This document shows positions 1 to 64,000 of a DNA stretch of 64,000 nucleotides, in pieces (the first letter of the stretch is position 1; the number at the start of each line of letters is the position of its first letter). Made by a program: the position numbers and the translations under genes. The notes under the pieces are model-generated. The model saw nothing but the letters and a program-made list of their open reading frames with translations, ran no database searches and was not told the origin of the DNA. The stretch covers positions 2,845,501-2,909,500 of the forward strand of contig NZ_CP077089.1 of NCBI RefSeq assembly GCF_014268445.2, read 5' to 3'. The DNA is from Pseudomonas tensinigenes (GTDB taxonomy: Bacteria; Pseudomonadota; Gammaproteobacteria; Pseudomonadales; Pseudomonadaceae).

Positions 1-2
1 TC

Positions 3-1148
3 GAAGTGCCGTCCAACATGCTTCTGCAGCGTTATGGCGCGCGGGTCTGGCTGACGCGGATCATGTTCACCTGGGGCGCAGCGGCCATGGCCATGGCGTT
101 CGTCAGAGGTGAAACCAGTTTCTATGTGTTGCGCTTTATTCTCGGCGCGGCCGAGGCGGGGTTCTTTCCGGGGATCATTTACTACTTCACCCAATGGCTG
201 CCGGCCTCCGAGCGCGGCAAGACCATGGCGGTATTTCTCAGCGGGTCGGCCATTGCTTCGGTGATCTCCGGCCCGGTGTCCGGTGCGTTGCTGCATATCA
301 GCGGTCTGGGCCTGCATGGCTGGCAGTGGATGTTCCTGATCGAAGGCGCGGCGTCGGTGGTGCTATGCGCATTCGTATGGTTCTGGCTGCAATCGCATCC
401 GCGTCAGGCCAAGTGGTTGAGCGAAGAGGAACGCGAAGCGCTGGTGGCGGCGATTGCCGAGGAACAGCGCGCTCGCGAGGCGTCGCAGGTGGCCAAGCCG
501 TCGATGTTCAAGCTGTTGGCGGATCGGCAGATTGCGCTGTTCTGTTTCATCTATTTCTCCATCGCACTGACCATTTACGGCGCGACGTTCTGGCTGCCGA
601 GCATGATCAAGAAGATGGGCAACCTCGGTGACTTCCAGGTCGGCCTGCTCAACTCGATCCCGTGGATCATTTCGATTGTTGCCATGTACGGTTTCGCGGC
701 CATGGCCGGCAAGTGGAAATTCCAGCAAGCCTGGGTCGCGCTGACGCTGGTGATCGCGGCGATCGGCATGTTCATGTCAACCACTGGCGGGCCGATTTTC
801 GCCTTCGTCGCCATCTGTTTCGCCGCCATCGGTTTCAAGGCTGCATCGGCACTGTTCTGGCCGATCCCGCAAAGCTATCTGGATGCGCGCATTGCCGCGG
901 CGGTGATCGCGTTGATCAACTCCATCGGCAACCTCGGCGGTTTCGTTGCGCCGACGGCGTTCGGCATCCTCGAAGAAACCACCGGCTCCATCGAGGGCGG
1001 ACTTTATGGTCTGGCGGCGACGTCGCTGATCGCGGCGGTGGTGATCTTCTTCGCCCGCACGGCGCCAGGAGCCAAAGGCAAAACCCCGGCAAAGCCCCGT
1101 GACGAGACCGCCGTTGTTGCGACGGCCAGCCCGGCCGCGAGCCACTGA
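3..1148 (+). CDS. MFS transporter, anion:cation symporter type (5' truncated)
   Basis: C-terminal part of a 12-helix major facilitator permease; the N-terminal helices lie before the window. The frame is open from the first complete codon (Glu at base 3), and the opening EVPSN segment is the conserved stretch at the end of an early transmembrane helix in the ACS (anion:cation symporter) family. GTG at base 6 is therefore not the real start. Amphipathic and hydrophobic helices alternate to about residue 350, followed by an Ala/Pro/Lys-rich cytoplasmic tail. A glucarate dehydratase family gene follows after 30 bases on the same strand, so import of an aldarate or related sugar acid is the likely role. 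Substrate assignment rests on context only; other ACS substrates such as aromatic or tartrate-like acids cannot be excluded. Confidence 0.85.
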   Translation, partial: EVPSNMLLQRYGARVWLTRIMFTWGAAAMAMAFVRGETSFYVLRFILGAAEAGFFPGIIYYFTQWLPASERGKTMAVFLSGSAIASVISGPVSGALLHISGLGLHGWQWMFLIEGAASVVLCAFVWFWLQSHPRQAKWLSEEEREALVAAIAEEQRAREASQVAKPSMFKLLADRQIALFCFIYFSIALTIYGATFWLPSMIKKMGNLGDFQVGLLNSIPWIISIVAMYGFAAMAGKWKFQQAWVALTLVIAAIGMFMSTTGGPIFAFVAICFAAIGFKAASALFWPIPQSYLDARIAAAVIALINSIGNLGGFVAPTAFGILEETTGSIEGGLYGLAATSLIAAVVIFFARTAPGAKGKTPAKPRDETAVVATASPAASH

Positions 1149-1178
1149 ATTGATTGTTGATCTGCCAGGAGCGTTATC

Positions 1179-2453
1179 TTGAAAATCACCCGCGTAACTG
1201 TGACCCCGATTGCCTTTCGCGATCCGCCGCTGCTCAACGCCAGCGGCATCCACGAACCCTTCGCCCTGCGCTCGATCATCGAGATCGAAAGCGACAACGG
1301 CTACATCGGCCTCGGCGAAAGCTATGGCGATGCCCCGGCGCTGGCGATTCAGCAGCAGTTGCAGGCGCAGTTGATCGGTCTCGATCCGTTCAACCTCAAC
1401 CAGTTGCGCGCCATCGTGCAGGCCACCGTCGCCGCGAATAAACCTGCCAGTCTCGCCGGTGCTGAACTGGCCCCCGGTTCCCACGCCAGTAAAGCAGTGA
1501 GCAATGCCTATTCGGCGTTCGAAGTGGCGTTCCTCGATCTGCAGGCGCATTACCTGAATGTGCCGCTGGTGGATCTGCTCGGCGGCGCGATTCGCGATGA
1601 AGTGCCGTTCAGCGCTTACCTGTTCTTCAAGTACGCGCAGCATGTCGATTCGCCGTACAAACCGGACAATTGGGGCGAGGCGCTCAGCGAGCAACAGATC
1701 GTTGCGCAGGCTGCGCGGATGATCGAGGCATACGGCTTCAAGAGCATCAAGCTCAAGGCCGGTACGTTGCCGCCAGAGCATGAAGTGGCGTGCATCAAGG
1801 CGCTGAAAAAAGCCTTCCCCGGTTACCCGTTGCGCATCGACCCGAATGGCAACTGGTCATTGGAAACCTCGATTCGCATGGCTGAATTGCTCGGCGATGA
1901 TCTGCAGTATTACGAAGACCCGACCCCGGGTCTCGACGGCATGGCTGAGCTGCACAAGCGCACTGGTCTGCCGCTGGCGACCAATATGGTGGTCACCGAT
2001 TTCGACGAATTCCGCCGCAGCATCGCGCAAAACAGCGTGCAGATTGTTCTCGCCGACCACCATTACTGGGGCGGCCTGCGCGACACGCAGACGCTGGCGA
2101 AAATGTGCGTTGTGTTCGGCGTTGGTGTGTCGATGCATTCCAATTCGCACCTGGGCATCAGCCTGATGGCGATGGCGCATGTCGCGGCGGCGGTGCCGAA
2201 TCTTGATTACGCCTGCGATACGCATTACCCGTGGCAGGAGCCGGATGAAGAAGTGATCAAGGGCGGCAAACTGCCGATTGTCGATGGCTGCGTGAAGATC
2301 ACCCGAGCGCCGGGGCTTGGGCTGGAACTGGACCATGAGCAGTTGGGCAAGCTGCATGATCAGTACCTGACGTGCGGGATTCGCCAGCGTGATGATGTGC
2401 GGCAGATGCAGCGGTACAAGCCGGATTGGAAGGCAGTTAAACCGAGGTTTTGA
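1179..2453 (+). CDS. gudD: Glucarate dehydratase family protein (enolase superfamily)
   Basis: Enolase-superfamily sugar-acid dehydratase of 424 residues, expected to turn D-glucarate (or idarate) into 5-keto-4-deoxyglucarate. The catalytic set is visible: KxK at K191/K193, metal ligands near D221, E246 and N269, and the D293/H320 dyad in LADHHYW and MHSNSH contexts. These follow the GlucD order. The length is typical, but loops around the active site differ from Escherichia GudD (for example YYEDPTPG where GudD has an AEDPCG-type loop), so the GudX-like related-protein branch is a real alternative. It lies 30 bases after an MFS permease in an apparent two-gene operon, and a ketoglutarate-semialdehyde dehydrogenase that could complete the pathway lies about 13 kb away. 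A REP pair follows the stop. Confidence 0.85.
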   Translation: MKITRVTVTPIAFRDPPLLNASGIHEPFALRSIIEIESDNGYIGLGESYGDAPALAIQQQLQAQLIGLDPFNLNQLRAIVQATVAANKPASLAGAELAPGSHASKAVSNAYSAFEVAFLDLQAHYLNVPLVDLLGGAIRDEVPFSAYLFFKYAQHVDSPYKPDNWGEALSEQQIVAQAARMIEAYGFKSIKLKAGTLPPEHEVACIKALKKAFPGYPLRIDPNGNWSLETSIRMAELLGDDLQYYEDPTPGLDGMAELHKRTGLPLATNMVVTDFDEFRRSIAQNSVQIVLADHHYWGGLRDTQTLAKMCVVFGVGVSMHSNSHLGISLMAMAHVAAAVPNLDYACDTHYPWQEPDEEVIKGGKLPIVDGCVKITRAPGLGLELDHEQLGKLHDQYLTCGIRQRDDVRQMQRYKPDWKAVKPRF

Positions 2454-2472
2454 GGTTGCCATTGCCGGCCTC

Positions 2473-2539
2473 TTCGCGAGCAGGCTCGCTCCCACAGGGG
2501 AAATGCATTCCAAGGTGTGGGAGCGAGCCTGCTCGCGAA
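2473..2539. repeat. REP doublet (REPIN)
   Basis: Two REP palindromes in inverted orientation: the motif tcgcgagcaggctcgctccc and its reverse complement, separated by about 20 bases (ggggaaatgcattccaagg). It lies between the glucarate dehydratase stop and the convergent LysR gene, so it can form a large hairpin at the 3' end of both transcripts. The same motif recurs in four other intergenic gaps of this window. Confidence 0.93.
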
Positions 2540-2557
2540 TGGCTGCGACTCATTCCC

Positions 2558-3442
2558 TCAGAGTGTATGAATCAGCCAATCCCGAAACGCTTTCAGCGAC
2601 GGCAAATTCTCATTACGCGGCGGATACACCAAGTAGTAGCTGCGTCGACTGGTGATCGGCTCGCCCAGTTGCAGCAGTTCACCATTCAACAACTCATCCT
2701 CGACCAGAATCCGTGGCACCAAGCCCACGCCAATATTCGCCCGCACCGCCTGAATCAAGTGCGAAGTCATTTCAAAGCTTGGCCCGATGCGCATACCGCG
2801 ATGCGGCAAACCGTGATGGCTGAACCATTCCGCCCACGCTTGGGCATTGCTGCTGACATTGAGCAGCAGTTGCCCGGCAATCTGTTGTTCGGCGTCATTG
2901 CGCTCGGCGGCGGACAGTTGCGCACTGGCGATCACCACCAGTTCCTCGGTGTGCAAGGGCAGGGCGGTCAGCCCCGGCCAGTCACCGCCACCGACACAGA
3001 TTGCTGCATCGATTTCGCTGGTATCGAAGTCGATTGCTTCGATGCGCGAATGCAAATGCACGGTCATGCCCGGGTGCGCGGTGTAGAAATCCTTCAAACG
3101 TGGCAGCAACCATTTCGAGCCGAAGGTCGGCAGCGTCGCCAGGCGCAAGCTGTGAATGCCCGAGCCGAACGCCATGGCCTGCAAGGTCGCGCTGCGAATC
3201 TGCCCAAGCGCTTCGGCGAGTTCGCGCTGATACATGCGCCCGACATCGGTCAGCACCACTTGCCGACCTTCGCGGCTGAACAAGCGCATGCCGAGCATCT
3301 TCTCGAGAATCTGCACCTGACGGCTGACCGCACTCTGCGTCAGCGACAGTTCGTGGGCGGCGCGGGTGTAGCTTTCATGGCGCGCGGCGGCCTCGAAGGC
3401 CAGCAATAACGACATGGAGGGGGTGAGCGTGCGCGGATTCAT
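2558..3442 (-). CDS. LysR-family transcriptional regulator (GcvA-like)
   Basis: LysR regulator of 294 residues. The N-terminal winged helix-turn-helix occupies about residues 10-68, with the recognition segment LTQSAVSRQVQILE, and a type 2 periplasmic-binding-like effector domain runs from about 95 to the end. It is transcribed divergently from the ydiJ-like gene, with 157 bases between the two starts, which makes that dehydrogenase its most likely target. The sequence resembles the GcvA branch that controls amino acid and oxidoreductase genes. I could not pick out a convincing T-N11-A operator in the shared gap. The 3' end faces the glucarate dehydratase gene across a REP pair. Confidence 0.93.
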   Translation of the reverse strand: MNPRTLTPSMSLLLAFEAAARHESYTRAAHELSLTQSAVSRQVQILEKMLGMRLFSREGRQVVLTDVGRMYQRELAEALGQIRSATLQAMAFGSGIHSLRLATLPTFGSKWLLPRLKDFYTAHPGMTVHLHSRIEAIDFDTSEIDAAICVGGGDWPGLTALPLHTEELVVIASAQLSAAERNDAEQQIAGQLLLNVSSNAQAWAEWFSHHGLPHRGMRIGPSFEMTSHLIQAVRANIGVGLVPRILVEDELLNGELLQLGEPITSRRSYYLVYPPRNENLPSLKAFRDWLIHTL

Positions 3443-3599
3443 TCGTAAAAGTCATCAATAGCGGGTCGAATTTACGGTTGTCCCGGCGTTCGCCAGCAAT
3501 GAACATGGGCACCATGAGATGGCGGAGCCTGACGTAATCATTCGTTGCGTACAACTGTTTACCGCCACGCGGCCCGATTTGACCGAGATGACCTGACCG

Positions 3600-6500
3600 A
3601 TGATTGCCCAGCTGTCCCCCGCCAACGCCCTGACCAGCGATTACCAGCAGTTCCTCAAAGCCCTGAAAGCCAGCGGCTTTCGCGGTGAGATCAGCGCCGA
3701 CTACGCCAGCCGCGTGGTGCTGGCGACTGACAACTCGATCTATCAGCGCCTGCCGCAAGCGGCGGTGTTTCCGCTGGATGCCGAGGACGTGGCGCGGGTG
3801 GCGCGGTTGATCGCCGAGCCGGCGTATCAGCAAGTGGTGATCACTCCGCGCGGCGGTGGCACCGGCACCAACGGCCAATCGCTGACCGACGGCATCGTCG
3901 TCGATCTGTCGCGGCACATGAACCGCATCCTCGAAATCAACGTCGAGCAGCGCTGGGTGCGGGTGCAGGCCGGGGTGGTCAAGGACCAGCTCAATGCCGC
4001 GCTGAAATCCGCCGGGCTGTTTTTCGCCCCGGAGTTGTCGACCTCCAACCGCGCCACCGTCGGCGGCATGATCAACACCGATGCCAGTGGTCAGGGCAGT
4101 TGCACCTACGGCAAGACCCGCGACCACGTGCTCGAACTCGACATGGTCTTGCGCGGTGGCGAGCGCCTGCGCGGTTTGCCCCTTGAGGAAACTGAGCTTG
4201 AAGCGTTGTGCGCCCGCGAAGATCGCGTCGGTGAGGTCTATCGCTGCGCGCGGCAGATCATTGATGAGCAGGGTGAACTGATCAAACAGCGCTTCCCCGA
4301 TCTCAACCGCTGCCTGACCGGTTATGACCTCGCGCATCTGCGTGAGGCTGACCAGCGTTTCAACCTCAACAGCGTGCTGTGCGGTGCTGAAGGCTCGCTG
4401 GGTTTTGTCGTTGAGGCGCGGTTGAATGTGTTGCCGATTCCCAAGCACACGATGCTGGTGAACATCCGCTACGCCGGGTTCATGGACGCACTGCGCGATG
4501 CGCGGGCCTTGATGGCACTCAAGCCATTGTCGATCGAAACCGTCGACTCGAAAGTGCTGTTGCTGGCGATGCAGGACATCGTCTGGCACGGCGTCGCCGA
4601 GTATTTCCCGGAAAGCGCCGAGCGGCCGACCTTGGGCATCAATCTGGTGGAGTTTTGCGGCGACGATCCGGAGGATTTGCAGCGCCGGGTCGAAGCGTTC
4701 GTCGACCACTTGAGCTGCGACCGCACGGTTGAGCGTTTGGGCCACACGCTGGCGGTCGGTCATGCGGCGGTGAACAAGGTCTACGGCATGCGTAAACGTG
4801 CGGTGGGCCTGCTCGGCAACGTCGCCGGTGAAGCGCGGCCGCAGCCGTTCGTTGAAGACACCGCAGTGCCGCCGCAGCACTTGGCCGAGTACATCGCCGA
4901 GTTGCGCGACCTGCTCGACAGCCATGGTTTGCAGTACGGCATGTTCGGTCACGTCGATGCAGGCGTGCTGCACGTGCGGCCGATCCTCGACATGAAAGAC
5001 CCGCAACAAGCGGCGCTGGTGCGCCCGGTGTCCGATGGCGTCGCCGCGCTGACCCAGCGTTACGGTGGCCTGTTGTGGGGCGAGCACGGCAAAGGCTTGC
5101 GCTCGGAATACGCGCCGGCATTTTTCGGTGAGCTGTATCCGGCACTGCAAGCCTTGAAGGCCGCGTTCGACCCGTTCAACCAGTTCAACCCGGGCAAGAT
5201 CGCCACCGCGGCGAACACCGGCGCCGCACTGCTGAAAATCGACGAAGTGACTCTGCGCGGCGAACTCGACCGGCAGATCGACGAAAAGGTCTGGCAAAGC
5301 TACGGCGCGGCCATGCATTGCAACGGCAACGGCGCCTGCTACAACTTCGATCCCGATGACGCGATGTGCCCGTCATGGAAAGCCACCCGTGAACGCGCTC
5401 AGTCGCCCAAGGGCCGCGCCTCGTTGATCCGCGAGTGGCTGCGTTTGCAGGGCGAGGCGGGTGTCGACGTGTTGTCCGATGCGATTCGCAAGCCGGCGTT
5501 TTTCAGCGCGTTGTGGCAGCGCTGGCGCAACAGCCGTACGCAGGCCGAAGACTTCTCCCATGAAGTCTATGACGCCATGGCCGGTTGCCTGGCGTGCAAA
5601 TCCTGCGCAGGGCAGTGCCCGGTGAAGGTCAATGTGCCGGAGTTTCGTTCGCGCTTTCTCGAGCTGTATCACAGCCGGTATCTGCGCCCGGCGCGGGATT
5701 ATCTGATCGCCTCGCTGGAGTACAGCATTCCGTACATGGCGCGGATTCCGGCGCTGTACAACGGGTTGATGGGCGCCTCATTCGTTCGCAGCCTGCTGGA
5801 ACGGGTCGGCGGCATGATCGACGTGCCGTTGCTCAGTCGTTTTGATTTCCATGCGGCGATGCGCCGTTGGCAGGTGCAACCGGCGAAGGTTTCGACGTTG
5901 TCGGCGCTGACCGAGGCGCAACGTGCGCGCAGTGTGGTCATCGTGCAGGACGCCTTCACGCGCTACTTCGAAGCGCCGCTGTTGGCCGATCTGGTCGAAT
6001 TGATTTCGCGCCTCGGCTATCAGGTGTATCTGGCACCGTTCAGCGCCAACGGCAAGCCGTTGCATGTGCAGGGCTTCCTCTCGGCGTTCAACCGCGCGGC
6101 GTTGCGCAATGCGCGGCAGTTGCGTGAATTGGCCGATGTGGGCGTGCCGTTGTTGGGCCTCGATCCGGCGATGACGCTGGTGTATCGCCAGGAATACCTG
6201 AAAGTGCCGGGCATGCAGCAATGCCCGGAGGTGGCATTGGTTCAGGAGTGGTTGCTCAAGGTGATGCCGGAGCAGGCGCCACAGGATGCAACCGCGTCGT
6301 TCCGACTGCTGGCCCACTGCACCGAGAAAACCAACGCCCCGGCCGCCACCCGCCAGTGGGAACAGGTATTCGAACGCGCAGGATTGAAGCTGGCCACGCA
6401 AGCCACCGGTTGCTGCGGCATGTCCGGCACGTATGGCCACGAAGCGCGCAATCGCCAAACCTCAGCGGTGATCTACGAGCAGTCGTGGGCACGTCAGATA

Positions 6501-6626
6501 GACGCGCCGACAGAGCAGGGCGAAGCACTGGCCACGGGGTATTCCTGCCGCAGTCAGGTCAAGCGCCAGTCGGATCAGGCACTGCGCCACCCGTTGCAGG
6601 TGCTGCTTGAGGTTCAGCGTCGCTGA
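3600..6626 (+). CDS. ydiJ: FAD/Fe-S D-2-hydroxyglutarate dehydrogenase-type protein (YdiJ family)
   Basis: Large (1008 residue) three-part oxidoreductase. An N-terminal FAD-binding type 4 domain (PRGGGTGTNGQS motif near residue 85) and an FAD-oxidase C-terminal domain are followed by cysteine-rich iron-sulfur modules: CNGNGAC from C574 with a downstream MCPS, and CLACKSCAGQCP from C663. A CCG-type domain ends the protein, with the GCCGMSG motif at C938-C939. Order and length match YdiJ, which oxidises D-2-hydroxyglutarate to 2-oxoglutarate in Escherichia; in pseudomonads the substrate could also be another D-2-hydroxyacid. It is divergent from a LysR gene. Its last 68 bases overlap the 3' end of the convergent pqiA-like gene, an unusually long coding overlap. 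Confidence 0.88.
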   Translation: MIAQLSPANALTSDYQQFLKALKASGFRGEISADYASRVVLATDNSIYQRLPQAAVFPLDAEDVARVARLIAEPAYQQVVITPRGGGTGTNGQSLTDGIVVDLSRHMNRILEINVEQRWVRVQAGVVKDQLNAALKSAGLFFAPELSTSNRATVGGMINTDASGQGSCTYGKTRDHVLELDMVLRGGERLRGLPLEETELEALCAREDRVGEVYRCARQIIDEQGELIKQRFPDLNRCLTGYDLAHLREADQRFNLNSVLCGAEGSLGFVVEARLNVLPIPKHTMLVNIRYAGFMDALRDARALMALKPLSIETVDSKVLLLAMQDIVWHGVAEYFPESAERPTLGINLVEFCGDDPEDLQRRVEAFVDHLSCDRTVERLGHTLAVGHAAVNKVYGMRKRAVGLLGNVAGEARPQPFVEDTAVPPQHLAEYIAELRDLLDSHGLQYGMFGHVDAGVLHVRPILDMKDPQQAALVRPVSDGVAALTQRYGGLLWGEHGKGLRSEYAPAFFGELYPALQALKAAFDPFNQFNPGKIATAANTGAALLKIDEVTLRGELDRQIDEKVWQSYGAAMHCNGNGACYNFDPDDAMCPSWKATRERAQSPKGRASLIREWLRLQGEAGVDVLSDAIRKPAFFSALWQRWRNSRTQAEDFSHEVYDAMAGCLACKSCAGQCPVKVNVPEFRSRFLELYHSRYLRPARDYLIASLEYSIPYMARIPALYNGLMGASFVRSLLERVGGMIDVPLLSRFDFHAAMRRWQVQPAKVSTLSALTEAQRARSVVIVQDAFTRYFEAPLLADLVELISRLGYQVYLAPFSANGKPLHVQGFLSAFNRAALRNARQLRELADVGVPLLGLDPAMTLVYRQEYLKVPGMQQCPEVALVQEWLLKVMPEQAPQDATASFRLLAHCTEKTNAPAATRQWEQVFERAGLKLATQATGCCGMSGTYGHEARNRQTSAVIYEQSWARQIDAPTEQGEALATGYSCRSQVKRQSDQALRHPLQVLLEVQRR

Positions 6627-7245
6627 GGGATTCGTCCGTGTCCTTGTCCCAGATCAGGCGCGGATCGAAACTCATCGCTGCGAGCATGGTGAACACCACG
6701 ACCAGGCCGAAAAACAGAATGCCCGGTCGTGGCTCGATATCGCCCAGCGCCTGAAACTTCACCAATGCTGCGACCAGCGCCACCACCAGCACGTCGAGCA
6801 TCGACCAATAGCCGATCAGCTCGACGAAGCGGAACAGCTTCGAGCGCTCTTTGCGCGCCCAGGCGCTGTCGCGCTGCACGGTCATCAGCAGCAGCGTCAG
6901 GGCGACGAACTTGACTCCCGGCACGGCGATGCTGGCGATGAAAATGATCAGCGCGATGTCCCAGGCGCCGTGCTCCCAGAACTCCAGCACGCCGCTCATG
7001 ATCGTGCTGTCGGCGCCGCTGCCGAGCATGGTGGTGTTCATCACCGGCAGCAGATTGGCCGGCACGTAAAACGCCAGCGCCGCGAGCATGTAGGCCCAAG
7101 TGCGCGCCAGTGAATTGGTCTTGCGCCGGTGCAGCGGCGCGTCGCAACGCGGGCACTCGTGCGGCTCGTCGGTCATGTCGCAAGCCAGCCCGCAGCTGTG
7201 GCACAGGCACAGATTGAGTTCGCTGGCAGTCGGTGGCCGTTTCAT
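6559..7245 (-). CDS. PqiA/LetA-domain inner-membrane protein, downstream half
   Basis: Protein of 228 residues with an N-terminal four-cysteine zinc-ribbon-like knuckle (CHSCG with CPRC after a spacer of about 20 residues) and four hydrophobic helices, which is one LetA/PqiA domain. Fused versions such as PqiA and YebS/LetA act as inner-membrane partners of MCE-domain proteins in lipid traffic across the envelope. The ATG at 7245 is chosen because it overlaps the upstream pqiA-like stop by four bases (ATGA), showing translational coupling; longer in-frame starts would run through that gene. No MCE (PqiB) gene follows. The 3' end instead overlaps convergent ydiJ. The C-terminal tail is Asp/Ala/Pro-rich. 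Confidence 0.85.
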   Translation of the reverse strand: MKRPPTASELNLCLCHSCGLACDMTDEPHECPRCDAPLHRRKTNSLARTWAYMLAALAFYVPANLLPVMNTTMLGSGADSTIMSGVLEFWEHGAWDIALIIFIASIAVPGVKFVALTLLLMTVQRDSAWARKERSKLFRFVELIGYWSMLDVLVVALVAALVKFQALGDIEPRPGILFFGLVVVFTMLAAMSFDPRLIWDKDTDESLSDAEPQAAPATGGAVPDPTGA

Positions 7246-7838
7246 AGAATGTCCCAGAGGTCGCGGATATCGCGGCCGGCAATCCTGATCATCATCAGGC
7301 TCAGCACGGCCAGTGCGAACAGGCCGATGCCGGGCAACACGTCGAGCAATCCGGCCAGTTTGAACACCGCCACCATCGCTCCGAGCAGGCATACCTCAAG
7401 CATGCTCCACGGCCGCAGGGTTTCCAGCCAGCGCATGCACAGCTTGAAGCCCGGCGCGCGTCGCGATGACAGCGCGAAACTAAGCACCCAGATCAGCAGC
7501 ACCAGTTGAAATGCCGGGGCAATGATGATCGAAATCGCCGCGACCATCGCCATGAACGTGATCGGCCCCTGACTCAGCGCCAGCACTGAATCCCACAGCG
7601 TCGCGCTGTTTTTCAGGCCTTTGAGACTGATGCTCATCACCGGATAGAAATTGGCGAACAGCCATAACATCGCCGCTGTGAAGGTCAAGGCCAGGCGCTG
7701 TTCGACGGTCAAACCGTTGAAGCGCTGCAGTACGCCGCCGCAGCGCACGCACGAGGTTTTCTGGTGTTTGGCCAGCACGGCTTTTTCGTACACACAGTCG
7801 CAGTGCTCGCAAATGATCAGGTGTTCGGTGTTGACCAT
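7242..7838 (-). CDS. PqiA/LetA-domain inner-membrane protein, upstream half
   Basis: Protein of 198 residues opening MVNTEHLIICEHCD, with a zinc-ribbon-like cysteine set (CEHC and CVRC) followed by four predicted membrane helices, the other half of a PqiA-type protein. ATG at 7838 is preferred because the family begins just before the first CxxC pair; a GTG at 7883 would add 15 residues. Its stop overlaps the start of the second LetA-domain gene in an ATGA arrangement, so the two probably form a heteromeric equivalent of single-chain PqiA. Role in envelope lipid homeostasis is inferred from the family. Confidence 0.85.
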   Translation of the reverse strand: MVNTEHLIICEHCDCVYEKAVLAKHQKTSCVRCGGVLQRFNGLTVEQRLALTFTAAMLWLFANFYPVMSISLKGLKNSATLWDSVLALSQGPITFMAMVAAISIIIAPAFQLVLLIWVLSFALSSRRAPGFKLCMRWLETLRPWSMLEVCLLGAMVAVFKLAGLLDVLPGIGLFALAVLSLMMIRIAGRDIRDLWDIL

Positions 7839-7929
7839 GGACAACGCTCGACAGCAAGCCGCAAGGGCAGGGGACTTGATCACTATAGAAGCCTGAGGCT
7901 ATTGGGCAACTTGTGCGGCTGAGGTTTTC

Positions 7930-7944
7930 TGAGAATCACTATCG
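7930..7944. promoter_or_regulatory. Possible Fur-like site
   Basis: The 15-mer TGAGAATCACTATCG matches 11 of 14 informative positions of the 7-1-7 Fur consensus TGATAATNATTATCA. It lies in the 208-base gap between the pqiA-like pair and the DUF1624 gene, so it could act on either. It is a single weak match; the neighbouring gene products give no independent link to iron. Confidence 0.25.
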
Positions 7945-8046
7945 ATTGAGCTTGGGTTTTTACTGTTTATTGTTATAAGGTAACGTGAATTTTTAGCGGT
8001 GTTCCTGCTGGGCACCTGCTGTTATCCCTTCGATTGCGAAACGCTC

Positions 8047-9216
8047 ATGACGATTGTGCTTCCTCGTTCTGCCCCGTTAGCCACTGGCCGGCTGCTGTCC
8101 ATTGATGCCCTCAGAGGCCTGGTCATTCTGTTCATGCTGCTCGACCACGTGCGTGAAACCTTTTTGCTGCATCGCCAGGTCAGCGACCCGATGGACATTG
8201 CCAGCACTGAACCGGCGCTGTTTTTCAGTCGCACCCTGGCGCATCTGTGCGCGCCGGTATTTGTGTTGCTGACGGGATTGTCGGCATGGTTGTTCGGCGA
8301 AAAGTACGCAGGCAAGGCCGATGTCAGCGCCTTTCTGTTCAAGCGTGGTCTGTTTCTGGTGCTACTGGAATTCACGTTGGTGAACTTCGCGTGGACCTTC
8401 CAGCTGCCACCGAGCGTGATTTATCTGCAAGTGATCTGGGCGATCGGCTTGAGCATGATCGCCTTGTCGCTGCTGGTCTGGCTGCCGCGCTGGCTGTTGC
8501 TGACGTTGAGCCTGATGATCATCGGCGGACACAACCTGCTCGACGCGGTGCATTTTCCAGTGGAGTCGGCGCTGCATGTGCCGTGGGCGATTTTGCATGA
8601 TCGTGGCTGGATCGAAGTCAGCGACACTCTGCGCCTGCGCACGTCGTATCCGTTGTTGCCTTGGATCGGTGTGATCGGTCTGGGTTATGCGCTGGGGCCG
8701 TGGTTCGCTCGCGGCGTTGAAGCGGGATTTCGTCAACTGCACCTGCTGATTGCTGGTAGCGCCGGACTGCTCGGTTTTGTCGGGCTGCGGCTGATCAATG
8801 GCTATGGCGAAAAACCGTGGGCCGTGGGCGACACGTCCGTGCAAACCCTGATGAGCTTTTTCAACATCACCAAGTACCCGCCGTCGTTGCTGTTTATCGC
8901 GCTGACCGTGAGCGTCGGGCTGTTGCTGCTACTGGCATTCGAACGCTTGCAGGATCGTCGCTGGATTCGCTGGTTGACCGTGTTCGGTTCGGCGCCGATG
9001 TTTTTCTACCTGCTGCATCTGTACGCGTTGAAGGTGTTGTACCTGATCGGCGTGGCCCTGTTCGGGCTGAATCAGGGCAGCTATTTCGGCTTCTCGTCAG
9101 TGGCGGCGATCTGGCTGGCGGCAGCGCTTCTGTCAATTGCGCTGTTCCCGGCCGTGCGCTGGTTCTCGGCGTTGAAGGCCCGTCGTCGCGACATCGCCTG
9201 GTTGAAGTACCTGTAA
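8047..9216 (+). CDS. DUF1624 / heparan-alpha-glucosaminide acetyltransferase-like membrane protein
   Basis: Integral membrane protein of 389 residues with about ten hydrophobic segments. The N-terminal signature RLLSIDALRGLVILFMLLDH, followed by HVRE, is typical of DUF1624 proteins, which share the acyltransferase-like membrane fold of heparan-alpha-glucosaminide N-acetyltransferase. The conserved His in LDHVRE is a candidate acetyl carrier. ATG at 8047 places this signature about 20 residues from the N-terminus; the GTG at 7999 gives an atypical extension. The gene stands alone and its stop faces a LysR gene three bases away. No substrate can be assigned; periplasmic glycan or lipid acetylation is the general family expectation. 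Confidence 0.85.
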   Translation: MTIVLPRSAPLATGRLLSIDALRGLVILFMLLDHVRETFLLHRQVSDPMDIASTEPALFFSRTLAHLCAPVFVLLTGLSAWLFGEKYAGKADVSAFLFKRGLFLVLLEFTLVNFAWTFQLPPSVIYLQVIWAIGLSMIALSLLVWLPRWLLLTLSLMIIGGHNLLDAVHFPVESALHVPWAILHDRGWIEVSDTLRLRTSYPLLPWIGVIGLGYALGPWFARGVEAGFRQLHLLIAGSAGLLGFVGLRLINGYGEKPWAVGDTSVQTLMSFFNITKYPPSLLFIALTVSVGLLLLLAFERLQDRRWIRWLTVFGSAPMFFYLLHLYALKVLYLIGVALFGLNQGSYFGFSSVAAIWLAAALLSIALFPAVRWFSALKARRRDIAWLKYL

Positions 9217-9219
9217 GCG

Positions 9220-10110
9220 CTAGTGCCGGTTGCGCACGAAGTCGATAAACGCCTTCAGCGCTGCCGGCACATGACGGCGGCTCGGGTAGTACAGGTGCAG
9301 ACCTGGATAGTACGGGCACCAGTCTGCCAGCACTTGCAGCAGACGCCCGCTGGCCAAGTGTTCGCTGACCATATCTTCGAACACATAGGCCAGGCCCAGC
9401 CCTTGCAGCGCGGGCCCGACCATCAGGCTGACATCGCCGAGGGTCAGCGGGCCGTTGACCTCGATTTCCTGGGCGATGCCGCCGCGTTCGAGTTCCCAGC
9501 GGTACATCGAACCGCTGGGGTAGCGGTGGCGGATGCACGGCAGTCCGTGCAGGTCCTCGGGTTTTTGCGGTGCCACATGGCGTTCGAAAAACGCGGGGGA
9601 ACCGACCACCACTGAACGCATTGTCGGGCCAATTGGCAGCGACACCATGTCGGCCTCCAGGCGATCGCCGAAGCGCACGCCGGCATCGAACCCGCTGGCG
9701 ACGATATCCAGCAGCGCATCGCTCTCGACCACTTCCAGACGAATGTCCGGATACATCTGCAAAAACTCACTGGCAATCGGCAGTAACACCAGTTCGCAGG
9801 CTTGCCGCCCGCAGGTGATGCGCAGATTGCCTGAGGGTTTGTCACGGAAGTGATTGAGATCTTCCAAAGCATCGTCGATGTCGCGGAATGCCGGTTTCAG
9901 TCGGGCATACAGGCGCTCGCCAGCCTCGGTCAATGCCACGCTGCGGGTGGTGCGATTGAACAGGCGCACGCCTAGACGGTTTTCCAGCGCCTTCACCGAA
10001 TGGCTCAGGGCGGAGGGCGTCAGACCGAGTTCGATGGCGGCTTTACTGAAGTTCAGGTACTGCGCGGTGCAGAGGAAAACGCTGAGATCCGCCGCCGAAG
10101 GTGATTTCAT
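9220..10110 (-). CDS. LysR-family transcriptional regulator
   Basis: LysR regulator of 296 residues: winged HTH at about 5-65 (LTPSALSHSVKALENRLGVRLF) and an effector domain from about 90. The branch resembles regulators of short-chain dehydrogenase or quinone-type genes in pseudomonads. It is divergent from the SDR gene at 10243, which it probably controls. A perfect inverted repeat, TGTGAA-N5-TTCACA, lies at 10112-10128 directly before its start codon, where binding would repress its own translation start and promoter. Confidence 0.93.
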   Translation of the reverse strand: MKSPSAADLSVFLCTAQYLNFSKAAIELGLTPSALSHSVKALENRLGVRLFNRTTRSVALTEAGERLYARLKPAFRDIDDALEDLNHFRDKPSGNLRITCGRQACELVLLPIASEFLQMYPDIRLEVVESDALLDIVASGFDAGVRFGDRLEADMVSLPIGPTMRSVVVGSPAFFERHVAPQKPEDLHGLPCIRHRYPSGSMYRWELERGGIAQEIEVNGPLTLGDVSLMVGPALQGLGLAYVFEDMVSEHLASGRLLQVLADWCPYYPGLHLYYPSRRHVPAALKAFIDFVRNRH

Positions 10111-10111
10111 C

Positions 10112-10128
10112 TGTGAATACCTTTCACA
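10112..10128. promoter_or_regulatory. Inverted repeat TGTGAA-N5-TTCACA, probable LysR operator
   Basis: Perfect 6-bp arms around TACCT, a T-N11-A-type LysR box, beginning two bases upstream of the lysR start codon and about 115 bases upstream of the divergent SDR start. The position suits autoregulation of the LysR gene at 9220-10110. Confidence 0.5.
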
Positions 10129-10242
10129 AAGCCATGCAAAATTGTTGGGATTATCACATCAGTAGCACGGCCTTAAAGTCGCATCAACTCATCAAGAAGA
10201 CCTGGCACCCTCGCCAAAGGTCGCAGACAGGAGGAGTTGAAA

Positions 10243-11073
10243 ATGCGTACCTGGTTCATTACTGGCGCTTCCCGTGGTTTTGGCATCCTCATCGCAGAAC
10301 GCGCCTTGCTTGCCGGTGACGCGGTGATCGCTACCGCGCGCAACCCGCAAGACATCACCGATCGTCTCGGCGATCAGCCGAACCTGCTGGCGGTGCGCCT
10401 CGACGTCACCCGCGAGGAAGAAGCACACCAAGCGGTTGCCGAAGGCATCAAGCGTTTTGGCCGTATCGATGTGCTGATCAACAACGCCGGTTTTGGTGTG
10501 CTCGGCGCCGTCGAAGAAACCAGCGCCAGCGAGACCGAGCGCTTGTTCGCGACCAATGTGTTCGGCCTGCTCAACGTCACCCGCGCGGTGTTGCCGCATA
10601 TGCGCGCGCAACGCAGTGGCCGGGTGATCAACATCTCGTCGATCGGCGGTTATCAGGCGTACATGGGCTGGGGCGTTTACGGCTCGACCAAATTTGCCGT
10701 CGAAGGCATCACCGAAGCGTTGCATCAGGAACTGGCGCCGTTGGGCATTCAAGCCACGGTGGTCGAGCCGGGTTTCTTTCGCACCGATTTCCTTGATGAA
10801 CAGTCGTTGATCAAAACGCAACTTGAGCTGCCGGACTACGACGAAACCGTGGGCAAGATGCGTGCGTTCGCCGAGGCGGCCAACCATGCGCAACCGGGTG
10901 ATCCGCAGAAGTTTGCCGAGGCGATGCTGACGCTGGTCAATGCACCGAACCCGCCGCTGCGACTGGCGCTGGGTAGTGACACGGTTGCGCGGATCGAGGC
11001 GAAGAATCGGCTGGTGGCGCAGGAGTTGGAACAGTGGCAGGTATTGGCGCTGTCGACCGACTTCAACAACTGA
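10243..11073 (+). CDS. Short-chain dehydrogenase/reductase (SDR)
   Basis: Classical NAD(P)-dependent SDR of 276 residues. It shows the N-terminal TGASRGFG cofactor-binding loop, NNAG at about residues 84-87, catalytic Ser (NISSIGG), and the YxxxK pair in VYGSTKFAVEG. It is probably cytosolic and acts on an alcohol or carbonyl that cannot be named from sequence. ATG at 10243 follows an AGGAGG ribosome-binding site by eight or nine bases, better than the TTG two codons earlier. It is divergent from a LysR gene and is followed after about 120 bases by a DHA2-type exporter. A GC-rich hairpin at 11086-11109 may end its transcript. Confidence 0.93.
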   Translation: MRTWFITGASRGFGILIAERALLAGDAVIATARNPQDITDRLGDQPNLLAVRLDVTREEEAHQAVAEGIKRFGRIDVLINNAGFGVLGAVEETSASETERLFATNVFGLLNVTRAVLPHMRAQRSGRVINISSIGGYQAYMGWGVYGSTKFAVEGITEALHQELAPLGIQATVVEPGFFRTDFLDEQSLIKTQLELPDYDETVGKMRAFAEAANHAQPGDPQKFAEAMLTLVNAPNPPLRLALGSDTVARIEAKNRLVAQELEQWQVLALSTDFNN

Positions 11074-11085
11074 ACGCCAGAGCTG

Positions 11086-11109
11086 TGAGAGCGAGGCCGC
11101 TCGCTCTCA
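11086..11109 (+). terminator. Hairpin after the SDR gene, possible terminator
   Basis: A 10-bp perfect stem, TGAGAGCGAG with CTCGCTCTCA, around a GCCG loop, 13 bases after the SDR stop. The T-tract is poor, so rho-independent activity is uncertain. Confidence 0.45.
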
Positions 11110-11190
11110 TTGTCACCGTCTGCAAACTTCGGTGGATTTTTCACGCCTTATCTGCTGCGTAATGCAGCTTATTGATCCTCAAAGGATGGA

Positions 11191-12738
11191 ATGATGAACG
11201 CTATGACTCAGCCGCACGGAGCGCGCGACAAGTTGCTCATACTCGCGGCCGTTTGCCTCTCGGCACTGGTCTTGCCGTTAAGTTTTACTGGCGGCGCGGT
11301 GGCGACACCAGCCATCGGCCGTGACCTGGGCGGCAGCCCGGTGGCGCTGACCTGGATCACCAACGCGTTCATGTTGTCGTTCGGCAGTTTGCTGATGGCC
11401 GCCGGCGCATTGGCTGATGTGTATGGACGCAAACGCCTGTTCACCTTCGGCATGCTGCTGTTTACCGTCGCCTCGATCGCGCAGAGTCTGGCGCCTTCGG
11501 TGTTCTGGCTGGATGTGCTGCGCGCCGTTCAAGGCGTGGCGGGGGCGGCGGCGCTGGCCAGCGGCTCGGCGGCGCTGGCGCAAGAGTTCGAAGGGCATGC
11601 CCGGACCCGGGCGTACAGCGTGCTCGGTACAACGTTCGGCATCGGTCTGGCGTTCGGACCCTTGATGGCCGGGGCGTTGATCGAGGCCTTCAACTGGCGG
11701 GCGATTTTTGTCTTTACGGCGTTGATCGGTGTGATCGCGATGGTCTTCGGTCTGCCGCGCATGCGCGAAACCCGCGACCCGGATGCCAAAGGGCTGGACT
11801 GGCTGGGCACGGTGCTTTTCAGTGCGATGCTGGCGCTGTTCACTTTCGGCCTGATCCAGGCGCCGGACAGTGGCTGGGAAAGCCCGCTCGTGATCGGTTT
11901 GCTGGGCGCTTCGGCCGTGTTGTTGGCAGCTTTCGTGATCGTCGAAATGCGCGTCGAACGGCCGATGCTCGATCTGACCCTGTTCCGTTATCCGCGATTC
12001 ATTGGCGTGCAGGTGCTGCCGATCGGCACGTGTTTCTGCTACATCGTGCTGGTGGTGATGTTGCCGCTGCGCTTCATCGGCGTTGAGGGGCTGAGCGAGA
12101 TCGACGCCGGTCTGCTGTTGCTGGCGTTGTCGGCGCCGATGTTGGTGGTGCCGATGCTGGCCGCGTCGCTGGCGCGCTTTGTATCCGCTGGCATTTTGTC
12201 CGGCGCCGGGTTCCTGATTGCCGCCGTGGGCCTGCATTGGCTGAGTCTGTACAACGTCGGTGACGCGAAATTTGCGCTGGTGGTGCCGATGCTGCTGATC
12301 GGCATTGGCGCCGGTTTGCCGTGGGGGCTGATGGATGGTTTGTCGGTCAGTGTCGTGCCGAAAGAACGCGCCGGCATGGCGGCGGGCATCTTCAGCACTG
12401 TGCGAGTGGCGGGTGAGGGGATTGCCCTGGCGATTGTCGCGGCAGTGCTGGCTTCAGTGTTGCACGCTGATCTGTCGAGTGCCATGCACGTGGTGGCGGG
12501 TAGCGCCGAGGCGTCGCTGATTGCCGAGACCGCGCACCGGGTGACCACGGGTGATATGGCGCATGCGATCAACACGGTTCCCGGGCTGGCCAACGAACGT
12601 TTGGTGCAAGGTTATGCGGCGGCGTTTCAGTATCTGCTGCACATCCTGACGGTGATCACCCTCGCATCGGCGGCGGTGGTGCTGGGATTATTGAGCAAGG
12701 ATCGCAGCGTCGCGGAGCCGCAACAGGCAGCCGCATAA
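11191..12738 (+). CDS. DHA2-family MFS drug exporter (14 TM, EmrB/QacA type)
   Basis: A 515-residue permease with 14 hydrophobic helices. It carries the DHA2 features: TPAIGRDLGG...TWITNAFML in helix 1-2 and the GxLaDxxGRK motif A (GALADVYGRKRLF) at about residues 70-82. It is expected to export drugs or toxic metabolites by proton antiport across the inner membrane. The ATG at 11191 has an AAAGGA ribosome-binding site. No EmrA-like membrane-fusion partner is present, so it probably acts alone. The LysR/SDR pair upstream may be co-regulated with it. A REP pair follows the stop. Confidence 0.92.
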   Translation: MMNAMTQPHGARDKLLILAAVCLSALVLPLSFTGGAVATPAIGRDLGGSPVALTWITNAFMLSFGSLLMAAGALADVYGRKRLFTFGMLLFTVASIAQSLAPSVFWLDVLRAVQGVAGAAALASGSAALAQEFEGHARTRAYSVLGTTFGIGLAFGPLMAGALIEAFNWRAIFVFTALIGVIAMVFGLPRMRETRDPDAKGLDWLGTVLFSAMLALFTFGLIQAPDSGWESPLVIGLLGASAVLLAAFVIVEMRVERPMLDLTLFRYPRFIGVQVLPIGTCFCYIVLVVMLPLRFIGVEGLSEIDAGLLLLALSAPMLVVPMLAASLARFVSAGILSGAGFLIAAVGLHWLSLYNVGDAKFALVVPMLLIGIGAGLPWGLMDGLSVSVVPKERAGMAAGIFSTVRVAGEGIALAIVAAVLASVLHADLSSAMHVVAGSAEASLIAETAHRVTTGDMAHAINTVPGLANERLVQGYAAAFQYLLHILTVITLASAAVVLGLLSKDRSVAEPQQAAA

Positions 12739-12744
12739 ACCCAA

Positions 12745-12833
12745 TGTGGGAGCGAGCCTGCTCGCGATAGCGGTGAGTCAGCAACGGATGGGTTGACTGA
12801 CATTGCCTCTTCGCGAGCAGGCTCGCTCCCACA
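12745..12833. repeat. REP doublet (REPIN)
   Basis: Motif tgtgggagcgagcctgctcg and its inverted copy about 45 bases downstream, in the gap between the DHA2 exporter and the convergent aldehyde dehydrogenase. The orientation is opposite to the short-spacer pairs at 2473 and 23241. Confidence 0.93.
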
Positions 12834-12852
12834 GGGTTTTCCGGTGTCTGGG

Positions 12853-14244
12853 TTATTTGCGATCCAGCCACACGGTCTGGGCGTTGCAGAATTCGCGCAC
12901 GCCGAAGTGCGACAGCTCACGACCGAAACCGCTCTTCTTCACGCCGCCAAAGGTCACGCGCGGGTCGCTGGCGGAGTAGCCGTTGATGAATACGCCCCCG
13001 GTGTCCAGTTCGCTGGTCAGTTGCTGGGCCAGTGCGACGTTGGCGGTGTAGATCGTGGCGGTCAGGCCGAATTCGCTGTCGTTGGCCAGTGCCACGGCAT
13101 GCGCGCAATCGCGGGCGGTGATGATCGAAGCGACCGGGCCGAACAGTTCCTGTTTGAACGAGGTCATGCGGTCGGTGACATCGGCCAGTACGGTCGGCTC
13201 GTAGTAGTTGCCCGGGCCTTCGGATTTGCCGCCGCCAAGCAACAGCGTTGCGCCTTCTTCCAGAGTGTCGCGTACCTGCTGGTCGAGTTCATCGCGCAGG
13301 TCGAAGCGCGCCATCGGGCCAATGTAGGTGTCGGCGGACAACGGATCGCCGACCTTCAACTTGCGCGTGGCCTCGACAAACTTGCGGGTGAATTCTTCAA
13401 CCACGCCTGCTTCGATGATCAATCGTTTGGCCGCTGCGCAGACCTGACCGGAGTTCTGATAGCGACCGATCACCGCCGCTTGCACGGCTTCATCCAGATC
13501 GGCGTCGTTGAGCACGATAAACGGATCGGAACCGCCGAGTTCCAGCACGCATTTCTTCAGCGCGGCACCGGCCTGAGCGCCGATGGCCATACCGGCACGC
13601 ACGCTGCCGGTCAGCGTTACAGCGGCGATGCGTGGATCGGCAATCGCGGTGGAAACGCCTTCCGGGGTGACGTTGATCACCTCAAAAACACCCTCGGCGA
13701 AACCGGCGCGAGTAAACGCGTCGCGCAACAGATAGGCGCTGCCCATCACGTTCGGCGCGTGCTTGAGCACGTAAGTGTTGCCAGCGATCAGCGCCGGAAC
13801 GGCACCGCGCAGTACTTGCCAGATCGGGAAGTTCCACGGCATCACCGCGAGAATCGGGCCGAGCGGACGGTATTCGATGCGCGCCTTGCCACCTTCAACC
13901 TGCGTCGGCTCAGCGTCGAGCATGGCCGGGCCGTGTTCGGCGTACCACTCGCAAAGCTTGGCGCATTTCTCGATTTCGCCACGGGCCTGAGCGATCGGCT
14001 TGCCCATTTCCTGGGTGATCATCGTGGCCATGGCTTCGCTGGTTTCACGCAATGCACCGGCCAGGGCGCTCAACAAGCGCGAGCGATCTTGCAGCGGCTT
14101 GCGTTTCCATTTGCCGAAGCCGTAGGCGGCGCGGGTCAGTGCGGCGTCGAGCGCGGCGGCGGATTCAAACGCGTAATGACCAATCTGCTCGCCGTTGGCG
14201 GGGTTGATCGAGATGGCGTGGGTCTGGCTGGAAATCTGGCTCAT
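12853..14244 (-). CDS. sad: Succinate-semialdehyde dehydrogenase, Sad/YneI type
   Basis: NAD(P)-dependent aldehyde dehydrogenase of 463 residues, the same length as Escherichia Sad. Key residues are present: N138 in PWNFP, K161, E235 in LELGGSDPF and catalytic C269 in SGQVCAAAKR; the GSDPF and Cys-Ala-Ala contexts are characteristic of the YneI branch. It is expected to oxidise succinate semialdehyde to succinate in 4-aminobutyrate or putrescine breakdown. It is divergent from a LysR gene resembling PtrR/YneJ, the arrangement found in enterobacteria, which supports the assignment. The 3' end faces the DHA2 exporter across a REP pair. Glutarate or other short semialdehydes are possible side substrates. 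Confidence 0.88.
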   Translation of the reverse strand: MSQISSQTHAISINPANGEQIGHYAFESAAALDAALTRAAYGFGKWKRKPLQDRSRLLSALAGALRETSEAMATMITQEMGKPIAQARGEIEKCAKLCEWYAEHGPAMLDAEPTQVEGGKARIEYRPLGPILAVMPWNFPIWQVLRGAVPALIAGNTYVLKHAPNVMGSAYLLRDAFTRAGFAEGVFEVINVTPEGVSTAIADPRIAAVTLTGSVRAGMAIGAQAGAALKKCVLELGGSDPFIVLNDADLDEAVQAAVIGRYQNSGQVCAAAKRLIIEAGVVEEFTRKFVEATRKLKVGDPLSADTYIGPMARFDLRDELDQQVRDTLEEGATLLLGGGKSEGPGNYYEPTVLADVTDRMTSFKQELFGPVASIITARDCAHAVALANDSEFGLTATIYTANVALAQQLTSELDTGGVFINGYSASDPRVTFGGVKKSGFGRELSHFGVREFCNAQTVWLDRK

Positions 14245-14341
14245 GGCATCGTCCTGCAGGTTCGTCGGATGGGCTTAGAGTAGGGTGGTGTTTGTTTTCT
14301 GGAAACTGAATAATAAAGATCGTTTCTTTCACGATTGGAGA

Positions 14342-15226
14342 ATGGCTGTGGATCTGGTCCAGCTGGAAATCTTCAAAGCCGTTGCCGAACACGGCAGCAT
14401 CAGCGCCGCCGCCGCGCAGATCCATCGCGTGCCGTCGAACCTGACCACGCGGATCAAGCAGCTTGAGCAGGATCTGGGCGTTGATCTGTTTATCCGCGAG
14501 AAAAGCCGTTTGCGCCTGTCGCCGGCGGGGTGGAGTTTTCTCGAATACGCGCGACGGATTCTCGATCTGGTGCAGGAGGCTCGGGCGACGGTGGCGGGCG
14601 AAGAACCGCAAGGCGCCTTTCCGTTGGGTTCGCTGGAAAGCACGGCGGCGGTGCGCATCCCCGAATTGCTTGCGGCATACAACCAACTGCACCCGAAAGT
14701 CGATCTCGACCTGTCCACCGGGCCGTCCGGCACGATGATCGATGGCGTGCTCTCCGGACGGCTCGCGGCAGCATTTGTCGACGGCCCTGTGCTGCATCCG
14801 ACGCTGGAAGGTGTGCCGGCATTCGAGGAAGAAATGGTCATCATCGCGCCGCTCAACCACGCGCCCGTCAAGCGCGCAGCGGACGTAAACGGCGAAAACA
14901 TTTATGCCTTCCGTTCCAACTGCTCCTACCGTCATCACTTCGAAAAATGGTTCAGCACCGACGCTGCCGTACCGGGCAAGATCTTCGAAATGGAGTCGTA
15001 CCACGGCATGCTCGCCTGCGTCAGCGCCGGTGCTGGCCTGGCACTGATGCCGCGCAAAATGCTGCAGAGCATGCCCGGCAGTGCCACGGTCAGCGTCTGG
15101 CCATTGGCGGCGGACTTTCGTTATCTGACCACTTGGCTGGTGTGGCGACGGGGTACGGTGTCGCGCAGCCTGAGCATGTTTGTGCGTTTGCTGGAAGAGC
15201 GCGGGGTGGTGCGCGCAGACGCATGA
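14342..15226 (+). CDS. ptrR: LysR-family regulator, PtrR/YneJ-like
   Basis: LysR regulator of 294 residues with HTH at about 4-62 ([20 protein letters not shown]) and an effector domain from about 92. ATG at 14342 follows a GATTGGAGA ribosome-binding site; upstream in-frame codons would extend into promoter sequence. The HTH with [13 protein letters not shown] and the divergent position beside sad match PtrR (YneJ), the putrescine-responsive regulator of sad in Escherichia. The gene name is therefore inferred from similarity plus synteny. Its stop is 28 bases from the convergent ketoglutarate-semialdehyde dehydrogenase stop. Confidence 0.85.
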
Positions 15227-15253
15227 TCGCGTCTGCCGCGCACTGGATCGCTG

Positions 15254-16819
15254 TTATTGCCCGTCGACGCTGCGTGGCAGCTGCAGCGGATTGCCCTCGC
15301 GCAACGTCTGTGGCAACAACTCATCCGGAAAACCCTGATAAGCCACGGGACGCAAGAAGCGTTCGATCGAGGTCATGCCGACCGAGGTGAAGCGGCTGTC
15401 CGACGTCGCCGGAAACGGCCCGCCGTGCACCGTGGCGTACGTCACTTCCTGTGGATGCGCGAAAGCGTTGACCACGATGCGTCCGGTGCGCCGTTCGAGG
15501 ATCGGCAGGAGGCGCCGAGCGAGTTCCAGGTCAGGATCTTCAAGGTGGATAGCGGCGCTGAGCTGTCCCCTGAACGAGCGGGCGACCGCCAGCAGTTCCT
15601 CGGCATCACTGACCGCCACCAGCAGCGCCGACGGGCCGAACACCTCATGGGCCAGTGCCGGTTCGCCGAGCAAATGCTGCCCCTCGATTTCCAGCAAGGC
15701 CGCACGTCCGGCGAACGTGGCATCGGCCGGCTTGCCTGCCGCGATCACCTGCGCGCCGGCACTTTCCATTGCCACCAGACCCTCAACGTAGGCGCCATGA
15801 ATACCCGGCGTCAGCATTGTCCGTGCCGGTGCCTCGCTGACCCGTTTACGCATGGCGTTGCGCAGTTCATCAAACCCCGCACCGCGGATGGCGATCAGGA
15901 TCGACGGACACAAACAGGCCTGCCCGACGTTGACCAGCATCCGTTCGATGAAGCCGTCGCCGATTTCGGCGCCGCGAGCCGCCAGCGCCTCGGGCAGGAT
16001 GAAGGTCGGGTTGACGCTGGTCATTTCGGTGAATACCGGGATCGGCTCGGGTCGCAATTGCGCACGGCGATAGAGCGCCATGCCACCCGGTTCGGAGCCG
16101 GTAAAGGTCACAGCCTTGATCAACGGATGATCGACCAGCGCTTCGCCAATGGCATTGCCGCCGCCACGCACCATTGAAAAAACGCCTTCGGGCAAACCAT
16201 GCGTCTGCACGGCTTTACGAATGGTCCGGGCCTGAATTTCCGAAGCGCCGGGATGCGCATTGTGTGCCTTGAGAATCACCGGAGCCCCGGCCGCCAATGC
16301 TGACGCGGTGTCGCCACCCGCCACCGAGTAGGAAATCGGAAAGTTGCTCGCGCCGAAAATCGCCACCGGGCCGATGGCGATTTTTTGCAGGCGATGATCC
16401 ATCCGTGGGCGCGGCTGACGCTGGGGTTGCGCCGGGTCGATGGCCAGTTGCAGAAAGCGCCCCCGGCGCACCACATCGGCGAATTGGCGGAACTGGGTCG
16501 CGGCTTTCAACGCTTCGCCCTCAAGCTGAGCTTCGGGCAGTCCGGTTTCCAGCGCCGCGCGTGCCGCCAGTTCGCTGCGTACTTCGTCGAGGTTGTCAGC
16601 GATGCTCTCGAGGAAAGCCGCGCGTTCGGCCAGCGAGGTGTGGCTGTAGCGGTCAAATGCCGCATCGGCGAGTGTCGCTGCCTGATCAACCTGTGCCGCA
16701 CCGCCGAAAGCAAAGTCCGGTTCGATCAGATGATCAGTCGCCGGGTTCAGCGCTTTCATTGTTCCTTCGGTGGCGGCGACATCCGCCGCGCCGATCAGCA
16801 AATGGCCGGTCAGATTCAT
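15254..16819 (-). CDS. Aldehyde dehydrogenase, 2-oxoglutarate-semialdehyde (2,5-dioxovalerate) dehydrogenase type
   Basis: NADP-preferring aldehyde dehydrogenase of 521 residues. The N-terminal half has ASNFP at 157-161 (N159), K184 and E265 in TEMTSVNP; catalytic C302 sits in VGQACLCPS. The MTSVNP segment and the length are typical of ketoglutarate-semialdehyde dehydrogenases, which make 2-oxoglutarate at the end of glucarate, arabinose or hydroxyproline degradation. It is translationally coupled (ATGA overlap) to the isochorismatase-family gene upstream, which is unusual for a sugar-acid pathway. It could finish catabolism of the glucarate dehydratase product, but no 5-keto-4-deoxyglucarate dehydratase is in the window. 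Confidence 0.88.
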   Translation of the reverse strand: MNLTGHLLIGAADVAATEGTMKALNPATDHLIEPDFAFGGAAQVDQAATLADAAFDRYSHTSLAERAAFLESIADNLDEVRSELAARAALETGLPEAQLEGEALKAATQFRQFADVVRRGRFLQLAIDPAQPQRQPRPRMDHRLQKIAIGPVAIFGASNFPISYSVAGGDTASALAAGAPVILKAHNAHPGASEIQARTIRKAVQTHGLPEGVFSMVRGGGNAIGEALVDHPLIKAVTFTGSEPGGMALYRRAQLRPEPIPVFTEMTSVNPTFILPEALAARGAEIGDGFIERMLVNVGQACLCPSILIAIRGAGFDELRNAMRKRVSEAPARTMLTPGIHGAYVEGLVAMESAGAQVIAAGKPADATFAGRAALLEIEGQHLLGEPALAHEVFGPSALLVAVSDAEELLAVARSFRGQLSAAIHLEDPDLELARRLLPILERRTGRIVVNAFAHPQEVTYATVHGGPFPATSDSRFTSVGMTSIERFLRPVAYQGFPDELLPQTLREGNPLQLPRSVDGQ

Positions 16820-17454
16820 TGCGCTTCACCCTGGGATTGGAGGTTGGCAATCAGTTCGTCCGTGCTGGCAATGACGTGAGCAAATGTCGGGCCATTGAGT
16901 TCGTGGGCGGCGTGCATCATTTCCGCTTTGAAGGCCGCCGTTGCATCGCGGACCAGGGTGACGTGGTAGCCCAGTTCCGCGGCATAGCGCGCGGTGGCTT
17001 CGATGCAGGTGTTGGCCAGCAGGCCGACGATGATCACGTGGGTGACGCCTTGTTGTTTCAGGCGAAAATCCAGGTCGGTGTTGGCGAAACCACTGGAGCC
17101 CCAGTGTTCCTGAACCACAATGTCGCCCTCTTGCGGGGCGAAATCCGGGTGCCATTCACCGCCCCATTCACCGCGGGCAAAATGGTGCATGTGCATGATC
17201 TTGCATTGGGTCGGGGTCGGGTGAGCCCAGCTTTCGTAGTCGCCTTTTTCCCAGCGGTGATGCGGTACGATGACCACCGGAATTTTCAGTTCGCGCACCG
17301 TGCGGTCGAGTTTGCGCAGGTTGTCGAGCAGGCCGTTCTCTTCAGCCATGGGTTTGATCAAAGGGAAAATCTTGCCGCCGTCCGAAAGAAAATCGTTGTA
17401 TGGATCGACCAGCAGATAGGCGGTTCTGTCCAGCGGGTAGGAGGTATTCGACAT
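16816..17454 (-). CDS. Isochorismatase-family cysteine hydrolase
   Basis: Alpha/beta cysteine hydrolase of 212 residues. The triad can be placed: Asp in LLVDPYNDF near residue 17, a basic residue in the central strand region, and the nucleophile Cys in GLLANTCIEATAR near residue 150. ATG at 17454 is chosen since the protein aligns from MSNTSYPLDR; a start at 17526 would run through the operator palindrome at 17515-17527. It is the first gene of an operon with the aldehyde dehydrogenase and lies divergent from an HxlR regulator. Family members hydrolyse amides such as ureidoacrylate, nicotinamide or N-carbamoyl compounds. Isochorismate itself is unlikely because no siderophore carrier domain or ent-type neighbours are present. 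Confidence 0.87.
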   Translation of the reverse strand: MSNTSYPLDRTAYLLVDPYNDFLSDGGKIFPLIKPMAEENGLLDNLRKLDRTVRELKIPVVIVPHHRWEKGDYESWAHPTPTQCKIMHMHHFARGEWGGEWHPDFAPQEGDIVVQEHWGSSGFANTDLDFRLKQQGVTHVIIVGLLANTCIEATARYAAELGYHVTLVRDATAAFKAEMMHAAHELNGPTFAHVIASTDELIANLQSQGEAQ

Positions 17455-17514
17455 GGCGGCTTGCTCCGGCAATGGGATTATCGGTGCGCAGGGCTTGTCC
17501 CGGCATCGTGTAGA

Positions 17515-17527
17515 TATGATAATCATA
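17515..17527. promoter_or_regulatory. Palindrome TATGATAATCATA, probable HxlR operator
   Basis: Perfect 6-bp arms around a single A in the 98-base gap between the isochorismatase and HxlR starts, 26-38 bases before the HxlR ATG. Flanking GTTACTATGATTAT on the minus strand resembles HxlR-type binding sites. The site is placed to control both divergent promoters. Confidence 0.5.
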
Positions 17528-17552
17528 GTAACTGTAAAAGAGGCAAGCCCTG

Positions 17553-18050
17553 ATGGCAGTAAACGATAGTCTTCCTGACACGCTGTGCCCGATCTCCCGG
17601 GCCGAGACGATCGTCGGCGACCGCTGGACCGTGCTGGTTTTGCGCGAGTTGTTCATGGCCAATCATCGCTATGACGAGATCCAGGCGCAGACCGGCGGTA
17701 CGCCGCAAATGGTCGCCGCGCGCCTGAAATGTCTGGAAGCGGATGGGCTGGTTGAGCGGCGCTTGTACAACGAGCGGCCGAAACGCTACGAGTATCACCT
17801 CACCGCGAAAGGCGAGGCGTTCTACCCGGTAATCATCGCGCTGCGGGCGTGGGGAGAGACCTGGTGCAAAGCACCGGAGGAGGGGCTGGCGGTGAACATG
17901 ACCCATAAGAACTGCAACCACAGCGCCGGTCTCGGGCCGCTGTGCGAGCACTGCGGTGAAGCGTTGCGTCGGGAAGACCTGATCAGCCAGCCACAAGCAG
18001 CCTACGCCGCCGAACGGCTGGCGCGACATGAGGCGTTCAAAGGTAAATAA
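17553..18050 (+). CDS. HxlR-family transcriptional regulator with C-terminal Cys motif
   Basis: Protein of 165 residues. The HxlR winged-helix domain covers about residues 10-105, with CPISRAETIVGDRWTVLVLREL at the N-terminal end and a conserved Cys12 that senses thiol or carbonyl stress in some relatives. An added tail carries C-x-H...C-x-x-C (CNHSAGLGPLCEHCG, about 129-143), which could bind zinc. It is divergent from the isochorismatase/aldehyde dehydrogenase operon and is its likely repressor. Aldehyde or amide substrates of that operon may be the inducer; this is inferred from position. Confidence 0.9.
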   Translation: MAVNDSLPDTLCPISRAETIVGDRWTVLVLRELFMANHRYDEIQAQTGGTPQMVAARLKCLEADGLVERRLYNERPKRYEYHLTAKGEAFYPVIIALRAWGETWCKAPEEGLAVNMTHKNCNHSAGLGPLCEHCGEALRREDLISQPQAAYAAERLARHEAFKGK

Positions 18051-18056
18051 GCTCGA

Positions 18057-18680
18057 TCACGGCGTACCGTTTCGACCGTGCAGCACGTAGCCGGGACGCA
18101 GGCTCAGACGCTCGTAATAAGCCTTTACCGCGGCAAAATCCGGGTGAGCCAATGGTGTTTCGAACCAGCGGTTCACCGACAGCCCGATGGGAATATCCGC
18201 CAGGGAAAACGCCTCGCCACTGACGTAAGCGCCGGTCTTTTCCAATTGCCGGTCGAGGATGGCCATGTTTCGCGCCCAGTCGCGGCAACCGGCTGACAAT
18301 GCGGCGCTGTCCTGATGTTCCGGCGATTGGCGCGCCAGCGATAGAAACGCGTACGACCACGAGCGATTCAGCTCCGATGCCTGCCAGTCGATCCACTGAT
18401 CAACCCGCGCCCGGGTTTGCGGTTCGGTCGGATAGAGGTGCAAACCGTCATAACGCGACACCAGATAACGAATGATCGTGTTCGATTCCCACAAGGTGAA
18501 ATCACCGTCCTCAATCACCGGCACCATGGCACAGGGATTGAGCGCGAGGAACTCCGAATCGTTGGTCGATTTGAAGCCCGAACCCCAGTCTTCTCGCTCG
18601 AAAGGAATGTGCAATTCAGCGCAAGTCCACAGCACTTTGCGCACGTTGATCGATGAGGCTTTACCGAGTATTCGCAGCAC
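18057..18680 (-). CDS. Glutathione S-transferase family protein
   Basis: Protein of 207 residues with an N-terminal thioredoxin-fold domain (about 1-80; candidate catalytic Ser in KASSINVRK, then VPVIEDGDF and ESNTI for glutathione binding) and an all-helical C-terminal domain with the SLADIPIG capping motif. The GTG at 18680 is preferred: it lies six bases after AAGGGA and places the beta-1 strand LRILGKASS at the expected distance; TTG at 18698 is the alternative. The protein is probably cytosolic. Its 3' end is seven bases from the HxlR stop. Substrate unknown. Confidence 0.9.
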
Positions 18681-18736
18681 TGGATGTCCCTTACCCAATC
18701 GTCGTCAGGCGTAAACAAATACCACACCGCAACGGA

Positions 18737-18766
18737 GAAGGCCCGCACAGCGCGGGCCTTCTTTTT
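18737..18766. terminator. Strong GC hairpin with T-run
   Basis: A 10-bp perfect stem GAAGGCCCGC / GCGGGCCTTC with a five-base loop, followed on the plus strand by TTTTT. It lies just past the 3' end of the minus-strand NCS1 permease gene and before the GST start. The U-tract favours the plus strand, while the genes on both sides run on the minus strand, so it may be bidirectional or may block antisense readthrough. Confidence 0.7.
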
Positions 18767-18779
18767 CAGCGCATCAATC

Positions 18780-20195
18780 TCACAGATTGCCCGCCAGTTT
18801 TCCGCCCATCATCCGTCGACGGTAAGACGTGTCTCGGTTAGCCAGCCAGAAATACAACGGCGAGGTCACCAGCAGTCCCACCAGCCAGGACAGATCCGCA
18901 CCGTTGATGTGCGCCGACACCGGGCCGACGTACAGCGGCGTGTTCATGAACGGGATCTGCACGGCGATGCCGATTGCGTAAGCCAGCAACGCCTGCGGGT
19001 TGTAGCGGCCGTAGATGCCGCCGTCGACCTGGAAGATTGACTGGATGTCGTACTGACCTTTGTGGATCGCATAGAAGTCGATCAGGTTGATCGCCGTCCA
19101 CGGCACCAACACCACCAGCAACACCAGCACCATGTCGACGAAGTGGCCGATGAAGTCTTTCGAGGCGCCGACGGCGGCAAAGCAGCAAGCCAGCAACACG
19201 ATGATCGAGATCACTGCGCGGCTCTTGGCGGTGGGGATCCAGCGGTAGGCGAAGGTCTGCACCAGAGTGATCAGCGACAGCACCGCGCCGTAAAGGTTGA
19301 GGGCGTTGTGGCTGATCACGCTGAGCAGAAACAGCACCAGCATCAGCGGGCCAATGGAACCGGTGGCGAGTTTCACTGCATCCATGGTGTCCATGCCGAC
19401 GGGCGTCGCCAGCACCGCGACGGCGCCGAAAATAAACGCCAGACTCGAACCGAGCGCCGACCCCAAGTACGTGGTCCAGAACGTCGACGAGACTTTGACG
19501 TCGGCCGGCAAGTACCGCGAATAATCCGACACGTAAGGCGCAAACGCGATCTGCCACAGCGCGGCCAGCGACACGGTGGCCAGCCAACCGGAGAGGTTGA
19601 AGCTGCCACGGGTGAGGAAGTCGTCAGTCTGAATGTGGGTGAATATGTAGCCGAAACCGACGACGATGCCGATCCCCAGCACCCAGGTGCCGATGCGGTT
19701 GAGTACATGGATAAAGCGGTAGCCAATGATGCCGATGATTCCCGAACCGACTGCGCCAATGACGATACCGACCGGCACCGGAACGCTGTCGACCACGCCG
19801 TGCAACGACTTGCCGGCCAGCACGATGTTGGAAGCGAAGAAGCCGATGTACATGACGCCGGCGATCAGCACCACCAGCAACGCGCCAAGCGAGCCGAACT
19901 GCGCGCGACTCTGGATCATCTGCGGAATGCCCATCTGCGGGCCTTGCGCCGAGTGCAGCGCCATCAGCACACCACCGACCAGATGGCCGACGAGAATGGC
20001 GACGATGCCCCAGACCAGATTCAAGTGAAACAACTGCACGCCCAGCGCACCGGTAACGATGGGCAACGGCGCGATGTTGCCGCCGAACCAGAGCGTGAAC
20101 AGATCCCTGACCTTTCCGTGGCGATCTTCGGGGGGCACGTATCCTATCGTGTGTTTTTCAATCAGCGGAGCGGAGGTTGCTGCAGGGGTAGCCAT
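18780..20195 (-). CDS. NCS1-family permease (cytosine/purine-type), paralog 1
   Basis: Inner-membrane permease of 471 residues with about twelve helices and NCS1 hallmarks: RDLFTLWFGGNIAPLPIVTG in helix 1, PYVSDYSRYLP mid-protein, and SHNALNLYGA in helix 8. NCS1 members import cytosine, allantoin, hydantoins or related N-heterocycles with Na+ or H+. ATG at 20195 begins MATPAATSAP. A close full-length paralog of the same length lies at 42846-44258. It is divergent from a LysR gene. The FMO/RidA/DUF1028/ArgE-type operon lies beyond that regulator, so this is probably the importer for its substrate. Confidence 0.92.
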   Translation of the reverse strand: MATPAATSAPLIEKHTIGYVPPEDRHGKVRDLFTLWFGGNIAPLPIVTGALGVQLFHLNLVWGIVAILVGHLVGGVLMALHSAQGPQMGIPQMIQSRAQFGSLGALLVVLIAGVMYIGFFASNIVLAGKSLHGVVDSVPVPVGIVIGAVGSGIIGIIGYRFIHVLNRIGTWVLGIGIVVGFGYIFTHIQTDDFLTRGSFNLSGWLATVSLAALWQIAFAPYVSDYSRYLPADVKVSSTFWTTYLGSALGSSLAFIFGAVAVLATPVGMDTMDAVKLATGSIGPLMLVLFLLSVISHNALNLYGAVLSLITLVQTFAYRWIPTAKSRAVISIIVLLACCFAAVGASKDFIGHFVDMVLVLLVVLVPWTAINLIDFYAIHKGQYDIQSIFQVDGGIYGRYNPQALLAYAIGIAVQIPFMNTPLYVGPVSAHINGADLSWLVGLLVTSPLYFWLANRDTSYRRRMMGGKLAGNL

Positions 20196-20218
20196 GACGA
20201 ACTCCAAGGCAAGGATGA

Positions 20219-20232
20219 GTACGTGGACGTAC
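20219..20232. promoter_or_regulatory. Perfect inverted repeat GTACGT-GG-ACGTAC
   Basis: A 14-base inverted repeat 24 bases upstream of the NCS1 permease start, within the 259-base gap shared with the divergent LysR gene. It may be a regulator site or a short leader hairpin. The rest of this gap shows an A-rich run near 20330 but no other clear element. Confidence 0.3.
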
Positions 20233-20454
20233 TTCGGCAAGCGCCGGCACGGGCGGCGCATTTCTTGTTGAAGCGATCATGTGCAAAGCACCGCGAGAGA
20301 TAAATTAGTAAGTTTGTTGCTACAGACCTTAAAAAAAATATGCTCCGGGTGAGGCCTGGCTCCGGTATGTTCAGGCTTCTCTCTTATCTTGATTCACAGC
20401 GCTTTGTGCAGGAGCTGCCGAAGGCTGCGATCGTTTGATTTTCTGGAGATTCCC

Positions 20455-21366
20455 ATGGCCGCCTACAACCTGCGCCAGCTCAAATACTTCGTCACCACCG
20501 CCGACTGCGGCAGCGTCGCCGAAGCGTCGCGCAAGCTCTACATCGCGCAGCCGTCGGTCTCCACCGCGATCAAGCACCTGGAAGAAAGTTTCGGCGTGCA
20601 GCTGTTCATCCGCCATCACGCCCAGGGTGTATCGCTGACGCCCAGTGGCTCGCGGTTCTATCGCAAGGCACTGGAGCTGCTGCGGGTGGCTCACGAGTTC
20701 GAACAGAACGCACTGGCCGATAACGATGTGGTAGCCGGGCAAATCGATATCGGCTGTTTTGAAACTGTCGCGCCGCTGTACCTGCCGCGCCTGATCGCCG
20801 GTTTCAAGGAACGCTGGCCGGGGGTGGAAATCCGCATTCGCGACGGTGAGCAGCAAGAGCTGGTGCAGGCGCTGACCGCCGGCAGCATCGACCTGGCGAT
20901 GCTGTTCGAGCACGATCTCGATAGCACGATTGAAACCACGCCGCTGATGCCCGCGCAGCAGCCTTACGCCTTGCTCCCGGCCGATCACCGCTTTGCGCAA
21001 CAGGCGAAAGTCTCGCTGCATGATCTGGTGCTGGAGCCCATGATTCTGCTCGACGTGGTGCCGAGCCGGACCTACTTCGTGAGCATTTTCGAGGAGCGCG
21101 GGTTGACCCCGCACATTGTGTTCAGCTCCCCATCAATCGAGATGGTGCGCGGCATGGTCGGGCGCGGTTTCGGCTTTTCGATTCTGGTCACCAAACCGTT
21201 CAGCGACTACACCTACGACGGCCAGAAAGTCGTCTGCGTGCCGCTGGCGGAAACCGTGACCGGGTCGGGATTGTCGGCAGCCTGGCTGCGGCGGGTGCAA
21301 CTGACCAAACCGGTGCAGTTGTTTGTCGACCATTGCCGTGAAGAGTTGGCCCGACTGTACGCTTGA
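20455..21366 (+). CDS. LysR-family transcriptional regulator
   Basis: LysR regulator of 303 residues with HTH at about 8-66 (AEASRKLYIAQPSVSTAIKHLE) and an effector domain from about 93. ATG at 20455 follows CTGGAGATTCCC, a fair ribosome-binding site. It lies between the divergent NCS1 permease and the convergent ArgE-type gene, whose stop is 19 bases away. It is therefore the obvious candidate to control the whole 18.8-25.1 kb catabolic module, and possibly its distant partner at 40.8-44.3 kb. Confidence 0.93.
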   Translation: MAAYNLRQLKYFVTTADCGSVAEASRKLYIAQPSVSTAIKHLEESFGVQLFIRHHAQGVSLTPSGSRFYRKALELLRVAHEFEQNALADNDVVAGQIDIGCFETVAPLYLPRLIAGFKERWPGVEIRIRDGEQQELVQALTAGSIDLAMLFEHDLDSTIETTPLMPAQQPYALLPADHRFAQQAKVSLHDLVLEPMILLDVVPSRTYFVSIFEERGLTPHIVFSSPSIEMVRGMVGRGFGFSILVTKPFSDYTYDGQKVVCVPLAETVTGSGLSAAWLRRVQLTKPVQLFVDHCREELARLYA

Positions 21367-21384
21367 GAGCAGTCGAGCCACGGT

Positions 21385-22533
21385 TCAATCGCTGATGAAT
21401 GTCAGCACCCGTTGGAGCATTTCGTCGCAGGCCTTCAGTTGATCGAGGCTGACAAACTCGTCGGGTTTGTGGCCCTGATCCATGCTGCCGGGCCCGCAGA
21501 CCACGGTCGGGATACCCGCCGCATCAAACAGTCCGCCTTCCGTGCCGAACGCCACCGTGGCGAAATCCGTTGAACCGCAGAACGCCGCAATCAGCTCGGC
21601 GGCCTGGCTCTGCGCATCGGTGACCAACCCCGGATAGGCTGATAATTCGCTGAAGCGGATCTCGCTTTGCGCACTGATCGCGCGCATGCGCGGCAGCACT
21701 TCGCGTTCGGCGTAGGCTTTCAGTGCTTGGGCGACGAGGCCCGGATCCTGCGAGGGCAGGGCGCGAATTTCGAAATCGAAACGGCAATCGGCAGGCACGA
21801 TGTTCAAGGCCTTGCCGCCGCTGATCACTCCGGTTTGCACGGTGCTGTAGGGCGGGTCGAAGCGCGCATCGTGATGCTCCGGCGCTTTCAGTTGCTGACC
21901 GAGGCGACCAAGCTCAGCGATCAGTTCGGCGGCGTATTCAATCGCATTGACGCCCAGTGGCGCGTAAGCCGAATGGCACGGATGGCCATGCACATCGCAA
22001 CGCATCGCCAGTTTGCCTTTGTGGCCGAGTACCGGTTTCAGTTCGGTCGGTTCGCCGATGATGCACAGCAGCGGTTTGACTGGACGCTGCTGCAAGACCT
22101 CGAGCAGCGAACGCACGCCGAGGCAGCCGACCTCTTCGTCGTAAGACAGGGCAATGTGCACCGGCAGGTGCAACGACGCCTGCACCAGCGCCGGCACCAA
22201 CGCCAGCACGCAGGCAATATAACCTTTCATGTCCGCCGTACCGCGCCCGAACAGTTTGCCGTCGCGTTCCGTCAGTTCGAACGGCGGCAGCGTCCACGGC
22301 TGACCATCGACCGGCACCACATCGGTGTGCCCGGACAGCACGATACCCGGTTGATCCACCGGGCCGATCGTGGCGAACAGGTTGGCCTTGCTGCGCTCAT
22401 CGTTGTAGATCAGCGCGCAGGACACGTCGAAACTTGCGAGGTAATCGCGGACGAATTCGATCAGTTGCAAGTTGGATCCACGGCTGGTGGTATCGAAACC
22501 CACCAGCGCCTTGAGCAACTCGACGCTGTTCAT
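21385..22533 (-). CDS. argE: ArgE-type M20 metallohydrolase (acetylornithine deacetylase family)
   Basis: M20 peptidase-family hydrolase of 382 residues, almost the length of Escherichia ArgE (383). Metal and catalytic residues are visible: H69 and D71 in SGHTDVVPVD, D101 in GRGTADMKG, and E133/E134 in YDEEVG, with a lid or dimerisation domain in the middle. It cleaves N-acyl amino acids. Its start overlaps the DUF1028 stop (ATGA). The context (DUF1028, RidA-family, flavin monooxygenase, NCS1) is catabolic rather than arginine biosynthetic, so an N-acylated or N-carbamoylated intermediate is a better guess than N-acetylornithine. The argE symbol reflects family only. Confidence 0.85.
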   Translation of the reverse strand: MNSVELLKALVGFDTTSRGSNLQLIEFVRDYLASFDVSCALIYNDERSKANLFATIGPVDQPGIVLSGHTDVVPVDGQPWTLPPFELTERDGKLFGRGTADMKGYIACVLALVPALVQASLHLPVHIALSYDEEVGCLGVRSLLEVLQQRPVKPLLCIIGEPTELKPVLGHKGKLAMRCDVHGHPCHSAYAPLGVNAIEYAAELIAELGRLGQQLKAPEHHDARFDPPYSTVQTGVISGGKALNIVPADCRFDFEIRALPSQDPGLVAQALKAYAEREVLPRMRAISAQSEIRFSELSAYPGLVTDAQSQAAELIAAFCGSTDFATVAFGTEGGLFDAAGIPTVVCGPGSMDQGHKPDEFVSLDQLKACDEMLQRVLTFISD

Positions 22534-23207
22534 CGGTCATCACCGGCCACGCCATAACCGGGAGCTTTGGCGGGGTCGAGGGCGCGATCGATGTAGTCCT
22601 GCAACTGGGGTTGATACGCATCCCAGAGCTTTTGCAACTGACCGATCGGGTCTTCATCAGCCCAGTCGACGCGCAGGTTGACGATCGGCCAGGTCTGTTC
22701 GCCGACCACCACGACAGCGGCCGAATGCACCGGGCCGGCTTCGCCACCGAGCGCTTGCGCGGCGTGCAGGGCCTTGAGCAGACGATCAGCGAGTTGACCT
22801 TCGCCGTCCTCGAAGGCGCTGACCATCGCTTCGATCACCGAACGCCCGGCGAGCATGTTACCGGCGGCGACGCACTGTTCGCCGCTGACGGCGTTGTGCA
22901 CGCCGAGGGTTTGCGCACCGCTGAAATGTGCGGTCTGGCCGAGGTGGTTGATCGCCGTGATCTGGCGGTACTGGCTGTAGCCGTTGCGCGTGAGGACTTT
23001 GTCCAGCGCATCGTCCGGCGCCAGGCCTTGCTCCATCAGCGCGAGGACTTCCGGGCCGAGAGACGGCAGGGTGATGTTCTGGCTCGACACCGCACCAACG
23101 CCGGGCAGCAGCCACGGGCAGCGCGCACCGACGGCGATGCTGGAGGAACTGATGCCGACACCGAACTGGCCGGTTTCGGCGCAGCGGGCTGCGATTGAAA
23201 AGGTCAT
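22530..23207 (-). CDS. DUF1028 Ntn-hydrolase-like protein
   Basis: A 225-residue DUF1028 protein opening MTFSIAARCAETGQFGVGIS; the SIAARDxxTGxxGVAxxSSSxAVG pattern is the family signature. DUF1028 has an N-terminal-nucleophile-hydrolase-like fold and usually lies beside amidohydrolases or RidA proteins, but no activity is established that I know of. It is co-translated with the ArgE-type gene (four-base overlap) and follows the RidA-family gene across a REP pair. It may act on an amide or lactam in the same pathway. Confidence 0.87.
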   Translation of the reverse strand: MTFSIAARCAETGQFGVGISSSSIAVGARCPWLLPGVGAVSSQNITLPSLGPEVLALMEQGLAPDDALDKVLTRNGYSQYRQITAINHLGQTAHFSGAQTLGVHNAVSGEQCVAAGNMLAGRSVIEAMVSAFEDGEGQLADRLLKALHAAQALGGEAGPVHSAAVVVVGEQTWPIVNLRVDWADEDPIGQLQKLWDAYQPQLQDYIDRALDPAKAPGYGVAGDDR

Positions 23208-23240
23208 CTATTGAACTCCTTGTGTGTCTGGACTGGCCTC

Positions 23241-23305
23241 TTCGCGAGCAGGCTCGCTCCCACAATGAAATGCATTCCAAATGTGGGAGCGAGCCTGCTC
23301 GCGAA
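23241..23305. repeat. REP doublet (REPIN) inside an operon
   Basis: Short-spacer inverted pair of the tcgcgagcaggctcgctccc motif with about 18 bases between copies, nearly identical to the pair at 2473. It lies between the RidA-family and DUF1028 genes, which are otherwise colinear, so it could stabilise or attenuate part of the transcript. Confidence 0.93.
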
Positions 23306-23327
23306 GGCCGCGACTCGGTGTGATGTC

Positions 23328-23744
23328 TTACTCAGGAATCACCGCAATCACATCAATCTCCATCAGCCACTGCGGCTGCCCCAGCGCCGACACCACCAGT
23401 CCAGTGGAGATCGGGAACACGCCTTTAAGCCACTTGCCGACTTCGCCATACACCGCTTCGCGATAACGCGGGTCGATCAGGTACGTGGTGGTTTTGACGA
23501 TGTGGCTCATGTCACTGCCGGCTTCTTCGAGCAGTTGCTTGACGTTGCGCATGGCCTGTTCGGCCTGCGCGCGCGGATCACCCAGACCCACCAGATTGCC
23601 GTCGAAATCCGTGCCGACCTGACCACGGACATACACGGTGTTGCCGGCACGCACGGCCTGGCACAGGTCATTGTCCAGGGTCTGGTTCGGGTAGGTGTCT
23701 TTGGTGTTGAACATGCGGATGCGAGTGTGGGTGGGCTGGCTCAT
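23328..23744 (-). CDS. RidA-family protein lacking the archetypal arginine
   Basis: YjgF/YER057c/UK114-fold protein of 138 residues that would form a trimer in the cytosol. Archetypal RidA uses a conserved Arg in its RPARxxV-type segment to bind the substrate carboxylate during 2-iminobutyrate deamination. Here the equivalent stretch reads FPISTGLVVSALGQPQWLMEIDV, with no Arg, placing it with the Rid4-7-like groups that are not expected to deaminate imines in that way. It lies between the flavin monooxygenase gene and DUF1028. A role like RutC in handling a reactive amide or enamine is plausible but inferred. Confidence 0.88.
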   Translation of the reverse strand: MSQPTHTRIRMFNTKDTYPNQTLDNDLCQAVRAGNTVYVRGQVGTDFDGNLVGLGDPRAQAEQAMRNVKQLLEEAGSDMSHIVKTTTYLIDPRYREAVYGEVGKWLKGVFPISTGLVVSALGQPQWLMEIDVIAVIPE

Positions 23745-23802
23745 GAAAGGCTCCTGAAGAAGGTTTGCTCGGCGCAATCGGCGCCGGAGCGAAAAAAGGC
23801 AA

Positions 23803-25122
23803 TCAAGCGTCGACGGTATCGGCGGCTTTGTTGTGGCTGCTCGAATGCAGTGCGGCTTCACGCTGCTCGGCATCGCGATAGTCCAGATACTTGCGTTGGG
23901 TGGCGATGTGATCGGCGACGTGCTTGGCGTCGTGCCACACGCCCCAGATAAACGACGAACCCCGGCGCGACTGCCACGGCAGACCGAGGAAATACACACC
24001 CGGTTCGCTCGACACACCGCGCTGATGCACCGGCTTGCCCTTGTCGTCGAACGCCGCGACTCGCAGCCAGGAATAATCCACGGCGAACCCGGTGGCCCAG
24101 ATGATCGACGTGATACCGGCCTTGGCCAGATCCAGATCGGCCAGCGGATTTTTCACGCACTCGGGGTCCGGATAGGTTTCGCGCGCTTCAGGTTCTTCCG
24201 GCAGATCGAGGCCGTTGCGCTCGATGTAGGCATCGGCGGCATCGAGCAACGCCAGGTAATTCTCGTCGCCGCGAGTGAGGTTGCCGACCAGGTCCTGCTT
24301 GAAGGTCACCACGCCGTTATTGAACGATTCGGTGACGCCAACCAGGGTCATGCCGCGATGGGCCAGACCACGGAAATCGATGGTGCGCCCGCCATGGGCA
24401 CCGCTGACCGCGATGGTCACGTGCTCACGCCCCGGTTTCATCGCCGCTTGATCCCACTCGCCAAGCACGCCCAACCACCAGCAGAAATCCCGGTTGCGAT
24501 AGGCGCGAGGTGGGCGATCGTGGGCGCCGACCGACAGGTAAACCTGCTTGCCGGAACGTTGCAGCTCATCGGCAATCTGCACGCCGGAAGAACCGGCACC
24601 GACCACCAGCACTGCGCCTGCCGGCAGTTGCTGCGGATTGCGGTAATCAGCGGAGTGGATCTGCAACAGACGTTCGTCCTGCGGGGCAATCGCCGGAATC
24701 ACCGGTTTCTGAAACGGCCCGGTCGCAGCGACCACACGACTGGCTTCGATCACGCCTTCGGAGGTCTCGACGGTGAAACCCGGGCGCCCGACATTGCGCA
24801 CCACGCTTTTCACTTCAACGCCGGTGCGGATCGGCGCATTGAATTTCTTTGCATAGGCTTCGAAGTAATCCGCCACGCGCTCTTTCGGGGCGAAGCCGTC
24901 GGGATCGACGTCATCGAATTCCAGGCCGGGAAAGCGGTCGTGCCAGGCCGGGCCGTTGGCAACCAGCGAGTCCCAACGCCCGGTGCGCCAGCGTTCGGCA
25001 ATGCGATTGCGCTCCAGCACGAGGTGCGGCACACCGAGTTTGCTCAGGTGTTCGCTCATGGCGACGCCTGCCTGGCCAGCACCCACGATCAGCGTGTCTG
25101 TTTTTATTATTGCAGTGGTCAT
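23803..25122 (-). CDS. Flavin-containing monooxygenase-like NAD(P)/FAD oxidoreductase
   Basis: Two-dinucleotide-binding flavoprotein of 439 residues (CzcO/YUCCA-type). FAD-binding GAGQAG lies at 14-19, a second Rossmann motif GAGSSG at about 184-189, and the ATGF motif near 350. It probably oxygenates a nitrogen or carbon centre of a small substrate with NADPH and O2. It is the first gene of a four-gene minus-strand operon (RidA-family, DUF1028, ArgE-type). The 259-base gap upstream holds no gene; it contains an AT-rich stretch near 25220 that may be the promoter and an inverted repeat at 25341-25374. Confidence 0.9.
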   Translation of the reverse strand: MTTAIIKTDTLIVGAGQAGVAMSEHLSKLGVPHLVLERNRIAERWRTGRWDSLVANGPAWHDRFPGLEFDDVDPDGFAPKERVADYFEAYAKKFNAPIRTGVEVKSVVRNVGRPGFTVETSEGVIEASRVVAATGPFQKPVIPAIAPQDERLLQIHSADYRNPQQLPAGAVLVVGAGSSGVQIADELQRSGKQVYLSVGAHDRPPRAYRNRDFCWWLGVLGEWDQAAMKPGREHVTIAVSGAHGGRTIDFRGLAHRGMTLVGVTESFNNGVVTFKQDLVGNLTRGDENYLALLDAADAYIERNGLDLPEEPEARETYPDPECVKNPLADLDLAKAGITSIIWATGFAVDYSWLRVAAFDDKGKPVHQRGVSSEPGVYFLGLPWQSRRGSSFIWGVWHDAKHVADHIATQRKYLDYRDAEQREAALHSSSHNKAADTVDA

Positions 25123-25340
25123 CTCTACATCCTTCCTAGCAAGGCAGTGGGATTCGGGCCGCTGTTGGCTTGTCCGTTTTGCTTGCGGTCAGACTAGGGA
25201 GGAGGGGGATTTCGGTAAAATATTATTAAGCTGGGATGTGAAGATAAAAATCTGATGCAGCGCTTGGAAACCCTTGAAACACAGGGGTTGCAGGAAATCG
25301 GCTGTGGGGTTGGGAGATAAAAAAACCGTTGGCGTAACGT

Positions 25341-25374
25341 GCAGTGGTGAGCAGAATCTTCCCCTCACCACTGC
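25341..25374 (-). terminator. 11-bp inverted repeat, possible esterase terminator
   Basis: GCAGTGGTGAG and CTCACCACTGC pair around a 12-base loop, eight bases beyond the esterase stop on the minus strand. There is no run of T, so it may be an attenuating hairpin rather than an intrinsic terminator. Confidence 0.4.
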
Positions 25375-25381
25375 GCCGGTT

Positions 25382-26200
25382 TCAACGATTCAGAAACGCC
25401 AGCAAATCCTCATTCAGGGCCTGCGCGTGCGTCACCACAAACCCATGTGGCGCACCTGCATAAACCTTCAGTTCGGCGCCCTTGATCTGCGCGGCCGCCT
25501 GCTTGCCGGTGGTTTCAAACGGCACGATCTGGTCGCCGTCGCCATGGATCACCAGTGTCGGTACATCGATCTGGGCCATGTCCGGGCGGAAGTCGGTTTC
25601 CGAGAACGCGGTCACGCAATCCACGGTGCCCTTTAGCGAGGCCAGCAGCGCAATGTTGAGTGTTTGCGCGAGCACGCCGTCAGAGACTTTCTGGCCTTGA
25701 TTGGTGCCATAGAACGGCGCGGCGAAGTCAGCGATGAACTGCGCACGATCCTGCAACAAGCCAGCCTTGATACCGTCGAACACCGAGGTGTCGACACCTT
25801 GCGGGAAATCGGCTTTCTTGCCGAACAGCGGCGTCACCGCGCCCAGCAATACGACACCGGCAACGCGTTCGCTGCCATGACGAGCGATGTAACGGCTGAT
25901 ATCGCCGCCGCCCATGGAGAAGCCCACCAGCGTCACGTCACGCAGGTCCAGGTGGTTGATCAGTTGCGCGATGTCATCGGCGAAAGTGTCGTAGTCATAC
26001 CCGGTCCACGGCTGATCGGAACGGCCGAAACCACGGCGATCGAAGGCAATGGTGCGATAGCCACGGCTGCTCAGGTATTCCATCTGGTATTCCCACATGT
26101 CGGCATCCAGCGGCCAGCCATGGCTGAACAGCACGGGTTTACCGCTGCCCCAATCCTTGTAGTAGATCTCGGTACCGTCTTGCGTGGTGAAGGTGCTCAT
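25382..26200 (-). CDS. Aryl esterase / cofactor-free perhydrolase, PFE family
   Basis: Alpha/beta hydrolase of 272 residues, the same length as the well-studied Pseudomonas fluorescens esterase PFE and similar along its whole length. The catalytic triad is S95 (GFSMGG), D223 and H252 (Met counted). The residue after SHGW in the oxyanion loop is Pro30; the characterised PFE has Leu there (Leu29 in its numbering), and the L29P change raised its peracid-forming activity. This homolog therefore natively has the perhydrolase/haloperoxidase-type residue. ATG at 26200 matches the family start; a longer start would cross the regulatory gap. It is divergent from an HxlR regulator. Confidence 0.93.
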   Translation of the reverse strand: MSTFTTQDGTEIYYKDWGSGKPVLFSHGWPLDADMWEYQMEYLSSRGYRTIAFDRRGFGRSDQPWTGYDYDTFADDIAQLINHLDLRDVTLVGFSMGGGDISRYIARHGSERVAGVVLLGAVTPLFGKKADFPQGVDTSVFDGIKAGLLQDRAQFIADFAAPFYGTNQGQKVSDGVLAQTLNIALLASLKGTVDCVTAFSETDFRPDMAQIDVPTLVIHGDGDQIVPFETTGKQAAAQIKGAELKVYAGAPHGFVVTHAQALNEDLLAFLNR

Positions 26201-26321
26201 GGAAACTCCTGCGTCGGGGGTCAGTGCCGAAATGGCGACATTCACTATCAGCGCAAAGCGCTCCGGCTACTTGTATGCAGGTGCTGGTTTTGCAACGGTC
26301 CAGTCGTGAGGTGTGTCTTGG

Positions 26322-26338
26322 AGTTGTATGATGCAACT
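26322..26338. promoter_or_regulatory. Near-palindrome AGTTGTATGATGCAACT, probable HxlR operator
   Basis: 17-bp imperfect palindrome (AGTTGnATnATnCAACT) 29-45 bases before the HxlR start and about 120 bases before the divergent esterase start. Symmetry and position suggest autoregulation plus control of the esterase. Confidence 0.42.
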
Positions 26339-26366
26339 GTGAGCCGCGAGGCCAATCGATGAATGC

Positions 26367-26831
26367 ATGGAGTACTCCTACGTGAAACGCAAAAGCTTGC
26401 AGGGCAATGCTTGCCCGGTGGCCCGGACACTGGACCTGATCGGCGACTGGTGGTCGTTGCTGATCATTCGTGACGCGCTGGACGGAATTCGGCGTTTCAA
26501 TGATTTTCAGAAGAGCCTGGATATCGCGAAGAACATGCTCAGCGCGCGCCTCAAAGGCCTGGTGGAGCAGGGGATCCTGCAAGCGCTGCCTGCGGCCGAT
26601 GGCGGCGCCTATAAGGAATACGTGCTGACTGAGCGCGGCAAAGCCTTGCAGACGGTGATCGTCGCGCTGTCGCAGTGGGGCGGTGAATTCATGTATGCGC
26701 CGGGTGAGCCGGGTTCGGTGATGGTCGATGCAAAGAATCGTCAGCCGATTCGCAAGCTGACCCTAACGGCGGCCGATGGCCGCGTGCTGGCCCCCGAGGA
26801 CGTCGCCACACGACTGGGTATTGAACACTGA
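26367..26831 (+). CDS. HxlR-family transcriptional regulator
   Basis: Protein of 154 residues with an HxlR winged helix at about 12-100 (CPVARTLDLIGDWWSLLIIRDAL and ISARLKxL-like recognition helix KNMLSARLKGLVEQGIL). Cys16 occupies the conserved N-terminal redox-sensing position of the family. A C-terminal extension of about 50 residues lacks further cysteines. It is divergent from the PFE-type esterase and is the likely repressor of it. It is only distantly similar to the HxlR protein at 17553, so the two are not a recent duplication. Confidence 0.9.
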   Translation: MEYSYVKRKSLQGNACPVARTLDLIGDWWSLLIIRDALDGIRRFNDFQKSLDIAKNMLSARLKGLVEQGILQALPAADGGAYKEYVLTERGKALQTVIVALSQWGGEFMYAPGEPGSVMVDAKNRQPIRKLTLTAADGRVLAPEDVATRLGIEH

Positions 26832-26952
26832 AAAGCGGGGCTGCTTGAACTGAGTTACTCGCTGCCGCCAGATCAATGAAAACGCGCCCTCGCTGTACCG
26901 AACCCAGTTGTACATTCCTCGATACAAACCCGACAAACGGTCGAAACGATTG

Positions 26953-26982
26953 TTTGACGTCAAAATGATGGCCATCTAATAT
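26953..26982 (+). promoter_or_regulatory. Strong sigma70 promoter with overlapping palindrome for the two-partner secretion operon
   Basis: TTGACG (26954-26959), 17-base spacer, TAATAT (26977-26982). A perfect 12-bp palindrome TTTGACGTCAAA (26953-26964) covers the -35 box, so a dimeric repressor or activator could act directly there. The tpsB start is 44 bases downstream of the -10 box and has a GAGGGA ribosome-binding site. Confidence 0.7.
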
Positions 26983-27026
26983 CGCGCCACTATTTTGATG
27001 TCACTTTTCGTCTCGAGGGATCGAAC

Positions 27027-28733
27027 ATGTCCTCACCCGCCCTCGTGGCGAGGTTGTGCGTAGCGTTGCTGTGCCTGTCTCCACTTCAGAACGCCGTCGC
27101 CGCACCGACTCCCGGTGACACCGACCTTATCCGTGACCGGCAGAACCGCCTGCTCGAAGAACAGCAGCGGCGCCTGGAAGAACTCAAGGATCTGCCCGGC
27201 AAGGATGCCAAGCCTGCGCAACCGGCAGCCCCCACCGATACCCGCTGTTTCCCGATCAAAGACATCGAGCTCAAGGGCGCGGACAGTCTGTCGGATCGCG
27301 AAAAGACGCGTCTGCTCAAACCCTATATCGGTGAATGCCTCGGCGTGCCGCAGCTCAACGAGCTGCTCAAAGTCATCACCGATCACTACATCGAGAAAGG
27401 TCTGGTCACCAGCCGCGCCTACTTGCCGCAGCAGGATCTGTCCAGCGGGCACCTGCAAGTGCTGGTGGTCGAAGGCAAGCTCGAAGGCATGAAAGGCGCG
27501 GAAAACAGCCAGCTCTCGGAGCGCGAACTGGCCATGGCCTTTCCCGGCAAAACCGGTGAACTGGTCAACCTGCGCGAGATCGAGCAAATGGTCGATCAGC
27601 TCAACCGCCTGCCATCGAATCAGGCAAAAATGGAGCTGGCGCCCGGCCAGAACGTCGGCGGCAGTGCAGTGCTGGTCACCAACACTCCACAGAAGCCATG
27701 GCGAGTCGGGCTGTCACGCAACAACGACGGCCAGCGCAGCACCGGTGAACAGCAATGGGGCACCACGTTTGACTGGGACAGCCCGCTTGGCCTGGCGGAT
27801 CAGTTGAGCCTGCGCGGCGGTCATGATGCGATGACTGACCATCAACACACCTCCAATAACGCCATGCTCAATTACAGCTTGCCGTGGGGCTGGTGGACAT
27901 TCAGCTACACCTACAGCCAGAGCGAATACCGCTCGCAAATCGCCGCCAATGGTTACAACTTCAAGCAGACCGGCGACAGCGAAAACCATCAGTTGCGCGC
28001 CGAGCGGGTGATCCACCGCGACGCCGTCAGCAAAACCTCGCTCAGCGCTGGCCTGTCGTATCTGCGCACCAACAACTTCATCGAAGACAGCAAACTCAAA
28101 CTGAGCAGCAACCGCATCAGCGAAGCACAGTTTGGCTTCAACCACGGCCGCCGTGTCGGCAGTGCGTTCGTCAACTTTGACGCGGGCATGCAACAAGGCA
28201 TTGGCGCTTTCGACGCGCAAGGCAGCCATGATCCTGGCCCCGGTGAGCCGGACGCGCGGTACCGCAAATACACCGCGACTCTGAGTTACCTGCAACCGTT
28301 CAAGGTCTGGGGCGAGTCGTTCAGTTTCAGCAGCCTGATGACCGGCCAGCGTAGCGAGGACGTGCTGTTCAGCCCGCAACGCACCAGCCTTGGCGGCTCG
28401 TCGTCGATTCGTGGTTACAAGGATCAATCGCTGTCGGGCGACAGCGGTGGTTACTGGCGCAACGATCTGCGCTGGTCGCGTCCGGTGACCATCGAATGGC
28501 TGCAACCGGTGTTCTCCGAATACGGCACCAGCCTGGGTTACGACCAGGGTGTGATCCGTGGCGATCGCTACAACGGCGATCAGCACGGGCGTATGTCGAG
28601 CAATTCACTGGACCTGTTCGCCAGTGGCAAACACCTGTCCGCCGTGGTGACGTTTGCTCATTCCCTCGAGCGCCCGGATGCATTGACCGAGCGTGAAGCA
28701 CCGATCTATTTCCGCATTGATTTCTTCATCTAA
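27027..28733 (+). CDS. TpsB outer-membrane transporter (ShlB/FhaC/CdiB family)
   Basis: Omp85-superfamily two-partner secretion pore of 568 residues. A signal peptide spans about 1-26; a charged, Gln/Glu/Arg-rich helix (30-60) plugs the pore in FhaC. POTRA domains cover about 70-225 (CFPIKDIELKGADSL, then VTSRAYLPQQDLSSG). A 16-strand barrel follows with the L6 loop IRGYKDQ (about residue 470), equivalent to the conserved VRGY/F motif. It recognises the TPS domain of the adjacent exoprotein in the periplasm and translocates it to the surface. The exoprotein gene starts 24 bases after its stop, so the pair is one operon. Confidence 0.94.
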   Translation: MSSPALVARLCVALLCLSPLQNAVAAPTPGDTDLIRDRQNRLLEEQQRRLEELKDLPGKDAKPAQPAAPTDTRCFPIKDIELKGADSLSDREKTRLLKPYIGECLGVPQLNELLKVITDHYIEKGLVTSRAYLPQQDLSSGHLQVLVVEGKLEGMKGAENSQLSERELAMAFPGKTGELVNLREIEQMVDQLNRLPSNQAKMELAPGQNVGGSAVLVTNTPQKPWRVGLSRNNDGQRSTGEQQWGTTFDWDSPLGLADQLSLRGGHDAMTDHQHTSNNAMLNYSLPWGWWTFSYTYSQSEYRSQIAANGYNFKQTGDSENHQLRAERVIHRDAVSKTSLSAGLSYLRTNNFIEDSKLKLSSNRISEAQFGFNHGRRVGSAFVNFDAGMQQGIGAFDAQGSHDPGPGEPDARYRKYTATLSYLQPFKVWGESFSFSSLMTGQRSEDVLFSPQRTSLGGSSSIRGYKDQSLSGDSGGYWRNDLRWSRPVTIEWLQPVFSEYGTSLGYDQGVIRGDRYNGDQHGRMSSNSLDLFASGKHLSAVVTFAHSLERPDALTEREAPIYFRIDFFI

Positions 28734-28757
28734 AAACAACTTTTCGAGATCATCGAC

Positions 28758-31700
28758 ATGGACGTTCGTCAGTTCGCCTTTCTTGCGCTTCAACCTTCTG
28801 CGGCCGTGAAAGAGCGCGAACGCTTTCTGGGCATGCCCAAGCGCGGGCTGGCGTTTCTGCTGGCGAACGTCATGTTCTGGCAACCGATGTGGGCGCAGGC
28901 CGACGGCATTGTGGTGGCCAACCCGAATACCTCGCTGGATCGCGCCGGCAACGGCGTGCCGATCATCAACATTGCCACGCCCAATGCCAGCGGCCTGTCG
29001 CACAACCAGTTCCACGACTACAACGTTGGTGCGCAGGGGCTGATCCTCAACAACGGCTCGACGCAGAATAATCTCACTCAACTGGGTGGGCACATCGTCG
29101 ACAACCCGAACCTGAAGAACAGCGGTTCGGCGCAGGCGATTCTCAACGAAGTCATCAGCGGCAACCCGAGTCAGTTGCGCGGCTACACCGAAGTGGCGGG
29201 GCAGTCGGCGCGTGTCATCGTCGCGAACCCGTATGGCATCACCTGCAACGGTTGCGGCTTCATTAATGCACCACGGGTGACACTGACCACCGGTAAACCG
29301 GTGCTCGACAACGGCCGGCTGGATCGCTTTCAGGTTGATCAAGGTTCTGTGGCCATCGAGGGTGCGGGCCTCAACGCGACCAACGTCGACCGCTTCGAAA
29401 TCATCACCCGCAGCGCGAAAATCAACGCCGAGATTCAGGCACAAAACCTGACGATTATTGCCGGGCGCAACGACGTCAACGCACAAACCCTGAATGCCAC
29501 GGCCCGCGCCGATGATGGCAGCGGTAAACCGCAATTGGCCATCGACTCCTCGGCATTGGGCGGCATGTACGCCGGGGCGATCAAACTGGTCGGCACCGAA
29601 GCCGGGGTCGGGGTGAAACTCGATGGCAAGCTGATTGCCAGCGGCGGTGATATTCAGCTTGATGCCAACGGCCAACTGAGTCTGGCCGAAACTTCGGCCA
29701 CCGGCGCGGTCAACATCAAGGCCGCCGGCCTCGACGCACGCGGCCCGCTTTACGCCGGCACCAGCGCCAATGTGCAAACCCAGGGCAATCTGACCAACCG
29801 CCAGACCCTTGCGGCCCGCGACAGCATCAATCTCAGCGCTGGCGGCCAACTGACCAACGCCGGCGTAATCGACTCCGGCGTCAACGCCGATGGCAGTCGC
29901 AATGCCAGCGGCGATCTGAGCCTCACCGCACAGAACCTCGACAATACCGGCAAAACGCTCACCGCCAGCCGCAATCTGACGGTCAGCACCGCGCAAACCC
30001 TGAACAACCAGGGCGGCACGCTGAACGGACAGAACACAGCGGTCAGCGCCGGTATTCTGGACAACCGCAACGCGGGGCGTGTGCTTGGCAACGCTACGCT
30101 GAGCGTGACCGCCAATCAGGCGCTCAATACTCAGGGGTTGATCCACAGCACGGGTAACCTGACCGGCAGTTTCGGCCTGCTGGACAACAGCAATGGTGAG
30201 CTTTCCAGCAACGCTGTCATCCGACTCAGCGCCGATGGAGTGAATAACCGCAGCGGTCAGATCCTCGGCGACCTGGGGTTGAATATCGATCTGCGTGGTG
30301 CGCTGGACAACCGTGACGGTGTGCTCGGCTCCGGCCAGTCGGTGAACCTGCAGGCTGCCAGCCTGGATAACCGCGATGGCGGTGTGCTGGTCAGTGACGG
30401 CAGCATGACCGTCCGTGTGCGCGGTGTGCTCGACAACCGCAACAAGGGCGAGATCACCGCCAAGGGCATCATCGACGCGCAAACCGGCAGCCTCGACAAC
30501 CGCGACGGCAAAGTCATCGGCAAAACCACGTTGGCGCTGCGCAGCGATACGGCGGACAACCGTACCGGTGTGATTCAGGCTGATCAACAGTTGACGCTCA
30601 ACGTCGAACGACTGGATAACCGCGACAAGGGCCAAGTCACCGGCAAGGCCGGTGTCGCCTATACCGGCGCGCGTCTGGACAACAGCGGCGGTCTGGTCAG
30701 TGCAGTCGGTCCGGTGAGCCTCAAGGCCGGCGAAGTGCAAAACGCTGCTGGGCGGATTTCCAGTCAGGGCGACCTGACGGCCACCATCGGTTTGCTGCAA
30801 CAACAGGGCGGTGCGCTGGTCGCGCAGGGCAATCTCAGCCTGACCGGCAAGACCCTCGACAATCGCAACGGCGGGCTGGTCGGCACCACAAAAGCGCTGA
30901 CACTGGCGGTCGATGAGATCGATAACCGCAGCGGCGAAATCTCCAGCAACCTGCTGCTCAACATCAAGGGCCAGCGTCTGGACAACAGCGACGGCGGCAA
31001 GCTGCTGGCCGGCAGCGACCTGGGCCTCACTGTGGCGAAGCTGATCAACCTGAGCAAAGGCCTGATCAGTGCCAAAGGCACCACGACGCTGACCGGCAGC
31101 AGCCTGGACAACAGCGGCGGTCGCTTCGACAGCCTCAATGGACTGGTGATCACCCTCGACGATGCCTTGATCAACGCTCAAGGCAACATCAGCAGCGAAG
31201 GCGCGCTGACAGCCACGGTCGGCCGGATCGATAACAGTGCCGGTACGCTGGGCAGCGCCGGCATCCTGCGCATCACCAGCGCCGGAGCACTGCTCAATCA
31301 GGCAGGCTCGATCAGCACCGACAGCACGTTGACCCTCAACAGCGGCACGCTGGATAACAGCCGCAAAGGCCTGATCTCGGGGGCGGGTGCAACACGTGTC
31401 ACCACCGGTGATATCGACAACAGCCAGGGCGGTCGGCTGATCAGTGGCGCGACGCTGGACCTCGAAGCGGCGCAGGTCAACAACGCCACCGGGCGCATTG
31501 CCAGTCAGCAAGCCCTTACCGCTTCGGTGCGCGGACTGGATCAGCAGGGCGGTGAACTGTTCAGCAAGGCCGATCTGACCCTTGACCTGAACAACGGGCA
31601 ATTGAATAACCAGAACGGTTTGATCAACGCGCCTGGTACGTTGCTGCTGAAAAACCTCAACGGTGTGAGCAACAAGAACGGCGAGATCTCTAGTCAGCAA

Positions 31701-34700
31701 GCGTTTACGCTCGCCGCCAACGATCTGGACAACAGCAGCGGCAAATTGATCAGTCAGCAGGGGCTGACCCTGCGCATTGCCCAAGCGTTGAACAACGTCA
31801 AAGGCGTTATTGCCGCTGCGACGCTGGACAGCCATTCCGCCAGCCTCGATAACCAGGATGGCTTGATCAGCAGCCGTGGTCTGCTCACGCTGACCACTGA
31901 CAAGACCCTGAACAACCAGCTCGGCACACTCGTCGCCGACGGTGAACTGACGCTGACCGCCGATGCGCTGGTCAACCAGCAGGGCAGCATCGCCGGCAAG
32001 TCTGATGCCAGCGTTCAGGTCAAAAGCCTGAATAACCAGGACGGTCAACTGATCGCCACCGGTGTGCTCAAACTGAACGCCGAGACCCTCGACAACCGTC
32101 AAGGTGGTTTGCTCGGCTCGACCAAAGCCATGACCCTGACGGTCGATGAGCTGGACAACCGTGGCGGCGAAATCACCTCCAATAGCGAGCTGCTGATTAC
32201 CGGTAAAAAAATCGATAACAGCGATGGCGGCAAGGTTTTCACCGGCAAGGCTCTGACCCTGACGGTCGATCAATTGCTCAACCGTAACAAAGGCCTGATC
32301 GACGCGGGCACGCTGTTGAAGCTGCAGGGACGTGCGCTGGATAACAGCGGCGGTGAGTTGCTCAGCCAACAGGACATGGGCCTGAGCCTCAGTGGCGACT
32401 TCGCCAACCACCTCGGCAAAGTCAGCAGCGAAGGGGCGCTGACCGTCAGCGCCGCGCAACTGAGCAACACCGAGGGCAGCTTGTCCAGTGCTGCGCAACT
32501 GATCCTCGACAGCACTGGCATCGTCGATAACCAGGGAGGCCGGATCGTCACCGATGGCGCACTCGTGCTCAACAGCACCGGTCTGGATAATCGCCAGAAG
32601 GGCATCGTCAGCGGCAAAGGTGCGGTCACGGTCACGACCGGTGCCTTCGACAACAGCAGCGGTTCGTTGAGCAGCGCCGACACCCTCAACCTCGTCGCGG
32701 CTCAGGTCACCAACAGCAATGCAGGCAGTATCGGCAGTCAGGGGGCGTTGACGGCGTCGGTCGCAGGCTTCGATCAACAGAGCGGCAAGCTGTTCAGCAA
32801 CACGCGCCTGAGCCTGGACCTGAACCACGGCCAACTGAACAACATCAACGGTGTGATCAGTGCGCCCGGCACTCTGCTACTCAAGCAACTCAATGGCGTC
32901 AACAACCAGGGCGGCACGATTTCCAGCACCGAAGCGTTCACCCTGAGTGCTGAAAACCTGGACAACAGCAACGGCAAACTGCTGAGCAATCAGGGGCTGA
33001 CCCTGCGCATCGCTAACGCGCTGAATAACGTCAAAGGCTTGATCGGCGCCGCGTCGATTGAGCTGCAGGCGGCGAGCCTGAACAACAGCGGCGGCAGCCT
33101 GGTCAGCCGAGGCGATCTTGAACTTACGGTCGATGGTCTGCTGCGCAACGATACCGGCGGGTTGATCAGTGCCGCACAAGCGTTGAATATCACCAGCGCC
33201 GACCTGAACAACCAAAGCGGCACAGTGTTGGGCGTCAGCGCGATCACGCTCAATGCGATGGCGCTGAACAACCGCGACAATGGTTTGATCAATAGCAAAG
33301 GCAGCTTGTCGCTAACCGCCACCGGCCTGGATTCCAGCAATGGCGGTGAAGTCTCCGCTGCCGGCGACATCAATCTTGTCTTGACCTCGTTGACCCAGAA
33401 CGGTGGACGCCTGTTGGGCGACAAAGCCGTCACACTGGACCTGGCTAACGGCGACCTCGACAACCAGAACGGTCTGCTCACCGCCAAAGGTCCGTTGACG
33501 CTCAAGCGTCTGCGCGATCTGAACAACCAGCGCGGTGAAATCTCCAGCAACCTGAGTTTCGACGTCATCGCCCGGGCAGTGAACAACAGCGCCGGCAAGT
33601 TGATCAGCGGCGAAAAACTGTTGCTGCGCGGCACCACACTGACCAACCAGAAGGGCTTGCTGTCCGGTTGGCAGGGGTTGAGCGTCAGCGGCGACAGCCT
33701 GGACAACCGCGACAGCGGCACGCTCTCCAGCAAGTCCGGCGATCTCTCGGTCGATCTCAAAGACGCGTTGCTCAACAGCGGCGCGGGTGCGTTGGTCGCC
33801 GAGGGCAGCCTGACCGTCAAGGCCGGCAGCCTCGATAACAGCAACAAAGGCATTCTGAGCAGTGGCGCAGGGCAGAGCCTGACGCTGAGCGGGGCGCTCA
33901 ATAATAGTCAGGGCGGTTTGATTGCCAGCGATGCGGTGCTGGATCTGGTCAGCATGGCGCTGATCAACGTCGGCGGCGCGATCAATGCGCAGCAGGCGAT
34001 CACCGCCACGGTTTCGCGACTGGACAACAGTGGCGGCCAGATCGCCAGTAACGACGCGATCACCCTTAACCTCAGCGGCGACCTCAACAACAGCGGCGGC
34101 CGACTGGCCGGCGCAGGTCCGGTGCTGATCAAGGGCGTAACTGACCTGAGCAACCAGAACGGCCAACTCGCCAGCCAGAAAACTCTGGAACTGCTGACCG
34201 GGTCGCTGGACAACAGCAACAAGGGCACCATCGCTGCGAGGGATCTGTTGCAGATCACCGCCAGCGGCGCAGTGCGTAATAATGCTGACGGTTTGATCTA
34301 TAGCCAGAACGCCGCCCTCCAACTGAAGGCTGCGAGCCTGAATAACGGCAAGGGCGCGCTGCAAAGCGAAACCGGCCTGACCCTGAACGTCACCGGTGAC
34401 CTCGACAACCAGAGCGGCAAAGTCATCGCCCAGAACGGCGATGTGAGTATCAGTGCTGCCAACATCGATAACCGTGGCGGGATTCTGTCCAGCATCAAGG
34501 GCGCACTCGAAGCGCGCACCGTCGGTGTGTTGCGCAATGGCTTTGATCTCAACAACAACCGCCAGGGCGGCATCATTCAGGCACAGGGTCTGATCGTGTC
34601 GGCATTGGCCGGGCTGGACAACAACGGCGGACGAATCTCCGCGCAAGCGGCCGATGCAGTCATCACCACGGCAGGTTTCGATAACCGCAACGGTGTGCTC

Positions 34701-37700
34701 TATGCAAAAGGCCTGGTGAGCGTCAGCGGCACTGGTCTGGATAACGGCGCCGGGCAGATTGCCGCTGAGCGCATCGACTTCGGTCTCAGCGGCGCGCTGA
34801 GCAACAGCGCGGGTGTCATTGAAAGCAACACGCAACTGAACGTCAGAGCGGCTAGCGTCAATAACCAGAATGGCCGCCTGCGTTCGCTGGGCAACTCTGG
34901 CAAGACCGAATTCCAGATCGGCGGGCAACTCGACAACCGCAACGGCGTTCTGGAAACCGCCAACACCGACATGACCGTCAACGTTGGCAGCTTCCTCAAT
35001 AACGGCGGGCAACTCAACCACGTTGGTCGTGGCAGGTTCGATATCTCCACTGCGAACGTGATGGGTGCCGGCGGCAGCATCACCACCGGCGGATTGCTGG
35101 AACTCAATGCCGATACCTGGAATAACAGCAGTGTCATCCAGGCCGGACGTCTGAACGTCAATGTTCGGCAGTTCAGTCAGGCCGCTAACGGCAAGTTGCT
35201 CGCTTCGGATCTGTTGCAGGTGCGCGGTGGGAACTGGATCAACGACGGTTTGATCGCCAGTGACGGCTTGATCGATATGCAGTTGAGCGGCGCCTACAGC
35301 GGCAATGGCCGGCTGTCGAGTCAGAGCGGGACTTACCTCTCTGCCGCACAGATGAACCTCGGTGCCGCTGGAAGCTTTGCGGCGGGTGCGACCTCGACCA
35401 TCAGTGTCGGCGGTCAGCTCATCAATGCCGGACGCATCACCTCCAGCGAAGACCTGACCGTCAACGCCGGCAGCCTCGCCAATTACGGCACCTTGGGTGC
35501 GGCGCAGAACCTGAACATCAACACGCCTTCATTGCTTAATGATCGTGGGCTGATTTTCAGCGGAAACGACATGACGCTCAGCGTAGGCAACCTGACCAAC
35601 CAGAATGGTGATTTCTACGGGCTGGGGAACGTGACGATCAAGGGTTACGGGACCGCACAGGCCAGTCAGGTGTCGAACCTGTCAGGTTCGATGGAGAGCG
35701 GCAAGACCTTCAGGATTGACGCCGCCAACTTCGCCAACCGTACCTCGGGGGACGATGGGACGCAGAGCTTCGCGCTGAACCGTAAACTGGTGTCCGGCTT
35801 TATCGGCGTTCAATGCGGCGATTGTTCGGGTGGCACCTACGACGTCAACCTGATTGCCCACGAGGTCTTCGAAGGTGGGCAGGACAATGACACCACGGCT
35901 TCATCGTTGCTGACGGCCGGTAGCGATTTCATCTTCAACGGCGGTGAATTCCTCAACAGCAAAAGTACGCTCAGCGCCTCCGGCAACATCACTATCAATG
36001 CCAACAACATGAGGAACGTCGGAGCGGTCAGCGGCAGCATCGAGCGCACGCGAATTTTCCGTACCGGCGCCATCGACTTGGGCTCTTTCAATGTCTTCAT
36101 GCCGGAGGTGGTGGCGTACAACCAGCGCAATAACCCTGACTTTCCGAACGTCTATTACATTGACGGTACGGGGAATTTTGCCCAAGGTGTGGTTACCTCG
36201 GCAACGGGCCGGGAACCCGGTCACGACGGTGGTCTGACACGAGTGGTTGTGATCAAGGACTCGGTGACGAACAAGTCTGTCGGCGATCTCACTGTCTCCG
36301 GTTATAGCTGGGGCAACACCAGCCCGCAGTCTCAATACGACCCCAATAACCTTGTCGAAATGCCGACCAGGCTGCAGGGCTTCACGCTGACCTCTGATAA
36401 AGAAGTGGCCACTGACGGCACCAGTCCCGTCGCGGGTCGCAATGCGGTCATCCAGGCCGGTGGCAATGTTTCGATCACGGCCACCAAGACTCTGCAAAAC
36501 AGCGTGATCCACGAAGATTACGGCTCCACCGGAGGCTCCAACAAGGTCGGCAGCACCAATGTCGGCAATACTGGCACCACCGTCATTCGCATCAACAGCC
36601 AACTGCCGCCGGACCTTGCCCAACAGCAAGTCAATCCGCTGTCCCTGCCAGGCTTCTCCCTGCCAACCGGTGAAAACGGCTTGTTCCGCCTGAGCGGTCA
36701 GGGAGCCAACGACAGTGCACCCGTGGGCGCCACTGGTCCGGCGCCAACCTGGACCGTGGGTGGGCAGACCGTCGACACTCAAGAGCACATCGTGGCAGGC
36801 ACCATCGGCGGCCCACGCAATCTTTTCATTGATGCACCGCCGGCAGTTTCCGACAGCACGCGTGCGGTAGACACCTTCCATCGCACCCCGAGCATGGTTC
36901 AGGCCGTCGCCAGTACGGTTGACGTCAACGTGCCAGTGAACCCCGCCGGGCCGGGCATGAAAGATCGCGGCAACGACGCCAAGGAGTCGATCGACACCCG
37001 CCCGGTGACCCGCGTCACGGGTCTGCCGGACACCAAGGCGCCGTCCAACGCGCACAAATACCTGATCGAAACCAACCCGGTGCTGACCGACCTCAAGTCG
37101 TTCATGAGCTCCGACTACCTGCTGGAAAAACTCGGCTATGACCCCGACCAGAGCGCCAAGCGCCTCGGTGACGGTCTCTATGAACAACGTCTGATCCAGC
37201 AAGCCGTCACCGCACGCACCGGCCAGGCTTTCATCGACGGCCAGACCTCCAACGAGGGCATGTTCAAGTACCTGATGAACAACGCCATCGCCAGCAAGGA
37301 CGCGCTCAACCTGTCGGTCGGCGTCGGTCTCACATCGCAGCAAGTCGCGGCACTGACCCACGACATCGTCTGGCTCGAAGAGCACGAAGTGAATGGCGAA
37401 AAGGTGCTGGTGCCGGTGGTGTATCTGGCCCAGGCCAACGGCCGTTTGGGCCCGACCGGGGCGTTGATTGCCGGTAATGACGTGACGCTGATTGCCGGTG
37501 AGAACCTGGACAACGTCGGGACGTTGAAGGCGACGAATAATCTGTCGGCGACGGCGGGCAAGGATCTGGTCAACAGTGGCTTGATCGAAGCGGGTAATCG
37601 TCTGGATCTGTTGGCGACCAACGACATTATCAATAAGTCCGGGGGCATCATCACCGGGCGTGACGTGTCGCTGAACACTCTCAACGGGGATGTCATCAAC

Positions 37701-40457
37701 GAGCGAACCATTACCTCGTCCGACAGCAGCACGCGTTTCGGTACCCAGCATCACGACTTTGCTGATACCGCTGCACGTATCGAAGCCACCAATGACCTGA
37801 GCATCATGTCCGGCCGCGACATAAATATCTCCGGTGGTGTGCTGCAAAGCGGTCGAGACATGGATCTTGATGCCGAGCGCGATCTCAGTATCGCAGCGAC
37901 ACAAGTCAATAACAGCGTGTTTCACGACAGCAAACACAACAGTAGTGACACTACTCAGTTGAGTGCGACTGTCAATGCCGGTCGCGACCTTACAGCACAG
38001 GCCGGTCGCGACCTGGCGGTGATCGCCAGCCAGATCGATGCGAAACGCGATGTTTCGATGAGCGCAGCCGAAAACCTGATCATCAGTTCTGCGGCGGACG
38101 AACAGCACTCTTTGTCCAAGAGCAAGAAGCTTACGGTTCAGGAGGATCATGTCAGCCAGGTCATGTCAGGTGTGACGGCGGGCGGCAGTGTGGCGCTTAG
38201 TTCTGGCGAAGATCTGACCGTTGTTTCCAGCCGGATCACGGCGGGCGACGAGGCGTATCTGGTAGCGGGTAACAACCTGAATATTCTCGCGGCTCAGGAC
38301 TCTGATTACTCTCTGTACGACAAGAAGAAAAAGGGCTCTTTTGGTTCCAGTAAAACCAAGCGTGATGAGGTGACCAAGGTCAATAACATTGGCAGTGTGA
38401 TCACCTCGGGTGGTGACATGGTATTGGTGAGTAATGGCGATCAACACTATCAGGCCGCGAAACTGGACAGTGGCAATGACCTGACCATTACCAGTGGCGG
38501 CTCAGTCACCTTCGAAGGCGTCAAGGATCTGCATCAGGAGAGTCACGAAAAGAGCAGCTCAAGCTCGGTATGGAGTTCTTCCAAGGGCCGAGGTAATACT
38601 GATGAAACGTTGCGCCAGACTGAACTCACCGCAAATGGCAATCTGGTGATCAGTGCCATTGACGGCTTGAATATCGATCTGCGCGATATCAACCAGAAGT
38701 CGGTCAGTCAAACAATCGACGCAATGGTCAAAGCAGACCCGGGGCTGGCCTGGTTGAAAGAAGCCGAGAAGCGCGGTGATGTTGACTGGCGCATGGTCAA
38801 GGAAACCCACGAGTCGTTCAAATACAGCAACTCCGGAATGGGGCCGGCGGCGATGCTGGCGGTGGTCATCATTGTTTCTGTACTGACAGCAGGAACAGGA
38901 ACAGCCGCGACGATAGGGGCTACTGCAGGTCAAGCGGCTTCGTCTGCGGCAATCGCTGCAGGTGCTTCCGCATCCACGGCTGCAACCATTGCCGCGGCTG
39001 CATCGGCGGCAGCCACGGCGGCGTTTTCTGCCGCGGTAGGGCAGGCAGCCACCAGTGCAATCAACAACAAGGGAAACTTGGGCGAGACCTTCAAAGATGT
39101 GATCTCTTCGGAGAGTTTCAAGAGTTACGTTTTTGCTGCAATCACGGCAGGTATTGCCTCGAAGTTCGGGTATAACCCCACAGATCTGCACTTCGATCTG
39201 GACAGTGTCCAAAGTGTGGCTATGAAGGCGACATTTGATGCCTTGGCGAAAACGGCAGTCATGGGCGGGAGTCTCCAGGACAACCTGGTTTCTTCAGCGC
39301 TTGGCTCAGTCGTTGCCATCGGTGGCGCAGTAGCGGCCAACAAGATTGGTGACATCACCGTATTCGACCATGGAAAAGTTACCAAGGTCGTGATGCATGC
39401 CGCGCTGGGTGGCTTGATGGCCGAGGCGATGGGCGGGGATTTCCGTACAGGTGCGATTGCAGCGGGTGCGAATGAGGCGTTGGTTGATTTTTTGGCTGAC
39501 AAAATCCTGCCGAAAGGCGTAGACCCATCCAGTCCTGAATATCTGAAAGGAGTCGGTAATCTTCTGGCTGCATCTCAATTAGTAGGAGTATTGACCGCCG
39601 CGATTACCGGTGGAGATGCATCCATCGCTTCCGATGTCACGTCGAATGCAACGCAATACAACTATTTGAACCACGCGCAAATGCAGGAGCTTGCGGAGGA
39701 GCTGCAAGCATGCAAAGCGACGAACAGTTGTGAAGGTGTTGCTTCAAAGTATTTTGAAAAACATCTCGCCAACGAGAAGGTGCTCAGAGAAGTATGCGCA
39801 GTTGATACCAAAAGTTGCCAGAAGGCAGCGCTTGATATTTACAACACTGTTTTAGGCTACCAGCGCGGCGACTACGATACCGATTTGCCTCCTGATCTGA
39901 AGCAGGCTTTTGCTGCCTTTCACCAGCTCAACATTGATGCGAGTGTTGTACCCACGGCTGAAATAGCCAGACCTTCTGCGGAAGCATTTGTGCAGTCGCT
40001 TGGTCTTGACATATCCGATCCGAAGGTTCAGGCGATCGTCGGGACTATGGCAACCTTCATAGCTGGTAAAGCCGCAGCGAGTCGCGCCCCAAAGACCGGC
40101 ATGAAAATGCCAGCCGAATTACCGGATAACCTCACAGGCTATGCGAACCCCAACGATATCCGTTTTACGCAAGACAGTGTTTCAGGTGTTTTCAGGGATG
40201 GTACGGTTCTGGATTCAACCATTGATGCATTGAGAAAGGGGATAATCTCGCCGTCCGAAATACCACCGATCCGCGTGTTTGAAAAGGATGGTTTGATTTA
40301 CAGCCTTGACAACCGTCGCTTACTTGCAGCCTCGGCAGCTGGCGTTCCGGTTAAGATCGTTCCGGCTACGGCGACGGAGATACGCAAGGAAGTTAAAAAG
40401 AAAATGACCACGCTGAACAAAGGTGTGATTATTTGTGTTCGTGACATTTGTAAGTAG
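28758..40457 (+). CDS. CdiA/FhaB-like filamentous exoprotein with C-terminal ParB-like putative toxin
   Basis: An intact 3899-residue TpsA protein. A long signal region ends near A48 (MWAQA). The TPS secretion domain follows, with NPNL at 116-119 and NPYG at 157-160. About 2000 residues of filamentous-haemagglutinin repeats (LDNxxGxI units) include a 411-residue tandem duplication. A second repeat and pretoxin region leads to an Ala-rich hydrophobic stretch near 3390-3460 and a DUF637-like domain with AALGGLMAEAMGGDF. QYNYLNH at 3633-3639 marks the variable C-terminus. The last about 105 residues resemble a ParB/sulfiredoxin fold (PPIRVF, then LDNRRLLAASAAG with D3851-R3854), a fold used by some polymorphic nuclease toxins. 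Contact-dependent inhibition is inferred; adhesion is the alternative. Confidence 0.9.
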   Translation: MDVRQFAFLALQPSAAVKERERFLGMPKRGLAFLLANVMFWQPMWAQADGIVVANPNTSLDRAGNGVPIINIATPNASGLSHNQFHDYNVGAQGLILNNGSTQNNLTQLGGHIVDNPNLKNSGSAQAILNEVISGNPSQLRGYTEVAGQSARVIVANPYGITCNGCGFINAPRVTLTTGKPVLDNGRLDRFQVDQGSVAIEGAGLNATNVDRFEIITRSAKINAEIQAQNLTIIAGRNDVNAQTLNATARADDGSGKPQLAIDSSALGGMYAGAIKLVGTEAGVGVKLDGKLIASGGDIQLDANGQLSLAETSATGAVNIKAAGLDARGPLYAGTSANVQTQGNLTNRQTLAARDSINLSAGGQLTNAGVIDSGVNADGSRNASGDLSLTAQNLDNTGKTLTASRNLTVSTAQTLNNQGGTLNGQNTAVSAGILDNRNAGRVLGNATLSVTANQALNTQGLIHSTGNLTGSFGLLDNSNGELSSNAVIRLSADGVNNRSGQILGDLGLNIDLRGALDNRDGVLGSGQSVNLQAASLDNRDGGVLVSDGSMTVRVRGVLDNRNKGEITAKGIIDAQTGSLDNRDGKVIGKTTLALRSDTADNRTGVIQADQQLTLNVERLDNRDKGQVTGKAGVAYTGARLDNSGGLVSAVGPVSLKAGEVQNAAGRISSQGDLTATIGLLQQQGGALVAQGNLSLTGKTLDNRNGGLVGTTKALTLAVDEIDNRSGEISSNLLLNIKGQRLDNSDGGKLLAGSDLGLTVAKLINLSKGLISAKGTTTLTGSSLDNSGGRFDSLNGLVITLDDALINAQGNISSEGALTATVGRIDNSAGTLGSAGILRITSAGALLNQAGSISTDSTLTLNSGTLDNSRKGLISGAGATRVTTGDIDNSQGGRLISGATLDLEAAQVNNATGRIASQQALTASVRGLDQQGGELFSKADLTLDLNNGQLNNQNGLINAPGTLLLKNLNGVSNKNGEISSQQAFTLAANDLDNSSGKLISQQGLTLRIAQALNNVKGVIAAATLDSHSASLDNQDGLISSRGLLTLTTDKTLNNQLGTLVADGELTLTADALVNQQGSIAGKSDASVQVKSLNNQDGQLIATGVLKLNAETLDNRQGGLLGSTKAMTLTVDELDNRGGEITSNSELLITGKKIDNSDGGKVFTGKALTLTVDQLLNRNKGLIDAGTLLKLQGRALDNSGGELLSQQDMGLSLSGDFANHLGKVSSEGALTVSAAQLSNTEGSLSSAAQLILDSTGIVDNQGGRIVTDGALVLNSTGLDNRQKGIVSGKGAVTVTTGAFDNSSGSLSSADTLNLVAAQVTNSNAGSIGSQGALTASVAGFDQQSGKLFSNTRLSLDLNHGQLNNINGVISAPGTLLLKQLNGVNNQGGTISSTEAFTLSAENLDNSNGKLLSNQGLTLRIANALNNVKGLIGAASIELQAASLNNSGGSLVSRGDLELTVDGLLRNDTGGLISAAQALNITSADLNNQSGTVLGVSAITLNAMALNNRDNGLINSKGSLSLTATGLDSSNGGEVSAAGDINLVLTSLTQNGGRLLGDKAVTLDLANGDLDNQNGLLTAKGPLTLKRLRDLNNQRGEISSNLSFDVIARAVNNSAGKLISGEKLLLRGTTLTNQKGLLSGWQGLSVSGDSLDNRDSGTLSSKSGDLSVDLKDALLNSGAGALVAEGSLTVKAGSLDNSNKGILSSGAGQSLTLSGALNNSQGGLIASDAVLDLVSMALINVGGAINAQQAITATVSRLDNSGGQIASNDAITLNLSGDLNNSGGRLAGAGPVLIKGVTDLSNQNGQLASQKTLELLTGSLDNSNKGTIAARDLLQITASGAVRNNADGLIYSQNAALQLKAASLNNGKGALQSETGLTLNVTGDLDNQSGKVIAQNGDVSISAANIDNRGGILSSIKGALEARTVGVLRNGFDLNNNRQGGIIQAQGLIVSALAGLDNNGGRISAQAADAVITTAGFDNRNGVLYAKGLVSVSGTGLDNGAGQIAAERIDFGLSGALSNSAGVIESNTQLNVRAASVNNQNGRLRSLGNSGKTEFQIGGQLDNRNGVLETANTDMTVNVGSFLNNGGQLNHVGRGRFDISTANVMGAGGSITTGGLLELNADTWNNSSVIQAGRLNVNVRQFSQAANGKLLASDLLQVRGGNWINDGLIASDGLIDMQLSGAYSGNGRLSSQSGTYLSAAQMNLGAAGSFAAGATSTISVGGQLINAGRITSSEDLTVNAGSLANYGTLGAAQNLNINTPSLLNDRGLIFSGNDMTLSVGNLTNQNGDFYGLGNVTIKGYGTAQASQVSNLSGSMESGKTFRIDAANFANRTSGDDGTQSFALNRKLVSGFIGVQCGDCSGGTYDVNLIAHEVFEGGQDNDTTASSLLTAGSDFIFNGGEFLNSKSTLSASGNITINANNMRNVGAVSGSIERTRIFRTGAIDLGSFNVFMPEVVAYNQRNNPDFPNVYYIDGTGNFAQGVVTSATGREPGHDGGLTRVVVIKDSVTNKSVGDLTVSGYSWGNTSPQSQYDPNNLVEMPTRLQGFTLTSDKEVATDGTSPVAGRNAVIQAGGNVSITATKTLQNSVIHEDYGSTGGSNKVGSTNVGNTGTTVIRINSQLPPDLAQQQVNPLSLPGFSLPTGENGLFRLSGQGANDSAPVGATGPAPTWTVGGQTVDTQEHIVAGTIGGPRNLFIDAPPAVSDSTRAVDTFHRTPSMVQAVASTVDVNVPVNPAGPGMKDRGNDAKESIDTRPVTRVTGLPDTKAPSNAHKYLIETNPVLTDLKSFMSSDYLLEKLGYDPDQSAKRLGDGLYEQRLIQQAVTARTGQAFIDGQTSNEGMFKYLMNNAIASKDALNLSVGVGLTSQQVAALTHDIVWLEEHEVNGEKVLVPVVYLAQANGRLGPTGALIAGNDVTLIAGENLDNVGTLKATNNLSATAGKDLVNSGLIEAGNRLDLLATNDIINKSGGIITGRDVSLNTLNGDVINERTITSSDSSTRFGTQHHDFADTAARIEATNDLSIMSGRDINISGGVLQSGRDMDLDAERDLSIAATQVNNSVFHDSKHNSSDTTQLSATVNAGRDLTAQAGRDLAVIASQIDAKRDVSMSAAENLIISSAADEQHSLSKSKKLTVQEDHVSQVMSGVTAGGSVALSSGEDLTVVSSRITAGDEAYLVAGNNLNILAAQDSDYSLYDKKKKGSFGSSKTKRDEVTKVNNIGSVITSGGDMVLVSNGDQHYQAAKLDSGNDLTITSGGSVTFEGVKDLHQESHEKSSSSSVWSSSKGRGNTDETLRQTELTANGNLVISAIDGLNIDLRDINQKSVSQTIDAMVKADPGLAWLKEAEKRGDVDWRMVKETHESFKYSNSGMGPAAMLAVVIIVSVLTAGTGTAATIGATAGQAASSAAIAAGASASTAATIAAAASAAATAAFSAAVGQAATSAINNKGNLGETFKDVISSESFKSYVFAAITAGIASKFGYNPTDLHFDLDSVQSVAMKATFDALAKTAVMGGSLQDNLVSSALGSVVAIGGAVAANKIGDITVFDHGKVTKVVMHAALGGLMAEAMGGDFRTGAIAAGANEALVDFLADKILPKGVDPSSPEYLKGVGNLLAASQLVGVLTAAITGGDASIASDVTSNATQYNYLNHAQMQELAEELQACKATNSCEGVASKYFEKHLANEKVLREVCAVDTKSCQKAALDIYNTVLGYQRGDYDTDLPPDLKQAFAAFHQLNIDASVVPTAEIARPSAEAFVQSLGLDISDPKVQAIVGTMATFIAGKAAASRAPKTGMKMPAELPDNLTGYANPNDIRFTQDSVSGVFRDGTVLDSTIDALRKGIISPSEIPPIRVFEKDGLIYSLDNRRLLAASAAGVPVKIVPATATEIRKEVKKKMTTLNKGVIICVRDICK
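30855..33320 (+). repeat. 1233-bp tandem duplication inside the exoprotein gene
   Basis: Two adjacent segments (30855-32087 and 32088-33320) encode the same 411-residue series of haemagglutinin repeats. The offset is exactly 1233 bases at both ends of the unit: LDNRNGGLVGTTKAL with LDNRQGGLLGSTKAM, and LTLRIAQALNNVKG with LTLRIANALNNVKG. Copies have diverged at many positions, so the duplication is old. A partial third copy appears to follow near 33400-33660. Confidence 0.8.
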
Positions 40458-40464
40458 GATACGT

Positions 40465-40719
40465 ATGGATCTCGATGATCAAGTTGAAGAAATTGAAACC
40501 AAAGAGGATTTCGCGAATTTCCTTCATGCGTTTCGTGAAACTCTGTTGCGACAACCAGATGAGTGGGAAAATTCGACACTTGAAAGGTTTTTAGACGCGA
40601 TGGAGGCTTGGGTCAATTCAATGGAAGGTTATGTTCTTAATTCTGGCGACGCCGACATTCTGCGACCAAGCTGGAAAACCTTTGCCAAGATCCTATCAGC
40701 GGCTAGCGTTTATGAGTGA
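40465..40719 (+). CDS. Putative immunity protein (DUF7660-like) for the exoprotein toxin
   Basis: Acidic cytosolic protein of 84 residues, starting MDLDDQVEEIETK at an ATG seven bases after the exoprotein stop; a longer in-frame reading overlaps that gene and is unlikely. Key residues are EWENSTLERFLDAMEAW (about 40-56) and PSWKTFAKILSAASVYE at the C-terminus. These match, from memory, the small DUF7660 proteins that often sit behind polymorphic-toxin genes. Position, size, charge and a drop in GC relative to the upstream gene all suit a CdiI-type immunity protein that neutralises the adjacent ParB-like domain. A terminator follows about 70 bases later. Confidence 0.75.
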   Translation: MDLDDQVEEIETKEDFANFLHAFRETLLRQPDEWENSTLERFLDAMEAWVNSMEGYVLNSGDADILRPSWKTFAKILSAASVYE

Positions 40720-40792
40720 AGCCAAGAGAGCGACGATGCTTTCGTTCAGGTAGCAACTGGTCGACGTGTCGCCAGGAATCATGGTGAAAAAT

Positions 40793-40822
40793 GAAAACGC
40801 CCGAAGAGATTCGGGCGTTTTC
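40793..40822. terminator. Bidirectional rho-independent terminator
   Basis: Perfect 13-bp stem GAAAACGCCCGAA / TTCGGGCGTTTTC with a GAGA tetraloop. A-rich bases precede it and T-rich bases end it, so it can stop both the exoprotein/immunity transcript (plus) and the luciferase-like monooxygenase transcript (minus). Confidence 0.88.
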
Positions 40823-40846
40823 ATGAGTGAGACGTTAGAAGAAATC

Positions 40847-41890
40847 TCACCGAAACGCCGACACCACATGCTTGATAAACAGCTCCAACGACTTCTTCTT
40901 CTCCTCATGCGGCAAGCTGTTGTCACACCAGAAACTGAACTCGTCCACCCCCAGTTCCTGGTAGTACTTGATGCGCGGAATGATCTCTTCCGGCGTACCA
41001 ATCATCGCCGTCTTGTGCAAACTCTCCAGCTCAAACTCCGGACGCCCGGCAAACTTCTCTTCCGGGCTCGGTGCGAGGAAGCCATTGACCGGGGTTTGCT
41101 TGTTGCCGAACCACGCATCGAACGTGCGATAAAACCGTGAAATGGCTTTCGCACCGACTTTCCAGCCATCCGGATTATCAGCGGTGTGCACGTGGGTGTG
41201 ACGCAGCACCATCAGTTGCGGACGTGGCACATCTGGATTGTTGTCCAGCGCGGTCTGGAATTTGTTCTTCAGGTCGAGGACTTCTTCGTCGCCCTTCATC
41301 AGCGGCGTGACCATCACGTTGCAGCCGTTGGCCACGGCGAAGTTGTGCGAATCCGGGTCGCGGGCGGCGATCCACATTGGCGGGTTGGGCTTCTGGATTG
41401 GCTTCGGCACGCAGGTCGAGGTGGGGAATTTCCAGATGTCGCCGTCGTGGGCGTAGTCGCCTTGCCACAGGGCGCGGACCACCGGAACCATTTCGCGCAA
41501 TGCCTGACCGCCCGATGAGGCGGGCATGCCGCCGGCCATGCGATCGAATTCAACCTGATAAGCGCCACGGGCCAGGCCGACTTCCATGCGACCGTTGCTG
41601 ATCACGTCGAGCAACGCGCATTCGCCGGCAACGCGTAGCGGATGCCAGAACGGCGCGATGATGGTTCCGGCGCCGAGGTGGATGGTGGTGGTTTTGGCGG
41701 CGAGGTAGGCGAGCAATGGCATCGGGCTGGGCGAGATGGTGTATTCCATCGCGTGGTGTTCGCCGATCCACACGGTGCTGAAACCGCCGGCCTCGGCCAT
41801 CAGGGTCAGTTCGGTGAGGTCTTCGAACAGTTGGCGGTGGCTGACGCTTTCGTCCCAGCGTTCCATGTGGATGAACAGGGAAAATTTCAT
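40847..41890 (-). CDS. Luciferase-like (LLM class) flavin-dependent monooxygenase
   Basis: TIM-barrel FMNH2-dependent oxygenase of 347 residues. Family hallmarks are WIGEHHAMEY near residues 41-50, LGAGTIIAPFWHPLR near 72-87 and GRMEVGLARGAYQVEF near 100-116. It lacks its own reductase, which is supplied by the flavin reductase encoded just upstream; together they resemble a RutA/RutF or alkanal-type two-component system. Likely action is oxidative cleavage of a small heterocycle or amide imported by the adjacent NCS1 permease; the substrate is not known. A REP pair separates it from the reductase gene and a terminator follows its stop. Confidence 0.92.
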   Translation of the reverse strand: MKFSLFIHMERWDESVSHRQLFEDLTELTLMAEAGGFSTVWIGEHHAMEYTISPSPMPLLAYLAAKTTTIHLGAGTIIAPFWHPLRVAGECALLDVISNGRMEVGLARGAYQVEFDRMAGGMPASSGGQALREMVPVVRALWQGDYAHDGDIWKFPTSTCVPKPIQKPNPPMWIAARDPDSHNFAVANGCNVMVTPLMKGDEEVLDLKNKFQTALDNNPDVPRPQLMVLRHTHVHTADNPDGWKVGAKAISRFYRTFDAWFGNKQTPVNGFLAPSPEEKFAGRPEFELESLHKTAMIGTPEEIIPRIKYYQELGVDEFSFWCDNSLPHEEKKKSLELFIKHVVSAFR

Positions 41891-41925
41891 GACGCTTCCT
41901 CGGATCTTTTGTTGTTGAGGCTACA

Positions 41926-42015
41926 TGTGGGAGCGAGCCTGCTCGCGAAGGCGGTGTAACAGCCGGCATCTATGGCGACTGACAAGACGCCTTCGCGAGC
42001 AGGCTCGCTCCCACA
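41926..42015. repeat. REP doublet (REPIN) between oxygenase and reductase genes
   Basis: Inverted tgtgggagcgagcctgctcg copies separated by about 43 bases in a 154-base gap of a two-gene operon, the long-spacer form also seen at 12745 and 45628. Confidence 0.93.
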
Positions 42016-42044
42016 TTTGATTTGCATAGGGCTGGAGGTTTTGA

Positions 42045-42530
42045 TCAGGCCAGGACGGGCAGGGCGCCCATCTTGCCGTGGCAGTACACCAGCGGTCCGG
42101 CGATTTGCTCGGGGACGATCAGGTTCTTCACCGCGCCGACCATGATGGCGTGGTCGCCGCCTTCGTATTCGCGCCACAGCTCACATTCGATGATAGCTGT
42201 CGCGTTAGCCAGGATCGGGTTACCCAGTTCGCTCAAGGTCCATTCGATGCCTTGCGCTTTGTCCTTGCCTTTGCGGGCGAAGGCGTAGGCTTCGCTTTGC
42301 TGGCCGCCGGACAGAACGTGGATGGCAAAGCGCTTGTTCTTGATCAGCACCGGATAGGAGTCGGAACTGTAGTTGGGGCAGAACAGCACCAGCGCCGGGT
42401 CCATCGACAGCGAACTGAAGGCGCTGGCGGTCAGGCCGACGATCTGACCGTCATCGTCCAGGGTGGTGATAACGGTTACGCCGGACGGGAACGAGCCCAT
42501 GACTTGTTTGTAGATGGCGGCATCGATCAT
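42045..42530 (-). CDS. Flavin reductase (RutF/HpaC-like), partner of the LLM monooxygenase
   Basis: NAD(P)H:flavin oxidoreductase-like domain of 161 residues, with SFPSGVTVITTLDDDGQIVGLTASAFSS near 13-40 (flavin-binding beta barrel) and the conserved GDHAIMVGAV segment near 125. It supplies reduced flavin to the monooxygenase encoded downstream on the same strand. ATG at 42530 is chosen since the protein aligns from MIDAAIYKQVMG; a start at 42605 would include the TGGTATACCA palindrome. The gap to the divergent NCS1 permease is 315 bases. Confidence 0.92.
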   Translation of the reverse strand: MIDAAIYKQVMGSFPSGVTVITTLDDDGQIVGLTASAFSSLSMDPALVLFCPNYSSDSYPVLIKNKRFAIHVLSGGQQSEAYAFARKGKDKAQGIEWTLSELGNPILANATAIIECELWREYEGGDHAIMVGAVKNLIVPEQIAGPLVYCHGKMGALPVLA

Positions 42531-42578
42531 TGGTCGGTCCTCAGGTGTGGTGCTGTTTTTATGTGTTTGTTGGTCTGA

Positions 42579-42588
42579 TGGTATACCA
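42579..42588. promoter_or_regulatory. Palindrome TGGTATACCA upstream of flavin reductase
   Basis: Perfect 10-bp palindrome about 50 bases before the flavin reductase start in the 315-base divergent gap. The gap otherwise holds a second palindrome on the permease side and a short GGGGC/GCCCC leader stem at 42781-42799; no gene is seen. GGTATACCAG here and GGAATACCAT on the permease side share GGnATACCA, suggesting one regulator. Confidence 0.45.
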
Positions 42589-42739
42589 GTATTCAATCTT
42601 TGCAAGGGCTTTTAAGCTGAACCGATAAACGTGCCGCGTTCGTCGGAAACTCAGCATTTACAGGGCTTGCGGCTAGTCTGCAGGCCGCGGTTTCAGCGAG
42701 GATGGCGTATCAGATAGCGCCGTAAACTACGCATCAGTC

Positions 42740-42770
42740 TTGTGAATTGTTTGGAATACCATAATATGGT
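42740..42770 (+). promoter_or_regulatory. Promoter of NCS1 permease 2 with operator over the -10 box
   Basis: TTGTGA (42740-42745), 16-base spacer, TAATAT (42762-42767). A perfect inverted repeat ACCATA-A-TATGGT (42758-42770) covers the -10 box, an arrangement expected for repression released by a substrate. Confidence 0.5.
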
Positions 42771-42845
42771 CTGCATCTGAGGGGCGGCCAGAGAGCCCCC
42801 CCGGTTTGGCTTCATACAACGATAAGAACAGACAAACTCGAGTTC

Positions 42846-44258
42846 ATGCATATGTCCCAGATGTCCCGGCAAGATCCATTGATCGAGAACCATACGGTCG
42901 ACTACGTCCCACTCGCGGAACGCCACGGGAAGGCCCGCGACCTATTCACCCTTTGGTTCAGCACCAACATTGCGCCCCTGCCCATCGTCACCGGTGCCAT
43001 GGTGGTTCAAGTGTTCCATCTCGATTTGCTCTGGGGGCTGCTGGCGATTGCGCTGGGGCACATGATTGGCGGCGTGGTGATCGCGCTGGCCTCGGCGCAA
43101 GGCCCGCGCATGGGTATTCCGCAAATGGTCCAGAGTCGCGGCCAGTTCGGGCGTTACGGCGCGCTGCTGATCGTGTTCTTCGCCGCGATCATCTACATAG
43201 GTTTCTTCATTTCCAACATCGTCTTGGCCGGTAAATCCATCGTCGGCATCGCGCCGTCGGTGCCGGCGCCGTTGAGCATTCTGATCGGCGCACTCGCGGC
43301 CACGGCGATTGGCGTGATCGGCTACAACTTCATTCACACGCTGAACCGCATCGGTACCTGGGTGATGGGCAGTGCGTTGCTGGCCGGGTTCATCTATATC
43401 TTCGCCCATGACTTGCCGGCGGACTTTCTCACTCGCGGAAGTTTTAACTTGTCCGGCTGGCTGGCGACGGTGTCGCTGGGGATCATCTGGCAGATCAGCT
43501 TTTCGCCGTACGTGTCCGATTACTCGCGTTACTTGCCTGCGGATATCGGCATTGCCAAACCGTTCTGGGCGACCTATCTGGGTGCGACGCTGGGGACGAT
43601 TCTGTCATTCAGCTTCGGCGCCGTGGCGGTGCTGGCGACCCCGGAAGGCACCGAAGCGATGGTTGCAGTCAAGCAATCCACCGGGTGGCTGGGGCCGATT
43701 CTGATGGTGTTGTTTCTGCTGAATATCATCAGCCACAACGCGCTGAATCTGTATGGTGCGGTGTTGTCGATCATTACCTCGATCCAGACATTTGCCAGCC
43801 AATGGACGCCGAGCATCAAGGTGCGCGTCGTGTTGTCGAGCGTGGTGCTCGCGGGTTGCTGCGTGGTTGCGCTGGGTGCGTCGGCGGATTTCATTTCCGA
43901 GTTCATCGGTTTGATTCTGGCGTTGTTACTGGTGCTGGTGCCGTGGGCGTCGATCAACCTGATCGACTTCTACCTGATCAAGCGCGGCTGCTACGACATC
44001 ACATCTATCTTCCGCGCCGATGGCGGGGTTTACGGGCGCTTTAACCTGCACGCGATCATTGCTTACTTCATCGGCATCATCGTGCAACTGCCGTTCGCCA
44101 ATACTTCGCTGTACGTCGGGCCTTACGCCAATCTGGTCGAGGGCGCGGATTTGTCCTGGCTGGTCGGCCTGGTGATCACCGTGCCGTTGTATTACTGCCT
44201 GGCGACACGCGGCCAGACTCAGCAGAGCAGGGCGGCCAGGTTGGGTTATACCGACTGA
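42846..44258 (+). CDS. NCS1-family permease, paralog 2
   Basis: Permease of 470 residues closely similar to the one at 18780-20195 from the N-terminal VDYVPLAERHGKARDLFTLWF through PYVSDYSRYLP to the C-terminal GADLSWLVGL. About twelve helices are visible. It is divergent from the flavin reductase/LLM oxygenase operon and shares a palindrome-rich control region with it, which argues that it imports the oxygenase substrate. ATG at 42846 is used; a second ATG at 42852 is equally possible because neither has a strong ribosome-binding site. A terminator follows. Confidence 0.92.
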   Translation: MHMSQMSRQDPLIENHTVDYVPLAERHGKARDLFTLWFSTNIAPLPIVTGAMVVQVFHLDLLWGLLAIALGHMIGGVVIALASAQGPRMGIPQMVQSRGQFGRYGALLIVFFAAIIYIGFFISNIVLAGKSIVGIAPSVPAPLSILIGALAATAIGVIGYNFIHTLNRIGTWVMGSALLAGFIYIFAHDLPADFLTRGSFNLSGWLATVSLGIIWQISFSPYVSDYSRYLPADIGIAKPFWATYLGATLGTILSFSFGAVAVLATPEGTEAMVAVKQSTGWLGPILMVLFLLNIISHNALNLYGAVLSIITSIQTFASQWTPSIKVRVVLSSVVLAGCCVVALGASADFISEFIGLILALLLVLVPWASINLIDFYLIKRGCYDITSIFRADGGVYGRFNLHAIIAYFIGIIVQLPFANTSLYVGPYANLVEGADLSWLVGLVITVPLYYCLATRGQTQQSRAARLGYTD

Positions 44259-44275
44259 GCTGATCCGCTTCACCA

Positions 44276-44308
44276 CAATGCCCGGCCATTCGCCGGGCAT
44301 TGTTGTTT
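44276..44308 (+). terminator. Rho-independent terminator after NCS1 permease 2
   Basis: An 11-bp perfect stem CAATGCCCGGC / GCCGGGCATTG with a five-base loop followed by TTGTTT, 17 bases after the permease stop. The remaining 200 bases before the next gene hold an unresolved promoter region and no gene. Confidence 0.85.
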
Positions 44309-44508
44309 GCGTATCCCGGCGGTCATTCAAATTGGCCACATCGATCCCCTTTTGGCCCATCCCCCACTGTGATCCGTCTACGCTGTCAGCAAGAATCAAA
44401 ACCATAACCAGACGCTGAACCTTTTTTTACCCTTGGCTACCTTTACAGCCGCTGCCGTGTACAGAACATAAAAACCATCGAACTCACGCTGCCTTTTGGG
44501 GAACAACC

Positions 44509-45609
44509 ATGGTCACGATGAAACGCATTCTGGGTGCCACTGTGTGTGGGCTGACGCTGTTGGCCAGCGCCGTCCAGGCTGAGCAACGCGAACTGCGCGT
44601 GTACAACTGGGCGGATTACATCCTGCCGTCCGTGCCCAAGGATTTCGCCGCAAAAAGCGGCATCAAAGTGATCTGGGACACCTTCGACACCAACGAATCC
44701 CTTGAAGCCAAACTGCTCACCGGCAACTCCGGTTACGACCTGGTAGTGCCGTCCAACCAGTTCCTTGAAACGCAGATCAAGGCTGGCGTGTTTCAGAAGC
44801 TGGATAAATCGAAACTGCCGAACTGGAGCCACCAGGATCCGGAACTGTTGAAGCTGCTGGGCAAGAACGATCCGGGCAACCAGTACGGCGTGCCCTACAT
44901 GGTCGGCACCGTGCTGATCGGCTTCAACCCGGCCAAGGTCAAAGCCGCACTGGGCGACAACGCGCCGGTCGACAGTTGGGATCTGGTGTTCAAACCGGAG
45001 AACATGGAAAAGCTCAAATCCTGCGGTGTAGCGATGCTTGATTCGCCGACGGAAATCCTGCCGTTAGCCCTGCATTACCTGGGCCTCGACCCGAACAGCC
45101 AGAACCCCGCCGACTATGAAAAAGCCAAAGAGCTGATGCTCAAGGTTCGTCCGTACGTGACCTATTTCAACTCGGCCAAGTACATGACCGACATTGCCAA
45201 TGGCGACATCTGCGTAGCCATCGGTTACTCCGGCAGCTTCTACCAGTTCGGCAATCGCGCCAAAGAGGCAAAAAACGGCGTGGTGGTCGACTGGCGCTTG
45301 CCGAAGGAGGGCGCGCCGATCTGGTTCGATACCTTCGCCATTCCGAAGAGCGCGAAGAACGTCGCCGAGGCGCATGAATTCCTTAACAACCTGCTCGACC
45401 CGAAAGTGATCGCGCCGATCAGTGACTTCCTCGGTTACCCGAATGCGAACAAGGATTCGATACCGCTGATCAACAAGGAAATCACCGACAACCCGAACCT
45501 GACACCGACCCCGGAAGCGCTGAAAAACCTCTACGTCGTGCAGCCATTACCGCAGAAACTTGAGCGTGTGCGTACTCGGGTGTGGACCAACATCAAGTCC
45601 GACAAGTAA
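44509..45609 (+). CDS. Polyamine ABC transporter substrate-binding protein (PotF/SpuD type), orphan
   Basis: Periplasmic binding protein of 366 residues: signal peptide about 1-25 (ending VQAEQ), then RVYNWADYILP at 30-40, the PotD/PotF signature, VPSNQFLETQ, GVPYMVGTVLIGFN and the aromatic/acidic residues (WDTFD, YNWADY) that wrap putrescine or related polyamines. ATG at 44509 is preceded by GGGGAA. No permease or ATPase gene is nearby, so it must dock with an importer encoded elsewhere, or act as a sensor partner. The terminator before it and REP pair behind it show that it is a single-gene unit. Confidence 0.92.
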   Translation: MVTMKRILGATVCGLTLLASAVQAEQRELRVYNWADYILPSVPKDFAAKSGIKVIWDTFDTNESLEAKLLTGNSGYDLVVPSNQFLETQIKAGVFQKLDKSKLPNWSHQDPELLKLLGKNDPGNQYGVPYMVGTVLIGFNPAKVKAALGDNAPVDSWDLVFKPENMEKLKSCGVAMLDSPTEILPLALHYLGLDPNSQNPADYEKAKELMLKVRPYVTYFNSAKYMTDIANGDICVAIGYSGSFYQFGNRAKEAKNGVVVDWRLPKEGAPIWFDTFAIPKSAKNVAEAHEFLNNLLDPKVIAPISDFLGYPNANKDSIPLINKEITDNPNLTPTPEALKNLYVVQPLPQKLERVRTRVWTNIKSDK

Positions 45610-45627
45610 CAATCACCGCAATCCAAA

Positions 45628-45717
45628 TGTGGGAGCGAGCCTGCTCGCGAAAGCGGTGTGTCATTCAACGTCGATGTTGACTGGTCCGACGCCTTCGCGA
45701 GCAGGCTCGCTCCCACA
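45628..45717. repeat. REP doublet (REPIN)
   Basis: Inverted tgtgggagcgagcctgctcg copies about 44 bases apart, between convergent potF-like and TerC-family genes. This is the long-spacer form. Confidence 0.93.
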
Positions 45718-45732
45718 GGGTTTTGTGGTGTG

Positions 45733-46707
45733 TCATTCCGTGCTGCGTTCGCTTTCTCTGGTCATCACCAGGCTCAGCAGCACCGACCCCAGAATCACCC
45801 CACCCACCACCGCCAACGACCACTCCACCGGCATGTGCAACCACGGCATCAACACCATTTTGCCGCCGATAAACACCAGCACAATCGCCAGCCCGTACTT
45901 GAGCAGATGAAAGCGGTCCGCCATGTCCGCCAGCAGGAAATACAACGCGCGCAAACCCATGATCGCGAAGATGTTCGAAGTGAACACAATGAACGGGTCA
46001 GTCGTCACGGCGAAAATTGCCGGGATGCTGTCGACCGCAAACATCAGGTCACTGGCCTCGATCAACACCAGCACCAAAAACATCGGCGTGGCCCAGCGCA
46101 CGCCGTTCTGCAGCACGAAAAAGCGTTCGCCATGAAAGCCGCTGGTGATGCGCATATGCCCGCGCACCCAGCGCAGCAACGGATTCTTGTCCAGGTCCGG
46201 CTGGTGGTCGGCAAACACCAACATCTTGATCCCGGTGAAGATCAGGAACACGCCGAACGCGTACAGCAGCCACTCGAACTGCGACACCAACCACACCCCG
46301 GCGAAGATCATCACCGCGCGCATCACGATGGCCCCGAGCACGCCGTACAGCAGCACTCGGCGTTGAAGCTCCGGCGGCACGGCGAAGTAGCTGAAGATCA
46401 TCACGAAGACGAACATGTTGTCGATCGACAGCGATTGCTCGATCAGATAACCGGTGAGGAATTCGAGGGTTTTTTCCCGGGCGATCTCGGCGCCGAACGC
46501 ACCGTGCAGATACCACCAGAGCAGTGCCGCGAAACTCAGTGCCAGCAGGCACCAGGCGATGACCCAGGACAAGGCTTCGCGCACTGACACCCGATGCGCC
46601 TTGCGCCCACCAAAGACAAACAGGTCCAATGCCAGCATGGCAAGTACGAAGACGATGAAGGCGCCCCACATCCATGGTTCGCCGATATTGATGTTTGTGG
46701 CTGGCAT
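45733..46707 (-). CDS. TerC/Alx-family integral membrane protein
   Basis: Membrane protein of 324 residues with about nine helices. TerC hallmarks are EQSLSIDNMFVFVMIF near 90-105 and the repeat-related LIEASDLMFAVDSIPAIFAV near 220-240, each carrying acidic residues in the membrane that bind divalent metal. Relatives (Alx, YkoY) export Mn2+ or support metalation of secreted proteins; tellurite resistance is only the historical name. ATG at 46707 follows AGGGAG at a good distance. I saw no manganese-riboswitch-like leader in the 152-base divergent gap. Confidence 0.9.
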   Translation of the reverse strand: MPATNINIGEPWMWGAFIVFVLAMLALDLFVFGGRKAHRVSVREALSWVIAWCLLALSFAALLWWYLHGAFGAEIAREKTLEFLTGYLIEQSLSIDNMFVFVMIFSYFAVPPELQRRVLLYGVLGAIVMRAVMIFAGVWLVSQFEWLLYAFGVFLIFTGIKMLVFADHQPDLDKNPLLRWVRGHMRITSGFHGERFFVLQNGVRWATPMFLVLVLIEASDLMFAVDSIPAIFAVTTDPFIVFTSNIFAIMGLRALYFLLADMADRFHLLKYGLAIVLVFIGGKMVLMPWLHMPVEWSLAVVGGVILGSVLLSLVMTRESERSTE

Positions 46708-46800
46708 GTCACGCTCCCTGTCTATTCTTGGATTGGGGTCAGACGGGGCCATGCTAGCGACGACTTTGCGGTAAAGAAAAATCGTTTATTTCTGCGCAAC

Positions 46801-46819
46801 AGTTCGATAAAAACGAACT
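46801..46819. promoter_or_regulatory. Inverted repeat AGTTCG-N7-CGAACT between TerC and Dyp genes
   Basis: Perfect 6-bp arms around ataaaaa, about 40 bases before the peroxidase start. Size and symmetry suit a LysR- or TetR-type operator, but no regulator gene of that kind is adjacent. Confidence 0.35.
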
Positions 46820-46859
46820 ATCCGCCCTCGTTAACAGCTCGGGCACTTTTTACGGAGCA

Positions 46860-47816
46860 ATGTTTTCAGCGATGAATACCGACATTCTCGAACCTCAAGC
46901 GGTGTGCAGTCCGATCACCAGCAGCGCGATTTTCATCGTCGCAACGCTGAATGCGGGGACTGAAGCCGCGCAAACCGTCAAAGACTGGTGCGGCGATGTC
47001 GCCGGGCTGGTGCGTTCGGTTGGCAAGCGCGTCCCGACCGGCAATCTGACCTGCATCTGCGGCTTTTCCTCGAACGCCTGGGATCGCCTGTTCGGCCATC
47101 CGCGCCCGGCGTCGCTGCACGGTTTTCGCGAATTTGGCGGGGAAGGGCGACATGCCCCGGCAACCCCGGGCGATCTGCTGCTACACATTCGCGCCGATCA
47201 AATGGACCTGTGTTTTGAACTGGCCACGCAAATCATGGCGGTGCTCGGCGATGCCGTAACGGTGGTCGACGAGGTTCAGGGTTTCCGCTATTTCGACATG
47301 CGCAGCATCATCGGATTTGTCGACGGCACGGAAAACCCGGTCGGGCGTAAAGCGGTGAATTTCACCATCGTCGGTGACGAAGATCCGGGCTTCAGCGGCG
47401 GCAGTTACGTGCTGGTGCAGAAGTACCTGCACAACATGACCGCGTGGAACGGCTTGAGCGTTGAAGCTCAGGAACGCGTGATCGGGCGCACCAAGCTGTC
47501 CGATATCGAACTGGATGACGCGGTCAAACCGAGCAACTCGCACAGCGCGCTGACCACCATCACCAACGCTGACGGCGAGGAAGTGAAAATCCTCCGTGAC
47601 AACATGCCGTTCGGCCGGCCCGGAGCAGGGGAGTTCGGCACCTTCTTCATCGGCTACGCGCGCTCGCCCGAGCCGATCGAGCAAATGCTGGAAAACATGT
47701 TTGTCGGCAAGCCGCCGGGCAACTACGACAAGTTGCTGGATTTCAGCACGGCCGTGACTGGCAGCCTCTATTTCGTGCCGTCAGCGGACTTGCTGGAAGA
47801 ACTGGCGGATCGCTGA
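46860..47816 (+). CDS. Dyp-type heme peroxidase
   Basis: Peroxidase of about 318 residues, the cytosolic class. GFVDGTENP (D155 is the distal acid), H228 (proximal heme ligand candidate in SNSH) and R246 in RDNMPFG form the expected active site. Relatives such as YfeX and DypB oxidise dyes or porphyrins with H2O2. No signal peptide or encapsulin-targeting tail was seen. The start is uncertain: ATG at 46860 is only two bases after GGAG, while ATG at 46872 is 14 bases after it. Its stop abuts that of the convergent AraC gene. Confidence 0.92.
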   Translation: MFSAMNTDILEPQAVCSPITSSAIFIVATLNAGTEAAQTVKDWCGDVAGLVRSVGKRVPTGNLTCICGFSSNAWDRLFGHPRPASLHGFREFGGEGRHAPATPGDLLLHIRADQMDLCFELATQIMAVLGDAVTVVDEVQGFRYFDMRSIIGFVDGTENPVGRKAVNFTIVGDEDPGFSGGSYVLVQKYLHNMTAWNGLSVEAQERVIGRTKLSDIELDDAVKPSNSHSALTTITNADGEEVKILRDNMPFGRPGAGEFGTFFIGYARSPEPIEQMLENMFVGKPPGNYDKLLDFSTAVTGSLYFVPSADLLEELADR

Positions 47817-48605
47817 TCAGCGAAAAAACTCACCGGGCGTTTCACCAAACTGCTGTCGAAACGCCGCGATAAACGCCGACGTCGAGTCGTAACCACAGGC
47901 CAGCGCGACGTCGGTAACGCGTTCGCCTTTCTCCAGCGGTGTCAGCGCGCCGAGCAAACGCAAGCGCTGGCGCCATGCGCGGAAGGTCAGGCCGGTGTCG
48001 CGCAGAAACAGGCGCGTGAGGGTCTTTTCGGTGACGCCGAACTTCTTGCTCCAGTGGCTCAGTGTGGTCTGCTGTTCCGGGTGTTGTTCAAGGCTCAGGT
48101 AGATCTGCTTCAAGCGTGCGTCTTGTGGCAACGGCAACATCAGGTCGATCTGCGGCGCTTCGGCCAGTTGATCGAGGATCACTTGAGCGAGGCGTCCATG
48201 CGGGCCGCTCTGGTCGTATTCCACCGGAACCTGACTGAACGCGCGGATCAGTTCCCTGAGCAGATCGCTGACGCCGAGCACGTGACAACGCTCGAGCGCC
48301 CATCCGGCGACGCTGCAATCGATGTAGAGGCTGCGCATTTCCGTGTGCGGCGAGCTGAATACCCGATGCGGCACACCGGCCGGGATCCACACGGCGCGCT
48401 CCGGCGGGGCGACGAAGCGGCCGGCGCTGGTCTGGATTTCCAGCACGCCCTGAATCGCGTAGGACAACTGCACCCACGGGTGACTGTGACGCCGGGTCAG
48501 GGCGCGATTGGGCAGTGATTCGGTGCGCCCGTAGAGTGGACGCGGCAGGCTGGGCAGCCCGGGAATGCTGCGGCGAACGCTCTTGTCATGTCCTTTAGGC
48601 GGCAT
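47817..48605 (-). CDS. AraC-family transcriptional regulator (cupin sensor)
   Basis: Regulator of 262 residues: an N-terminal cupin-like half (RRHSHPWVQLSYAIQGVLEI and PAGVPHRV near 40-85) and the C-terminal double HTH (LSHWSKKFGVTEKTLTRLF, then VTDVALACGYDSTSAFIAAFRQQFG). The type is common beside small transporters in pseudomonads. It is divergent from the YfeH-like transporter, with 84 bases between starts, and probably controls it. ATG at 48605 precedes the first conserved block; a longer reading to 48671 would use most of the promoter gap. Confidence 0.92.
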   Translation of the reverse strand: MPPKGHDKSVRRSIPGLPSLPRPLYGRTESLPNRALTRRHSHPWVQLSYAIQGVLEIQTSAGRFVAPPERAVWIPAGVPHRVFSSPHTEMRSLYIDCSVAGWALERCHVLGVSDLLRELIRAFSQVPVEYDQSGPHGRLAQVILDQLAEAPQIDLMLPLPQDARLKQIYLSLEQHPEQQTTLSHWSKKFGVTEKTLTRLFLRDTGLTFRAWRQRLRLLGALTPLEKGERVTDVALACGYDSTSAFIAAFRQQFGETPGEFFR

Positions 48606-48689
48606 CTTGTGGCCCTTCGGCGTTAGTCGGTAATTGGCAGTCACGTTAGAGTCGTCGGCACGCACTGGCAACCCCCGGATGAACCGACC

Positions 48690-49688
48690 ATGACTCGCCC
48701 ACGTTTTTTACCTGATAACTTCACCCTGACACTGATTGGCGTCGTGCTGCTGGCCAGTTTTCTACCGGCCAGCGGCCAGGTCGCCGTCGGCTTCGGCTGG
48801 CTGACCAACATCGCCATCGCCCTGCTGTTTTTCCTGCATGGCGCCAAACTGTCCCGTGAATCGATCATTGCCGGCGCCGGCCACTGGCGCCTGCATTTGC
48901 TGGTGTTCGGTTTGACGTTTGTCCTTTTCCCGTTACTGGGCCTGGCGCTCAAACCGCTGCTGTCACCGCTGATCGGCGACAAGCTGTACATGGGCATGCT
49001 CTACCTGTGCGCACTGCCGGCCACGGTGCAGTCGGCGATCGCATTCACCTCGCTGGCGCGGGGCAATATTCCGGCGGCGATTTGTAGTGCGGCGGCATCG
49101 AGCCTGTTCGGGATTTTCCTCACGCCGTTGTTGGTGACGCTGTTGCTCGACGTTCACGGTGATGGCGGTTCGACGCTGGATGCGATCCTGAAAATCAGCG
49201 TGCAATTACTGCTGCCATTCATCGCCGGGCAGATCGCCCGGCGCTGGATCGGCGCGTGGGTCGGGCGCAACAAGAACTGGCTGAAGTTCGTTGATCAGGG
49301 CTCGATTCTGTTGGTGGTTTACGGCGCGTTCAGCGAGGCGGTCAACGAGGGCATCTGGCATCAGATTCCGGTCGTTGATCTGCTGGGATTGGTGGTGGTC
49401 TGCTGCATTCTGCTGGCGCTGGTGCTGTTGGCGTCGACGTTGCTCGGCAAGGCCTTTGGCTTCAGCCAGGAAGACCGCATCACCATTCTGTTCTGCGGCT
49501 CGAAAAAGAGCCTGGCCACCGGCGTGCCGATGGCGCAGGTGTTGTTCGCTGGCAGCACGATTGGCGTGCTGATCCTGCCGTTGATGCTGTTCCATCAGAT
49601 TCAGTTGATGGTCTGTGCGGTGCTGGCTCAGCGCTACGCCAAGCGCCCGGAATCGGTGCCAGAGTTGATGGCGCAAGTCGATCCGTGA
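48690..49688 (+). CDS. Bile acid:sodium symporter-like transporter (YfeH family)
   Basis: Inner-membrane protein of 332 residues with about ten helices, member of the SBF-like (BASS-related) YfeH group. Characteristic parts are FFLHGAKLSRE near 50-60, ALPATVQSAIAFTSLARGN near 108-126 with the helix-breaking crossover, and FCGSKKSLATGVPMA near 270. The physiological substrate of YfeH proteins is not established. It is divergent from the AraC regulator and converges on the siderophore ABC ATPase gene, ten bases from its stop. Confidence 0.9.
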   Translation: MTRPRFLPDNFTLTLIGVVLLASFLPASGQVAVGFGWLTNIAIALLFFLHGAKLSRESIIAGAGHWRLHLLVFGLTFVLFPLLGLALKPLLSPLIGDKLYMGMLYLCALPATVQSAIAFTSLARGNIPAAICSAAASSLFGIFLTPLLVTLLLDVHGDGGSTLDAILKISVQLLLPFIAGQIARRWIGAWVGRNKNWLKFVDQGSILLVVYGAFSEAVNEGIWHQIPVVDLLGLVVVCCILLALVLLASTLLGKAFGFSQEDRITILFCGSKKSLATGVPMAQVLFAGSTIGVLILPLMLFHQIQLMVCAVLAQRYAKRPESVPELMAQVDP

Positions 49689-49698
49689 TCGCCGCAGA

Positions 49699-50454
49699 TC
49701 AGACGATGTCGTCGATCAGGATATGCGACAGCCCTTTGCTGCACTGCTCGATCCGCGCCTCGACCTGATAGACATCGCGCAGCATCTGCTCGGTGATCAC
49801 TTCACTGCTCGGGCCGCTGCCCTGACTGGTGCCATCATCAATCACCAGTACCTGATCGGCGAAACGCAACGCCTGATTCAGATCATGGATGGCTATGAAC
49901 ACAATCACCTCGCGTTGGCGCGCGAGGCTGCGCATGAAGTTCAGCACTTGCACTTGTCGATGCATGTCGAGGGCGCTGGTCGGTTCGTCCATCAGCAGGA
50001 TTTCCGGTTCGCGCACCAGCGTCTGGGCGATGGAGACCAACTGCTGCTGACCGCCGCTGAGTTCACCAAGGTTACGAAACGACAGCCTGGTGATGCCCAG
50101 CGCGGCGAGAATCTCGTCGACCAGTTTCAGCTCATCATCGTGGACCACCCAGCCCGGGGTCAGTTGCTTGCGCGCCAGCAGCACGGATTCGTACACCGTC
50201 AAACGCGCACTGGCATTCAGGCCTTGCGGCATGTAGCTGATGCCCGTCGGGCCTTTTTTCGATTCTTTCAGGATGACCTGACCCGGCCCGTCGATCAGCC
50301 CGGCCATACGTTTGAACAACGTCGATTTGCCGGCCGCGTTGGGCCCGACCACAGCCACCACCTGACCGCCAAAAAACGTCGCCGTCGAGACACCACGAAT
50401 GATCTCGCGCTGACCGTAGCGCGCGCCGAGATTTTCCAGTTGCAGCGTCACCAT
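49699..50454 (-). CDS. Iron-siderophore ABC transporter ATPase (FecE type)
   Basis: ATPase subunit of 251 residues with Walker A GPNAAGKST (37-45), Q-loop in MPQGLNASARLT, signature LSGGQQQ, Walker B ILLMDEPTSALD and the H-switch in IAIHDLNQA. It powers import by the FecCD-type permease encoded upstream; the two genes overlap by seven bases. It is the last gene of the minus-strand siderophore island. The region around the stop shows no clear terminator before the convergent transporter gene. Confidence 0.94.
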   Translation of the reverse strand: MVTLQLENLGARYGQREIIRGVSTATFFGGQVVAVVGPNAAGKSTLFKRMAGLIDGPGQVILKESKKGPTGISYMPQGLNASARLTVYESVLLARKQLTPGWVVHDDELKLVDEILAALGITRLSFRNLGELSGGQQQLVSIAQTLVREPEILLMDEPTSALDMHRQVQVLNFMRSLARQREVIVFIAIHDLNQALRFADQVLVIDDGTSQGSGPSSEVITEQMLRDVYQVEARIEQCSKGLSHILIDDIV

Positions 50455-51509
50455 GAGTTTTTCTTCCCGCCGAGAATCAATGAAATGAAGAACGGTACGC
50501 CGATCAGCGAGGTGACCACGCCGATAGGGAAAATCGCACCGGGGATCAGGGTCTTGCTGACCACCGAACTGGCCGAGAGAATCAACGAGCCGGTGAGCAA
50601 GGAGGCCGGCAAAAAGAAGCGCTGATCTTCACCGATCAGCATGCGCGCGATGTGCGGCCCGACCAGACCGATAAAACCGATGGTGCCGACAAACGCTACG
50701 GGAAACGAGGCGAGCAGGCTGACCATGATCAGCGTCTGAAAGCGCAGGCTGCGCACATTGATGCCGAAACTGGCAGCCTTGTCGTCACCCAAACGCAGGG
50801 CGGTCAAGGCCCAGGCACGTTTGGCGAAAATCGGCAGGGTGATCAGGATCACCAGACAGATCACTCCGAGTTTCGGCCAGGTGGCTTTGGTCAGGCTGCC
50901 CATGGTCCAGAACACCACGGCGGCGACGGCTTGTTCGGTGGCGAAGAACTGCACCAGCGCCAACAGCGCATTGAAAGTGAATACCAGCGCGATGCCGAGC
51001 AGTACGATGGTTTCGGCAGTGACGCCACGGCGCATGCTCAGAAAGTGAATCAACAGCGCCGAGAGCATGGCCATGATGAAGGCGTTGAGCGGCACCATGA
51101 ACTGCGCGGCCAGCGGGAACAACGCCACACCGAAGGCCAGGCCCAGTGCCGCGCCGAAACTGGCGGCGGCGGAAATGCCCAAGGTGAACGGACTGGCCAA
51201 CGGGTTGTTGAGGATGGTCTGCATCTGCGCGCCGGCCAGCGATAACGCCGCGCCAACGGCCACCGCCATCAGCGCTACCGGCAAACGAATATCCCACATC
51301 ACCACGCGCACTTGTGGAGACGCGCTGTCCGGCGAAAACAGGGCGCCGAGCACTTCGCTGAAACTGTAACTTGCCGGGCCCAGTGCCAGATCGAGCAGTA
51401 CACTGCACAACAACAGAATCACCAGCCCGGCGAGTATCAGGCGTTTACGCAACACCAGTCGCCGATAGGTTTCGCGCTGCACCTCGACGGTGTCGGTCAA
51501 TGAACTCAT
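50448..51509 (-). CDS. Iron-siderophore ABC transporter permease (FecCD family)
   Basis: Permease of 353 residues with about ten helices and the FecCD signatures PLASPFTLGISAAASFGAALG near 100-120 and FVGTIGFIGLVGPHIARMLIGEDQR near 270-295, the latter forming the ATPase-coupling and gate region. It probably works as a homodimer because no second permease gene is present. It overlaps the binding-protein gene by four bases (ATGA) and the ATPase gene by seven, so the three are translationally coupled. Confidence 0.94.
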   Translation of the reverse strand: MSSLTDTVEVQRETYRRLVLRKRLILAGLVILLLCSVLLDLALGPASYSFSEVLGALFSPDSASPQVRVVMWDIRLPVALMAVAVGAALSLAGAQMQTILNNPLASPFTLGISAAASFGAALGLAFGVALFPLAAQFMVPLNAFIMAMLSALLIHFLSMRRGVTAETIVLLGIALVFTFNALLALVQFFATEQAVAAVVFWTMGSLTKATWPKLGVICLVILITLPIFAKRAWALTALRLGDDKAASFGINVRSLRFQTLIMVSLLASFPVAFVGTIGFIGLVGPHIARMLIGEDQRFFLPASLLTGSLILSASSVVSKTLIPGAIFPIGVVTSLIGVPFFISLILGGKKNSW

Positions 51510-52687
51510 GGTTTGACCTCAGGATTGCGCAGGCTGACGAAGTAGCCCGACTCATACGGCACGGGCAGAAAACGCTCGTGCAGTTCACGGAATGAGGCGT
51601 CCGGGTCGAGATCGGCAAACAGCCCCGGGTGAAACCATTTGGCCAATTGCTGAATGGCCACGAACTGGTAGGGGCTGTTGTAGAACTGATGCCAGATGGC
51701 GTGAAAGGCTTGTGTCTCCTGAGCCTTGATTCCGGCGTAGGCCGGACGCTGGGTGTACCACGCGAGTTTTTTCCGTGCCTGGTTCATGTCGGCGCCGGGC
51801 CCGACACCGACCCAATGGCCACCGGGTGCAAAGGCTTCCCAGTTGGCCGTGGTGACCACCACGTGCGCCGGATTGGCGACGATGACTTGCTCGGGATTCA
51901 ACTGGCCGAACGTGGTCGGGATGATCCCCCGGGCGATGTTGTTGCCGCCGGCCATGTCGACAAACAAGCCAAAGTTTTCATTACCGAAACTCAGGCAGCA
52001 ATCGTCGGTGTAGCCGCCGATGCGCTCGATGAACACACTCGGGCGCGATGGTTGTTGTTTCTCGATGACGTCGGTGACGCGGTGAATCTGCTGATTGCGA
52101 AAATCAATGAAGGCTTCGGCGCGTTGCTCTTTACCGAACAGTTTGCCGAACAGACGCATGGTCGGTTCGGTGTTCTGCATCGGGTTGTTGCGAAAGTCGA
52201 CGTACACCACCGGGATGCCCAACGCGTCGAGCTTCTCGATATAGCGCGCATCTTCGGTGGCGTGCTGCGCTTCGATATTGAGGATGATTACGTCCGGGCG
52301 CTGCGAGATCGCTTGTTCGATATCAAAGGTGCCGTCTTCAAAGCCGCCGAAGGTGGGGATCTTGGCAATGCCGGGGAATTTGCGCAGGTAGGCGTTGTAG
52401 GTGTCCGGGTCGGACTGGATCAGATCCTTGCGCCAACCGACGATGCGTTCGATCGGGTTTTGTGTGTCCAGTGCGGCGACCAGATACAACTGCCGGCCTT
52501 CACCGAGGATGACCCGTCTGACCGGCAGATGCACCTTGACCTTGCGCCCGAGCAGATCGGTCACTTCGGTGCGCGCCGTATCCGCTTCGCTGGCGTTTGC
52601 ATTGCGCGGCGCCAGCGCAGACAGGCTCAGCAGTCCTGCCAGTAACAGCGCAGCCAGCGCGAGGCTGCGTCGATCGAAAATCACCAT
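51506..52687 (-). CDS. Iron-siderophore ABC transporter periplasmic binding protein (TroA-like)
   Basis: Binding protein of 393 residues: signal peptide about 1-33 (ending ANASEA), then DLLGRKVKVHLPVRRVILGEG and a type III (FecB/BtuF-like) two-lobe fold with a long backbone helix. It is longer than typical FecB (about 300), and carries an unusual GGYTDDCCLSFGNENFG segment. ATG at 52687 gives a good signal peptide; GTG/ATG codons further upstream would add 11 residues. It lies 62 bases behind the TonB receptor gene and probably receives its ligand. Confidence 0.9.
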   Translation of the reverse strand: MVIFDRRSLALAALLLAGLLSLSALAPRNANASEADTARTEVTDLLGRKVKVHLPVRRVILGEGRQLYLVAALDTQNPIERIVGWRKDLIQSDPDTYNAYLRKFPGIAKIPTFGGFEDGTFDIEQAISQRPDVIILNIEAQHATEDARYIEKLDALGIPVVYVDFRNNPMQNTEPTMRLFGKLFGKEQRAEAFIDFRNQQIHRVTDVIEKQQPSRPSVFIERIGGYTDDCCLSFGNENFGLFVDMAGGNNIARGIIPTTFGQLNPEQVIVANPAHVVVTTANWEAFAPGGHWVGVGPGADMNQARKKLAWYTQRPAYAGIKAQETQAFHAIWHQFYNSPYQFVAIQQLAKWFHPGLFADLDPDASFRELHERFLPVPYESGYFVSLRNPEVKP

Positions 52688-52749
52688 GGTCAAAGCCTTT
52701 GCAAAGGTCAGTTCGGCCAACGGCTCACACCGCTGTCCGGCTGAACGTT

Positions 52750-55164
52750 TCAGAAATCGACAGTCGCCGACAGTAATAAGGTGCGCGGTGAGCCTTGGGA
52801 GAACGCGCCATAAGAGGCGACGCCCGACCAGTACTCGTGATCGAACACGTTCTGCACGGTGGCGCGAAACGTGGTCGGTCGATCATCGATGCGCGTGCTG
52901 TAGCGGGCGCCGACATCGAAGCGGGTCCAGTCATCGAGTTTTTGTGTGTTGGCCTGGTTCACGTACTGGCTGCCGGTGTGGATCGCGCCTCCGGTCAGTG
53001 TCAGCCCCTCGACCCAAGAGGTGTCCCATTCGGCCCAGAGGTTGGCCTGAACCTCGGGCACGCCGACCGGTTTATTGCCGCGGTTGGCGGCCACGCCGGT
53101 TTTCGTCAGTTCGGCATTGAGCAACGTCACGCCGCCGAGCAGGCGAGTGCCCGGCGTGACTTCGCCAAACACGTTCAGCTCCAGCCCGCGATTGCGCTGT
53201 TCGCCTTGTACCGAGAACACCCCGGAGGCCAGTTCGCCGCTGGGTTTGGTGATTTGAAACAGGCTGATGGTGGAGGTAAACGTGCCGTAATCGGCTTTGA
53301 CCCCGAGTTCGTGCTGGCGGGAAACATAAGGGGCAAAGATCTCGCCAGCGTTGGACGCGGTGGAAGGCGCGATGTCGCCCTTGCTCAGCCCTTCGAGGTA
53401 GTTGTAGTAGAACGAAACGTGATCCCAAGGCTTGATCACCGCGCCGAACAACGGTGTCGTCCGGCCGTCGTCGTAGGACGTGGTCACCACGCCGGCGGCG
53501 TTGTAGTTGTCGGATTTGATGTTCTGTTTGCGCAAGCCCAGGGTTACCTGCGCGCGGTCATCGAGAATCGACAGCGTGTCGGCAAGCGCCACGCCAGTCA
53601 GTTCGCTCTGCGAGACCTTCGGCGTATCCGGCTTGGGGATGTAAGGTTGCGGGCGATCCACCGGGTGATAAATGTTCGACAGGATCGGTGCGCCGGAAAT
53701 GATCCCGCGCGACAACACATCGCGATAGCGACTGACTTGCACGGTGGTGCGGTGACTGATCGGCCCGGTATCGAAGCGCAGCCGCGCACCGGCATCAACG
53801 GTGTAACGCTCGACTTCGAACTTGTAATAACCGGGGATCGACGAGGTGTCGCCAGCGGCATTGATAATGGTCGGCGTCTGGTCGGACATTCGCGCCACAT
53901 CCGATTTGCCGCCGCCGGCATGGGCGAATACCGTCAACGCATCGCTGAGGTCGTATTCGCTGCTGAGCAGCGCCGATTTGTCCTGGGTTCGCGACCAGCC
54001 CCAATCCTGACTGACGTTGCTGCGGCCGTTGGCGGCGGAAGGAATGTCCACGCCTGGAGCAATCAGGAACGGTCGCGAAGCGGCGTCGAAGCTTTCTTTC
54101 TGGTTGAGCCAGTCGAAGGTCATGCGCAGGCGGTCGCCCTGGTAATCGAGGGAGATCGCGCCGATGTCGACATGCCGCGATTGATCGTCGATCGCCGTGT
54201 TGCCCAGTTGCGTACTGCCGTTGAAGCGCACACCGAAGCGGCGTTCTTCACCGAAGCGGCGACTGACATCGAGATGGCCACCGGCCTGAGCATCCATGGC
54301 GTAACTGGCGGTGAAACGGGTCAGGTCTTCATCGAGGGAGCGTTTCGGCACCACGTTGATCACGCCGCCCACCGCGTTGTTGGGTGACATGCCATAGAGC
54401 AGGGCGCCGGGGCCTTTGACCAGTTCGATGCGCTCGGCGTATTCGGTGAACACCCGGTAATTGGGCGCCACGCCATACACGCCGTCGAAGGCCAGTTCAC
54501 CGAGGTTGCCTTCGCCGACGGGAAAGCCACGGATGAAGAACGAGTCGACAATCCCGCCGGTCTGGCCAGTGGAGCGCACCGAGGAGTCACGTTCCAGCAC
54601 ATCGCCGACGGTGACGGCCTGTTGATCCTTGATCAGCGCCGAGGTGTAGGTGCTGATGCTGAACGGCGCGTCCATCACGTCAGTGTTGCCGAGCAAGCCC
54701 AGACGTCCGCCATTGGCGACCTGGCCACCTGCATACACCTGCGGTAGGGCATCGCTGCGCTTGTCGGTGCCGATCACGGCGGTTTCATCCAGCGTCACCC
54801 GGCGCTGCACCAATGTGTAGCTGCCGTCGTTGCGCAAGACCATGTCCAGGCCACTGCCGGCCAGCAAGCGAGTGACCGCCTCTTGCGTTGAGTAATGACC
54901 GATCAGCGCAGGGTTGGTCAGGCCTTCGGCCAGCGAGGGCTCGAACGACAGGGCAATGTTGGCGTCCACGGCGAAGCTCGACAGGGTCGCACCCAGTGGC
55001 CCGGCAGGAATGTTGTAGGCACGAACCGCGACAGCGTCCAGTTGCACCGGCACGGCGGCCAAGACAAACGGGCAAACGGCACCGATCAGAACAAGGCTTA
55101 GCAACGCACTGCGAACAACGGGTTTGAGCTGACGTTCCGGGCGCAGATGGCGTGCGGCAAGCAT
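52750..55164 (-). CDS. TonB-dependent siderophore receptor with STN signalling domain
   Basis: Outer-membrane receptor of 804 residues. Signal peptide about 1-36; an STN signalling domain at about 45-120 (AYNIPAGPLGATLSSFAVDANIALSF); a TonB-box-like DETAVIG near 127; plug domain at about 150-265 (QAVTVGDVLERDSSVRSTG, GPGALLYGMSP); then a 22-strand barrel ending in Phe. The STN domain passes ligand occupancy to the FecR-type protein encoded next door, which releases the FecI-type sigma factor. Similarity is to FpvA/FoxA-type siderophore receptors. The 96-base gap before it should carry the sigma-dependent promoter, but I could not identify its -35/-10 boxes with confidence. Confidence 0.94.
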   Translation of the reverse strand: MLAARHLRPERQLKPVVRSALLSLVLIGAVCPFVLAAVPVQLDAVAVRAYNIPAGPLGATLSSFAVDANIALSFEPSLAEGLTNPALIGHYSTQEAVTRLLAGSGLDMVLRNDGSYTLVQRRVTLDETAVIGTDKRSDALPQVYAGGQVANGGRLGLLGNTDVMDAPFSISTYTSALIKDQQAVTVGDVLERDSSVRSTGQTGGIVDSFFIRGFPVGEGNLGELAFDGVYGVAPNYRVFTEYAERIELVKGPGALLYGMSPNNAVGGVINVVPKRSLDEDLTRFTASYAMDAQAGGHLDVSRRFGEERRFGVRFNGSTQLGNTAIDDQSRHVDIGAISLDYQGDRLRMTFDWLNQKESFDAASRPFLIAPGVDIPSAANGRSNVSQDWGWSRTQDKSALLSSEYDLSDALTVFAHAGGGKSDVARMSDQTPTIINAAGDTSSIPGYYKFEVERYTVDAGARLRFDTGPISHRTTVQVSRYRDVLSRGIISGAPILSNIYHPVDRPQPYIPKPDTPKVSQSELTGVALADTLSILDDRAQVTLGLRKQNIKSDNYNAAGVVTTSYDDGRTTPLFGAVIKPWDHVSFYYNYLEGLSKGDIAPSTASNAGEIFAPYVSRQHELGVKADYGTFTSTISLFQITKPSGELASGVFSVQGEQRNRGLELNVFGEVTPGTRLLGGVTLLNAELTKTGVAANRGNKPVGVPEVQANLWAEWDTSWVEGLTLTGGAIHTGSQYVNQANTQKLDDWTRFDVGARYSTRIDDRPTTFRATVQNVFDHEYWSGVASYGAFSQGSPRTLLLSATVDF

Positions 55165-55260
55165 GGATGAATGAGCCTATAAACAGGACGAAAAGGTGCT
55201 TCTCCCCAATAGCCAGTCGAGATCGGAAAAAGTATCAGCCTAAGGCAAATATTTTTTCAC

Positions 55261-56238
55261 TCAGGCCGGAGAGAGCATGACCCAGTAGCCATTCAAATGG
55301 CCGCTGACGAGGATCGGGTAGGTTTGCGCCAGCATGTTCAGGGTGCGCTGGCTGTCGCTGATCGGGTAGGCGCCGGAAATGCGCAGATCGGCAAGCGCCG
55401 GATCGAGGCGCACGAAGCCACGGCGATAGCGCGTCAGTTCTTCGACGAAGTCGGCCAGGCGCATCTTGTCAGCCATCAGCATGCCTTGACTCCAGGCACC
55501 GACATAACGGTCGGCAACGCTGAGCTGGCCAAAGGTGTGGGACGAGAAGTCGGTGCGTTGACCGGCGTTGACGATCAGTGGCGAGGTCTGGCGATTGTCC
55601 GCGAGCTCGACTTTGACCGCGCCTTCCAGTACCGCGAGGTGGGTGCGCGGTTGCAGTTCGCGCACGGTGAAACGCGTACCCAGCGCCTGCATGCGGCCGT
55701 GACGGGTGCTGACCAGAAACGGTCGCGCCAGCGGTGAAATGTCCGGCGCGGTCTGCACCAGTATTTCGCCTTCGCGCAGGTGGATGAGGCGTTGATTGGC
55801 GTCGAACCGCACGTCGATGGCGGTGTCGGTGTTCAGGGTGATTTTCGAACCGTCGGCCAGGGTCAGCTCGCGTTGCTGGCCAATCGCTGTGCGGTAGTCG
55901 GCTGACCATTGCTGCGACTCTGCCAGCTTCCAGCTGCCCCAACCGGCCGGCAGGATCGCCAGAATCATCGCCAGTTTGCCCAGCGCCGCACGTCGTTCCG
56001 GGCTGCTCGGGCGATCGAGCGCCGACATTGCCAGTGAGGGTGGCAGGCCGCCGAGTTTGGTCTGCAGCAACTGCGCGCGGGCCCAGGCACGACTGCGCTC
56101 GGGAGTGCTGGCTTTCCAGTATTCCCATTCGCCGCGTTCGCTGTCGCTGAGTTCGCCTTCACTCATGCGGATCAACCAGTCGGCGGCTTCTTCCAGGGCC
56201 TGGTGATCGAGGTGCGGCTCATGGCGGCGGCTGAGCAT
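55261..56238 (-). CDS. FecR-family cell-surface signalling regulator (anti-sigma)
   Basis: Protein of 325 residues: a cytosolic N-terminal DUF4880/anti-sigma part (HQALEEAADWLIRMSEGELS...RGEWEYWKAS near 10-45), one membrane helix at about 88-105 (LAMILAILPAGWGSWKLA), and a periplasmic FecR domain at about 115-215 (RELTLADGSKITLNTDTAIDV, ALGTRFTVRE), followed by an STN-binding C-terminal region. It relays the receptor signal to the sigma factor. The start follows the sigma factor stop without a gap (TGA then ATG). Confidence 0.93.
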   Translation of the reverse strand: MLSRRHEPHLDHQALEEAADWLIRMSEGELSDSERGEWEYWKASTPERSRAWARAQLLQTKLGGLPPSLAMSALDRPSSPERRAALGKLAMILAILPAGWGSWKLAESQQWSADYRTAIGQQRELTLADGSKITLNTDTAIDVRFDANQRLIHLREGEILVQTAPDISPLARPFLVSTRHGRMQALGTRFTVRELQPRTHLAVLEGAVKVELADNRQTSPLIVNAGQRTDFSSHTFGQLSVADRYVGAWSQGMLMADKMRLADFVEELTRYRRGFVRLDPALADLRISGAYPISDSQRTLNMLAQTYPILVSGHLNGYWVMLSPA

Positions 56239-56754
56239 TCACTCCACCAGCAACAGGCACTGCACGAAGGCTTGCTTCATGTAGCGTTTGACGGTGATCA
56301 GCGACACACCCAACTGCTCGGCGATGTCGTCGTATTTCAGCCCGCTGATCTGCGACAGCAGGAATGCGCGTTTGACCAGCGGCGGCAGGGCGTCGAGCAT
56401 CGCGTCGATTTCGTGCAGGGTTTCCAGCACCATGAAACGCAATTCCGGCGAAGGCACTTCCGGCGCCGGCACATGGGCGAGGGCGTCCAGGTAGGCACGT
56501 TCCAGCGCCTTGCGCTGATACCAGTTGACCAGAATGCCCTTGGCCACGCAGCTCAGATACGCGCGCGGCTGCTCAATGACGGTGACTTGCGAGGCGAGGA
56601 TGCGCGTGAAGGTGTCCTGCGCCAGATCCGCCGCATCCATGGCGTTTCCCAGTTTTTTTCTCAGCGTCGCGTACAGCCAGCCGTGATGGCCGCTGTACAG
56701 GGCTTCGATCGCGCGCAGGTGATTGGCATTATTCGCGGGAAGGGTTTCGCTCAT
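56239..56754 (-). CDS. FecI-type extracytoplasmic function sigma factor
   Basis: Sigma70 region 2 (LYSGHHGWLYATLRKKLGNAMDAADLAQDTFTRIL, about 19-53) and region 4 (LPPLVKRAFLLSQISGLKYDDIAEQLGVSLITVKRYM, about 122-158) in a 171-residue protein, typical of iron-starvation sigma factors. It should transcribe the receptor and ABC genes when its FecR partner signals ligand. A Fur-like palindrome lies 20-38 bases before its ATG, fitting iron repression. It follows the class V aminotransferase gene by 85 bases, so it probably has its own promoter. Confidence 0.94.
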   Translation of the reverse strand: MSETLPANNANHLRAIEALYSGHHGWLYATLRKKLGNAMDAADLAQDTFTRILASQVTVIEQPRAYLSCVAKGILVNWYQRKALERAYLDALAHVPAPEVPSPELRFMVLETLHEIDAMLDALPPLVKRAFLLSQISGLKYDDIAEQLGVSLITVKRYMKQAFVQCLLLVE

Positions 56755-56773
56755 GGCTGCAGATTTTCATGCA

Positions 56774-56792
56774 ATTGAGAAGTATTCCCAAT
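56774..56792. promoter_or_regulatory. Fur-box-like palindrome before the sigma factor gene
   Basis: ATTGAGAAGTATTCCCAAT has 8-base arms with one mismatch around GTA. It resembles the ATGAGAATnATTCTCAT class of Fur sites and lies 20-38 bases upstream of the sigma factor start. Confidence 0.55.
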
Positions 56793-56839
56793 GCTAGTTT
56801 ACAAAGCCGCTGGGACGCAAGCGCCGATTGGTGTCCTGT

Positions 56840-58024
56840 TCAGACGCCCTGCAAACCGCGCAGTGCAGCGACCATCGTGTCGATTTCCGCCTCGGTGTTG
56901 TACGCATGCACCGAGGCACGGCTGACCTCCAGCAAGTCCCTGTGCTGCATGTCGAGCAGGGTCGAGCGGAACGTCGAGGTGCTGACGTTGATGCGCTTTT
57001 CCTGGCCGGCCAGCCACTGTTGCACCTGCGCGGCGCTGTGGTTTTGATGGGTGAACGTGACGATCCCGGATTTCTGTAGCCCCGGATCCTGTGGCGTGAC
57101 GCCGGGAATCTCAAGTAGTCGCTGGCGCAGGTAACCGGCCAATTGCTGAATCCGCAACCACATCGGCTCGATGCCTTGCGCCAGCGCATATTCCACCGCC
57201 GCACCGAGGCCCAGCTTGGCGGCGACGTTGCATTCCCAGTTCTCGAAGCGTCGGGCGTCGGCGCGGATGGTGAACGTGTCGGCGCTCTGCAACGCGGCGG
57301 CATGCAAGTCGAGAAACGCCGGCTCAAGGTTCTGGCACAGAGACTTTTCGACATACAAAAAACCCATCCCGCGCGGCCCGCGCAGGTATTTGCGGCTGGT
57401 GGCTGCGAGCATGTGGCAGCCGATTTTCTGCACGTCGATCGGCATCTGCCCGACACCCTGACACGCGTCGAGCAGAAACAGCACGCCAGCCGAACGGGCG
57501 AGGGCGCCGATCTGCTCGATGGGCTGCACCGGGCCGCCATTGGTGGCGATCACCGGCAGCGAGATCAGCGCGACCCGATCATCCTCGAGCATGGTCGTTA
57601 GTGCCGACAGGGAAACCTGGCCGTGTTCATCATTGGGGATGACCCGAATCTCGATGCCACGCCGCTGCTTCATTTGCAGATAGGGAATGTAGTTGCCGGC
57701 GTATTCGGTGGTCGACGTCAGCACCACATCGCCGGGTTGCAGCGGCAAGGAGTAGAACGCCATGTCCCAGGCGCGGGTCGCGTTCTCGATCACCGCAATT
57801 TCATCAGGCTGGGCGTTGATCAAACGGCCGATGGTGCCATACACGTTTTCCAGGTCGGCCGATTGCCGTCCGGCAGCTTCATAGCCGCCGAGACTCGCTT
57901 CAAGCTGAATATGACGGGTCATCGTTTCGATCACCGGCGCGGGCATCAGCGCCGCGCCGGCATTGTTGAAGTGGATCAGTTGCGCGACGGCGGGGGTGTC
58001 GGCGCGCAGTTGTTCAATATTCAA
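56840..58024 (-). CDS. Class V PLP-dependent aminotransferase-like enzyme
   Basis: PLP fold-type I enzyme of 394 residues. The Schiff-base lysine is K212 in ATSRKYLRGPRG, with D186 and Q189 in LLDACQGVGQ contacting the cofactor. The RKYLRGPRGMGFLYV stretch resembles EgtE and isopenicillin N epimerase relatives rather than NifS/SufS, and the desulfurase active-site Cys loop was not found. It lies 15 bases after the MFS exporter gene in the siderophore operon, so it probably makes or trims an amino-acid unit of the siderophore. Which reaction, transamination, C-S lyase or epimerisation, cannot be told. Confidence 0.88.
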   Translation of the reverse strand: MNIEQLRADTPAVAQLIHFNNAGAALMPAPVIETMTRHIQLEASLGGYEAAGRQSADLENVYGTIGRLINAQPDEIAVIENATRAWDMAFYSLPLQPGDVVLTSTTEYAGNYIPYLQMKQRRGIEIRVIPNDEHGQVSLSALTTMLEDDRVALISLPVIATNGGPVQPIEQIGALARSAGVLFLLDACQGVGQMPIDVQKIGCHMLAATSRKYLRGPRGMGFLYVEKSLCQNLEPAFLDLHAAALQSADTFTIRADARRFENWECNVAAKLGLGAAVEYALAQGIEPMWLRIQQLAGYLRQRLLEIPGVTPQDPGLQKSGIVTFTHQNHSAAQVQQWLAGQEKRINVSTSTFRSTLLDMQHRDLLEVSRASVHAYNTEAEIDTMVAALRGLQGV

Positions 58025-58039
58025 AAGCAGACTCCTTGA

Positions 58040-59281
58040 TCATTCGCCGTCCGGGGCAGGGCTTGCTTGCATCGCCGCCGGCCAGTAGCGCAACGCGACG
58101 ATCGGGATCAGTGCGACGACGTAAGCGAGGCAAACAAACAGATAGGTGTACTGCAAACCGTAGACCTGACTGAGCAGGCCGCCGGCGGAAATCCCCGCAA
58201 TCGAAGCGAATTGCGCAGTGCCCTGAGCGATGCCCAGTACATGACCCTGTTGCGAGCTGTCGGCGGTCTTCGAGATCAGCGCCATCAACACCGGCGTGGT
58301 CGCACCCAGCAACACACCCCAGATGAAGTAGGCAATAACGAACACCACTGGGTTGTGGGTGACGCCTGCCACCGCAGTGAGGACGATGCAGCCGATGACC
58401 ACGTAAGTCATGCGCTGCAAGGTGTCCTGCTGACCACGGTGTTCGAAATAACGCGACCACGCCGTGGCCGACAGAATGAAGCCCAGCGCCAGCAAGCCGT
58501 AGCACAGACCGACCACCGAATTGCTGACCTCGAACACCGAGCTGACATACAGCGAAAACGAGGTCTGCGGCAGCATCCGCGCCAGCAACAGAATGCCCAT
58601 CACACCGAGCAGCGACAGCAATGGTGAGCCTTGCCAGAGGCTGCCGGAACGAACCGGCGCAGTTTTGTCGGCGACCACGGCTTTCTTCACTGGCGGCACG
58701 TCTGGCAAGGTCACGGCGGCGATCACGGTACACACCGCACACAGCGCCGAAGCGATGATGTTGATCCAGAAGAACGTCGCGTAATCGAGGATCAAACCGC
58801 CGACCACCGCACCCAGCAGCGAGCCGACATTGGTCGAGATCTGCAGAATGGCGAACAGCCGTGCGCGCCGCGACGGCGCTTCAATGCTCACGCCGTAGGC
58901 CTGTGCCGGGGCGATATAGCCGGCAAACGCGCCTTGCAGAAAGCGCAGGATCAGAATCACCCAGATATCACTGAAGAGCGCCAGCCCCAACTGGGTCAAC
59001 GACAAACCGGCGAGGGCGCGGATCATCATCAACTTGTGGCCGTAGCGATCACCGATCCGGCCCCAGAAGGCACTGGTGAGAATAATGCCCAGCATCGGCC
59101 CGACGTACACGGCGATGCTGGCGAAGCTGAAAAGCGACTCTGACGTCGTCAGCCCACGCAGGTGGACAGGCCAGAACGGCCCGCTCATTTCCATCGCGCC
59201 CATCGATACCAACTGGATCGCAAATAGAAGATAAATCAGGATTCTTACTCTCGAACCCTGGATGGCACCTGCTTGGGACAT
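58040..59281 (-). CDS. MFS exporter, probable siderophore export
   Basis: A 413-residue permease with twelve helices; motif A-like GRIGDRYGHKLMM near residues 70-82 and motif C-like GSLLGAVVGGLI near 150. Position between the NIS synthetase (13 bases) and aminotransferase genes suggests that it exports the finished siderophore to the periplasm, as SbnD or YhcA do in other NIS clusters. The polar C-terminal tail is short. Multidrug efflux is the alternative if the operon context is misleading. Confidence 0.9.
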   Translation of the reverse strand: MSQAGAIQGSRVRILIYLLFAIQLVSMGAMEMSGPFWPVHLRGLTTSESLFSFASIAVYVGPMLGIILTSAFWGRIGDRYGHKLMMIRALAGLSLTQLGLALFSDIWVILILRFLQGAFAGYIAPAQAYGVSIEAPSRRARLFAILQISTNVGSLLGAVVGGLILDYATFFWINIIASALCAVCTVIAAVTLPDVPPVKKAVVADKTAPVRSGSLWQGSPLLSLLGVMGILLLARMLPQTSFSLYVSSVFEVSNSVVGLCYGLLALGFILSATAWSRYFEHRGQQDTLQRMTYVVIGCIVLTAVAGVTHNPVVFVIAYFIWGVLLGATTPVLMALISKTADSSQQGHVLGIAQGTAQFASIAGISAGGLLSQVYGLQYTYLFVCLAYVVALIPIVALRYWPAAMQASPAPDGE

Positions 59282-59294
59282 GAGTCAGCCTCGG

Positions 59295-61145
59295 TTAAAC
59301 GCTAGCGAGCGGGTTGGTCAGGGTGTGTTGCAAACGATAGTTGCTGTACTGCATCAAGTGCATGCGCAACAGCGAACGGGTTGGCCATGGCTCTTCGACG
59401 AACGCCTTGTGCTCGGTTTCCCACACGTCTGCCGCGACCCGGTCACGCACCGCTTCGAAGGCGAGGTCGGTTTCTTCGCGCAAGATTTGCCATAGCCGTG
59501 TGTTGTTGAAAGCGTATTCCTTGGTCAGCCACAGGGCCATTTCATGCAAGTGCGTGAGGAACGCCGCGTCGAGCACAAACATGCGCACCGGCTCGATATC
59601 ACCGCAGAACACCGTCGGCAGAATACCCGGCTGCACGTGCGGTTGCAGGCTGTAACCACGGCCCTCGAGCAACGGCGCGTAAGTGCGGCCATCACCGAAA
59701 TCGCGGATCAGCAGACTACGTGCTTTGCCATCCGGGGAGAACAGCACCATGGTGTTTTGCTGGTGCGCCTCAAGGCCGATGCCGTACATCAAGTAGATCG
59801 CCACCACCGGGTGAGTCACCACTTTGGCGTACTCGCGAAACCAACGCTCGACCTGCGCAGCATTGGCGCGCACGCCGTCACGTTCAATCAGATCGGTGAA
59901 CAGCGGACGACCGCTGCCGGGCAAACGGGTGAACAGTGAAGCCACGGTTATCGGCAGGCACTCATCGTTGCGTTCGAATGCAGGCGCACTGGCGCGATAC
60001 ACCACGGACAGATGACGGCCCGGGTGATCGTCCTGCGTCACCGCGTTTTTGTAACGCACACCGATTTCTTCCGGGAAGATTTCCAGGCGCTGATCGAAGC
60101 CGTTTTCCGTCTCGAGAATCTTGCTGATCACCGTGCTGATGCGCGGCCCCATGTGAATCGACTTGGCTTGCAGGCTGCGCAGTTCGCTGGTCATCCACAC
60201 GGCGATGGGCAGTTTGATCAGCGGCGCGGATTCGTCCAGTACCGGCATCATCGTGCGATAGGACATGGTCGGCAGGGTTGGCAGGTCCGGGCCATCGGTG
60301 ATCAGAATGCCGTCGGCGATTTCCTGCGCGAAGGTTTCCAGCACGTAGGCTTGTAAATGCCAGCTGTGGATCGGCAAGGGCAGCCATTGGTTTTCGTCCA
60401 GCCCCTTGCTGTTGAGCGAGGCTTTCCATTGCGCCCATTGCGTCGGGAAATGCTCGGCGAACCAGGCGCGGTAATCGATCACGTGCGGCATGCTTTCGCT
60501 TTTCGCGTTGTCGGCGCGCAGTGCGGCGATGCGCAGCGGCACCTGTGCGTTGAACTCGGGCGACAGTTGCTCGACCTCTTCATCGGTCAGGCCCGGGCGG
60601 GCTTTCCAGGTCGGGTAATACGGGTGACCTTCCAGCGAACCCCACTGGTCGAGAAGAATGGCGGCGTCCTTGGTTTTGGCGTGCTGGCGCAGGTAGTCGG
60701 TGAAGCTGTCGAGCCCGACATCCTTGGTGGCCTGCTGCAGTCGGGCGTTCCAGTGCTGGCGATGCTGACGGGCATGAGCGTCGTTGCTCAGGCTGTTTTC
60801 CATGTCGGACTTGAGCCCGGCCACGCCTTCGTCGGTCGGGGCGAAGTCGAAACTGTCGCGCAGCACATCGAGCATGTCCTGGTGGCTGGTGATGAGCTGG
60901 CGCACGCCTTCATCGGTCACTAATACCACGTCGCCGTCGTTGACCACGGTATCGGCCGGGCCTTTGGCGATGTAGGAAAAGGCCAGATGGGCGTGGCCGC
61001 CCTTGAGCGGATACGTGGCCTGGTTGCCCTCGACGGAAAAGCTCAGGGCCGCTCGGTCGAGAATGTTTTCCGCAAACAGGCAACGCACCAGACGACGCAT
61101 GGCGTTTTTGCGGGAGTAGGCGATCAGTGTCTTGAAGTCATCCAT
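59295..61145 (-). CDS. IucA/IucC-family NRPS-independent siderophore (NIS) synthetase
   Basis: NIS synthetase of 616 residues that uses ATP to join a carboxylate such as citrate to an amine or alcohol. ATP-binding elements are GHPYYPTWKARPGL at 173-186, SYRTM at 295-299, a conserved K311 region, and the C-terminal EAHQQN (459-464) followed by RDFGDG (481-486), the FhuF-like half. The usual HPxHP triad appears as HPYYP, with Tyr177 in place of the second His, a noticeable variation. It follows the opine-dehydrogenase-family gene by 36 bases. It is the only NIS synthetase visible in the window; another may lie beyond the end. Confidence 0.93.
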   Translation of the reverse strand: MDDFKTLIAYSRKNAMRRLVRCLFAENILDRAALSFSVEGNQATYPLKGGHAHLAFSYIAKGPADTVVNDGDVVLVTDEGVRQLITSHQDMLDVLRDSFDFAPTDEGVAGLKSDMENSLSNDAHARQHRQHWNARLQQATKDVGLDSFTDYLRQHAKTKDAAILLDQWGSLEGHPYYPTWKARPGLTDEEVEQLSPEFNAQVPLRIAALRADNAKSESMPHVIDYRAWFAEHFPTQWAQWKASLNSKGLDENQWLPLPIHSWHLQAYVLETFAQEIADGILITDGPDLPTLPTMSYRTMMPVLDESAPLIKLPIAVWMTSELRSLQAKSIHMGPRISTVISKILETENGFDQRLEIFPEEIGVRYKNAVTQDDHPGRHLSVVYRASAPAFERNDECLPITVASLFTRLPGSGRPLFTDLIERDGVRANAAQVERWFREYAKVVTHPVVAIYLMYGIGLEAHQQNTMVLFSPDGKARSLLIRDFGDGRTYAPLLEGRGYSLQPHVQPGILPTVFCGDIEPVRMFVLDAAFLTHLHEMALWLTKEYAFNNTRLWQILREETDLAFEAVRDRVAADVWETEHKAFVEEPWPTRSLLRMHLMQYSNYRLQHTLTNPLASV

Positions 61146-61181
61146 ATCAGTGGTCTGCTCGTCGAAAATTGAATAGAGATA

Positions 61182-62342
61182 TCAAGCGGCGGCGCTTGTC
61201 GTGTGGGGCCATTGGCGCGGGAAATAGTCGAGTGCCGAGTCGCGCAGGCCATTCATGTAGGCCACGCTCCACTGCAGGACTTCCTCGATGTAAGGCACCT
61301 TGAGATCGAAACGCTTGGCCATTTCCACCAGCAGCACCAGGCCGTAGGCGACGTCTTCGTTGAAGGCGCGGCTCTCGCGCTCGATCACGTAACCGGCGCG
61401 GTTGTCCGCGGCCGGCACCATCGGCGCAAGGATGTCGTTGTAGGCCTGATTGGTGCGCAGGATCGAGAGCATGCTGCTCGGGTCGCGGATCTGCTCGCCG
61501 TAAGCCTCGACGATTTCCTGTTTCAGCGCTTTCACCGAAGACAGGTCGATACCCAGACGCTGGCTGATCACCGCGCACAGTTGCTGGCTTTCCTGATCCA
61601 TGCGTTCAAGGAAATACGCGCCGAGTTCCGGGCATTCGGTCCACCAGCACATGCGCTGCGGGAAAATCTTGCGGTGCCACTGGCCGTAGGGGCCGATCAG
61701 GCCGTAGATCACCGAGCTGTGCATGATCGGGTTGCCCGGCGTCAGGGTGATTTCCAGAAAATGCTCGAGCATGGTCACGCAAGGGCCGTACAGTCTGATC
61801 AATATTTTCTCCAACTGGCGCCGCGCGGTTTGTGGCTCCCGGGCGTGGGTCGCGACGTACAACTGGCTTTTGCCGCCGCCCATTTTGATCGAACGTCCCG
61901 GGGTCAATTCGAACGCCGTGTGCGGCACATCCTTCATGCCCCAGATCACCACATTCGGTCGATCGGGCAGGGTGGCTTCGGCCAGCCAGTCGAAACCGCA
62001 GAAGCCGGGAATGGCGCCGATGAACACCGGTTTGCTGGTGGTCAGATGCGGCGCGATGTCTTTCAACGTTTGCGGACGCGCATGGGCCGGCACGGTGATG
62101 ATGACGATGTCGGCATCTTCCACCGCGGCTTTCGCGTCGCTGGTCACCCGATCGAGCCGGGCGCTCAGGGTCGAGCCGTCCGGCAGCAACGCCTGCATCG
62201 GCGTCTGGCGAGCGTGTTGTTCGATGACCTCCTGATTATGGGTGTGCATCGAAACTTGAACATTGGGTAGCTGCTTGAACAGGATGGCGTTGAGATGGCC
62301 GGTCCTGCCGCCACCACAGATGGCGACTTTCAACAGATTCAT
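61182..62342 (-). CDS. Octopine/nopaline dehydrogenase-family (opine dehydrogenase) protein
   Basis: NAD(P)-dependent enzyme of 386 residues. A Rossmann N-terminal domain with GGGRTG at 10-15 is followed by the helical octopine dehydrogenase domain with the catalytic His region NPIMHSS (H208). Family members reductively condense an amino acid amine with a 2-oxo acid; CntM and its relatives do this in staphylopine and pseudopaline. Its presence in an IucA/IucC operon next to an SbnA-like gene suggests that it builds a secondary amine carboxylate linkage in the siderophore. The gap to the SbnA-like gene is 28 bases. Confidence 0.88.
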   Translation of the reverse strand: MNLLKVAICGGGRTGHLNAILFKQLPNVQVSMHTHNQEVIEQHARQTPMQALLPDGSTLSARLDRVTSDAKAAVEDADIVIITVPAHARPQTLKDIAPHLTTSKPVFIGAIPGFCGFDWLAEATLPDRPNVVIWGMKDVPHTAFELTPGRSIKMGGGKSQLYVATHAREPQTARRQLEKILIRLYGPCVTMLEHFLEITLTPGNPIMHSSVIYGLIGPYGQWHRKIFPQRMCWWTECPELGAYFLERMDQESQQLCAVISQRLGIDLSSVKALKQEIVEAYGEQIRDPSSMLSILRTNQAYNDILAPMVPAADNRAGYVIERESRAFNEDVAYGLVLLVEMAKRFDLKVPYIEEVLQWSVAYMNGLRDSALDYFPRQWPHTTSAAA

Positions 62343-62370
62343 CGAGAGGCGTTCCTGTATGAAGGGTGGG

Positions 62371-63414
62371 TCATGCGACGCTCAGTTGCAGCGGCGCTGA
62401 AACGCTGTCCAGCCAGTGGGTCTTGCCCAGCCAGGCGTCCAGTTGCGGAGCGATGCTCGGGTCGATCAGGTCGCGCTCTTGCAGCCACTTGTCGTCGAAC
62501 ACGGTGTGCAGGTATTTCTCGCCGCCGTCGGCGATCGGCACCACGACGTTGCCGCTCAGCACGCCTTTGTGGATCAGCTCCAGTGCCTTGAAGATCGCAC
62601 CGCCAGTGGAGCCGCCGACCAGCAGGGCGAAGTTGCGCGCTATGTAGCGCGCGGTTTCGAACGCCTGCGAATCGGTGACTTGCACGCCCAGATCGATGCA
62701 GCTGTAGTCGAGCACCAGACCCACGGTGTCGCCGGCCGGCGTACCGGTGCCGGATTGGTAGTAGGGATAGCCGGGGTGGCCGAAGACAATCGAACCGGCC
62801 GGTTCCACCGCGACGGTGACGGTGTCCGGGTTGTGCACTTTCAAGCCGCGAGCGATGCCGGTCATCGAACCGCCGGTGCCGACACAACCGACGTAAGCGC
62901 CGACCACGCCTTCAGCCTGCACGATGGCTTCGCGGACGAAATCACTGTAGCCGCCGGCATTGGCCGCATTGTCGGACTGGTTCATGAACACCGCGCCGGG
63001 AATCTCGCTGGCCAGTTCGGCAGCCATCTGTTGCCGCTCGACCACCGCGACTTCATCTTCGCGATAGGTGCCTTTGACGAAACGAATGTCGGCACCGAGG
63101 GCCTTCATCACGGCGATCTTGTCTTGCGCGGCGTGGTGATCGACTACGGCGATGAAATGCAGACCGAACTCGACCGCGGCCATGGCCAGACCAATCCCGG
63201 TATTGCCCGACGACGATTCGACCACGACACCGCCGGGTTTCAGGCGACCGGACTTGAGCGCCGCCAGCACCATGTTGCGCGCCATGCGGTCTTTGATACT
63301 GCCGCCGGGGTTGTTCTTTTCAATCTTCAACAACAATCGCGCGTTGGTGTCCGGAACATCGATGCCCAACATCGGTGTATTACCAATAAGGTCAGAGACT
63401 TTATTCAAGATCAT
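62371..63414 (-). CDS. SbnA-like PLP enzyme (cysteine-synthase fold, 2,3-diaminopropionate pathway)
   Basis: Fold-type II PLP enzyme of 347 residues, longer than housekeeping CysK/CysM. K41 in NPGGSIKDRMA is the Schiff-base lysine; SSSGNTG at 67-73 and GTGGSMTG near 178-185 hold substrate and PLP phosphate. The GSIKDR, DHHAAQDK and YPYYQSG features fit SbnA, which joins O-phosphoserine and glutamate to a precursor of L-2,3-diaminopropionate for staphyloferrin B. SbnB, an ornithine-cyclodeaminase-type partner, is not in the window; an opine dehydrogenase family gene takes the adjacent position instead. A cysteine biosynthetic role is unlikely in this operon. Confidence 0.87.
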   Translation of the reverse strand: MILNKVSDLIGNTPMLGIDVPDTNARLLLKIEKNNPGGSIKDRMARNMVLAALKSGRLKPGGVVVESSSGNTGIGLAMAAVEFGLHFIAVVDHHAAQDKIAVMKALGADIRFVKGTYREDEVAVVERQQMAAELASEIPGAVFMNQSDNAANAGGYSDFVREAIVQAEGVVGAYVGCVGTGGSMTGIARGLKVHNPDTVTVAVEPAGSIVFGHPGYPYYQSGTGTPAGDTVGLVLDYSCIDLGVQVTDSQAFETARYIARNFALLVGGSTGGAIFKALELIHKGVLSGNVVVPIADGGEKYLHTVFDDKWLQERDLIDPSIAPQLDAWLGKTHWLDSVSAPLQLSVA

Positions 63415-63428
63415 TGCAATTGTTCCCT

Positions 63429-64000
63429 TTAGTAGTCAGGTGAAAACGCATAGTTACCTTCCGTACAACAGGTCGCCATCAACCGCCGGGGCAGGGGATG
63501 GCGATGAAACTCGTTTTCCAGCAAGTCCATCTGGTAACCGGCGGTGTTGATATAAATCAATAAGTCACCGGCTTGCGGTGCCGTTGCAAAGTTGATCAGG
63601 CGATGGGTAATGACGTCATCGTCCAGGCAACTATGGCCGGCGATATAAGCCTGGATCGGGGCGTGTGGCTGTTGTTTGGTGCTGACAAGTATCGGATCTA
63701 CCAGATATTCCGAGGCAAACCAGGTTTCGCAAGCGCTGAAACTGCTGCCCTCCACGAAGATCACGGTTTTATTGTCAGCCAATTGTTTGCTGCGGGTGAC
63801 GCGAAATATTGAAATGGCGGCTTGATCGACCAGACTTCGGCCGGGTTCGAGTGCGAGGGTTATATTCTGCGTCTGCAAGTAATTGGCAATCGACAAGCCC
63901 AGCGAATGCTCGGCTTCGAGCAATAACGTCAGCCATTGCGTCGCGGTCAGTTCACTGCCGTAAGGATAATAAGTGGCGGGAACTTTCTGGTTGTAATAGT
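63429..64000 (-). CDS. Group IV PLP decarboxylase (SbnH / diaminopimelate decarboxylase-like), N-terminally cut by window end
   Basis: C-terminal about 190 residues of a fold-type III decarboxylase; the frame is still open at the last base. EPGRSLVD is the PLP-phosphate motif, GHSCLDDDV matches the catalytic Cys/Asp loop (GxxCxxxD) and NTAGYQMD the C-terminal substrate-side Tyr motif. The nearest type in a siderophore setting is SbnH, which decarboxylates a citryl-diaminopropionate intermediate to an ethylenediamine unit; diaminopimelate decarboxylase is the housekeeping relative. Its stop lies 14 bases before the SbnA-like start, so it is in the same operon. Confidence 0.85.
   Translation of the reverse strand, partial: YYNQKVPATYYPYGSELTATQWLTLLLEAEHSLGLSIANYLQTQNITLALEPGRSLVDQAAISIFRVTRSKQLADNKTVIFVEGSSFSACETWFASEYLVDPILVSTKQQPHAPIQAYIAGHSCLDDDVITHRLINFATAPQAGDLLIYINTAGYQMDLLENEFHRHPLPRRLMATCCTEGNYAFSPDY

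Follow-up and report, generated by a model that had tools for sequence, protein, structure and literature searches.

A Pseudomonas tensinigenes gene cluster with both an opine dehydrogenase and an NIS synthetase, the probable source of rhizobactin-type siderophores

Analysis of a 64,000-nt stretch of the P. tensinigenes genome (contig NZ_CP077089.1; referred to below as the window) revealed a siderophore gene cluster which, with a probability that we estimate at roughly 85%, makes, exports, senses and re-imports rhizobactin and, by means of a CitE-like gene, rhizobactin B. Rhizobactin is an iron-scavenging molecule known since 1984 (described in 1984-85), and no gene assignment for it was found in the open-licence literature searched. 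Pseudomonas sp. FEN is reported to produce both rhizobactin (with malate) and rhizobactin B (with citramalate), two ligands that each contain lysine, alanine and malate/citramalate parts (PMC7676072). The compound is known, but the available passages of that report do not attribute it to the present cluster; the authors credited two homologues of rhbAB of rhizobactin 1021.

The cluster is present in strain FEN (contig NZ_CAJFDC010000013.1, locus L078). The FEN genome contains one match to PF04183 (IucA/IucC) and one to PF02317 (Octopine_DH), both inside the cluster, and the corresponding proteins of the window are 83-84% identical to their FEN counterparts. When serine, lysine, pyruvate and either malate or citramalate are combined, each enzyme acting once, the calculated products are C15H27N3O8 and C16H29N3O8, the exact published formulas. 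The initial annotation of the window had proposed a siderophore of the aminocarboxylate/hydroxycarboxylate kind that contains an ethylenediamine bridge as well as an opine-type linkage and is rhizobactin-like in its logic, a view supported by the occurrence of the cluster, with the sole IucA/IucC and Octopine_DH matches of the genome, in a reported producer. If correct, the assignment would close the gene-assignment gap for rhizobactin, correct the rhizobactin-1021-based attribution made for FEN (PMC7676072) and define a pathway type in which an opine dehydrogenase and an NIS synthetase act together.

Gene content of the cluster

The genes named in the initial annotation are intact minus-strand ORFs (49699-64000; ORF list and Pfam), and the compact siderophore run that it described, with an adjoining FecI/FecR/receptor set and ABC importer, was confirmed with Pfam and NCBIfam models. 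The complete cluster extends approx. 5 kb beyond the window end: the decarboxylase gene cut at this point is complete in the genome, and CitE-like, ParB-like and second-receptor genes were found past it, the pathway genes among them having been out of reach of the initial annotation. The biosynthetic run, with intergenic gaps of 13-36 bases, and the remaining genes comprise the following (window coordinates; Pfam matches or best models in brackets):

49699..50454, minus strand: Fe-siderophore ABC ATPase (NCBIfam heme/FecE ABC ATPase models, below cut-off)
50448..51509, minus: Fe-siderophore ABC permease (NCBIfam BtuC/FhuB/FecD models, below cut-off)
51506..52720, minus: periplasmic siderophore-binding protein (Pfam Peripla_BP_2)
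52750..55164, minus: TonB-dependent siderophore receptor with an STN-like signalling domain (Pfam TonB receptor; STN just under cut-off)
55261..56238, minus: FecR-type anti-sigma factor (Pfam FecR)
56239..56754, minus: FecI-type ECF sigma factor (Pfam Sigma70_r2 and r4_2)
56840..58024, minus: class V aminotransferase-fold protein, 394 aa (Pfam Aminotran_5)
58040..59281, minus: MFS exporter, 413 aa (Pfam MFS_1; best family model, rhizoferrin exporter FslB)
59295..61145, minus: IucA/IucC-type NIS synthetase, 616 aa, with no second copy found in the genome (Pfam IucA_IucC and FhuF)
61182..62342, minus: octopine/nopaline dehydrogenase family enzyme (ODH), 386 aa (Pfam Octopine_DH)
62371..63414, minus: SbnA-like PLP enzyme (Y4xP family), 347 aa (Pfam PALP; NCBIfam SbnA and CBS models below cut-off)
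63429-64823, minus: Y4yA-type PLP decarboxylase of LysA fold, 464 aa, cut by the window end at 64000, its start lying 823 bases beyond (Pfam Orn_Arg_deC_N, the Orn/Arg/DAP-decarboxylase fold; NCBIfam lysA below cut-off)
65438-66328, plus, beyond the window: CitE-like (citramalyl-CoA-lyase-like) lyase
66354-66755, plus, beyond the window: free-serine-kinase-like protein annotated as 'ParB' (133-aa start chosen after homologues)
66865-69081, plus, beyond the window: second TonB receptor

The two TonB receptors, which together with the ABC importer form the uptake part of the cluster, share 71% identity over 683 columns. A plain scan with the 19-base Fur-box consensus was uninformative, since the best site, upstream of the second receptor, matched 13/19 positions and the window holds 43 sites with at least 12 matches. 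Staphylopine and pseudopaline clusters are defined by the nicotianamine-synthase-like CntL together with CntM. The scanned cluster genes gave no CntL-type domain among their Pfam/NCBIfam matches.

Conservation and known relatives

Seven opine dehydrogenases supplied two peptide patterns, with which related loci were recovered. The best 80 of the 95 confirmed loci were used, and all gene-content counts given here are valid for the subfamily that they represent, genes more than approx. 10 kb away escaping the count; two loci (L084 and L049) are truncated at the end of a contig or of the locus, and lineages were assigned from the titles of the records. In the alignments for residue conservation, rows below 85% of the query length were dropped, which left 79 (ODH), 76 (Y4yA), 78 (SbnA) and 53 (SerK) of the 80; a 19-residue N-terminal extension of the query, the homologues starting at 133 aa, accounts for at least part of the loss of SerK rows. 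One comparison among cluster loci took in 42 of the 80, of which 40 were kept.

The decarboxylase, SbnA-like, ODH, NIS and MFS genes occur in 79, 79, 80, 80 and 79 of these best 80 of 95 loci, respectively, so this core is not a chance neighbourhood. The class V aminotransferase (23/80) and the CitE-like gene (33/80) are more variable.

The initial annotation saw no match to the pyoverdine, achromobactin or pseudopaline clusters. To be corrected here is that the cluster is of a known type, and no orphan: two relatives were recognized. In the first, locus L007 of Proteus mirabilis, 11 of 11 genes have a BLAST counterpart here at E 1e-5. The identities are 48% (serine-kinase-like), 47% (CitE-like), 48% (Y4yA), 72% (SbnA-like), 53% (ODH), 49% (NIS) and 49% (MFS) for biosynthesis and export, and 46% (receptor), 59% (binding protein), 54% (permease) and 40% (ATPase) for uptake. 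The gene content matches that listed in a review for the proteobactin operon pbtABCDEFGHI of this species (Himpsl et al. 2010, via PMC11026637), whereas the gene order differs, and the Pseudomonas cluster has in addition FecI/FecR, the class V aminotransferase (without an L007 counterpart) and the second receptor. Proteobactin is there called a hydroxycarboxylate, with oxaloacetate taken as the likely NIS substrate; the passages of the review at hand give no chemical structure.

The second relative is located on pNGR234a of Sinorhizobium fredii NGR234, where the genes y4yB-y4yA-y4xP-y4xO-y4xN-y4xM are arranged as ParB-like, Y4yA, SbnA-like, ODH, NIS and MFS, with 50% identity for both NIS and ODH. 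Unlike the Pseudomonas cluster, these genes sit within a type III secretion locus, and no CitE-like gene, receptor or importer is annotated within 8 kb on each side. Their role has been termed enigmatic, and S. fredii USDA191 nodulated a soybean cultivar better when y4xP was inactivated (PMC3973906).

The CitE-like gene was found in 32/33 gammaproteobacterial and 1/47 alpha- or betaproteobacterial loci (best 80 of 95), the exceptions being Bosea, which carries it, and one Arsenophonus that is devoid of it within the fetched stretch. This distribution fits the use of citramalate versus malate, as a rule based on two chemically known strains, FEN and the rhizobactin producer S. meliloti DM4 (PMC7676072); no DM4 genome was among the database records returned. 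As FEN makes some rhizobactin with malate despite its CitE-like gene, the NIS synthetase must accept both acids.

Taken jointly, it seems on balance probable that one conserved gene set, shared by alpha-, beta- and gammaproteobacteria with insect endosymbionts among them, directs the synthesis of rhizobactin-type siderophores. On this reading proteobactin is identical with rhizobactin B or very close to it, the 'enigmatic' NGR234 genes make rhizobactin, the NIS synthetases of the clade use malate/citramalate in place of citrate, and the main product changed from the malate to the citramalate form when the CitE-like gene was acquired. The structure of proteobactin would then be predicted from the genome, and a gene group of rhizobial type III secretion loci would acquire a function.

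The most serious competing explanation, which we nevertheless consider unlikely, is that the window strain or the proteobactin producers make a relative of rhizobactin differing in one building block (diamino acid, keto acid or citrate donor), and that rhizobactin itself is made by some members only. The decrease in NIS identity to approx. 50% between Pseudomonas and Proteus/rhizobia, as well as the variable accessory genes, could be read in this way. However, an identity of 67-74% between classes for the SbnA-like enzyme points to a single conserved substrate, the catalytic positions of the ODH are invariant in all 79 loci aligned (from the best 80 of 95), and the NIS and ODH of the window are close to those of FEN.

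Pathway enzymes and proposed route

We infer every substrate of the pathway enzymes, as well as the product. The protein whose annotation reads 'ParB N-terminal domain-containing' or 'transcriptional regulator' has a predicted SerK/SbnI fold with the catalytic Glu/Asp/His present (a conserved Trp is absent in 1/53 aligned rows from the best 80 of 95 loci), and may be reassigned as a serine kinase. As such it would convert free serine to O-phosphoserine. Its gene is absent from six of the best 80 of 95 loci, all betaproteobacterial (L025, L031, L037, L039, L040 and L048), where no replacement was recognized by eye among the unmatched ORFs. A search of their entire genomes at E 0.01 gave a single match (0.007, in G419), counted as noise. 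Because it is missing from these loci and, at a convincing score, from their genomes, the gene is not indispensable.

The SbnA-like enzyme would then use the alpha-amine of lysine in a beta-replacement reaction with O-phosphoserine, generating N2-(2-amino-2-carboxyethyl)lysine. The protein is not a true SbnA: the NCBIfam SbnA and CBS models give approx. 228 bits each (SbnA cut-off, 350), compared with 402-431 bits for three control SbnA rows, and 15 cluster rows form a clade of their own in a tree with long branches.

Y4yA would remove CO2 from this intermediate to give N2-(2-aminoethyl)lysine, and thus the ethylenediamine bridge. Its PLP-type lysine and C-terminal cysteine are conserved in 76/76 loci aligned (from the best 80 of 95). 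The earlier label 'SbnH-like' was not upheld, since the top NCBIfam score is that of LysA (under cut-off), the best solved-structure matches are DAP decarboxylases, and the Y4yA rows separate from the decarboxylase of the sbnA-sbnB control locus L128. The latter is a weak control, called SbnH from its position beside the SbnA, SbnB and NIS genes, with no SbnH model hit, and the tree has long branches and includes one non-homologue row (L129_4813), with which the Y4yA group needs two changes.

In the subsequent step the ODH would couple N2-(2-aminoethyl)lysine with pyruvate in an NAD(P)H-dependent reductive reaction, creating the alanine-like end. The decarboxylation presumably has to come first, because a PLP decarboxylase needs a free alpha-amine. 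The best solved match of the ODH is octopine dehydrogenase 3c7a, whose H212, R324 and D329, which we take to be the catalytic His/Arg/Asp, are aligned in it and conserved in 79/79 loci aligned (from the best 80 of 95).

The NIS synthetase (IucA_IucC, 174 bits, and FhuF, 105 bits, both over cut-off) is the single IucA/IucC match in the genome of the window strain. It would link the lysine epsilon-amine through an amide bond either to malate, giving rhizobactin, or to citramalate, giving rhizobactin B, with citramalate possibly supplied from acetyl-CoA and pyruvate by the CitE-like protein. For the CitE-like protein the best-scoring model is (S)-citramalyl-CoA lyase RipC, of which it is not a member by this test (160 of 375 bits). 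The MFS protein would serve in export, the TonB/ABC components in import and FecI/FecR in induction. The class V aminotransferase, with SufS/EgtE/PvdN models under cut-off (NCBIfam), is accessory and has no place in the proposed route.

FslA is the rhizoferrin synthetase and uses citrate. FslA and FslB are the best NCBIfam models for the NIS and MFS proteins, a likeness to the rhizoferrin (fsl) pathway, but all scores are far under the family cut-offs (276 of 1000 bits for FslA, by which the NIS protein is not a rhizoferrin synthetase; 171 of 600 for FslB; 21.5 of 500 for the decarboxylase with FslC), and the opine dehydrogenase is an addition of the present cluster. Staphyloferrin B (sbn) clusters are similar in their SbnA-like and SbnI-like steps and alanine-racemase-fold decarboxylase. 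They differ in that one NIS is present here and two NIS ORFs in L128 (SbnA and SbnB over cut-off), and in that the branches formed by the control SbnA rows and by the L128 decarboxylase do not take in the SbnA-like enzyme or the decarboxylase of the present cluster. In the genome of the window strain no SbnB (TIGR03944) exceeded the cut-off, the two weaker matches reaching at most 103 bits versus 327. Among 20 cluster-bearing genomes that we chose from those behind the 80 loci, the window strain included, SbnB was over cut-off in one, with a match of some strength in 19. Membership in the sbn group was rejected on the grounds of the lack of an SbnB over cut-off and the SbnA-like enzyme not being SbnA.

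As a mechanism, a citrate siderophore of the staphyloferrin B/rhizoferrin kind was nevertheless considered, in which the ODH replaces SbnB, cleaving the opine-like SbnA product oxidatively to 2,3-diaminopropionate and 2-oxoglutarate, the decarboxylase yields ethylenediamine and the NIS adds citrate (e.g. dicitryl-ethylenediamine). Although the sbn pathway has parallels in the serine-kinase/SbnI-like and SbnA-like genes, the scarcity of SbnB over cut-off suggests that something may replace it, and the fsl models score best, this scheme appears very improbable. Dicitryl-ethylenediamine (calculated MH+ 409.11) fits neither FEN ligand, both having lysine, alanine and malate/citramalate parts (PMC7676072) in a strain whose sole NIS and Octopine_DH lie in the cluster, and the CitE-like gene is left unexplained.

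RhbA and RhbB supply 1,3-diaminopropane, a three-carbon diamine, and the bridge of rhizobactin has two carbons. With this mismatch, and with a malyl/citramalyl amide expected to need a synthetase when the only IucA/IucC match of FEN lies in the cluster described here, we give hardly any credence to the attribution by which the two rhbAB homologues annotated in FEN by its authors (PMC7676072) make rhizobactin B while the present cluster is silent or has another product.

Gene organization within and beyond the window

The compact minus-strand gene run described in the initial annotation (a truncated decarboxylase, an SbnA-like enzyme, an opine dehydrogenase, an IucA/IucC-type NIS synthetase, an MFS exporter and a class V aminotransferase, followed by FecI/FecR/receptor genes and an ABC importer) is indeed present, and each of its genes was matched by ORF analysis and family-model scans. 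The intergenic gaps of the biosynthetic part comprise 13-36 bases, and the genes of the importer part overlap. The window covers positions 2845501-2909500 of a single-contig genome (6.62 Mb), in which profile searches revealed one IucA/IucC and one Octopine_DH match. The NIS synthetase shares 99% identity with proteins of Pseudomonas fluorescens and P. neuropathica, which places the genome in Pseudomonas and probably in its fluorescens group. Beside the importer (window 47817-49688) lie an ORF of an AraC-type regulator and a divergent ORF of a bile-acid/sodium-symporter-like membrane protein, whose families were assigned by eye.

The decarboxylase, which is cut by the window end, has a full length of 464 aa. 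Beyond it, in the fetched stretch across the window end (L003), divergent genes of the plus strand encode the following products:

L003 1939-2829, plus strand, CitE-like lyase
L003 2855-3256, plus strand, ParB-like small protein (start set by the 133-aa start of its homologs)
L003 3366-5582, plus strand, second TonB-dependent siderophore receptor, downstream of the CitE-like and putative serine kinase genes

Database names of the ParB-like protein, a predicted free serine kinase, are "ParB N-terminal domain-containing" or "transcriptional regulator". The second receptor shares 71% identity with that of the window; an STN match just under the Pfam cut-off was seen in the window copy, and no STN domain was detected in the second receptor. 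The latter may be a duplicated copy, with signalling and uptake split between the two proteins. It is adjoined by a LuxR-type response regulator gene (L003 6110-6715, minus strand), from which a hybrid sensor kinase gene (L003 6830-8452, plus strand) diverges.

Rhizobactin production in Pseudomonas sp. FEN and a proposed pathway

Named genomes were scanned with the opine dehydrogenase, and the best 80 of 95 confirmed loci were used for comparison. One of them (L078) is that of Pseudomonas sp. FEN, whose biosynthetic genes share 70-90% identity with those of the window in nearly full-length alignments. In the FEN genome, IucA/IucC and Octopine_DH each have exactly one match, and both matches lie inside the cluster. 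According to the sections of the FEN report on its ligands, this strain makes rhizobactin (C15H27N3O8, MH+ 378.1866) and the more abundant rhizobactin B (C16H29N3O8, 392.2020), both built of ethylenediamine, alanine, lysine and malic or citramalic acid parts, and pyoverdine is described there as not detected (PMC7676072). The calculated ions, 378.1871 and 392.2027, correspond to the two ions observed in FEN. NIS enzymes amidate citrate at its CH2-adjacent end. In the NMR data of the FEN ligand, as described in the same sections, the amide adjoins a CH2 group (PMC7676072).

Retrosynthesis of these ligands allows one use per enzyme. The SbnA-like enzyme would join lysine with a serine-derived three-carbon unit, Y4yA (the decarboxylase) would remove CO2 from this product, the opine dehydrogenase would couple the resulting amine reductively with pyruvate, and the NIS synthetase would acylate with malate or citramalate. 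Decarboxylation probably precedes the opine step, because a PLP decarboxylase requires a free alpha-amine. The calculated ions of the proposed intermediates are m/z 234.145 (substrate of Y4yA), 190.155 (substrate of the opine dehydrogenase) and 262.176 (substrate of the NIS synthetase). The cluster is predicted to combine, in one NIS-siderophore pathway, a serine kinase with an SbnA-like ligase, a LysA-type decarboxylase and an opine dehydrogenase. A rhizobactin/rhizobactin B pathway is, in our estimation, the best explanation of the cluster (probability of about 0.84).

We found no prior assignment of genes to rhizobactin among the matches listed in searches of the open-licence literature, and one may exist elsewhere. 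The FEN authors cited homologs of the rhizobactin 1021 genes rhbAB and did not settle how the ligands are made (PMC7676072). P. corrugata RM1-1-4 is stated, in a passage giving no details, to carry genes of "rhizobactin siderophores" (PMC5679145).

Relationships of the predicted enzymes

The SbnA-like enzyme scored equally with the SbnA and cystathionine-beta-synthase models, under both cut-offs; the three control SbnA proteins exceed the SbnA cut-off. In a tree with long branches, the enzyme forms its own clade beside these proteins. SbnB exceeded its cut-off in only one of 20 cluster-bearing genomes, with a family match of some strength in 19. The single positive genome is that of P. crudilactis (source of locus L043), where a true SbnA adjoins SbnB (locus L095), which argues for a separate 2,3-diaminopropionate pathway elsewhere in this genome. 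The decarboxylase resembles LysA more than it resembles its counterpart in the control sbn-type locus; that control protein was not confirmed as SbnH. The H/R/D positions of octopine dehydrogenase are kept by the opine dehydrogenase in all 79 aligned loci. For the NIS synthetase and the exporter, the best family models are those of rhizoferrin proteins, with scores far under the respective cut-offs.

Distribution of the cluster and of its CitE-like gene

Sequence comparison places the cluster, as far as its gene content indicates, within a known type. A Proteus mirabilis locus (L007) has 11 genes in common with it, each BLAST counterpart being 40-72% identical. Their order is: permease, ATPase, CitE-like (opposite strand), NIS, receptor, Y4yA, SbnA-like, opine dehydrogenase, MFS, SBP and ParB-like. 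This set agrees with the proteobactin operon as outlined in the relevant part of a 2024 review (PMC11026637). In Sinorhizobium fredii NGR234, the related genes y4yB-y4yA-y4xP-y4xO-y4xN-y4xM lie inside a type III secretion locus of the symbiotic plasmid; their role is termed enigmatic in a passage of another review (PMC3973906). We lean towards the view that rhizobactin-type chemistry extends to proteobactin and the y4 genes, with malate/citramalate as the acids used by this NIS clade.

Among the best 80 of 95 loci, the NIS synthetase is present in all 80, and the SbnA-like enzyme, Y4yA and the MFS exporter are present in 79 each. Less frequent are the ParB-like protein (74 loci), the CitE-like protein (33) and the class V aminotransferase (23). 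The hosts include gammaproteobacteria (Proteus, Providencia, Pectobacterium, Samsonia, Arsenophonus, Pseudomonas), betaproteobacteria (e.g. Paraburkholderia, Polaromonas, Vogesella), rhizobia, Thalassospira and Bosea. In Pseudomonas, the opine dehydrogenase was found in 26 of 398 genomes searched, including that of the window.

The best family model of the CitE-like protein is the (S)-citramalyl-CoA lyase RipC (score under cut-off), and this protein is the sole RipC match in both the FEN and the window genomes. Within the same 80 loci, its gene occurs in 32 of 33 from gammaproteobacteria, as opposed to 1 of 47 from alpha- and betaproteobacteria. This distribution fits the only two chemically known strains, namely the citramalate (as main acyl group) of FEN and the malate of the rhizobial siderophore. 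FEN also produces the malate form, according to its ligand description (PMC7676072). The Bosea locus (L068), the only CitE-like-bearing one of 29 from alphaproteobacteria, has its cluster in two divergent arms. In the triatomine-symbiont Arsenophonus, the CitE-like gene was not found within the fetched stretch. Nor was one seen next to the clusters of S. fredii NGR234 and S. meliloti AK83.

The cluster is retained in insect endosymbionts of the genus Arsenophonus (L012, L013), and the SbnA-like gene of the aphid symbiont appears to be in two pieces. Sinorhizobium glycinis and S. shofinae (L070, L072) have two Y4yA matches in the cluster. The gene with the class V aminotransferase fold (window 56840-58024) is present, among the best 80 of 95 loci, in 19 of 21 from Pseudomonas, 2 of 12 from Enterobacterales (both Arsenophonus), 2 of 18 from betaproteobacteria and none of 29 from alphaproteobacteria. 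It was also found on plasmid pE28_003 of Serratia marcescens (L006; a 67-kb record), which carries the cluster; there, an IS903B element separates the receptor gene from that of the decarboxylase.
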